Assembly (NCBI GenBank): GCA_947073765.1
Contig: CAMTMZ010000030.1
Coordinates: 1-33,011, forward strand
Direction: 5' to 3'
Length of the DNA: 33,011 bases
DNA from: an uncultured Bacillota bacterium
Lineage (GTDB): Bacteria > Bacillota > Clostridia > Oscillospirales > Oscillospiraceae
The translations under genes were made by a program, and so were the position numbers. Below, one piece after another: positions 1 to 33,011 of the stretch. Within the stretch, counting starts at the first letter, position 1. Every line of letters starts with the position of its first letter. The notes under the pieces were generated by a model. That model was not told the origin of the DNA. It was given only the letters and a program-made list of their open reading frames with translations, and did no database searches.

Positions 1-551
1 GGAAGGATTTCGTTGATGAAAGCTACGCCGTCCTCTTTTTCGGAAATGATGTTCATGGCATTGAACGTACAGCCCATAAACATAGCCACGATCAGCACGG
101 CGGGGATGAAAATGTCTTGAAAACGTTCCAGAATGTCAGGGCGTTCCAGCGTCAAAACTTTCACCAGCTCCGCTTCTGCCCGCTGTTCATAGAGAGCAGG
201 GAGCGTAGCCGCCGCCTGCTGAAAAATGTCCAGCTCGTCCCCGCTGATTGCAGTTTTGATGCTGTCCCCGTCTGCTTTCACGCCAATGACATTGGTAGAC
301 GGTTCTTTGATGGCGGCGGTCAGTTCTTCCGGCGTTTGGTAGGCCGTCACCGGACCGTACCGCTCCAACCATGTGACTGTCTGCGGGGAGAGGTCGTTTT
401 CCAGTACGCCGAAATGCAGTTCCCCCAAGGTGGACAGATCAATGGAACCCATAAAATTCAATGCCACAGCGACCAAGATGGGCAGCAGGAACGTCATCAG
501 GCAGAATTTATCCCGCAGAACACTTTTCAGTTGATATTGTAAGCCTCTCAC
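1..551 (-). CDS. ABC-2 type transporter permease, partial at left edge
   Basis: Translating the minus strand from a GTG at 551 gives an open frame running off the window. It starts MRGLQYQLKS, followed by a hydrophobic segment near residues 18-36, a long hydrophilic stretch of about 115 residues, then a second hydrophobic segment (FIPAVLIVAMFMGC) and an NxxSEKEDG-like turn typical of ABC-2 permeases. The start is supported by an AAAGGAGG ribosome site a few bases upstream; it lies 3 bases past the stop of the preceding permease gene, so the two are cotranscribed. It probably forms the membrane channel with the neighbouring permease and ATPase. The substrate is unknown. About half of the protein is outside the window. 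Confidence 0.8.
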   Translation of the reverse strand, partial: MRGLQYQLKSVLRDKFCLMTFLLPILVAVALNFMGSIDLSTLGELHFGVLENDLSPQTVTWLERYGPVTAYQTPEELTAAIKEPSTNVIGVKADGDSIKTAISGDELDIFQQAAATLPALYEQRAEAELVKVLTLERPDILERFQDIFIPAVLIVAMFMGCTFNAMNIISEKEDGVAFINEIL

Positions 552-554
552 GCC

Positions 555-1547
555 TCACCCCTCCTTTCCAATCTCACGGTGAAATGCAAGCCGCACCGTC
601 AGGAACAGCAGCACGATCATACCGACAGCGCCAGCATAATAGTCAGGAGAAATATCCGTTCCGAAATAGGCGTTTTTTAGGCCCATATAGACATGATAGA
701 ACGGATGATAGCCGATCCAGTCAAATTTGATTGACGTATTGGCGGATAAAAATACGGGGGTCGCGGCGAAAATGGCAATCACCAGATAGGCCAGCGTAAA
801 CTGCCGGAAATCTTTCAGCAGCAGGGCGCAGAGCAAACCCAACAAGGCCATCATCAGCGACAGGATGGCCGTCTGGAGCAGGACAGCGGGCAGCACCGCC
901 GCTCCATCCGCAAACCCTATATTCAGCATGGTAAGCAGCACCGCAAAGGCCAGATCGGAGAGCAGGAGCACCGCCAGCTTGGACAGGAGGAACAAGTCTT
1001 TTCGCACCGGGAGAATGGCGTGGACACGAATGACCCCCATGCCCTTCTCCTTAAACAGCACGGCGGCGATGCCCAAAAACCCCACAGCGGCCAGCTCAAA
1101 AAACAGCAGCTCGCAGGTGATCTCTTTTCTCGCCTTTTGTTCTGGCGTATTTGTGCCAAGTACCTCCGGGGCGGGGCTGGCCGAAGGCCGCAGTAAAGAC
1201 AGGGCATAGTCCGCCCGGTGGCGGTCAACGTGTTCCGCTCCCTTATAGAGTACCACTCGCACTTCTCCGGCGCTAGCGTCCAGCCCCACGCCGTTGGCGT
1301 CAGAGAGTAGGACGGTGTCCATGTTCTCCATGGAGAAAACGGTCTGCACCAAGGGCGATTTTTCCGCCTGCGTCCCTGCCGGGTCGTAGAGATACACATT
1401 GTAGGGCGGCATCTGCATAAAACGGATATAACCCAGGTTCACATAGGCTGTATAGAGGATCAGAAAGCCTATCGCCATCAGAAAGAATTTCCCCGACATC
1501 AGCATCTGGCAGTCCTTTTTGAACAGAGAGTAAGCGCCTTTTCCCAT
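555..1547 (-). CDS. ABC-2 type transporter permease
   Basis: A 330-residue membrane protein. One transmembrane segment lies near residues 21-40, followed by an external domain of roughly 110 residues, then about five hydrophobic segments between residues 145 and 320 (e.g. LLFFELAAVGFLGIAAVLF and GAVGMIVLLFLTVRLAF). This one-plus-five layout with a large first loop is that of ABC-2 exporters. Its ATG overlaps the stop of the ATPase gene by one base (TGATG), so the two are translationally coupled. The following permease starts within 4 bases of its stop. It likely pairs with that permease as a heterodimeric channel. No substrate can be read from the sequence. Confidence 0.85.
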   Translation of the reverse strand: MGKGAYSLFKKDCQMLMSGKFFLMAIGFLILYTAYVNLGYIRFMQMPPYNVYLYDPAGTQAEKSPLVQTVFSMENMDTVLLSDANGVGLDASAGEVRVVLYKGAEHVDRHRADYALSLLRPSASPAPEVLGTNTPEQKARKEITCELLFFELAAVGFLGIAAVLFKEKGMGVIRVHAILPVRKDLFLLSKLAVLLLSDLAFAVLLTMLNIGFADGAAVLPAVLLQTAILSLMMALLGLLCALLLKDFRQFTLAYLVIAIFAATPVFLSANTSIKFDWIGYHPFYHVYMGLKNAYFGTDISPDYYAGAVGMIVLLFLTVRLAFHREIGKEG

Positions 1548-2395
1548 CAGGACAGCCCCCTCCCCGTATACTGGATGAACATATCCTCCAGAGTGGGCTC
1601 CTGGGAGTGGATGCTGATGATCTCGTCGTGGGCAAAGGAGATGCCCGCCTCCAGTTCCGGGACCTCTATGGTTTTCGTTTCCCGCTGTCCGCGATACAGA
1701 TAGTCGATCACGACCCGGTGGTTGCTGTTCTTCTCTTTCAGCCGTTTGGGGGTGTCCAAGGCCACGATGTCCCCGTTGGAGATGAACGCCACACGGTCAC
1801 ACAGTAAGTCGGCGTCCACCATGTTGTGGGTGGTGACAAAAACCGTCGTTCCCTTTTTGCGCTCCTGCTCAATGATCCTTCGGAACAGCACCGCGCCGGA
1901 GGGGTCGAGGCCGCTGGTGGGTTCGTCCAGGAACAGCAGCCGGGGATTGCTCACCAGCGCCCGGGCCATGCTCACCCGCTGGCGCATCCCCTTGGAGTAG
2001 GAGGACACCGGCTTTTTCAGAAAGTCCGGCTTAAATTCCAGCGCATCCAGCAGTTCACCCACATCCCGCCGCTGCTCCCTGGGATAGAACGAGGCGAAAT
2101 AATTCAGGTTGTCCACGGCGCTCAAATTGGCGTACAGGTAGGGAAACTCAAATAGGACGCCGATCTTCTGAAAAAATTCCTGGCCGTGGGCGGCGGAAAT
2201 GTCCTGCCCGAACAGGGAAACCTTACCGCTGTGGCCCTTCAAAATCCCGGTCAGAATTTTTTGGGTTGTGGATTTCCCGGAGCCATTTGGCCCCAAGAAG
2301 CCGAAAATTTCCCCGTCCTCCACGGTGAAGTCCAGACCGTGGAGGGCCTGCTTGTCTTTGCCGTAGGAGAACATCAGGTTTTTAACCTCGATCAC
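1547..2395 (-). CDS. ABC transporter ATP-binding protein
   Basis: A 282-residue nucleotide-binding subunit of the ABC exporter. Visible motifs are Walker A GPNGSGKST (residues 35-43), a Q-loop region near LFEFPYLY, signature SYSKGMRQR (about 134), Walker B LLFLDEPTSGLDP and the switch histidine in VTTHNM. The C-terminal extension after residue 215 is usual for ATPases serving ABC-2 permeases such as antibiotic or lantibiotic exporters. The start is GTG; this codon lies in a GTGA overlap with the stop of the upstream 48-residue gene, so translation is coupled. It powers the two permeases encoded immediately downstream. Confidence 0.93.
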   Translation of the reverse strand: MIEVKNLMFSYGKDKQALHGLDFTVEDGEIFGFLGPNGSGKSTTQKILTGILKGHSGKVSLFGQDISAAHGQEFFQKIGVLFEFPYLYANLSAVDNLNYFASFYPREQRRDVGELLDALEFKPDFLKKPVSSYSKGMRQRVSMARALVSNPRLLFLDEPTSGLDPSGAVLFRRIIEQERKKGTTVFVTTHNMVDADLLCDRVAFISNGDIVALDTPKRLKEKNSNHRVVIDYLYRGQRETKTIEVPELEAGISFAHDEIISIHSQEPTLEDMFIQYTGRGLS

Positions 2396-2538
2396 TCGTC
2401 ATCACCCCACTTCCCACGCTTATTTTTCTCCTGCTGGCGCTTGCTCCACCACTTCATAAACTTGACCTTGAAGGGGATGGAGATGACCAGCGCCACAGCG
2501 ATCATCAGCCACCAGTACCACGCTAAACCTAAGAACAT
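2392..2538 (-). CDS. Small single-span membrane protein (48 aa)
   Basis: A 48-residue ORF begins at an ATG preceded by AGGAGGG at good spacing and ends in a four-base overlap with the ATPase gene. It has one hydrophobic segment (about residues 4-23, rich in Trp: AWYWWLM), followed by a strongly basic tail (KFMKWWSKRQQEKNKR) and an acidic end. It is the first gene after the regulated promoter at 2567-2621, so it leads the exporter operon. The topology suggests an inner-membrane helix with a cytoplasmic basic tail, perhaps a small subunit or modulator of the transporter; that role is inferred from position only. I do not recognise a named family. Confidence 0.75.
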   Translation of the reverse strand: MFLGLAWYWWLMIAVALVISIPFKVKFMKWWSKRQQEKNKRGKWGDDE

Positions 2539-2566
2539 AAAAACCCTCCTGATTTGTGATAAGGAG

Positions 2567-2621
2567 AGTTTAGGGCTGCGGTATGAAATTGGTGTGAGGC
2601 CGCTGTGAAATCCGTGTGAAA
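2567..2621 (-). promoter_or_regulatory. Exporter operon promoter with four 11-bp-spaced regulator half-sites
   Basis: Read on the minus strand, half-sites TTTCACA, TTTCACA, CCTCACA and TTTCATA start exactly 11 bases apart. On the plus strand the conserved T of TGAAA/TGAGG falls at 2584, 2595, 2606 and 2617. A -10 like hexamer TAAACT lies at 2572-2567. The hexamer 17 bases upstream of it is ACACCA, not a -35 box. Direct repeats with one-turn spacing replacing a -35 box are typical of OmpR/PhoB-family activation. The adjacent response regulator is the obvious candidate to bind. Confidence 0.6.
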
Positions 2622-3692
2622 TTATTCTGTGACAGGGATGGATAACCAGAACCGCACTCCGTCCACCCGGTTTTCCACGCCATAGGGGTAATTTTGCATA
2701 GACAGAATCTGCGCCACGATGGACAGGCCCAGACCGGAGCCGTTGTATTCCGCGCCGCTGTCCCGGTAGAATTTTGTCCATATTTTAGGTAGGTCGTTTT
2801 CTGGAATGGGCCTGCCCTGATTGAATATGGAGAAATGCAGCGTCTCGCTGTCCGCTGTCAATTCCAGACGCAGAACCCCACCGGGGAGCACATTTTTCTT
2901 GGCGTTGACAATCATATTGTCCAGAACCTGCTCCATGCGCCGCCGGTCTGTCTGCACAAAAGCCCTCTGTTCCGGAAGCGCATATTGCAGTTCAAAATTG
3001 GCATCCGGGGCGTCGATCAGGAGCCGCCCGGCCACCGTCTCCGTCAGCTCCACAAAGTCAAACCGGGTGACACTGAGCTTTGCGGCCCCGCTCTCCAGGG
3101 CTGACAGATCCAGCAGAGCCACGATCAGGCCGTTCATGCGCTCTACCTCAGAGACGATGACCTGGGCGTATTTCTGTTTCTTGACCTCATCCCCCTCGCC
3201 CTGCAAGCCCTCGGCATAGGCCCGGATGATGCCCAGCGGGGTTTTCATTTCATGGGAGAGGCTGTCCACCAGTTCCTTGCGCTCGGCCAGCAATAGCCGT
3301 TCCTTTTCTACATCCCGTTCAAGCTGCGTGTTTGCGTCCTCTAAACGGACAAGGGTCTGCTGCAGATTATCCGCCATCGTGTTCAGACTGGCGGACAGTT
3401 CCCCAAATTCATCAGTTGAAACAAGATCGCAGGGGGCGGAAAAGTCCAGTCCCGCCATGCGTTTTGCAGAAGCGTTGAGCTTGTCAATCGGTCTTGTGAT
3501 AAAGCGGCCCATAAAAAGGTCAATACCGATAATCAGCAGAAAAACAAACCCCAGCCAGATTAGAAAAGAAGCATCTTCACTGACCGGCAGGCCGGTGGAG
3601 AAGATGTAAGAAAAGATCAACACGGCCCCCGCCAGCTTAGAGAGCATTAAAATCTTTTTCCGAACAGTACGGAGTGAAAATGCTTCTTTCAT
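2622..3692 (-). CDS. Sensor histidine kinase (short-loop, intramembrane-sensing type)
   Basis: A 356-residue membrane kinase. Two transmembrane segments (about 15-34 and 43-61) are separated by only about 8-10 residues, so there is almost no external sensor domain. A HAMP-like linker follows (about 62-115), then a coiled segment and the H-box SHEMKTPLG with phospho-accepting H147. The ATPase part shows an N-box (DNMIVNAKKN), then GSGLGLSI. Kinases of this shape (e.g. BceS- or LiaS-like) commonly sense through a partner ABC transporter or membrane stress. Its ATG overlaps the response regulator stop (ATGA), and its product should phosphorylate that regulator. The signal is unknown. Confidence 0.9.
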   Translation of the reverse strand: MKEAFSLRTVRKKILMLSKLAGAVLIFSYIFSTGLPVSEDASFLIWLGFVFLLIIGIDLFMGRFITRPIDKLNASAKRMAGLDFSAPCDLVSTDEFGELSASLNTMADNLQQTLVRLEDANTQLERDVEKERLLLAERKELVDSLSHEMKTPLGIIRAYAEGLQGEGDEVKKQKYAQVIVSEVERMNGLIVALLDLSALESGAAKLSVTRFDFVELTETVAGRLLIDAPDANFELQYALPEQRAFVQTDRRRMEQVLDNMIVNAKKNVLPGGVLRLELTADSETLHFSIFNQGRPIPENDLPKIWTKFYRDSGAEYNGSGLGLSIVAQILSMQNYPYGVENRVDGVRFWLSIPVTE

Positions 3693-4357
3693 ATCGTCAC
3701 CTCGAATTTATAGCCAGAGCGGATTAGTGTGACGATATGCCTGCCCTCGTCCCCCAGCTTTTGCCGCAGGGTCTTGATGTGGGTGTCCACGGTGCGGGTC
3801 GTTCCCTCAAAGTCATAGTCCCAGACACGGTTTAGTAGCTGCTCCCGGCTGAAAATCTGTCCGGGATTTTCCATCAGGAAAGAGAGCAATTCATATTCCT
3901 TGTGGGTCAAGGTGATCTCCTGGCCGTCCAGATAAACCCTGTGGGCGTTGGGCTGGAGCATGATTTTCCCGGCGGTGATCGCTCCAGCAGACGCAGCGGA
4001 GGAACGTCGCAGGAGGGCGTTTGCCTTGGCCAGCAGCACCTTGAGACTGAATGGCTTTGTCATGTAGTCGTCCGCACCGTAGTCGTAGCCTTTCAGTTTG
4101 TCGTCCTCCCCGCTTTTGGCGGTGAGCATGATGATGGGTATATCGCTCATTTCCCGCGCCATCCTGCAGACGGAGAAGCCGTCCAGATGGGGCATCATCA
4201 CGTCCAGAATCATGAGGTCCATAGGATGGTTTTTCAGCGCAACAAGGGCGTCTATGCCATCGTCAGCGGTAAAGCAGGTGTGCCCGCCCTTTCTCATATA
4301 GTCCAGGATAATGTCCTGCATGGCCTTTTCATCTTCCACAATTAAAATATTTGCCAT
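3689..4357 (-). CDS. OmpR-family response regulator
   Basis: A 222-residue two-domain regulator. The receiver domain starts MANILIVEDE, with acidic pocket residues E8/D9, phospho-acceptor D52 in MILDVMMP, the T in MLTAKS and the lysine in MTKPF. A winged-helix DNA-binding domain follows (about 125-222), with LTHKEYELLSFL and RTVDTHIKTLRQKLG. The chosen ATG has an AGGAGG site upstream; a longer in-frame extension upstream lacks one and would run through the promoter. It is the first gene of a regulator-kinase pair and probably activates the exporter operon through the 11-bp repeats at 2584-2621. Confidence 0.93.
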   Translation of the reverse strand: MANILIVEDEKAMQDIILDYMRKGGHTCFTADDGIDALVALKNHPMDLMILDVMMPHLDGFSVCRMAREMSDIPIIMLTAKSGEDDKLKGYDYGADDYMTKPFSLKVLLAKANALLRRSSAASAGAITAGKIMLQPNAHRVYLDGQEITLTHKEYELLSFLMENPGQIFSREQLLNRVWDYDFEGTTRTVDTHIKTLRQKLGDEGRHIVTLIRSGYKFEVTI

Positions 4358-4396
4358 AGTGCCTCCTGATCGGTAGAAAACCTTACGATACCTCCG

Positions 4397-4425
4397 ATTA
4401 TATTTTGTGTAAGAAGAAAAAACAA
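4397..4425 (-). promoter_or_regulatory. Sigma-A-type promoter of the regulator-kinase pair
   Basis: On the minus strand, TTGTTT (4425-4420), a 17-base spacer and a perfect TATAAT (4402-4397) lie about 40 bases upstream of the response regulator start. No 11-bp repeats like those of the exporter promoter were seen here, so the regulator pair may be expressed constitutively. Confidence 0.6.
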
Positions 4426-4779
4426 GGCTATGTTTGATGGGCCGCAAAACTTTTTGCTGAGACTGTTTGGGACCTAACAGTCTTAACAATTGGTCAAACG
4501 CTCAAGTGGGCTGAGGGGATGAAAGGGGAAGCAGGATAAAGGGGTGACACCTTGCGTCGACCCGCCGGTTCAAACTGTCTCGCGGTGGGTGTCGGGGTGC
4601 TGCGAGCAAAAGAATTTTGTATGTGCTGTTTGCTTGCGGACTCGAGCGGCACAGCTTGTTGTGTTCTAAAATAGTGCACTTTTTGGCTTACAATCCCTTT
4701 GTTTTTTTCTTTTTCTTTTGTATGCTGATACCAAAGCAATATATTGTTTCAAATTTATCAAAAGGAGCATTGAGTTCAG
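4426..4779. other. Intergenic region with a hairpin and a sharp base-composition change
   Basis: No convincing gene. An 8-bp inverted repeat (4460-4467 with 4476-4483) sits at the left. From about 4500 to 4660 the sequence is GC-rich; a partial inverted repeat near 4608-4645 pairs GCGAGCAAA with TTTGCTTGC at one mismatch. After about 4670 it becomes T-rich and leads to the TIM-barrel gene, which has an AAAAGGAG ribosome site. An 81-codon open frame on the minus strand (4494-4739) lacks a ribosome site and was not called. The abrupt change may mark the edge of an acquired segment. Confidence 0.4.
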
Positions 4780-5606
4780 ATGAAATTTTGTTATCAGGTA
4801 GCAACGCCAGATGTTGCCATCGCTCCCAGCGTCACCTCCTACCAGGGAGCCCTGGAAAAGAGTTTCCAGGATATCGCCGCTTTGGGCTACGACCAGGCCG
4901 AGCTGATGACTGTCGACCCAGACAAATTAGACTGGACTGATGTCAAAAAGCTGGCAGAGAAGTATAATCTGACCATTCCTCTGATTTGTACCGGTGAAGT
5001 CTACGGCCAGCTGGGCATCTCTTTTGTGGACCCAGACCCGGCGGAAAATAGCTTTAGACCGGATGCGCCGGATCATCGATTTTGCCTCCTTTCTGGGGCG
5101 CAAATGTCAACGTGGGCCGCATCCGCGGCCAGTACACCACCGGCATCCCCCGGCAGGCCACCTACGCTGCGGCCGTGGCTGCTTTCCGTCAGATCAACAC
5201 TTACGCAGCCGAAAAAAATGTAATGATCGCCTTAGCGACGATCAACACGCTCCAAAGCAACTTCATCAACACCATGGCTGAGGGCGCCGCTTTTGTGGAT
5301 ACCGTGGGACACCCCAATTTCAAATTGATGGTCGACATCTTCCATATGAACATGGAAGAAAAAGACATATGCCGGTCGATCAAGGATTATGCCGCCTATA
5401 TCATTTATGTACACCTATCTGACAGCAACCGCCGTTACCCCGGCTCTGCCGGCCTGAACTTTCAAAAAGTTATCCAGGCTTTTCAGGCCAGCGGTTACGA
5501 CGGCACTTTCTCCGTAGAGGTCATGCAGGTGCCTGACCAGAAGACCTCCGCCCAAAAGTCAATGGAATGCCTTAAACCCATTTTCGCCCAGATATACGGC
5601 GGATAA
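4780..5606 (+). pseudogene. Sugar phosphate isomerase/epimerase-like TIM-barrel protein, two frameshifts
   Basis: The three reading frames join into one protein of about 274 residues of the xylose-isomerase-like TIM-barrel (AP endonuclease 2) family. Frame 1 covers MKFCYQVATP to DPDP, a second frame covers RKIALDRMRRIIDFASFLG, and a third runs from GANVNVGRIRGQY to the stop at 5606. One extra base at about 5037-5044 (CCGGCGG) and one at 5095-5098 (GGGG) explain both shifts. Removing them leaves 825 bases, an exact number of codons. Conserved features include MVDIFHMNMEE and YVHLSDSNRRYPG, usual metal and substrate positions in this family. It may be a hydroxypyruvate-isomerase-like (OtnI-type) enzyme given the sugar-acid kinase/PdxA2 pair nearby. 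Either a recent pseudogene or two sequencing errors. Confidence 0.75.
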
Positions 5607-5614
5607 ACAAAAGT

Positions 5615-5656
5615 CCTGCGTCCATCCCTTCCAGGATGAACGCAGGTTTATTTTTG
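5615..5656 (+). terminator. Rho-independent terminator after the TIM-barrel gene
   Basis: CCTGCGT (5615-5621) pairs with ACGCAGG (5640-5646), and an inner CATCC/GGATG pairing adds to the stem with one mismatch between. It is followed by TTTATTTTTG. It begins 9 bases after the stop codon. Confidence 0.8.
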
Positions 5657-5697
5657 AAAAAAGAAATTGGCGCGCGGCAATACCACACGCCAATTTC
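5657..5697 (-). terminator. Rho-independent terminator of the minus-strand catabolic operon
   Basis: A perfect 10-bp stem (5663-5672 with 5688-5697, GAAATTGGCG and its complement) is followed on the minus strand by CTTTTTTC. It lies 17 bases past the stop of the LeuD-like gene, so it ends the long operon that starts near 14402. Confidence 0.85.
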
Positions 5698-5713
5698 ATA
5701 TACGCGGAGAAGC

Positions 5714-6235
5714 TTACTGGCTTTCAGCAATTTTCAGTGCTGCCATCTTTCGGGCAATCGTCTCCTCCAAACCGCCATTTTCGTATATTTCCATTAGAAA
5801 ATCCGGGGTCTTTTTAATTTCATAGGACTGCCCCCGGGTCTCGTTCACCACGAGTCCGTTCACCAGATCAATCGTGACCACGTCGCCCTCGTCGATTTTC
5901 TGCAGAGCATCTTTCATCACCACCAAAGGCAGTCCCAGGTTCACAGAGTTGCGCAAAAACAGGCGGGCAAAGGACTCAGCGACGATGCAGGCAATCCCCC
6001 GGTTCTTAATGACCAGGGGCGCAGCCTGACGTGAGCTTCCGCAGCCGAAGTTCCGGCCGCCCACGATGATGTCGCCGTCCCGGCGCGCCTTACCAAACTC
6101 GGGGCGGACATTTTCAAAGCAATGGGTGCTCTGCTCCATGGCATCCAGGCTGATGAGGTATTTGGTGGGGATAATGTGGTCGGTGTCTACATTGTGGCCG
6201 AATTTCCACACACGGCCTTTCGTTTCTTTATTCAT
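5714..6235 (-). CDS. LeuD-family dehydratase small subunit
   Basis: A 173-residue swivel-domain subunit of an aconitase-superfamily dehydratase. It shows the N-terminal signature NVDTDHIIP (about 15-23), YLI, and the active-site loop GRNFGCGSSR (60-69), in which the Ser-Ser-Arg residues act in catalysis. The length fits the small subunits of isopropylmalate dehydratase, homoaconitase and 2,3-dimethylmalate dehydratase (DmdB) of the short archaeal/clostridial type. It follows the large-subunit gene by 15 bases and is the last gene of the operon. The context, a carboxylate transporter and sugar-acid enzymes with no leuA or leuB, argues for a catabolic dehydratase rather than leucine synthesis. 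The substrate is not determined. Confidence 0.88.
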   Translation of the reverse strand: MNKETKGRVWKFGHNVDTDHIIPTKYLISLDAMEQSTHCFENVRPEFGKARRDGDIIVGGRNFGCGSSRQAAPLVIKNRGIACIVAESFARLFLRNSVNLGLPLVVMKDALQKIDEGDVVTIDLVNGLVVNETRGQSYEIKKTPDFLMEIYENGGLEETIARKMAALKIAESQ

Positions 6236-6250
6236 CGAGCTTTCTCTCCC

Positions 6251-7513
6251 TTACACGCTTTCCGGCCCGCAGATGTATCCGGCCACAGCGGAGGCCGCGG
6301 CAACTGCCGGTCCAGACAGATAAACGAGGCTGTCCTTGTGGCCCATTCGACCGGTGAAGTTCCGCGCCGTAGTAGAAAGACAGACCTCGCCGGCCGCCAA
6401 AACACCCATGTGCCGCCCGCCGCAGGCGCCGCAGTTGGGTGTGCAGATCGCGCATCCGGCCTCCAGCATGGCCTGGATGTAGCCTTTTTTCAGAGATTCC
6501 ATGTAGACTTCCTGACTGCCGGGGATGACAATCATGCGGACATGGTCAGCCAGCTTCTTGCCCTCCAAAATTTTGGCGGCGATCATCATGTCCTCCGTGC
6601 GCCCGTTGGTGCAGGAGCCGAAGAAAACCTGATCCACACGAATTTGATCCTTCTCTACTTCGCTGATAGGTTTAGCGTTCTCAGGAAGGCTGGGTACGGC
6701 CACCTGAGGCTCCAGATCAGACACATCCAGCTCTACCACCTGACAATACCGGGCATCCTCATCAGCGGTATACACCTTGAAGGGGCGGCGGGCTCGTTCC
6801 TCCAGATAGTTCAAGGTCTCCTGGTTGAGGTTAAAGAAACAGCATTTGCCGCCCGCCTCAATAACCATGTTGGCCATAGTAAATCGACTGGACAGAGACA
6901 CACTGTCCAGCGCCTCGCCGCAAAATTCGATAGCCTTATAATTAGCACCCTCCACGCCGATCTTGCTGATGACATAAAGAATCAAATCCTTGCCCACGAC
7001 ACCGGGCTTCACGTTACCTTTCAGCACTACCTTAACGGTTTCGGGGACCTGCATCCAGATTTCGCCGAACACCATAGCGTGGAGCATATCGGTGCTGCCC
7101 ATTCCAGTGCTCATAGCGCCCAATGCCCCATAGGTGCAGGTGTGAGAATCAGCGCCAATGACGATGTCACCTGGCACCACATAGCCCTTATCGGGCACCA
7201 TAACATGGCAAATACCCACCCGGCCTACCTCGTAGAACTCCAAACCGAACTCCTTGGAGAACTCCCGGCAGGTCTTGTTATACTCGGCAGCGGCGATATT
7301 ATTGTTAGGAATGGAATGGTCCGTAAGAATGAGGATGCGGTCCTTATCAAAGATACGGTCACAGCCCAAACGGCGGAACCCTTCGATTGCCAATACGGAA
7401 GTGCTCTCGTTGCCCACAATAAAATCCACTTTGGCATTTACATACTCGCCGGCGTGGACTTCCTCCCGCCCGCAGTGAGCCGCCATAATTTTTTCAGCAA
7501 TAGTATGTCCCAT
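6251..7513 (-). CDS. LeuC-family dehydratase large subunit ([4Fe-4S])
   Basis: A 420-residue catalytic subunit of an aconitase-superfamily hydro-lyase. Three cluster ligands are visible: C301 in FGSCTNGR, and C361 and C364 in PNCGACGG. Other conserved elements are TDHSIPN (64-70), GADSHTCTYGALG (120-132) and STTARNFTGRMG near the C terminus. The length of about 420 matches the short LeuC/DmdA/homoaconitase type. With the downstream small subunit it should add or remove water from a hydroxy di- or tricarboxylate, with an oxygen-labile cluster. It directly follows tctA (30-base gap), suggesting it acts on the imported acid. Isopropylmalate, citramalate, dimethylmalate or an unknown acid are all possible substrates. 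Confidence 0.9.
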   Translation of the reverse strand: MGHTIAEKIMAAHCGREEVHAGEYVNAKVDFIVGNESTSVLAIEGFRRLGCDRIFDKDRILILTDHSIPNNNIAAAEYNKTCREFSKEFGLEFYEVGRVGICHVMVPDKGYVVPGDIVIGADSHTCTYGALGAMSTGMGSTDMLHAMVFGEIWMQVPETVKVVLKGNVKPGVVGKDLILYVISKIGVEGANYKAIEFCGEALDSVSLSSRFTMANMVIEAGGKCCFFNLNQETLNYLEERARRPFKVYTADEDARYCQVVELDVSDLEPQVAVPSLPENAKPISEVEKDQIRVDQVFFGSCTNGRTEDMMIAAKILEGKKLADHVRMIVIPGSQEVYMESLKKGYIQAMLEAGCAICTPNCGACGGRHMGVLAAGEVCLSTTARNFTGRMGHKDSLVYLSGPAVAAASAVAGYICGPESV

Positions 7514-7543
7514 AAATTGATTACTCCTTTATCGCGCAGCCAG

Positions 7544-9055
7544 TCAGGCAGCCTTGTTACCGCTGTGTTTCTTCATGCGCTTCATCAGGGTGGGCCCAAG
7601 CAGGGTCAGCGCTAAGATGATCCAGATCAACCGAGAAATAGCGGTTTCAAACATGATCCCATAGGTGCCGCCGGACAGGTTCATAGCAATAGCAAAATTT
7701 GTCTCCGCAATGGGTCCCATGACAATCCCCAGCACAAGGGGGGCATACTGGTAACCGCTGGCCACCATAAGGTAACCCAGCACGCCAAAAATGATGAACA
7801 GATAAGCGTCAAACAGCAGTCCACGGGTTGCATAGGAACCAACAATGCAAATCAGCATGACAGCTGGGACCATGTAGGACAGGTCCACTTTCACAATGTG
7901 AGAGGCCAGCGCGGTGTAGATGGCGCCCAAAACAAACATCAGGGCAGTGGATACCAGCAGAGCGATAAACACACTGTATACCTCATTCGTGTAGTCCTGC
8001 ATGATACGAGGGCCAGGTGTAATCCCTTTCAGCGTCAGAGCGGCCAGCAGAACGGCGGCAGTGTTGCTGCCGGGAATACCGATGGTCAACGCAGGCACAC
8101 AGGCGCCGGCAGCCACCGCGTTATTGGCAGCCTCAGAGGCAATAATTCCCTCGGGCTCGCCCTTGCCAAAATTGTCCCGGTTTTTGGACCAGGTCTGAGC
8201 CTGGGAGTAACTCATCAAAGCGGCGGCATTGACGCCAGCTCCCGGGATGATACCCACAAACAGACCGATCAAAGAGGAACGGATCAAGGCGATTGGGTAA
8301 CGCAGGGATATTTTGACCCCCTCTATAATTCCTTTGAACCCCACTTCAATACCCGCGCCCATATTGGAGATGCCCTTGCCGCCAATCAGCTTGATCATAG
8401 CGGGGAAAGCAAAGACACCGCACATACAGGCCACCATGGGGATCCCCTCATATAGTTCAAAGAAGCCGAACGTCAGCCGGGTGGATCCGTAGGTCGGCTC
8501 TGCCCCGATTGCGGCTATCAGCAGGCCCATGGCCCCAGCCAGGCCGCCCTTTAAGGGATCTTTCTCAGAAATGACGATTATAACACTGATACCAATAAGC
8601 GCTAAAAGAAAGATGTCAACCGTCCTGAAGTTCAAGGCGTACCGGGAAATAGGCTGGAGCACAACAATACATACCACGGTAGCTACCAGGCCGCCAAACG
8701 TAGAGGCCCCCAGCGAAATGCCCAACGCCTGGGCAGGCTTGCCCTGCTGACACATGGGGAAGCCATCCAGCAGAGTGGCCATTGCACCAGATGCGCCAGG
8801 GGTGTTGATGAGGATAGCGGAGATCGATCCGCCATATTGAACCGCCATGTAAACAGACACGATAAATACCAGAGCGCCATCCACCGTAAAGGCCAAGGTG
8901 ATGGGCAGCATCATGGCGCAGGTATTCCCCGCATTCAGGCCGGGGATACTGCCGGCAACCAATCCAACCACAACGCCCAACACAATGAGAAGCAGATTGT
9001 GGATAGAAAAAACAATAGCAGTTCCATTCGCGACATATTGCAGAATTTCAGACAT
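7544..9055 (-). CDS. tctA: Tripartite tricarboxylate transporter large membrane subunit TctA
   Basis: A 503-residue, very hydrophobic protein with the usual length for TctA and about 12 membrane segments. Family motifs include GSIPGLNAGNTCAM near residue 35, QYGGSISAILINTPG, IPGAGVNAAALMSYSQA, and EAANNAVAAGACVPALTIGIPGSNTAAVLLAAL. These repeated Gly-Pro rich stretches line the substrate path. The ATG at 9055 was chosen because AAAGGAGG lies 11 bases upstream; an in-frame GTG at 9067 would overlap that site. With TctB and TctC it forms a secondary, binding-protein-dependent carboxylate importer driven by an ion gradient. The gene is intact, unlike the second TctA at 31716. Confidence 0.93.
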   Translation of the reverse strand: MSEILQYVANGTAIVFSIHNLLLIVLGVVVGLVAGSIPGLNAGNTCAMMLPITLAFTVDGALVFIVSVYMAVQYGGSISAILINTPGASGAMATLLDGFPMCQQGKPAQALGISLGASTFGGLVATVVCIVVLQPISRYALNFRTVDIFLLALIGISVIIVISEKDPLKGGLAGAMGLLIAAIGAEPTYGSTRLTFGFFELYEGIPMVACMCGVFAFPAMIKLIGGKGISNMGAGIEVGFKGIIEGVKISLRYPIALIRSSLIGLFVGIIPGAGVNAAALMSYSQAQTWSKNRDNFGKGEPEGIIASEAANNAVAAGACVPALTIGIPGSNTAAVLLAALTLKGITPGPRIMQDYTNEVYSVFIALLVSTALMFVLGAIYTALASHIVKVDLSYMVPAVMLICIVGSYATRGLLFDAYLFIIFGVLGYLMVASGYQYAPLVLGIVMGPIAETNFAIAMNLSGGTYGIMFETAISRLIWIILALTLLGPTLMKRMKKHSGNKAA

Positions 9056-9076
9056 AATGATTAACACCTCCTTTGG

Positions 9077-9586
9077 TCAGAACAGGCTTTCCAGAAGCCC
9101 CTGGGGGAGGGAAATACCCAGCCAAATTTCAAAAATCGCAAAGAGCAGGGCGGTAACCACAATGGAATAAAGGACCATAACCTTGTAATTTCGGATCCCC
9201 AAGAAGAAAGACACACCGAACAGATAGACCACGGACAGTGGCAAAAAGCCCACAAGGGGCAGCAAAACGGGATACAGCAGGGTTGCAGAGAACGTCCCCA
9301 TTCGTTTTTTGGTCAGCCCTAAAGAGCAGTCCCAACGGGCCTTTTCAGGGACCTCGCCCGCGGCCGTCTCCTGCTGTTCCGCCGCAACCTCCCGGCGGAA
9401 TTTTATAACACTGTCCACCAGGTTGGCGGCAATCAGAACCACGACGATAACGGAGATAATGATGGGATAGCGCAGGGCTTCGTAGGGCAGGGTATGGGCG
9501 GAGTTCCAATACAGCACCATGAATACAATGCTGAAATACGCAAAGAGATACTCCTTGATGGAATACTTGATAAACTTTATAAACAC
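9077..9586 (-). CDS. tctB: Tripartite tricarboxylate transporter small membrane subunit TctB
   Basis: A 169-residue protein with four hydrophobic segments (about 10-30, 39-60, 99-120 and 125-160), the pattern of TctB subunits. The middle hydrophilic stretch (about 63-95) is cytoplasmic and charged. The start is GTG; AAAGGAG lies 8 bases upstream, and the nearby ATG is in a different frame and stops after four codons. It lies between the binding-protein gene and tctA in the usual C-B-A order. A long perfect palindrome (9633-9664) separates it from tctC. TctB has low sequence conservation, so the call rests on topology and position. Confidence 0.85.
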   Translation of the reverse strand: MFIKFIKYSIKEYLFAYFSIVFMVLYWNSAHTLPYEALRYPIIISVIVVVLIAANLVDSVIKFRREVAAEQQETAAGEVPEKARWDCSLGLTKKRMGTFSATLLYPVLLPLVGFLPLSVVYLFGVSFFLGIRNYKVMVLYSIVVTALLFAIFEIWLGISLPQGLLESLF

Positions 9587-9632
9587 CTCATGTTCTCCTT
9601 TCGAAAGATTCTGTCTTGTCCGGCCCGGGGAA

Positions 9633-9664
9633 ACGGTCGGCGGGCGGATCCGCCCGCCGACCGT
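9633..9664 (-). promoter_or_regulatory. 32-bp perfect palindrome between tctC and tctB
   Basis: A GC-rich inverted repeat without a spacer (arms 9633-9648 and 9649-9664, centred on GGATCC) lies inside the operon, 22 bases after the tctC stop. In RNA it would form a very stable hairpin followed by only three U residues. This fits a partial terminator or an RNA-stabilising element that raises binding-protein over membrane-subunit expression, as known for other binding-protein operons. Function is inferred. Confidence 0.7.
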
Positions 9665-9686
9665 GGTGCGGTTTTCTTGGGGGCAA

Positions 9687-10730
9687 TCAGGCGCCCATCA
9701 GTTCAGCATACTGGGCCAGCAGTTCATTATAGGCCGCCATCTCCGCGGATGCAGCAGCGGCATCCTGGACGGCGATGTAGCCATCCTGGCCGTTGTCTTT
9801 CATCATCTGGAGGTACTCAGAATTCTCGAAAGAGTCGCGCAGGGCATTATACAGGGTCTCATAGCGCTCGGGATACTGCTCCATAAAGCCTTTCTCGGTG
9901 AACAGCACATATCTTACGTCGATCTCGTCAATGTCGATCCGCAGCGCGTCGTTGATGGTAGGTATGCCGGCCAGGATCTCAAGGTTATTTTCATCCTTGG
10001 CAATCCCCAGGACATTGGTGTCTCCCAGGATAGAGACGCTGCCAAAGTAGTTACAGAACAGCGCGTCCACCTCGCCGTTGACAACGGCCAAACGGGCCTT
10101 TGATCCGCCGGTGTAGCCGACTACGTTCCAGTCAACGCCCAGCTGCTCTTCCATCTGCACAGCCATGATATGGCACATGTCCGTAGGAGTGGAGATACCC
10201 ACGGAGACGCTGCCGGCCGGCTGGCTCCTGGTGTACTCTACAAACTCCTCCAGGGTCTGGTAAGGGGCGTCCTTACGTACAAACACAGCGCCGGGGTCGG
10301 TGGTGAACGTGCATAAATAGTCAAAGTCCTCCAATCCAAAGGGCGCCTTGTTGACCAGCCAGTTGCAAATCAGGCTGGCCTCGGATTTGATGCTCAAGGT
10401 ATAGCCGTCGGGATCCTTGCCCAGCATCTTGTTAATTCCAATCACGCCCGCGCCGCCCTCGACGGACTCAATATTGAAGCGGACACCCAGATTTTCCTCG
10501 GCATAGGGCTGGAATTGACGGACGGCGGTCTCCATGGCGCCGCCAGGGGCTGCGGGAATGATAAAATCAATGTTCTTCTCAGGATAGGGATCCGCTGCGG
10601 GAGCGTTGGTTCCGGCGTTGGAAGAGCTTCCGTTGGTGGGGGGAGTGGCGCTGCTGGAGGGCTTGTCACCGCAGGCGGCCATGCTCAGGAACATAGTCAG
10701 GGCGAGCGTCAAGGCAAGTGCTTTTTTCAT
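9687..10730 (-). CDS. tctC: Tripartite tricarboxylate transporter substrate-binding lipoprotein TctC (Bug family)
   Basis: A 347-residue extracytoplasmic binding protein. It has a lipoprotein signal (MKKALALTLALTMFL, lipobox SMAAC with the lipidated Cys at residue 20), a Ser/Asn/Thr/Pro-rich linker to about residue 50, then the Bug/TctC fold starting with YPEKNIDFIIPAAPGGAMET. In this family the PGG-type loop and a second loop bind the carboxylate groups of the ligand. It has an AAAAAGGAG ribosome site. It is first of the tctCBA set and follows pdxA2 by 43 bases in the same operon. The ligand is unknown; the neighbouring enzymes suggest a hydroxylated di- or tricarboxylate or sugar acid. Confidence 0.92.
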   Translation of the reverse strand: MKKALALTLALTMFLSMAACGDKPSSSATPPTNGSSSNAGTNAPAADPYPEKNIDFIIPAAPGGAMETAVRQFQPYAEENLGVRFNIESVEGGAGVIGINKMLGKDPDGYTLSIKSEASLICNWLVNKAPFGLEDFDYLCTFTTDPGAVFVRKDAPYQTLEEFVEYTRSQPAGSVSVGISTPTDMCHIMAVQMEEQLGVDWNVVGYTGGSKARLAVVNGEVDALFCNYFGSVSILGDTNVLGIAKDENNLEILAGIPTINDALRIDIDEIDVRYVLFTEKGFMEQYPERYETLYNALRDSFENSEYLQMMKDNGQDGYIAVQDAAAASAEMAAYNELLAQYAELMGA

Positions 10731-10773
10731 GGTTCATTCTCCTTTTTATAAAGCAGTCTGTTTACGTTCTTTA

Positions 10774-11901
10774 TCAGCGCAACTGATGAAAGACAAAATG
10801 GCAGCTGGTGTCTCTTGTTTTTTTCTTGTGGTTGGCCAAAGTAATGGCATAATCCATAGCGTTGACTAGGCTCAACTCATTGGCATGGCCATCACCCGCA
10901 TGCCCAAACCCGGTTCCATGGTCCACACTGGCCCGGATGATCGGCAGCCCCAGGGTAACATTGATGCCCGCTACCGCGTCCCAGCGGCCCTCGGCCTTGT
11001 TATACACAAACCCTTTCACCTTCAGGGGAATGTGGCCTTGGTCATGGTACATGACCACCACGATATCGTACCAACCGCCCAGCGCCTTCGAAAATACAGT
11101 ATCCGGCGGGACAGGCTTCTTCCCAATAACATTGATGCCTTCAGCCAGGGCGGTGTCAATGGCGGGCTGAATCTCCTCGATCTCCTCCCGGCCGAACATG
11201 CCGTTCTCGCCGCAGTGAGGGTTTAGACCGGCCACGCCGATCTTGGGGTTCTCAATGCCCAAGGCCTTGCAGCTTTCGTTTGCGATACGGATGCACTCCA
11301 GTACCCGCGCTTTCGTTACCCGGTCACAGGCCTCCCTTAAGGAGACGTGGGTAGAGACATGCGCCACCCGCAGGTCCTTGTAAGCCAGCATCATGGTATA
11401 CTTGTCCGTTTTGGTATAGCCGGCGTAGATCTCTGTATGTCCTGAGTAGTGATGGCCCGCCATGTTGATCGCCTCTTTTGCCAGAGCATTGGTAACAGTG
11501 GCGTCAACCTCGCCAGCCAGGGCCAGTTGAATCACTTTCTCCACATAACAGAAGGACGCCTCGCCGCCCATCTCACAGGCCCCCACTTCAAAGGGTCTTG
11601 GCTCCGCCTGGTCCAATGTGTTGGGGATCTTTCCGGCGGGGACAAGCCCCATATCCAGCACATCGATGGCGCCATGGACAAACTTAGCCTCCCCCACCGA
11701 CTTTACCGGGTTAATGGCCAGCTCGATGCCGTTCACTTTCCTGGCCACCTGAAGCGCATAGTCCATGCTGCTCACATCGCCCACTACCAGGGGGCGGCAG
11801 CGGTCATAGACAGCGGCGCTGGCCAGGGCTTTCACGGTGATCTCAGGGCCATTGCCGAAAGGATCCCCCATAGAAATTCCTAAGATTGGTCTATCTCCCA
11901 T
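10774..11901 (-). CDS. pdxA2: PdxA2-type 4-phospho-D-threonate/D-erythronate dehydrogenase
   Basis: A 375-residue PdxA-family NAD-dependent, metal-dependent oxidative decarboxylase. The start MGDRPILGISMGDP contains the usual SMGDP motif. GHTE (154-157) contacts substrate, and metal ligands H185 (STHVSLREA), H229 (NPHCGENG) and H286 (YHDQGHIPLK) are all present, as is VDHGTGFG. ATG 11901 was preferred over a GTG 9 bases upstream because AGGAG is then 7 bases away. Its partner is the sugar-acid kinase immediately upstream. Known PdxA2/DtnK pairs turn D-threonate or D-erythronate into dihydroxyacetone phosphate, so this is more likely catabolic than part of vitamin B6 synthesis. Confidence 0.88.
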   Translation of the reverse strand: MGDRPILGISMGDPFGNGPEITVKALASAAVYDRCRPLVVGDVSSMDYALQVARKVNGIELAINPVKSVGEAKFVHGAIDVLDMGLVPAGKIPNTLDQAEPRPFEVGACEMGGEASFCYVEKVIQLALAGEVDATVTNALAKEAINMAGHHYSGHTEIYAGYTKTDKYTMMLAYKDLRVAHVSTHVSLREACDRVTKARVLECIRIANESCKALGIENPKIGVAGLNPHCGENGMFGREEIEEIQPAIDTALAEGINVIGKKPVPPDTVFSKALGGWYDIVVVMYHDQGHIPLKVKGFVYNKAEGRWDAVAGINVTLGLPIIRASVDHGTGFGHAGDGHANELSLVNAMDYAITLANHKKKTRDTSCHFVFHQLR

Positions 11902-11937
11902 ATGTTTCACTCCTAATCTGTCCTGCTTTCCACGCTC

Positions 11938-13197
11938 TCATACCTTAACGCATCCAAGCTCACGAAGGGCACACTGATTCACATAGTCAAAGACATTTAG
12001 GAACACCTTCTCTGAGCCCATACCCCCAGATTTGGATACCACAGTCAACTCATAGCCATCCAGCTTCAAATGGGAGAGGATTACTCCCGGTTCAATTTCC
12101 TCCATGAGGGTAATCTCAAAGGAACAGGCTTCGGACACAACTCCCTTCAAGGTATCCCCTCCGGTAACCACCAAGGTCCCCCGGAACCCTTTCTCCGCCA
12201 GAGAAAGGGCTAGTCTTCCCAGGTTTGCCGATATAATACCGCTAATATTAATGCTTTTATCCCTGCAAACAGCCCCGTTCTCCTCTTTTTTCAAAGGCAA
12301 ATCGCTGTCCACCGTCTCTAAGATCAGCCGGCTATGTTTATCCATCTGTTCTAAAATAGAATTTGCTGCCTGGTCCATGTCCTCCATTACTTGGACCGTG
12401 TATTTCTGATCCAGCAGCATGGCAGGAACATTGTGCAGCTTTACCATCCGGGACTGTCTCAAGGTAATCGGGTTCAGACTTCCCGCCAGAATAAGCACTT
12501 TCCGGTCATAGACAAATGTCTGGCAGTCCGCCCGCTGGAGCCTCATTGTTTTGGCCCAAAACTCTGCAAATCCGGCACAGCCTGCCAAAAGTATCGGTTG
12601 AGTCGTTTGCTTCAGCGCATCGGCAGCGGCACACAGCTCCTCATCCGTCCGGGCGTCGAACACAGTGATTCCAGAGGGTGCAACTGCCATTTCCCCGCTC
12701 TTGTTCAATCGGACCGGGCGGCTGCACTGGCCTTGGATCACCTTCGGTATGTAGGACTCGGTCACCGGCTCGAAAAGGTCCTTGCCGAACACAGATTCGT
12801 TCACCGGCTTGTTATCAATATAGAGAACACCATCCTTGGTATAGCGTCCCAGCTTTGGGAACGCAGGAATATAGGCCAACCGGTCAATCCCGGTCCCGGC
12901 CATCAGCCCATCCAATTCGGCGCCGATGTTTCCTCGGAGCGCAGAATCCGTTTTTTTATAAATCTGGGCGATTCCGGCGGCGGCTGCCCGCTGCCCGATT
13001 TCTCGAAGGATGTAAAAGGCTTTCTCTGGGGCAATATGCCTGGTTTCGGTGTCAATAACTAAAACTTTCGCCTCTGTCTCATCAAAAGAGATTTTTGGGT
13101 CAGTGGTCACACAAGTTTTTGCACCGAACTTCACGAACTGTACTCCGGTGTCTAATGCACCTGTGAAGTCATCTGTCAAAATCAAAAGCTGTAACAT
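11938..13197 (-). CDS. Four-carbon acid sugar kinase (DUF1537 family)
   Basis: A 419-residue kinase of the DtnK/DenK/OtnK type. The N-terminal substrate domain has ILTDDFTGALDTG (residues 6-18) and KKTDSALRGNIG (about 84-95), followed by the family pattern of PAFP, DG, NKPVNES and a conserved Ser/Tyr stretch. The C-terminal nucleotide domain has VVTGGDT (about 341) and KSGGMGSEKVF (about 392). It would phosphorylate O4 of a C4 sugar acid such as D-threonate or D-erythronate, making the PdxA2 substrate. It lies 36 bases upstream of pdxA2. DtnK versus DenK or OtnK specificity cannot be decided from sequence alone; absence of a class II aldolase (OtnC) favours the PdxA2 route. Confidence 0.88.
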   Translation of the reverse strand: MLQLLILTDDFTGALDTGVQFVKFGAKTCVTTDPKISFDETEAKVLVIDTETRHIAPEKAFYILREIGQRAAAAGIAQIYKKTDSALRGNIGAELDGLMAGTGIDRLAYIPAFPKLGRYTKDGVLYIDNKPVNESVFGKDLFEPVTESYIPKVIQGQCSRPVRLNKSGEMAVAPSGITVFDARTDEELCAAADALKQTTQPILLAGCAGFAEFWAKTMRLQRADCQTFVYDRKVLILAGSLNPITLRQSRMVKLHNVPAMLLDQKYTVQVMEDMDQAANSILEQMDKHSRLILETVDSDLPLKKEENGAVCRDKSINISGIISANLGRLALSLAEKGFRGTLVVTGGDTLKGVVSEACSFEITLMEEIEPGVILSHLKLDGYELTVVSKSGGMGSEKVFLNVFDYVNQCALRELGCVKV

Positions 13198-13244
13198 AAA
13201 CCCCTTATTATCCCCCTTTGATATTTCTCAATTTTGCCTGCCCA

Positions 13245-14402
13245 TCAGAGGACTGTCTGATAAATGCTTCTGATCTCGTCCAGCGTCAATTCTTTTCGGT
13301 TGTTAGAGAGCAGCCGGGTTACCTTGCTGCCCGCATCCACCAGCCACTCCAGATCTTCCTTAGGGACATTGAAAGCGGCCAGACTGGCGGGAATCCGCAT
13401 GAAGGAAACGATATCTTCGATCTCCTGAATCATATGCTCCACTTTCCAGTCATCGCTCTTTTGAGAGCGCTCGGGCCAGACAATGTCGCTCAGGACGGCG
13501 AAACGCTCCTTACAGGCGTCCCGATTCATCCGCATGACAGGAGCAAATAGGATCGCGTTGGAGACGCCGTGCGGGATATGGTACCTGCCCCCCAAAGGGT
13601 AGGACAGCGCATGAACCGCAGTGGTTCCGCTGGCAGTGATGGCCAAGCCGCCCAGGTGGGCACCCAGCAGCATGCTCTCCTTGGCCTTCATATTGTCCGG
13701 CTCCGCATAGGCCGCCTAGATGTTGTGGAAAACTTTTTTAGCACCCATGCCGGCGTACACATCACTGATGGGATTGGCTTTCAAAGATGTAAAACACTCC
13801 ACCACATGAGTCAAAGCGTCCACACCGGTAGCAGCCACCAGCTTGGGGGGCAGGCGCCGAATCAGTTCCGGCTCCAGCAGCACAATGTCAGGAATCATCT
13901 CATCGTTAACGATGCCCACTTTCATATTTTCCTCCGGAACCGCCACAATGGCATTGCAGGTGGCCTCGGCGCCGGTGCCGCAGGTGGTTGGCAGCATGAT
14001 AGTTTTCAATTTTTTCTTCCCCAACTTGGGGTTGTTCAGCAAGTCCCGGACACTCAGCTTATGATCCGCCAGCATGGAGCAGAGTTTTGCGGAATCCATC
14101 ACGCTGCCGCCGCCCAGAGCAATGATAATATCAGCCGCATTTCCCCGGACAAAGGAAGCCATCTCGTCTACCGCCATGTAGCTGGGCTCAGCCGGGATCT
14201 GGTCATAAACTTTCCAGGATACCTGGCACTTGTCCACCACATCAGTTAACAGTTTAAGCAGCCCTGAGGAGGCCACGCCCTGGTCAGTGAAAATCACGGC
14301 CATCTTGACCCCGTGCTGGGGAAACAGTTCTTCCAGCTGGTGGATACACCCCGCCCCGGCATAGAGGCAGGAGGGAGATTTTTCGAAATAGATTTTGTTC
14401 AT
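13245..14402 (-). pseudogene. Iron-containing alcohol dehydrogenase with an in-frame amber stop
   Basis: Two pieces (14402-13716 and 13715-13245) lie in the same frame, separated only by a TAG codon near 13716-13718. Read through it, the protein has 385 residues, normal for group III iron alcohol dehydrogenases. The N part shows GGGSVMDSAK (nucleotide site), TTCGTGAEAT and GVDALTHVVE. The C part shows HALSYPLGGRYHIPHGVSNAILF with the metal-binding histidines. The stop falls in the helix FHNI-x-AAYAEPDN, where homologs usually have a polar residue, so one substitution explains it. It would be the first gene of the sugar-acid operon, perhaps an oxidoreductase for a hydroxy acid or semialdehyde. 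Readthrough or a sequencing error is possible. Confidence 0.85.
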
Positions 14403-14576
14403 TGGTTCACCTAATTTCTTATCATACGGTTGTTATGGTGTTGGCCCGGCATTTTCATGGAAGCGAAAGTTTTCTTCTGAGCTTTTATGGGTATATTCTA
14501 CAACACACACAATCTGTCTGTGGAGAGTCTAAATTCAACTAATTGATTCAGTGTGAAACTTTATTATATGGATCGG

Positions 14577-14605
14577 TTGATATTCGTATCATTATATGCT
14601 ATTCT
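14577..14605 (+). promoter_or_regulatory. Candidate sigma-A promoter for the aldolase-regulator operon
   Basis: TTGATA (14577-14582), a 17-base spacer and TATTCT (14600-14605), about 100 bases upstream of the aldolase gene, in the 304-base divergent gap 14403-14706. No clear -35/-10 pair was found for the opposite, minus-strand operon in the same gap. The remainder of the gap is AT-rich with no gene. Confidence 0.45.
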
Positions 14606-14706
14606 TTCACTGGACAAGTCAGGTTAACTTTTTGCTTGTTGTTTCAAATTAAATCACTTCGGCGCAACTTGCACAATGGATATTTCATTTATAAGGAGGC
14701 AGTATC

Positions 14707-15519
14707 ATGACTACATTAGAGCGCAAAATGACCGACCACTTAAAACAGATGCGGGAGGAATACAACCTTATTGGCATCAAAACTGAGTTTGAGGGTGAGG
14801 GTGCCCGCATGGATGAACTCTTCCGTCTAAAAGAGATGACCATGAACGCCGGTGTGGATATCGTCCTAAAGATTGGCGGCGCCGAGGCCCTTACCGACCT
14901 TCGTAACGCCCGCACGATCGGCGCCAAAAAAGTAGTTGCCCCCATGGTGGAAACTGAGTTCGCCGTTCAGAAGTTTATGGACATGTTCGCCAAGGTTTTC
15001 CCGGCTGACGAGGGCCACGACACGATCCCTTGCATCAATGTTGAGACCATTACCGGCTCTCAGCATTTTCAAAAGATGATTGAATTGGAGGCTTTCCCCC
15101 GGGTGGGCGAGGTGGTCATTGGCCGAGTGGATATGACTCGTTCCTTGGGGCTGACCTATGCCGACTTAAACTCCGAGCCCGTTTATGAGGCCTGCGCCCG
15201 TATTTTCCAGAAAGTCAAAGAGGTTGCCCCCTCTAAAGAGTGTGTTATGGGCGGTATCTCCAATTTTGAGGCGTTCGACTTCCTAAAGCGCTTTGGTCCC
15301 GGCATTGTAGACGCCTATGAGCTACGCAAGGCGATCTACCATGTAGCCGAGGGCTGGGAAAAAGCTGCGAAAGTCGGCCTTATGAAAGGTTACGAATTTG
15401 AAATCATGTGGTATACTTATAAACAGAATTACTACTCCGCCATTTCCACTGAAGATCTGCAATATTGCGAGAAGATCAAGCGCAACTATCAAAATATGGA
15501 GGCTGCCTTGGGTAAATAA
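14707..15519 (+). CDS. HpcH/HpaI aldolase/citrate lyase-beta-like protein
   Basis: A 270-residue TIM-barrel protein. Conserved elements include IGIKTEFEGEG (about 22-32), AGVDIVLKIGGAEAL, VVAPMVETEFAVQKF and CINVETITG, in which the glutamates resemble metal-binding residues of the HpcH/citrate-lyase-beta family. These enzymes cleave C-C bonds of hydroxy or oxo acids or their CoA esters. The start has an ATAAGGAGG ribosome site. It is divergent from the kinase/PdxA2/Tct operon and cotranscribed with the PrpR-like regulator 53 bases downstream. It could be the cleavage step of the pathway or a ligand-generating enzyme for the regulator; both are guesses. Confident on fold, not on substrate. Confidence 0.75.
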   Translation: MTTLERKMTDHLKQMREEYNLIGIKTEFEGEGARMDELFRLKEMTMNAGVDIVLKIGGAEALTDLRNARTIGAKKVVAPMVETEFAVQKFMDMFAKVFPADEGHDTIPCINVETITGSQHFQKMIELEAFPRVGEVVIGRVDMTRSLGLTYADLNSEPVYEACARIFQKVKEVAPSKECVMGGISNFEAFDFLKRFGPGIVDAYELRKAIYHVAEGWEKAAKVGLMKGYEFEIMWYTYKQNYYSAISTEDLQYCEKIKRNYQNMEAALGK

Positions 15520-15572
15520 AACCTTTGAGGGGCAGGGCGGAACCCCGCCGTCCAATTTAGGAGGTTGTACAT

Positions 15573-17420
15573 GTGAAACATCTAAAAATTCTTCTTGTGG
15601 CCCCCTATCAGAATTTGGCCGACATTTTCTTGGAGACGTCTAAAGAATTCCCTGAGATCCTCCTCGAGACCTTTGTGGGCAACTTGGAAGACGGCATCCG
15701 ATATTACCAGGAACTTATCGCGATCCGAAATTTCGACATCATTCTCTCCCGGGGCGGGACCGCCTCCATGCTGAAAGACGTGTCCCCTATTCCCATTGTG
15801 GATATTGAAGTATCTGTTTATGATATGCTCCGTGCTATCAAGAGCGCGGAGCAATATGGCCAGCCTTTCGTTGTGGTGGGCTTTGCGAACATCACCGAAA
15901 CTGCCCGCCTTCTGCGGGATATGCTGAACCTGTCATTGGATATCCGAGATATCTCCAGCAGCGCAGAGGTGGAGGAGTACTTATCCGGTCTGCTGGCACA
16001 GGGGAAAAATCCGCTGGTGCTGGGGGATATGGTTACTGTGGAACAGGCTAAGGCACTGGAGATGAAAAATCTGCTCATTACTTCGGGCAAGGAAAGTGCG
16101 GTCAAGGCATTTCAGGACGCTATTACGCTCCACCAAAATCTCCGGCTTGTCAAACGGGACGGCCAGATGTTCCGTTCCATTCTGGACAACAGCAAGGGCA
16201 GTCGGGTAGTCTTTAACTCCCAGGGGAAAATTGTTTACTCCAACCTCTCCTCTGCAGATGTCAACACACTGCAGCTGTTAGATATCCTTTCAAAAAATGT
16301 GGAGACCCTCAAGCAAAAAAAGCAGATTACCCTGACCCGAAAACGCAAGGGTCAGCGGCTGGAGATCTACGGCACCGAAATTATTGAGGATTGGGATTCG
16401 TTCTACTCATTCTTCATCGACTTCCGCAGCGGTCTGTCCAACAGTATGCCCAACGTTATCTCAGTAAATGACAAAAGCGAGGTCAGCCAGATGCAGGACG
16501 ACCTGCTCTGCTCCCCCACCTATATACAACCCATCATTTCCGCCTATGGTAGCAAGAAATTTCTCAAGGTTCTCTCTACTCACACCCCCATTTTTATCGG
16601 GGGTGAGCCAGGCACCGGAAAGGACTCGTTTGCCTACAGCCTCTATTTTAACTACCAGCGCGACACATCTTTCTTTATCACCATCAACTGCCCCTTGCTC
16701 AATGAAAAAGTCTGGCAGGCCATCGTCAACGATCCCAACTTTCCCCTCTGCGGTCAGGGTCATACCATCTACTTCAAGGATGTCCACGCGCTTTCCCCGG
16801 CCATGCAGAAAAACCTGGAACTCTATTTCGAGGACACACTCCCCCATAATCGGCACCAGATTATCTCCTCCGGCTCCCGCAACCTCTACGATCTGGCTCT
16901 GGATGACAACTTTATGCGGGCACTCTACTCTAAACTCTGCGGGATCACCGTCTGCCTCCCCGCCCTGCGAAATCGAAAAGGTGATCTGCCGGTCTTTGCT
17001 AATATGCTCATTCAGCGCTTTAACGGTGAGTTTTCTAAACAGGTGATCGGCTTTCAGAGCGATGCGCTCAAATTGCTGTGCAACTACGAGTGGAAGCTCA
17101 ATATGGCCCAACTGAAACAGATCGTCCGTCAACTGGTTATCATGGCGGATGGCTATTACATCTCCGCCGACCAGGTGGGCGAGGCGCTCTCCTCCATCAA
17201 GGAGTCAGATGCCCCGGTTTCCTCTCTAGATCTGACCCGTACACTGGATGAGATCGAACGGGATATCATCAATCGGGTCCTGGTAGACGAGAATATGAAC
17301 CAGTCCAGCGCGGCGAAACGGCTGGGCATTGGCCGGACTACATTGTGGCGCAAGCTCAGCTATGCCCCCGCCTCCACCCCCGGCAAGAGGCCCCGTTCCA
17401 GTCAACAAGAACCCGTATAA
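15573..17420 (+). CDS. PrpR-type transcriptional regulator with degenerate AAA+ domain
   Basis: A 615-residue protein starting at GTG with AGGAGG upstream. An N-terminal PrpR_N sensor fold (residues 5-185) carries LSRGGTA (58-64) and PIVDIEVSVYDML. A PAS-like stretch follows (about 195-285), then an AAA+ domain with intact Walker A GGEPGTGKDS (343-352). Between Walker A and B the usual GAFTGA loop that contacts sigma-54 is missing, and the spacing is about 14 residues shorter than normal. Walker B reads IYFKDV, lacking the Glu of DE. The usual YYRL arginine is Lys (LYSKL). A Fis-type helix-turn-helix ends the protein (about 570-597). It probably regulates the divergent carboxylate operon without sigma-54, as TyrR does. 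The ligand is likely a small carboxylate. Confidence 0.85.
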   Translation: MKHLKILLVAPYQNLADIFLETSKEFPEILLETFVGNLEDGIRYYQELIAIRNFDIILSRGGTASMLKDVSPIPIVDIEVSVYDMLRAIKSAEQYGQPFVVVGFANITETARLLRDMLNLSLDIRDISSSAEVEEYLSGLLAQGKNPLVLGDMVTVEQAKALEMKNLLITSGKESAVKAFQDAITLHQNLRLVKRDGQMFRSILDNSKGSRVVFNSQGKIVYSNLSSADVNTLQLLDILSKNVETLKQKKQITLTRKRKGQRLEIYGTEIIEDWDSFYSFFIDFRSGLSNSMPNVISVNDKSEVSQMQDDLLCSPTYIQPIISAYGSKKFLKVLSTHTPIFIGGEPGTGKDSFAYSLYFNYQRDTSFFITINCPLLNEKVWQAIVNDPNFPLCGQGHTIYFKDVHALSPAMQKNLELYFEDTLPHNRHQIISSGSRNLYDLALDDNFMRALYSKLCGITVCLPALRNRKGDLPVFANMLIQRFNGEFSKQVIGFQSDALKLLCNYEWKLNMAQLKQIVRQLVIMADGYYISADQVGEALSSIKESDAPVSSLDLTRTLDEIERDIINRVLVDENMNQSSAAKRLGIGRTTLWRKLSYAPASTPGKRPRSSQQEPV

Positions 17421-17441
17421 TTTCCGCCGGAGCCCACCAAA

Positions 17442-17478
17442 AACAACAGGCGCGCCCGTTTCGGACACGCCTGTTGTT
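17442..17478 (-). terminator. Stem-loop terminator, best T-run on the minus strand
   Basis: AACAACAGGCG (17442-17452) pairs perfectly with CGCCTGTTGTT (17468-17478). On the minus strand the stem is followed by extra T residues, so it would terminate the FtsX permease operon about 290 bases after its stop. It may also stop plus-strand transcripts of the regulator, which ends 22 bases before it. Confidence 0.6.
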
Positions 17479-17503
17479 CGCTATAGATACCCTAATCTCC
17501 AAT

Positions 17504-17653
17504 TTCCTGAGAGAGCTGATGATGAACGTAGTCTTGGGTGCGCAGGACGAGGATACCCTCACCTCCCTGGCCAGCCGAATTGTCCGGCTGAACGCACAGA
17601 TGACGGCCTCTGAGCGGAAGAAGTTTCCGTGGTCAGAAGGCAAAGGCACATGA
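17504..17653 (+). pseudogene. Remnant resembling the C-terminal region of a type I restriction R subunit
   Basis: About 49 codons read FLRELMMNVVLG, AQDEDTLTSLASR, IVRLNAQMTASER and end at a TGA. The pattern NVVLG-x3-DED-L-SLA-R-RLN-QMT resembles the C-terminal helical region of EcoEI-type HsdR proteins, as I recall that family. There is no ribosome site or upstream domain, and the frame is interrupted afterwards. The rest of 17421-17766 holds only the stem-loop at 17442-17478. It appears to be a scar of a lost restriction system; the identification is from pattern memory and needs a search. Confidence 0.4.
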
Positions 17654-17766
17654 TGGGCAGGTGAATAAGATTGTGGGACTACGAGTTTCGAGGAATTGTC
17701 AGAGATTTTCACGGGTGTAAATCTGCTGATTTTTAGTGCTGGGCCGAAAGTGCGGGTAAGTTTTGA

Positions 17767-20268
17767 TTACACAGCATCTTCAATAGATTCCACGATACTC
17801 ATTTTGCTGATCCTTCTCAGTGGGACGCAGGTTGCCAGCAGACAGGCGGCTATGGCCAGGGCTGCCGCCTCTGCGATGGGAATGACGGGGATAGAGACCA
17901 ACCGCAGTTCATCCGTCGTTGCCGCTTCCACAAAAATCGTGCAAACGTACCCGGCGATGCTCCCAACCACCGCCGCGATCATCCCGTAATAGGCTCCCTC
18001 CCACAGGAACACCTTGAACAGGCTCCCGGTGCCCATGCCGATGGCCCGCTGCATCCCGATTTCGGCGACCCGGGTGTGGATATTGGTATAAACCGTGTTG
18101 ATAATATTCAACAGACCAATCAACGCCACAAAGAGGATCAGGCCCCAGGCCAGGAGCTGGATTTGGGCGAAGCTCTCCGCCAGCTGCCGGTCGGTGTCCT
18201 CGTAGGACAGCCAGAGGGTGCCGGGGACACGCCCCGCCAGAGTCTCCACCGCGGCGTCATAGTCCTCTCGGTCCACCCCTTCCGCCAGGGCGGGCAGCAG
18301 CCAGTTGTAGGCCGTCTTTCCCGTGAGGGCGGCGTACAGTTCCTCGTTCACAACAACCTGCACGCCGTTGACAAAGCCGTTGTTGCCCACGCTCAGATAG
18401 GTATCATAGCCGTCCAGGGTGTGCAGCACCGGCAGCTCACGCCCCGCCACGGTGACAGTGTCCCCGGTCTGTATGCTGGTGCGTGGGATCTCCTGCCCCT
18501 CAAAGACCAGGGGCAGAGGGTTGCGGACCATGCAGCCCTCCCCGGCCTTCAGCTTTTCCAAAACCTCCGGGGCAAGGGAGGAAAAGGCCCGGTCCCAGTA
18601 AGCGCCGTTCAGCCCCACCACCTGAAAGGTTTCTGCCGGCTGGAGGGGAAAGCCAAAGTCGATGCCTATGGGATAGCAATCCTGCCCCTGCTCATAGAGG
18701 GAGAACTGCATGGCGGTCAGCTGCGCCACCCGGGGGTCGTCTTTCATCGTCTGGTACTCCCCGGGGGAGAAGCCGGCCGATTCGTTGGTGATGGAGTAGT
18801 CGCCAAAATGCTCCGCCACGCCGCTCCCGGCAGCGTCCAGCAGTCCCACCGCCCCCTGGAGGGCAATGAAAACGGTAATACTCATCACCAGGGACAGGAC
18901 GGTGATCGCTGTGCGGCCTGGGCTGCGCCTCAGATTGAGGCGGGCGTAAAAGGCCTCAAAACTGTGGATTTTTTTCATCTTGTGGCCCCGGCGCCTGATT
19001 TTCACTTGATTTCCCGCCATGGCGGCGGTAGGAGAGACTCGGGCTGCGTACCGGGCGGCGGGAAGGGCGGCGGCCAGGGCGAACAACAGGGTAACGGCCC
19101 CGCTGGCCAGCAGGAAAACACCTTTGCCGCCGCTGTTCTCCCCAATCAGGCGGTTCAGCTCCCCGGCGTCCCGGGCCAGGAAAATCTCTGGGGACAGCAA
19201 TCCCGTGGCGGCAGTAAGGATGCCCCTGGACGACAGGATCCCCAGCAGCAGGCCGATGGGAATACCCACCACGCACAGCAGCAGAACCTGGGCCGCGACC
19301 AAACGATAGAGCTGCCCCCTGCCCGCCCCGATAGCCCGGAGGACGCCGTACTGGGTCATGCGCCGGGCGACGGCGATTTTCAGGATGTTGTAGATCACCA
19401 GCCCCGCCGCCAGCAAAATAAGCCCGCCAACCAGAGCTCCCGCCGCCATCATAAAGGGAAACCCCTCTGCGGAGATATCCGTCACATCGGCGGCCTGCGC
19501 GCTGTACCGGATACCCAGGGCGTTTAAAAGCGGGATGTTGTAGGTGGCGTCCAGCTCGTGGACATTCAGGGTGGCTGTCAGGTCGTCCATGGTGGCCTGG
19601 AAGGTACCCTTGTCCGCCATGCGGACGTCCACGTTGTAGTAGAAATACTTCTCCGGCAGCAGGGCCTCCGCCGTCCCCAGCCCCACGATGCCGTTGATGG
19701 TCCCGGCGGCGTAGTTGAGATAGTTGCTCTCGGTGACGCCCACCAGGGTAAACTCGGCGGTGAAGTCATAGGACTGGGTTGCTACCCCGTGGCGCAGGGC
19801 TTTGGAGAGGGAGAGGGTCAGGGGGTCCCCCAGCTGGCCGGAGAAGCCCAGATATCCCAGCACATCCTCGGGCAGGGCAAGCTCCATGGGGGCCTGGGGC
19901 AGACGCCCCTCTTTCAGGACGGAGATGGAGGGGTAGAGGGCGCTCACATCCTCTTGAAACTCGCTGAGGCCCAGGATTAGAGTGTTGTCCAGCTGTACGC
20001 TGCCCAGCACCACATGGGCGCCCACAAAGGACAGCCGCGGGTCCTGCCGCAGTGTCTTCAGCTGTGCCTCGTTCATCTGGACAAATTCGGCGTGGCGGTT
20101 TCCGCCGATGGCGATGGCCTGCTGCTGCCGCATGGCGGACAGCACGCCCATGGACTGGCCGATCACCGCCGTCATCATGGTGGACAGGACGATGGCCAGG
20201 AGGATCAAAACTGAGGTGACCCGCTGGGCCAGCAGCTCTTTCAGAGCCAGTGTGTGGTAGTGTCTCAT
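17767..20268 (-). CDS. FtsX-family ABC transporter permease
   Basis: An 833-residue permease with two FtsX/MacB-type halves. An N-terminal membrane segment (about 17-40) precedes an external domain to about residue 265. Three membrane segments follow (about 270-300, 320-350, 380-405). A linker with a basic [25 protein letters not shown] then leads to a second membrane segment (about 450-475), a second external domain, and three final segments ending in [26 protein letters not shown]. This is the layout of exporters or mechanotransmitters for antimicrobial peptides, lipids or lipoproteins. Its ATG overlaps the ATPase stop (ATGA). It belongs with the downstream-regulated kinase/regulator pair at 20999-22767. 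Confidence 0.9.
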
Positions 20269-20939
20269 TCCGCCCCCACCTCCGACAGCACTCCGTCCAC
20301 AATGGTGAGCCGCCGCGCTGCCTGTGCCGCGACACGGCTGTCGTGGGTGATGACCACCAGCGCCTTGCCCATCTCCTTACCTACGGTTTTCAGCAGCTCC
20401 ATCACCTCGCCGCCGCTCCGGCTGTCCAGGTTGCCGGTGGGCTCGTCGGCAAAGATCACGTCGGGCCGGGCGATGAGGGCGCGGGCAATGGCCACCCGCT
20501 GCTGCTGCCCCCCGGAGAGCTCATGGGGCAGGTGGGTCAGCCGCTCTTGGATGCCCAGCAGGCCGGCCAGCCTCCCTAAGTAGGCCTCGTCCGGCTGCCT
20601 CCGGTCCAGCAGAAGCGGCATGATGATGTTTTCCCGGGCGGTGAGCACGGGGAGCAGGTGGAACTGCTGGAAGATGAAGCCGATGCGCCGGCGGCGGAAG
20701 GCGGACAGCTCCCGGTCTGACAGGCCGTAGATGTCCCTGCCGTCGTAGAGCAGGCGGCCGGAGGTGGGCCGGTCCAGGCCGGACAGCAGGTGCAGCAGCG
20801 TGCTTTTCCCGCTGCCCGACGGCCCCATGATGGAGAGAAAATCGCCGGGGGTGATGGTCAGCGAGGCCCGGTCCAGAGCGGTCACCCGGTTTTCTCCCTC
20901 GCCGTAGATTTTAGAAAGTTCTTTCGCTTCGATGTTCAT
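20265..20939 (-). CDS. ABC transporter ATP-binding protein (LolD/MacB type)
   Basis: A 224-residue ATPase. Walker [10 protein letters not shown] (about 39-47), Q-loop [10 protein letters not shown], signature LSGGQQQR (about 143), Walker [13 protein letters not shown] and switch VITHD are all canonical for the LolD/MacB/BceA group. I chose ATG 20939 (MNIEAKEL) because AAGGAGGG lies about 9 bases upstream; an in-frame GTG at 20948 would overlap that site. It is the first gene after the promoter at 20971-21002 and is coupled by overlap to the FtsX permease. Together they form an exporter probably handling a peptide or lipid-like substrate. Confidence 0.93.
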
Positions 20940-20970
20940 AAAAAACACCCTCCTTATGTGGAATAAGGAG

Positions 20971-21002
20971 AGTGTAACGGATAAATCTCAAAAAATTCTC
21001 AA
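20971..21002 (-). promoter_or_regulatory. Exporter promoter with 11-bp-spaced half-sites
   Basis: On the minus strand two TTGAGA half-sites (21002-20997 and 20991-20986) start 11 bases apart, and TACACT (20976-20971) is a -10-like hexamer. The hexamer at -35 spacing is AGAATT, so no -35 box exists. The upstream half-site covers the kinase stop codon. Geometry from nearest half-site to -10 equals that at 2567-2588, and both -10 boxes are followed by CTCCTTAT. Confidence 0.55.
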
Positions 21003-22108
21003 GGGCGTTCGTTTATTCCCAGGGAAGCAATGGCAACCGCTCCGCCGGACGCGCTGTTTTCCAGCCGGAGCGTACCGCCGTGCTTCCGGCACAGCAGGCC
21101 GCTGGTGTACAGGCCCATGCCGAAATGTGACCCGCCCGCCTCCGTCTTTCCAAAGGGCTTTGGGCCGCTTCTTAGCAGCTGATCTGGAAAACCGGGGCCG
21201 TCATCCGCAACGGCCAGAGCCAGGGTGCGTTCCTCCAGGGCCAGGGTGATCTCCAGCCGCTCATGCGCAAAGCGGACTGCGTTTCCAATCAGGTTTTCCG
21301 CCACCGTGAGAAAAATTCCGTGGTCGAGCTGTGCTGTCCCTGTATCCGGTGCGGAAACAGAGACCTCCAGCGCCGGGGCCAGCAGCCGGGCCGTCTCCTC
21401 CAGCTCCGAACGCAGAACGGAACAGGAGACGCTGGCGGTGCGCACCGGCAGCTGCTCCAGCCGCTGAATGGAGCTCATAGCCTCCACGTACCGCTCGATC
21501 CTTACGGTGTAATTCTCCAGCCGGTCCAAGGCCTGGCGGTCCGAGGGGTCCTGCTGCAGCAGCTTGACGCTGCCTTTCAGCACAGTGACCGGGTTGCGCA
21601 GATCGTGGGCAAAGGCGGCGTTGAGCCGCTTGCGCTCCTCCCCCTGCCGCCACAGCTCCTGGTTGCTTTTCAGCAGCTCCCGACGCATGCGCTCAAAAGC
21701 AGCGCAGATCTGCCCCAGCTCGTCGGCGGAGACGGCCGGAAGGGTGAAGTCCAGGTCATGGGCCTGGACGCGCCGGGTCCCCTCCAGCAGCAGGGCGATG
21801 GGCTCCTTCAGCTTCCAGCGGTAAAAGAGCGCCCCGGCCACGGCCAGACCCATGACCGGAAGCAGGACCCAGCCCAGCAGAGCGGTGATATCCAGCATCT
21901 GTGCCAGCCTCAGCTGCTCTGGCGTGGGGCTCGGAAGGGACGTAATGGTCCCGCCGATGCCGATGCTTATCCCGCCCAGGGGATACCGGGAGGCAACTGC
22001 CTTGCACCCCGTCCACAGCAGGGCTGCCAGCGCCGCCGCCGCCAGCAGTCCGCAGAAGGCCAGCAGAAAAAACGCCCGCCGCAGGCTCATGCCGCTCAGC
22101 CGTTCCAT
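20999..22108 (-). CDS. Sensor histidine kinase
   Basis: A 369-residue kinase from ATG 22108; an in-frame GTG at 22120 or ATG at 22090 are alternatives. The first membrane segment (about 11-32), an external loop of about 40 residues, and the second membrane segment (about 76-97) are followed by a HAMP-like linker and an H-box NAAFAHDLRNPVTVLKG with H168. The ATPase domain has ENLIGNAVRFA (N-box), VADDGPGFPD and FGMGLYTSGLL. The gene overlaps the response-regulator gene, so the two are coupled. It should control the adjacent LolD/FtsX-type exporter. The loop is too small for a known sensor fold, so the signal is unknown. Confidence 0.9.
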   Translation of the reverse strand: MERLSGMSLRRAFFLLAFCGLLAAAALAALLWTGCKAVASRYPLGGISIGIGGTITSLPSPTPEQLRLAQMLDITALLGWVLLPVMGLAVAGALFYRWKLKEPIALLLEGTRRVQAHDLDFTLPAVSADELGQICAAFERMRRELLKSNQELWRQGEERKRLNAAFAHDLRNPVTVLKGSVKLLQQDPSDRQALDRLENYTVRIERYVEAMSSIQRLEQLPVRTASVSCSVLRSELEETARLLAPALEVSVSAPDTGTAQLDHGIFLTVAENLIGNAVRFAHERLEITLALEERTLALAVADDGPGFPDQLLRSGPKPFGKTEAGGSHFGMGLYTSGLLCRKHGGTLRLENSASGGAVAIASLGINERP

Positions 22109-22767
22109 TTGTACCCGCACCCCCAGACTGTTTCAATGTAGCTGTGGAGCGTGTGCCGGGCCAGCTTGGAGCGTATTTTCCGGATGTGCTCCATGACGGT
22201 GTCGCTGCTGCCCTCGCCGTCGATGCCCCAGACGGATTCGTAGATCCTCTCCCGGTCGAACACCTGCCCCGCATTCAGGGACAGCAGTTCCAGAATGTCA
22301 AACTCCCGCCGGGAGAGGACCACCGGCTCGCCGTGAATGGTCACAGTCCGGGCGGAGTAGTCCACCGCGCATTCCCCGAAAAAACGCACCGCGGAGGGGC
22401 TGTTCCTCCTCCGCTCCCGGCGCAGATGGGCGGCGACTCGCGCCTCCAGCTCGTCCAGATCAAAGGGCTTGACGATGTAGTCGTCCGCTCCCGCCTGAAA
22501 CCCCATAATCTGGTCGGCGGACTCGATCCGGGCCGTCAAAAACAGAATCGGGCAGGTCACATGCTCCCGAATGGTCTGGCAGACGGTTATGCCGTCCATG
22601 CCCGGCATGTTGATGTCCAGCAGAATCAGGTCGGGCTGTGCCTCCGCCTTTTGTATGGCCTCCTGCCCGCTGCAGGCCGTCAGCACCTCGTATTTCGGGG
22701 AAAAGCAGGCCTCCAGCATGTCCACAATCCCCCCCTCGTCGTCCACAATTAAAAGTGTTTGAGACAT
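22096..22767 (-). CDS. OmpR-family response regulator
   Basis: A 223-residue regulator. The receiver domain starts MSQTLLIVDDE, with D9/D10, phospho-acceptor D51 in LILLDINMPG, T in FLTAR and K in IVKPFD. The winged-helix domain has LSRREFDILELLSLN and SDTVMEHIRKIRSKL and ends WGCGYKWNG. ATG 22767 follows AAAGGGGTG; the longer in-frame start 30 bases upstream has no ribosome site. It is first in the regulator-kinase pair and is the likely binder of the TTGAGA repeats before the ATPase gene. Confidence 0.93.
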   Translation of the reverse strand: MSQTLLIVDDEGGIVDMLEACFSPKYEVLTACSGQEAIQKAEAQPDLILLDINMPGMDGITVCQTIREHVTCPILFLTARIESADQIMGFQAGADDYIVKPFDLDELEARVAAHLRRERRRNSPSAVRFFGECAVDYSARTVTIHGEPVVLSRREFDILELLSLNAGQVFDRERIYESVWGIDGEGSSDTVMEHIRKIRSKLARHTLHSYIETVWGCGYKWNG

Positions 22768-22808
22768 TTTTTCACCCCTTTGCGAGTTCCTTGCCATGGC
22801 TTATTTCT

Positions 22809-22817
22809 ATTATACCA
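22809..22817 (-). promoter_or_regulatory. Extended -10 promoter of the second regulator-kinase pair
   Basis: On the minus strand TGGTATAAT (22817-22809) forms a perfect extended -10 element about 42 bases upstream of the response regulator ATG. The hexamer at -35 distance (GGAAAA) is not a match, which an extended -10 can tolerate. Confidence 0.55.
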
Positions 22818-22984
22818 TACAATTATCAAGATTTTCCCAAGAACTCGGCTTAAAATCGTAGAGCCTGTGTTGCTTGCCGTTTGTTGGTGAAACCCCTCCG
22901 ACCTTCATAAAGCCATCCACACAGTCAGAGGATTTAGGGTCATCCAGCGTTACTGGAAGGAGCGGAATGGATCCCTGATAGGGT

Positions 22985-23016
22985 AAAAAGTGGCGTGAAC
23001 AAGTCGTTCACGCCAC
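22985..23016 (-). terminator. Rho-independent terminator of the chemoreceptor gene
   Basis: GTGGCGTGAAC (22990-23000) pairs perfectly with GTTCACGCCAC (23006-23016), with a 5-base loop. On the minus strand it is followed by five T residues (22989-22985). It lies 30 bases after the chemoreceptor stop. The rest of the gap 22820-22984 holds no supported gene. Confidence 0.85.
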
Positions 23017-23045
23017 CTCTGGTATCGTTAGGTTTTATGTTCCTT

Positions 23046-24992
23046 TTAGTTTAGCCGGAACTTGCGCGCCAAGCTATTCATCAGCAGGGATTGATCCGAC
23101 AATTCCTGTGCGGTAGCGGCGCTTTGCTCCGAAGTGGCAGAGGTACTTTGAATAACGGAAGATATTTGGTCGATTCCCTCGGTTACCTGAGAGATCGCTG
23201 TAGTCTGACTTTCTACCGCTTCCACAACCGCATCCACTTTAATCGTTACATTTTCCGCAATGGAGTTGGTTTTGTCCAATGATTCCGTTACTTTTGCAAC
23301 CACTTGGCCGCCCTCTGCAACGGCACTGATCGACCCCTCTATCAGCTCCTTGGTGGCTTTGGCCGCCTCGTCAGACTTAGCCGCCAAATTACGCACCTCA
23401 TCAGCCACCACAGCAAAGCCCTTTCCCGCGCTGCCTGCCCGGGCCGCCTCCACGGCGGCGTTTAGGGCCAGGATATTGGTCTGGAACGCAATGTTTTCGA
23501 TCGTATCGATGATTTTGCCGATCTCTGTGGAGGAGCTGGAGATCTTCTCCATAGCGGTGTTCAGTTCCTGGACATAATTCACGCTGACTCCCAGCTGCGC
23601 ACCTGCCTGGGCCACAAAATGCCCGGCTTCCTCAGCAGCGGCCGCGGTCTGCCTGGCGTTCTCTGCGATGCTGTCGGCAGTGGCGGACAATTCATGGATT
23701 GCGCTGGCTTGCTCCGTGGCCCCCTGGCTCAGTGATTGCGCGCCGTTGGATACCTGAACGGCGCTGCTGGCCACGGTTCCGGCGGACTGATTGATTTGTG
23801 AAAGCGTATCCTTCAAGGAATTGTGGATGGTTTTAATGGACTGCTCCATGGTTACAAAGTCGCCCAAATAGGTACGAGTGATCGTTTCACGGAAATCTCC
23901 CTGGGCCATTTTGCCCAAATGAAGGGACACATCCTGCGCCACATCGTTTAAACGGGACAGCATAGTTTCCAGCGCCCTTGCCAGCTGGGCAGTTTCATCC
24001 TTGGACTTTACATGGGGGGACGGTGTGTGTAAATCTCCGTCGGCCATCTTCTGGAGCCGGGCAACACAGGATTGAATTGGGCCGGAGATAGACCTGCCTA
24101 CTTTGACTGCTACAGGGAATGTGGCGAGCACAACGAGGACTACCACCAGAACCGTCAGCATAATGCTCCGGTCCAAAGTAGATTTAAGTTCCCGCTGGCT
24201 GGTCTCAATGGCTATGCTCCACTCCTGATGGCCGTCAATGGGAGCGAAGCCCACAAATTTGTTGTCACCATAAAAGTTATATGCCCCGAAACCGGTTTCT
24301 CCCTGGAGCATACGCTGATTCACATCAGCCACATCAGCCACGCTTGGGTCCGTTTTTGCCGCTTCAATCATGTTGGAGCCCTCTTCTACAATGGAAGCCT
24401 CTCGATGACCGATGACATTCCCTTTGTTGTCCAGCACATAGGCTACGCCGCTGCTGCCAATAGACAAATTTCTTACAATATCTGACAGAAAATCAGCACT
24501 GATTCCACCATAGACTACACCGTCGAAGCGGCCGTTGGTGATGATAGGTACCTCCAACAGGAAGATCATCTGCTGTCCGTCGTTCATAATATCAGAGATA
24601 TAGGGTTTCATTGTAGATTTGCACTGTTGAAAATAATCTTCTTCTGCGTAGCTGTATCCCGTGGAAGAAAACCCGCTGGCATCCATTTTGCCAACGTAGA
24701 GAAAGCCGTTGCGCTGGGCGATATCCTCCCGAAGGGGAATCAGCTCTGGAGCAGTCGGATCAGATTCCCGGAAAATATCAGAGGCGGCGGCCTCTTGGAG
24801 CGCCGTCCAGTAGTTTCCCATTTTCCATTCCACAGCGTCTGCGGCCATCTGTGTAGCGGGACCCAAAGTCTTTGTCGTAACATCATCAATTCCGCTTGCG
24901 TTCAGCAGGGCTGTAATCACACCAATCAGCACCGATCCGACCAGCACTACCGACAACATACTGATTTGGATTTTTGATTTGATCGATTTCAT
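23046..24992 (-). CDS. Methyl-accepting chemotaxis protein with dCache sensor
   Basis: A 648-residue chemoreceptor. Membrane segment 1 lies at about 8-30 and an external double-Cache domain at about 35-275 (containing EEDYFQQC, YISDIMNDGQ and GGISADFLSDIV). Membrane segment 2 is at about 277-297, HAMP at about 298-350, and a signalling domain follows with the hairpin-tip region GKGFAVVADEVRNLAAKSDEAAKAT. ATG 24992 has AAGGAAGG 6 bases upstream; the longer in-frame form starting at 25046 has no good site. It should report ligand binding to CheA/CheW. No other chemotaxis gene is in the window. The typical amino-acid R-x-W-Y Cache motif was not seen, so it may sense a carboxylate or another ligand. 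Confidence 0.93.
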   Translation of the reverse strand: MKSIKSKIQISMLSVVLVGSVLIGVITALLNASGIDDVTTKTLGPATQMAADAVEWKMGNYWTALQEAAASDIFRESDPTAPELIPLREDIAQRNGFLYVGKMDASGFSSTGYSYAEEDYFQQCKSTMKPYISDIMNDGQQMIFLLEVPIITNGRFDGVVYGGISADFLSDIVRNLSIGSSGVAYVLDNKGNVIGHREASIVEEGSNMIEAAKTDPSVADVADVNQRMLQGETGFGAYNFYGDNKFVGFAPIDGHQEWSIAIETSQRELKSTLDRSIMLTVLVVVLVVLATFPVAVKVGRSISGPIQSCVARLQKMADGDLHTPSPHVKSKDETAQLARALETMLSRLNDVAQDVSLHLGKMAQGDFRETITRTYLGDFVTMEQSIKTIHNSLKDTLSQINQSAGTVASSAVQVSNGAQSLSQGATEQASAIHELSATADSIAENARQTAAAAEEAGHFVAQAGAQLGVSVNYVQELNTAMEKISSSSTEIGKIIDTIENIAFQTNILALNAAVEAARAGSAGKGFAVVADEVRNLAAKSDEAAKATKELIEGSISAVAEGGQVVAKVTESLDKTNSIAENVTIKVDAVVEAVESQTTAISQVTEGIDQISSVIQSTSATSEQSAATAQELSDQSLLMNSLARKFRLN

Positions 24993-25086
24993 ACATGACC
25001 TTCCTTTTACCCATTTTTTATTTAGGGCGAGAGAGTGCGTTTTCAAACAAAATGTGCGATTTTTGGCTGCGCCCTAAATCCTTGAT

Positions 25087-25114
25087 ATTCTAGCATGAAG
25101 AAAAAAATATTCAA
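25087..25114 (-). promoter_or_regulatory. Candidate sigma-A promoter of the chemoreceptor gene
   Basis: On the minus strand TTGAAT (25114-25109), a 16-base spacer and TAGAAT (25092-25087) lie about 95 bases upstream of the start codon. No sigma-D (motility) type TAAA/GCCGATA element was seen. Confidence 0.5.
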
Positions 25115-25500
25115 TATGCTATTACTCTTTTGGTTTGTTTTCTGGTCTTTTTTATATCGCATGTGACCAGACACTACACGAATAAGCTGATCCGTTGTCA
25201 ACTGCTCTCGAAGGTTTTTCTACTCATGATCACCATGTCCGCAATATGCGAAAATTCATAAAATATTTCCTTAATATAACAAAAATTGTCGGATATGTGT
25301 TCCGCATCTTTTGCAAAAAACTCACTTACTTTCGTCTTATTCCAATTTTCCCGCACTTACCAACAGTACTCAACATTTACCAAGAATAATTACAAATAAT
25401 TCCAATCTGCCTCAACAATCCCCGATTGCTCCAGACATCAGAGAAATACTATATATTGCAATAAAATAAAAATATTACACAATATATAGTATAAAATAAT
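25115..25500. other. AT-rich intergenic region with a 13-bp inverted repeat
   Basis: No gene is supported; a 64-codon open frame on the plus strand (25195-25389) lacks a ribosome site. A 13-bp perfect inverted repeat (25446-25458 and 25480-25492, arms ATACTATATATTG and its complement) has a 21-base AT-only-rich spacer. It is followed directly by the terminator at 25501-25540. The repeat could be a protein-binding site or part of a compound terminator. Confidence 0.45.
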
Positions 25501-25540
25501 AAAAAGAAGGTAAAGATTAGATATCTCTACCTTCTTTTTT
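25501..25540 (-). terminator. Terminator with A/T-flanked stem, works in both directions
   Basis: AAAAAGAAGGTA (25501-25512) pairs with TACCTTCTTTTT (25528-25539) around a 15-base loop. The A and T tracts make it usable in either direction. It ends the leftward aldolase-dehydrogenase transcript. Confidence 0.75.
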
Positions 25541-25736
25541 CTGGAATAAGCGGTTAAAATCGATTTTCCGGACCGACTGTCTCCGCCTCTCCGGCCCTGC
25601 TTCAATCGCCTCCACTGCGCTCATTTTCCCACCCGCTGCAGGGGGATGCAGGCTGCCAGCAGGCAGGCCGCCACAGCCAACACCGTCGCCTTCAAAAATG
25701 GCAGCGCCCGGGATCGGAATGAGCTGAACCATCCCG
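25517..25736 (-). pseudogene. Decayed C-terminal remnant of an FtsX-family permease
   Basis: On the minus strand three frames together spell an FtsX permease tail. MVQLIPIPGA in one frame is followed by FLKATVLAVAACLLAACIPLQRVGK in a second, then KMSAVEAIEAG in a third. This parallels the intact permease end at 17767-17900 ([36 protein letters not shown]). Two frameshifts and the lack of any upstream part show it is a relic. The leftover frame runs on to QKKEGRDI and stops in the terminator loop. It lies just downstream of the hydroxyacid dehydrogenase gene, and probably marks where that locus replaced or disrupted an older exporter. Confidence 0.7.
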
Positions 25737-25770
25737 TTTGGAATGGTGGTTTCTATTCGTTTTCCCTGTG

Positions 25771-26721
25771 TCAGAGCACGGGGCTTGTCAGCACTTTTCC
25801 GGTCAGGACCTCGTCACAGCCCTTTGCCGCGCCGAGGGAGGATCGGCTCTTAGACTCGCGGGTGCTGCCGCCGCAGTGGGGTGTCAAGATCACATTGTCC
25901 AGCGCCCACAGCGGAGAATCTGCGGCGACGGGCTCCAGTTCCGTGGCGTCAAGCCCCGCGCCGGCAATTTCTCCCGCCTGCAGCGCGGCAATAAGAGCCG
26001 ACTCGTCTACCAGACTGCCCCGGGCCGTGTTGATCAGATAGGCGCTGTTTTTCATCAGCGCAAACTCGCGTCTGCCAATTCCGTGCCTGTTGTCCGCCGT
26101 CGCGGCCATATGGAGAGTGATAAAGTCAGCCTGACGGAAGATATCGTCCCGATCCTCTGCCAGGACGGCGTAGTCCGGGAGGGACTCCGGCTTGCAGAAG
26201 GGGTCGAACACCAGGATATTCATTTGAAAGCCGTCGTGGGCCATGGCGCCCATGCACCGGCCGATCTGCCCATACCCAAAGATGCCCAGCGTTTTTCCGG
26301 AAATCTCCACGCCGGAGGCTCGCTTGCGCGCCTCCTTGAACTGTCCGGCGCGGTAGGTGTTCTGCAGGGTGTTGAAGGTCTTTGCACAGGCCAGAATCAG
26401 CAGCATGGCGTGCTCCGCCACGGCCGTACTGTTGCTCCCGCGGGTATTGACAACACGCACCTTGTGGCGCGCGCAGCTCTCCAGATCCACGGTGTCTACG
26501 CCGGAACCGTGTCTGGCAATGACCTTCAGACGGGGACAGCGGGAAATCACGGCGTCGCTCATCACAGCGAGACGGGGAATTACCCCATCACAGTCCTGCA
26601 AATCTGCAATCAGCGTCTCCTCATCGGTGCCCCGGGCGTATTTGACCTGATAGCCGTGGGCGCGGAGCCAGTCGGGACCATCCTCCGACATGGGCTCGGT
26701 GATTAAAATCCGATACTCCAT
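25771..26721 (-). CDS. D-isomer-specific 2-hydroxyacid dehydrogenase (SerA-like)
   Basis: A 316-residue NAD(P)-dependent dehydrogenase of the phosphoglycerate/glycerate/hydroxyisocaproate dehydrogenase family. The Rossmann motif is GYGQIG (149-154), with NTARG containing catalytic R234, E263 in ELEP and catalytic H282 in PHCGG. The length is that of single-domain-pair members without the SerA ACT regulatory domain. The start has AGGAGG upstream. It follows the HpaI-type aldolase gene by 42 bases in the same operon. A likely role is reduction of a 2-oxo acid released by the aldolase, such as hydroxypyruvate, glyoxylate or a tartronate-level product. That role is inferred from context. Confidence 0.9.
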   Translation of the reverse strand: MEYRILITEPMSEDGPDWLRAHGYQVKYARGTDEETLIADLQDCDGVIPRLAVMSDAVISRCPRLKVIARHGSGVDTVDLESCARHKVRVVNTRGSNSTAVAEHAMLLILACAKTFNTLQNTYRAGQFKEARKRASGVEISGKTLGIFGYGQIGRCMGAMAHDGFQMNILVFDPFCKPESLPDYAVLAEDRDDIFRQADFITLHMAATADNRHGIGRREFALMKNSAYLINTARGSLVDESALIAALQAGEIAGAGLDATELEPVAADSPLWALDNVILTPHCGGSTRESKSRSSLGAAKGCDEVLTGKVLTSPVL

Positions 26722-26763
26722 AAAATGTTATCCTCCTGAAAATATGTTGCTGCGATTCTTCTG

Positions 26764-27573
26764 TTAGCCGCCGGCATCCGAACGGTGCTCCTTTATAGAG
26801 GAGAAGCTCCTGGCGGACGCAAGAATGCTCTTTTTTAGAATCGCCATATCCGAACCGACCGTAAACATGCGGCACCCCAGGTCGTATACCCGATCAAACT
26901 CTTCCTGAGACTGAAGCCCGCCCAGTCCGGCGTCGCCAAGGATCACATCGGAGGCGGCGACCGTCCGACAGACATACTCCACCGCCTGCCGTACCTCCGG
27001 CGTTACAACGCCGCCGTACCCCATATCCAGAGACAGATCCTTTGCACCGACCCGCAGAACGTCAATCCCGGTTGTCAGGATGTCGTCGAGGTTGCGGATT
27101 GCCTCCTGGCTTTCAATCATGCCAATGGCCATTACATTTTGATTGACCAGCGTCAGGTACTCCTCCGTGGGGATAAAGCCGTAGACGGAGGCCCTGGCGC
27201 TGTCGCCGAATCCGCGGTGCCCCAGCGGAGCGTACTTCACCTCACCGACTGCGTGGAGGGCCTGGTCCTTTGTGTAGATATGCGGGAAGATGATGCCCAT
27301 GACACCCGCCTCCAGCAGCTGGAGGATCAGACCGTCCTCATGGCTGGGAATACGCATGATGGGCACGGCGCCGCCCAGCTGTACGGCGCGGATCGCGTTC
27401 TCCGCAGTTTCAATATTGTAGGGAAAGTGCTCCCCCTCCAAAAAGACGTAGTCCAGATGACAGCAAGCGATCATCTCCGCCAGGAGCGGGGACCGGCTTC
27501 GGAGCTGACAGCCCAAAACAGCTTCGCCGCGTTTCATCTTGTCGAACATGGGGTTGTGCTGAACAGAAATCAC
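26764..27573 (-). CDS. HpaI/HpcH-family class II aldolase
   Basis: A 269-residue pyruvate-type class II aldolase. Active-site residues of the HpaI family are visible: H49 in EGEH, R74 in MRIP, metal ligands E154 in MIESQEA and D179 in GAKDLS, and the substrate loop GHRGFGDSARA (118-128). These enzymes split 4-hydroxy-2-oxo acids, giving pyruvate or a related enolate plus an aldehyde. The start is GTG, preceded by AAAGGTGG. Transcription is from the promoter at 27696-27724, divergent from the hydratase-transporter operon. With the hydratase and hydroxyacid dehydrogenase it forms a plausible hydrate-cleave-reduce route. The exact substrate is unknown. Confidence 0.88.
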   Translation of the reverse strand: MISVQHNPMFDKMKRGEAVLGCQLRSRSPLLAEMIACCHLDYVFLEGEHFPYNIETAENAIRAVQLGGAVPIMRIPSHEDGLILQLLEAGVMGIIFPHIYTKDQALHAVGEVKYAPLGHRGFGDSARASVYGFIPTEEYLTLVNQNVMAIGMIESQEAIRNLDDILTTGIDVLRVGAKDLSLDMGYGGVVTPEVRQAVEYVCRTVAASDVILGDAGLGGLQSQEEFDRVYDLGCRMFTVGSDMAILKKSILASARSFSSIKEHRSDAGG

Positions 27574-27651
27574 AAAAATCCACCTTTCTTGTGCTGCAAG
27601 GTCATGCCGGTCCGCCGCAAAATCGTTGGCACGCCAAGTGCGCAGCGTTTA

Positions 27652-27687
27652 TATAATGTATACATTATAAGATTTATTGAATAAATC
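27652..27687. promoter_or_regulatory. Two adjacent palindromes, likely repressor operators
   Basis: An 18-bp perfect palindrome (27652-27669, centre TGTATACA) is followed one base later by a 17-base palindrome with a single central base (27671-27687, arms GATTTATT and AATAAATC). Both lie just downstream of the expected start of the leftward transcript (about 27689). TGTATACA-centred sites are typical of GntR/FadR-type regulators, but no such gene is in the window. Confidence 0.6.
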
Positions 27688-27691
27688 CTGT

Positions 27692-27720
27692 TTGTATTAT
27701 ACACCAAACTGTGTTATTCT
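27692..27720 (+). promoter_or_regulatory. Candidate sigma-A promoter of the hydratase-transporter operon
   Basis: TTGTAT (27692-27697), 17-base spacer, TATTCT (27715-27720). It overlaps the leftward promoter on the other strand. The leader of about 95 bases contains a small inverted repeat, 27737-27743 with 27748-27754. Confidence 0.4.
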
Positions 27721-27724
27721 ACAA
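27696..27724 (-). promoter_or_regulatory. Sigma-A promoter of the aldolase-dehydrogenase operon
   Basis: On the minus strand TTGTAG (27724-27719), a 17-base spacer and a perfect TATAAT (27701-27696). The transcript would start near 27689, directly against the palindromes at 27652-27687, a good arrangement for repression. Confidence 0.55.
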
Positions 27725-27820
27725 GAAAAGTAGCTATCGTATTTTGCAATACGAAATTTAACCATCTGGTTATAGGCAGGCATTCTGAGGTGCTTGAGGA
27801 CAGAGAGGGGCAGTGCGTGT

Positions 27821-30097
27821 ATGAAAAATGGGATAACAGTTTTGCCCTATGCCGTATACATGACGGAGCAGGGGGAGGGCCTCCCCGCGCGGGAAGCGGA
27901 GGAGCGCCTGGGACTGCGGAATGTCGCGGGGCTGCGTGAGAACACCATGGCATACCGCATTCTGCGGGCGCACGACAGGAGCCGCCGGAAGGGCGCCATG
28001 GAGCTGTCCATGGATGCGCTGGTATCCCCGGACAATGTTTATGTCAGCATCATCCAGACAGCGCGGGCCAGCGGGCTGAGGGAATTTGTGCTCCCCTTCG
28101 TCCTGACCAACTGTCACAACAGCCTCTGCAGCGTGGGGGGGACCATCAACGAGGATGACCACCAGTTCGGCCTGTCCTGCGCGAAACGCTATGGAGGGAT
28201 CATGGTCCCCGCCTATCAGGCGGTGATCCACCAGTTTATGCGGGAATGCATGACCTCCTGCGGCAGCATGGTGATGGGGGCCGACAGCCACACCCGGTAC
28301 GGCGCGCTGGGAACGATTGGGATCGGCGAGGGGGGCGGCGAGCTGGTGAAACAGCTGCTGGGACAGCCTTATGAGCTGAGCGATCCGCAAGTGGTCGCCG
28401 TCCTTCTGAAGGGCCGCCTGCGGCATGGCATTGGGCCCCATGACGTGGCGCTTTCACTCACGAGCGCCCTGTTCGCTTCCGGGATCGTACGGAACAAGCT
28501 CCTGGAATTCCGGGGCGGCGGCGTGTCCGGGCTGTCCATGGATATGCGCATAGGAATCGACGCGATGACTACGGAGCTGGCCGCGCTCTCCTCCCTGTGG
28601 ATTACCGATGACAGGACCAAGGAATTTTACTGCCGGCACGGCAGGGGTGACGCCTTCCGGGAGATCCGCCCGGAAGCGCCCGCCTGTTATGACGGCGTCA
28701 TCGAGGTCGATCTGGACAAGATCCAGCCCATGATTGCCCTTCCCTTCCATCCCAGCAACGCCTATCCCATCCGGGAGTTTCAGGAAAACGCCCGTGAGAT
28801 CATCTCCGGCGTGGAGGCGGAGGGGCGCAGAACGATGGAGAATTTCTCCCTGCAAAAGCACTTTACGGACGGACGCTTCCGCGTTCAGCACGGCACGGTG
28901 GCGGGCTGTACCGGCGGACTATATGAGAACATCTGCGCGGTACGGAACATTCTCAAGGAGTTCCCCGGCCTTGCCTCGGATCAGTCGCTGCATATCTTCC
29001 CGGCCAGCCAGCCAATCTATCATCAACTTGCCGAAACGGGCGCCGCGGCGGATCTCTCCGCCGCCGGAGCGGTGCTGCTCTCCGCCTCCTGCGGACCGTG
29101 CTTCGGCGTACAGGACATCCCGGCAAATAACCGCCTGAGTATGCGGCATATAACCCGCAACTTCCTCAACCGGGAGGGGGCCCGCCCTTCCGGAGGGCAG
29201 GGCGCCGGGGTTGCGCTGATGGACGCCCGGTCCATTGCGGCCACGCTCTGTGCGGGCGGCGTGCTGACCGGCGCCGATACGATAGAGTATGACGAATCCG
29301 TCCCGCCTGATCGGTTTGACGGGGACATGTACCGTCGCCAAATCTACTGGGGATACGGACAGGCAGACCACGTCACGCCGGTGGAGCTCGGTCCCAATAT
29401 TACGGACTGGCCCGAATTGGACAAGCTGCCCGCGCATCTGCTGCTCCAGGTCTCCGGTGTGTACGGGGGATCAGTGACGACGGATGAGCTGGTTCCTTCC
29501 GGAGAGGCGTCGGCCTATCGCTCCAATCCGGAAAAGCTGGCCGCCTTCACCCTTCAAAACCGGGATCCGGAATACTTCCGGCGGGCGTCGGCCCTTCGTG
29601 ACTTTTCTCGGAAATACCGCCTGGGAGAGGGCAGGGAGGCGGACGAGTCCCTGGACCGGTGCTGCCGGGCGCTGGAGGCAATACTTGGGTGTACCCGTCA
29701 TGAGCTGGGGGTGGGCAGCGTCATACTCTGCAGCCAGATCGGGGATGGGTCAGCCCGCGAGCAGGCGGCCAGCTCTCAGCGGATCCTCGGCGGATGGGCC
29801 AATATTGCGACAGAATATGTGACCAAGCGGTACCGCTCCAATCTCATCAACTGGGGAATGCTGCCGCTGCTGACCGAACAGCCGCTGCCCCTGAAGGAGG
29901 GGGATCTTCTCCTGCTTCAGGACGTCCGGGCAGGCGTTGAAACAGGCGCGCGGCAATTCACAGCGATCCATGTCAACGGCGCCGGAGAAAAAATAGCCGC
30001 CTACCCCCTGATCTGTCCGGCGCTCTCGGAGGAGGAACGGGAGCTTCTGCTCTCCGGGTGTCTCATCAACCGCTTCCGCCAACAACGTATTCCATGA
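27821..30097 (+). CDS. YbhJ-type aconitase-superfamily hydratase
   Basis: A 758-residue single-chain hydro-lyase. Its length and layout resemble E. coli YbhJ, a putative hydratase of unknown substrate. Cluster ligands are C363 in AGCTGG, and C424 and C427 in SCGPC. GADSHTRYGALG (153-164) is the substrate loop. The C-terminal swivel domain (about 600-758) has IGDGSAREQAA, matching the aconitase GSSRE loop: the catalytic Ser and Arg are kept and the middle Ser is Ala. ATG 27821 gives a length close to YbhJ; an in-frame TTG at 27794 with GAGGTG upstream is possible. It is first in an operon with a tripartite carboxylate transporter, so it likely acts on the imported acid. Confidence 0.85.
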   Translation: MKNGITVLPYAVYMTEQGEGLPAREAEERLGLRNVAGLRENTMAYRILRAHDRSRRKGAMELSMDALVSPDNVYVSIIQTARASGLREFVLPFVLTNCHNSLCSVGGTINEDDHQFGLSCAKRYGGIMVPAYQAVIHQFMRECMTSCGSMVMGADSHTRYGALGTIGIGEGGGELVKQLLGQPYELSDPQVVAVLLKGRLRHGIGPHDVALSLTSALFASGIVRNKLLEFRGGGVSGLSMDMRIGIDAMTTELAALSSLWITDDRTKEFYCRHGRGDAFREIRPEAPACYDGVIEVDLDKIQPMIALPFHPSNAYPIREFQENAREIISGVEAEGRRTMENFSLQKHFTDGRFRVQHGTVAGCTGGLYENICAVRNILKEFPGLASDQSLHIFPASQPIYHQLAETGAAADLSAAGAVLLSASCGPCFGVQDIPANNRLSMRHITRNFLNREGARPSGGQGAGVALMDARSIAATLCAGGVLTGADTIEYDESVPPDRFDGDMYRRQIYWGYGQADHVTPVELGPNITDWPELDKLPAHLLLQVSGVYGGSVTTDELVPSGEASAYRSNPEKLAAFTLQNRDPEYFRRASALRDFSRKYRLGEGREADESLDRCCRALEAILGCTRHELGVGSVILCSQIGDGSAREQAASSQRILGGWANIATEYVTKRYRSNLINWGMLPLLTEQPLPLKEGDLLLLQDVRAGVETGARQFTAIHVNGAGEKIAAYPLICPALSEEERELLLSGCLINRFRQQRIP

Positions 30098-30130
30098 AGC
30101 GAAGGCTTCTAAATAATTAGGAGGTAATTT

Positions 30131-31156
30131 ATGAAAAGAAAGCTATCCGCATTCCTTGTGCTCGCACTCACCCTGTCCCTTGCGCTGGCCGGCTGCGGAA
30201 AGACGCCCGCCAACCCCGCGCCTGCCGAAAGCGATGTCTCCTCCCCGGCTGAGAATAACTTCAAATTCACAGAGAATATGACCATCGTGGTTCCCTACAA
30301 GGCCGGCGGAGGCGTCGATGTGGCGATCCGCGCCCTGTTGGAGGCCGGCCTGCGGGATCAGCTGGGGACCTCCGTCACGGTGGAAAATGTGGGCGGAGGC
30401 AACACGCTTATCGGCGCACAGCAGGTCCTCGGCGCCCCGGCGGACGGCTACACCCTGTTTGTCAACACCTGTGCCGCTTTCCTGGCCGCGCCGCAGATGT
30501 ACGACAATCCCTACACGCTTGACGACTGGCAGTATATCACCACGCTGGGCGTAACGGAGCTGCTGGTGGCGGGAGGTCCTTCGGCGCCTGCTGACACGGT
30601 GGATGAGCTGATTGCCTTCGGCAAGGAGAACGCAGACGGCGTGACCGTCGGCTGCGCCGGGTACGGCGACATTTCCGCACTGGCCGCCTTCATTACGCTG
30701 GGGGCCATGGGGGTAAAGTGCCAGCTGGTCCCCTATGACGGCGCGGCAGAGAGCGTGGCCGCCTGCCTGGGCGGACATGTCCAGTATGTCTGTGCCACGG
30801 CCAGCACCATCGCCTCCCACTGTGAGGAGGGCACCATGACCGCGCTGTACGAGACCGGATCGCTGGACGACAACAGCCTCGGTGTTCCCTCAATCTCCTC
30901 TCTGGGCTATGCGGACGCCGCCACGCCCTACTACCGGCTTGTCGCGGTGACAAAGGATGTGCCGTCCGACACGGTGGAGGCGCTGCGCGCCGCCTTCAAG
31001 GCCGTATTGGAAAACCCCGACGCCGTTGCCAAAATGGCGGAATCCAAGCAGATCGTGAAGGACGTGGTCAACGACCCGGACGAGCTGAAAGCGCTGATCG
31101 AGAAGGACTACGCCGCTTACGGCGAGCTGGTCAGCACACTCGATCTGGAGGGCTGA
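30131..31156 (+). CDS. tctC: Tripartite tricarboxylate transporter substrate-binding lipoprotein TctC (Bug family)
   Basis: A 341-residue binding protein with a lipoprotein signal (MKRKLSAFLVLALTL, lipobox ALAGC with the lipidated Cys at about residue 22) and a short Pro/Ala/Ser linker. The Bug-family start FTENMTIVVPYKAGGGVDVAIRAL follows; the AGGG-VD loop usually binds a ligand carboxylate. Later blocks include GGNTLIGAQQVLGAPADGYTL. AGGAGG lies just upstream, 33 bases after the hydratase stop. It differs clearly from the TctC at 9687-10730 in its binding loops (PAAPGGAMET there), so the two transporters probably take up different acids. Confidence 0.92.
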   Translation: MKRKLSAFLVLALTLSLALAGCGKTPANPAPAESDVSSPAENNFKFTENMTIVVPYKAGGGVDVAIRALLEAGLRDQLGTSVTVENVGGGNTLIGAQQVLGAPADGYTLFVNTCAAFLAAPQMYDNPYTLDDWQYITTLGVTELLVAGGPSAPADTVDELIAFGKENADGVTVGCAGYGDISALAAFITLGAMGVKCQLVPYDGAAESVAACLGGHVQYVCATASTIASHCEEGTMTALYETGSLDDNSLGVPSISSLGYADAATPYYRLVAVTKDVPSDTVEALRAAFKAVLENPDAVAKMAESKQIVKDVVNDPDELKALIEKDYAAYGELVSTLDLEG

Positions 31157-31189
31157 TTCTGCTCAATCCGACGAAGGAGCGTGAACACA

Positions 31190-31660
31190 ATGAAGGAATC
31201 CCTCATCCGGAACTATAAGCTGACCTCCCTGGAGAAGGTCCTGGCGGCAGTTCTGCTGCTGCTGGGGATCGGGATGCTCTATGTCATCCACATCAGCGGC
31301 TGGTTCTCATCCGCAAAATCCGTTATCAACAATCCCGGTTTTCTTCCGCAGATCGTTGCGATCGGCCTGATCGCCGTGAGCGTGATTCTCACGGCGGACT
31401 CCCTCCGGAAGGATCGCAACGAGACGGTTACGATCAACTGGTTCGGGATCCTGATCGTGGCCCTGTGGGTTCTCTACGCCTTTCTGTGCAGCTGGCTTGG
31501 CTTCATCCTCTCCAGCATCCTGGTTCTGCTCGCCACCCTGTTCCTCTTCGGCGCGAAGAATAAGCGGGCAGTCCTGCTGACCAGCATCCTGGCCCCTGTC
31601 CTGCTGTACCTGATGCTTGGCCTGATGTTAGGCGTCAAACTTCCCACCTTGTTTCTGTAA
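31190..31660 (+). CDS. tctB: Tripartite tricarboxylate transporter small membrane subunit TctB
   Basis: A 156-residue protein with four hydrophobic segments (about 14-35, 47-62, 83-103 and 105-150), including LEKVLAAVLLLLGIGMLYV and the FLPQIVA turn frequent in TctB proteins. ATG 31190 was preferred over a GTG 9 bases upstream because AAGGAG then has normal spacing. It lies between tctC and tctA in the usual order. A GC-rich hairpin (31666-31699) follows its stop. Confidence 0.87.
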   Translation: MKESLIRNYKLTSLEKVLAAVLLLLGIGMLYVIHISGWFSSAKSVINNPGFLPQIVAIGLIAVSVILTADSLRKDRNETVTINWFGILIVALWVLYAFLCSWLGFILSSILVLLATLFLFGAKNKRAVLLTSILAPVLLYLMLGLMLGVKLPTLFL

Positions 31661-31665
31661 TCGGA

Positions 31666-31699
31666 CCCCTCCACCGGGAAGGCCTCCCCGGCGGAGGGG
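31666..31699 (+). promoter_or_regulatory. Intercistronic hairpin between tctB and tctA
   Basis: CCCCTCC (31666-31672) pairs with GGAGGGG (31693-31699), and an inner CCGGG/CCCGG pairing adds five pairs across one mismatch. It lies 6 bases after the tctB stop and just before the tctA ribosome site. It could stabilise mRNA or tune tctA translation. Confidence 0.55.
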
Positions 31700-31715
31700 A
31701 GAAGGGAGATAAGAC

Positions 31716-32807
31716 ATGTTCGATTTGCAACTTATGGCCCAGGGCTTTGCCGGTATCGTATCGCCGCCGAGCCTGCTCCTGATGGCGCTGGGTGTTTTCT
31801 GCGGGGCGGTTTTCGGCTCCATTCCCGGCCTGACCGGCGGCATTGCCATCGCCATACTGCTGCCGCTGACCTTCAAGCTGGAGGCAATCCCGTCGATGGC
31901 GCTGCTGATTGGCGTCTATGTGGGCGGCGCCTTCGGCGGGTCGATCCCCGCCATTCTCTTCGGAACTCCCGGCGCGCCCGAAGCCAGCGTGACCTCCTTC
32001 GACGGCTATCCGATGATGAAGAAGGGGCTGGGCGGCAAGGCGCTCAAGACGGCGCTCTATGCCTCCTGCGCGGGAAACTTCCTGGCCTCCCTTGTCACCA
32101 TTTTCATGATGGTGGGCGTCTCCAGGCTGGCGCTGATGATGGACTCTCCGGATTACTTCGGCGTTGTCCTCTTTTCCATTGTGCTGATTGCGACCGTGGG
32201 CTGCAGGGAGAGCTGGATCAAGGGACTGATTTCCGTGCTGCTGGGGCTCATGTTCGGTCTTGTGGGCGGCGATCCGCTGACCGGAACGCTGCGCTTCACC
32301 TTTGGGAACCGCTATCTGATGAGCGGGTTTTCCCTGATTCCCGTGCTGATCGGCCTCTTTGTTGGCGCGGAGGTGCTCTCCGAGGCCGGCATCAAGCGTC
32401 AGCGGCAGGTGGACACGGTCCGCGAATTTAAGGAAAACAATAAAATTACCCGGCAGGACGTTCGCAGGTGTCTCCCCGGCGTCCTCTCGGGCACGGTGAT
32501 TGGATCCATCATCGGCGCGCTGCCCGGTTTGAACGCCGCCATCAGCGCCACTCTGAACTACTCCTTTATCCAGAAGGTCTCCAAGGACACCGAGAGCTTC
32601 GGCGAGGGTAATATTGCCGGCGTCGCGGCGGCGGAGGCGGCCAATAACGCCACGGCCGGTCCCACCCTTGTTCCGCTGCTGACCCTGGGTATCCCCGGCA
32701 GCGGCACCGCCGCTATCTTCCTGGGCGCCCTGACCATCCAGGGCATTGTCCCCGGCCCCACAATCTTCCGTGACGCCGGAGATGTTGTCTCAATGTCAAT
32801 AACCTAA
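31716..32807 (+). pseudogene. tctA: TctA transporter subunit, truncated after 363 codons
   Basis: The sequence matches TctA from its start (GSIPGLTGGIAIAILLPL, GGAFGGSIPAILFGTPGAPEA) through GALPGLNAAISAT, AAEAANNATAGPTLVPLLTLGIPGSGTAAIFLGAL and GIVPGPTIFRDAGDVV. It then diverges to SMSIT and stops. Normal TctA proteins are about 500 residues (the other copy here is 503), so about 140 residues and several membrane helices are missing. The break, near 32785-32793, coincides with a switch to AT-rich sequence. The product is probably non-functional as it stands, so this transporter may be inactive unless another TctA substitutes. Confidence 0.85.
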
Positions 32808-33011
32808 CAAGCAAGAGCTAAGAATTATCGTAAAATAGAGGGAAAGCACTGGTGAGGGCGCTAGATGGCTCAGGAAATGGGCATGATAAAGTGGCAGATC
32901 AAACATCTGCAAAAGGCACGTAATATGAGAAATTCTTAAATAAATTATGGCAATCTGTAAAGGAAGCTGACAGGATATTTAACCGTCGGATGTCGAGGCG
33001 ATGCCCGGCCT
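32794..33011. mobile_element. Unrelated AT-rich sequence interrupting tctA, possible insertion-element end
   Basis: From about 32794 the sequence begins TGTCAATAACC and bears no relation to TctA. It contains an AAGAATTATCG block and no long ORF, only short frames such as one starting at ATG 32864 (24 codons). A TG start with AT-rich end sequences would fit an IS21-like element whose transposase lies beyond the window. No terminal repeat or target duplication can be tested because the other end is not included. Confidence 0.3.

What the first reader, a model, noticed from the sequence alone, without database searches (positions are those of the whole stretch)
25771..32807. Candidate undescribed pathway built on a YbhJ-type hydratase
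A single-chain aconitase-family hydratase of the YbhJ type (function unknown in E. coli) heads an operon with a tripartite carboxylate importer. It is divergent from an HpaI-type aldolase and a D-2-hydroxyacid dehydrogenase. The set suggests uptake of a hydroxylated di- or tricarboxylate, (de)hydration or isomerisation, aldol cleavage to pyruvate or a relative plus a 2-oxo/aldehyde product, then reduction. The cluster cysteines and the swivel-loop Ser and Arg are intact. The pathway order is inference; the gene grouping is seen directly.
Basis: partly seen in the sequence, partly recalled or inferred. Interest (0 to 1): 0.75.

Follow-up and report, generated by a model that had tools for sequence, protein, structure and literature searches.

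The report
Divergent aconitase paralogue in uptake cluster
A gut-type anaerobe carries a fast-evolving second copy of an aconitase-like enzyme beside a carboxylate importer, an aldolase and a dehydrogenase, and comparing its relatives suggests that the enzyme family, described in print as inactive in E. coli, works as an aconitase in many anaerobes.

Summary
The genes are real. The hydratase (27794-30097) passes NCBIfam's YbhJ model (914 bits, cut-off 641) and keeps the family's residues at all 15 active-site positions checked. TctCBA follows, but tctA is cut short near the contig end.

The reading changes. Ordinary YbhJ probably works as an aconitase: citrate synthase or isocitrate dehydrogenase lies within 2.5 kb in 57 of 80 named and 20 of 100 unnamed loci; of 394 genomes of the order, 154 have YbhJ, 194 the PRK07229 aconitase, none both; this genome's other YbhJ lies in a citrate-lyase/TctCBA island. 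A 2014 paper calls E. coli YbhJ catalytically inactive.

The window copy is a far-diverged paralogue: 43 of 256 conserved columns changed, next highest 19 of 252. The full gene set was found nowhere else. HpaI-SerA recurs with TctCBA in two other genomes, an amidohydrolase replacing YbhJ. A perfect 18-bp palindrome lies between the divergent operons.

Best reading: import of a citrate-like tricarboxylate, (de)hydration, pyruvate-forming aldol cleavage, 2-oxoacid reduction. Substrate unknown.

The parts
27794..30097 (+). Diverged YbhJ-type aconitase-family paralogue (767 codons from TTG; ATG at 27821 likelier)
30131..31156 (+). TctC, substrate-binding protein of a tripartite tricarboxylate transporter
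   Evidence: PF03401 104 bits; nearest solved by sequence BugD 2f5x; no relative at E<=1e-45 in 199 other genomes of the family
31181..31660 (+). TctB, small membrane subunit
   Evidence: PF07331 59 bits
31716..32807 (+). TctA, large membrane subunit, cut short near the contig end
   Evidence: PF01970 362 bits but only model positions 1-342 of 423; foreign sequence from about 32790 (by eye)
26764..27573 (-). HpaI-type class II pyruvate aldolase
   Evidence: PF03328; closest NCBIfam models GarL/HpaI, below their cut-offs; closest solved structures by sequence 1dxe, 2v5j
25771..26721 (-). SerA-like D-2-hydroxyacid dehydrogenase without regulatory domain
   Evidence: PF02826 and PF00389; nearest solved by sequence 1wwk; 82% and 69% identical to the gene after HpaI in L264 and L265
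27652..27669 (.). Perfect 18-bp palindrome TATAATGTATACATTATA in the divergent promoter, candidate shared operator
   Evidence: single match in the window at up to 3 mismatches, 0 in 100 shuffles
27737..27754 (.). Second short dyad TCGTATT-4-AATACGA in the same gap
   Evidence: short, may be chance

Best explanation
Ordinary YbhJ (PRK11413) works as a single-chain aconitase. It is its own branch of the aconitase superfamily, not a member of the classical aconitase subfamilies, and takes their place in many anaerobes. The window protein is a diverged paralogue of it, recruited into a small catabolic unit. TctCBA imports a citrate-like tricarboxylate. The paralogue, with an intact [4Fe-4S] site, hydrates or isomerises it. 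An HpaI-type aldolase cleaves a resulting 4-hydroxy-2-oxoacid to pyruvate and a second carbonyl acid. The SerA-like dehydrogenase reduces the 2-oxoacid product to a D-2-hydroxyacid, disposing of electrons in an anaerobe. The two divergent operons are probably controlled from one palindromic operator. Shown: genes, order, family membership, retained active-site residues, divergence of this copy, recurrence of HpaI-SerA with TctCBA, the palindrome. Inferred: aconitase activity of YbhJ, the class of substrate, the order of the steps, shared regulation.
For: Family works as aconitase: citrate synthase or isocitrate dehydrogenase within 2.5 kb in 57 of 80 named loci and 20 of 100 unnamed loci. YbhJ (E<=1e-150) in 154 and PRK07229 aconitase in 194 of 394 genomes of the order, overlap 0 where chance gives about 76. 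This genome's other copy lies among citF, citE, citXG, citC and TctCBA; citF within 9 kb in 6 of 100 unnamed loci. G858 has YbhJ with TctBAC, PrpF and a fumarate-reductase-like flavoprotein. E. coli ybhJ deletion lowers NADPH, as icd deletion does (PMC4054840, section read). Window copy: 43 of 256 conserved columns changed against 19 of 252 for the next and a median protein at 1 of 250; end branch 1.79 against median 0.28; 15 of 15 active-site positions as in the family. One unit: HpaI at E<=1e-45 in 3 of 200 family genomes, SerA directly after it and TctCBA nearby in all 3; palindrome.
Against: 76 of 100 unnamed YbhJ loci have neither citrate synthase nor isocitrate dehydrogenase within 8 kb, and only 7 of 100 have citrate synthase there (many flanks are cut short). 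46 of 394 genomes have neither YbhJ nor PRK07229 aconitase, and the exclusion rests on E-value limits and is not corrected for shared descent. The full gene set occurs only here in everything searched; HpaI is within 9 kb of YbhJ in 0 of 180 other loci. In the two relatives with HpaI-SerA-TctCBA the first enzyme is an amidohydrolase and TctC is only about 25% identical to the window's, so the pair may serve another substrate. The changed columns do not cluster next to active-site residues in sequence (16 of 63 against 26 of 177 at +-5, p = 0.08), so relaxed selection explains them as well as a new substrate does. TctA is interrupted at the contig end. No bench evidence for aconitase activity of any YbhJ was seen; one paper states the opposite for E. 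coli, another links the E. coli ybhHI genes to L-malate use (passages). The NADPH effect is shared with four genes not known for NADPH production.
Confidence: 0.5

Rival explanations
1. The window copy is just a second ordinary aconitase (citrate/isocitrate) under relaxed selection beside a citrate importer; HpaI and SerA are unrelated neighbours.
For: All active-site and substrate-binding positions kept; this genome's other YbhJ sits with TctCBA and citrate lyase; HpaI is within 9 kb of YbhJ in no other locus examined; changed columns are not enriched near active-site residues.
Against: Divergence is extreme for the family. Nothing in the cluster would obviously use isocitrate: the genome has no Pfam citrate synthase or isocitrate lyase match, and its only Iso_dh match lies beside a LeuC-type gene and is probably LeuB (96% complete). 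HpaI-SerA recurs with TctCBA.
Confidence: 0.25
2. The paralogue works on a dicarboxylate (citramalate, dimethylmalate, tartrate type), as the aconitase-family dimethylmalate dehydratase does in nicotinate fermentation (recalled).
For: Pyruvate-forming cleavage after an aconitase-type step has that precedent (recalled); some changed columns flank active-site residues, for example P449L between the two kept arginines.
Against: The arginines that match aconitase R447, R452, R580 and R644 (numbering recalled) are all kept. HpaI aldolases need a 4-hydroxy-2-oxoacid, which these acids are not (recalled).
Confidence: 0.12
3. HpaI-SerA is an independent pathway that only happens to lie divergent from YbhJ-TctCBA.
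For: In G389 and G1183 the pair occurs without YbhJ, with an amidohydrolase and a different TctCBA.
Against: The perfect palindrome in the 220-bp shared promoter and the repeated pairing with TctCBA, even a non-orthologous one.
Confidence: 0.15

Closest known systems
E. coli ybhHIJ (PrpF-family isomerase, tricarboxylate transporter, putative hydratase) with LysR gene ybhD
   Same: Same hydratase family with identical residues at the 15 active-site positions; a carboxylate transporter gene next door.
   Different: Window has TctCBA instead of YbhI, no PrpF, plus HpaI and SerA; window protein far more diverged.
Aconitase of the PRK07229 type and mitochondrial aconitase
   Different: YbhJ family has Cys for Asp before the active-site His and Ala for the second swivel-loop Ser; 24% identical to pig aconitase; scores far below the cut-offs of the classical subfamilies.
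Citrate fermentation island (TctCBA, citDEF, citXG, citC; set recalled)
   Same: TctCBA beside a YbhJ gene, seen on contig C25 of this same genome.
   Different: No citrate lyase gene was among the window genes annotated here; HpaI and SerA instead.
GarL/HpaI aldolase pathways for 2-keto-3-deoxy-glucarate and 4-hydroxy-2-oxoheptanedioate
   Same: Aldolase of the same superfamily, closest models GarL and HpaI.
   Different: Scores well below those models' cut-offs (126 of 393 and 119 of 369 bits); no aldarate dehydratase or 3-hydroxyacid-type reductase was among the genes annotated here.
TctCBA-amidohydrolase-HpaI-SerA cluster (L264, L265), not described in anything seen here
   Same: HpaI about 70% and SerA 69-82% identical, same order; TctCBA present.
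   Different: Amidohydrolase in place of YbhJ; LysR regulator; TctC about 25% identical to the window's.

Membership tests
YbhJ / PRK11413 (NF008503) | Whole-protein score above curated cut-off of 641 bits | tested here: met
   914 bits; full-length ordinary members score 1077-1340, so this is an outlier member
YbhJ / PRK11413 (NF008503) | Residues near-invariant in other YbhJ proteins | tested here: inconclusive
   15 of 15 active-site positions kept, but 43 of 256 near-invariant columns changed
Aconitase superfamily, active-site set | [4Fe-4S] cysteines, Asp-Ser-His, Glu, catalytic Ser and substrate arginines | tested here: met
   C363, C424, C427, D155-S156-H157, E252, S644, R446, R451, R567, R646 (roles and pig numbering recalled)
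Classical aconitase subfamilies (AcnA, AcnB, mitochondrial, PRK07229) | Score above NCBIfam cut-off | tested here: not met
   PRK07229 319 of 612 bits, mitochondrial 148 of 825, AcnA 111 of 686, AcnB 39 of 1287
Classical aconitase subfamilies (AcnA, AcnB, mitochondrial, PRK07229) | Asp-His pair and Ser-Ser-Arg swivel loop (recalled) | tested here: not met
   Cys-His and Ser-Ala-Arg, in the window, E. coli and C25 copies alike
Aconitase activity (works like) | Interconversion of citrate, cis-aconitate and isocitrate | not testable with these tools
   needs the purified enzyme; context evidence only
Tripartite tricarboxylate transporter | TctC, TctB and TctA together | tested here: met
   all three over Pfam cut-offs, TctA incomplete in this assembly
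HpaI / GarL aldolase equivalogs | Score above NCBIfam equivalog cut-off | tested here: not met
   119-126 bits against cut-offs of 369-407: superfamily member of unknown specificity
Phosphoglycerate dehydrogenase SerA | Score above TIGR01327 cut-off, with C-terminal regulatory part | tested here: not met
   256.5 of 454 bits, model positions 1-308 of 525

The most novel reading that the evidence does not exclude
The window enzyme is an aconitase-like enzyme turned oxalomesaconate-type hydratase: it makes 4-carboxy-4-hydroxy-2-oxoadipate, a citrate analogue that is both a tricarboxylate and a 4-hydroxy-2-oxoacid. HpaI cleaves it to pyruvate and oxaloacetate, and the SerA-like enzyme reduces a 2-oxoacid product. 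That would be an anaerobic route for oxo-tricarboxylates with an iron-sulfur hydratase where known enzymes are of another fold (recalled).
Probability: 0.12. Interest if true: 0.8.

Novelty: new variant of a known kind. Interest (0 to 1): 0.55.

Why it matters
E. coli ybhJ is still annotated 'putative hydratase', and one paper calls it a catalytically inactive aconitase paralogue. Zero overlap with PRK07229 aconitase in 394 genomes, and the citrate synthase, isocitrate dehydrogenase and citrate-lyase neighbourhoods, turn this into a direct prediction: YbhJ fills the aconitase step of glutamate synthesis and citrate metabolism in many gut anaerobes. A complementation test in an aconitase-negative E. 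coli K-12 strain would settle it. The window copy is a natural experiment in how such an enzyme diverges when placed beside a new aldolase.

Tried and rejected
Searched for a closer orthologue of the window YbhJ. Among the listed matches none exceeds 53% identity over the full length (partial ones up to 56%) in 394 genomes of the order, 64 of the genus and 391 of the class (the order list is cut at the weak end). Best was 52% in the 80 named loci kept of 95 found by a pattern scan that is not exhaustive. The 299-genome phylum search used the family model and gives no identities.

Suspected TctB/TctA after YbhJ in L027 and L031 from gene lengths alone; the translations did not look like them (by eye), so rejected.

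Tested whether the changed conserved columns cluster at active-site residues: not significant.

Sigma-70 promoter and terminator scan gave nothing above chance. Rfam scan of the window at gathering threshold: no match. The 227-bp contig tail matched no plasmid record and had no listed match elsewhere in the own genome, so the element that interrupts tctA is unidentified.

Considered isocitrate lyase followed by glyoxylate reduction: no PF00463 in the genome. Considered feeding an isocitrate dehydrogenase: the only PF00180 match, C5:10607-11659, lies about 0.5 kb from a LeuC-type match at C5:12139-13128, so probably LeuB; no PF00285 citrate synthase. Re-citrate synthase and other dehydrogenase families were not searched.

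Identifications resting on similarity or on reading the translation, without a Pfam run: TctCBA in L159, L174, L264 and L265, LysR and amidohydrolase in L265, LysR in L159 and L174. CitE of L159 is the best match of its protein but below the model's cut-off (357 of 443 bits); citD was not looked for.

Literature: ybhJ occurs in 21 held papers (listing only; some are plainly unrelated uses of the letters). Passages read in PMC4054840, PMC9068703 and PMC10645362 and section 7 of PMC4054840. Searches for YbhJ with aconitase or hydratase, for PRK11413, and for an aconitase gap in Gemmiger, Faecalibacterium or Clostridia turned up nothing, in what I saw, that assigns it aconitase activity. Two further gene-set searches gave nothing used. 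Most subscription papers are not held, including the 2002 AcnC paper that PMC4054840 cites for inactivity; I did not see it.


Full report
What is there. The window is the whole of contig C30 (33,011 bases) of a 2.33-Mb, 61-contig genome. Named relatives and the tree place it among Oscillospiraceae-like Bacillota (inference). In the region given, Pfam confirms on the minus strand a SerA-like D-2-hydroxyacid dehydrogenase (25771-26721) and an HpaI-type aldolase (26764-27573). Divergent from them on the plus strand are an aconitase-family protein (27794-30097), TctC, TctB and TctA. NCBIfam puts the aconitase-family protein in PRK11413, the E. coli YbhJ family, at 914 bits against a cut-off of 641. 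TctA stops short: it covers model positions 1-342 of 423 and runs into unrelated sequence about 220 bp before the contig ends.

What YbhJ is in general. Citrate synthase or isocitrate dehydrogenase lies within 2.5 kb of YbhJ in 57 of 80 named loci (many are Gemmiger and Erysipelotrichaceae) and in 20 of 100 unnamed loci (24 of 100 within 8 kb; so 76 of 100 have neither there, with many flanks cut by contig ends). In 394 genomes of the order, 154 have YbhJ at E <= 1e-150 and 194 have an aconitase of the PRK07229 type by my reading (193 over cut-off by the tool). No genome has both; chance would give about 76; 46 have neither. At least nine families hold the two kinds in different members (tables, grouped by hand). 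This is what replacement of one enzyme by another of the same function looks like, though shared descent is not corrected for.

The second copy in this genome is the most telling. It lies on contig C25 among citF, citE, TctA, TctB, TctC, a fused citX-citG and citC, a citrate-fermentation island. citF is within 9 kb of YbhJ in 6 of 100 unnamed loci and TctA in 5 of 100. In G858, YbhJ sits with a LarA-type racemase, TctBAC, a PrpF-type isomerase and a fumarate-reductase-like flavoprotein, which recalls tricarballylate/aconitate use (inference). The E. coli protein groups (SH-aLRT 99, quick tree) with three copies from two genomes, two of which lie beside citrate synthase and one near PrpF. A 2014 paper calls E. 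coli ybhJ a catalytically inactive paralogue of aconitase (passage). The same paper reports that its deletion lowers NADPH, as deletion of icd does, but so do deletions of four other genes not known for NADPH production (section read); this fits an active enzyme but is weak. Another paper links the neighbouring ybhHI genes to L-malate use (passages). YbhJ scores far below the cut-offs of the classical aconitase subfamilies (window copy) and departs from them at two active-site residues, so I do not file it under them; I hold that it works as an aconitase (about 0.8, inference).

Do the neighbours belong? HpaI-type aldolase was found within 9 kb of YbhJ in 0 of 180 other loci, so the exact set is not conserved. 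The aldolase-dehydrogenase pair is real, however. Of 200 genomes of the family, three have this HpaI at E <= 1e-45 (this one, G389, G1183). In all three SerA follows HpaI directly, and TctCBA is part of the cluster. In the two relatives the order is LysR | TctC-TctB-TctA-amidohydrolase-HpaI-SerA (LysR and amidohydrolase checked by Pfam in G389 only). Their TctC is about 25% and TctA about 34% identical to the window's, so importer and first enzyme differ while the pair stayed. In the window's 220-bp divergent gap lies a perfect 18-bp palindrome, TATAATGTATACATTATA (27652-27669), the only match in the window at up to three mismatches and absent from 100 shuffles. It is a candidate operator for both operons.

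How it most likely works. TctCBA takes up a citrate-like acid; the paralogue hydrates or isomerises it; HpaI cleaves a 4-hydroxy-2-oxoacid to pyruvate and a second carbonyl acid; the SerA-like enzyme reduces a 2-oxoacid to a D-2-hydroxyacid. The genome has no Pfam citrate synthase or isocitrate lyase match and a single Iso_dh gene close to a LeuC-type gene, so the usual users of isocitrate are not in evidence. The step order and the substrate are inference. The boldest reading not excluded is an oxalomesaconate-type hydratase step, because its product would be both a citrate analogue and an HpaI substrate; I give it 0.12.

Verdict. Observation confirmed with corrections; interpretation partly supported. 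The unit is a new variant of a known kind. The wider result, YbhJ working as the aconitase of many anaerobes against the printed label 'inactive' for E. coli, is the part worth testing first.

Noticed in passing
window 5714-13197 (-): A second carboxylate cluster on the same contig: LeuD-like and LeuC-like aconitase-superfamily subunits, TctA, TctB, TctC, PdxA2-type dehydrogenase and a D-threonate-kinase-like protein. The contig thus holds two importer-plus-aconitase-superfamily clusters.
   Followed up: partly
window 14707-17420 (+): A weak HpcH/HpaI-like protein (below Pfam's cut-off) followed by a PrpR_N-type sigma-54 activator, next to that second cluster; an Fe-dependent alcohol dehydrogenase frame lies at 13716-14402.
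   Followed up: no
window 23046-25046 (-): A methyl-accepting chemotaxis protein with a dCache sensor domain lies downstream of the SerA-like gene after about 720 bp; it might sense the cluster's substrate.
   Followed up: no
window 32790-33011: About 220 bp of unrelated sequence interrupts tctA and runs to the contig end; no plasmid match and no Rfam match at gathering threshold.
   Followed up: partly
L159 585-14671: Citrate-lyase island (citF, citE, citXG, citC, TctCBA) with an ordinary YbhJ in the middle and two LysR-type regulators (the LysR names are by eye).
   Followed up: yes
L174 6835-19900: YbhJ, LarA-type racemase, TctBAC, PrpF, an Fe-S/cytochrome b protein and a fumarate-reductase-like flavoprotein: a candidate tricarballylate/aconitate cluster.
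   Followed up: partly
L264 3999-11314 and L265 3770-11126: A LysR | TctC-TctB-TctA-amidohydrolase-HpaI-SerA cluster in two genera of the family; no description was met in the papers seen, and none was searched for by that gene order.
   Followed up: partly
YbhJ family, position C98 of the window protein (numbered from the ATG at 27821): The YbhJ proteins aligned have Cys before the active-site His where aconitase has Asp (recalled), and Ala for the second swivel-loop Ser; if YbhJ is active, this is an altered aconitase active site.
   Followed up: partly
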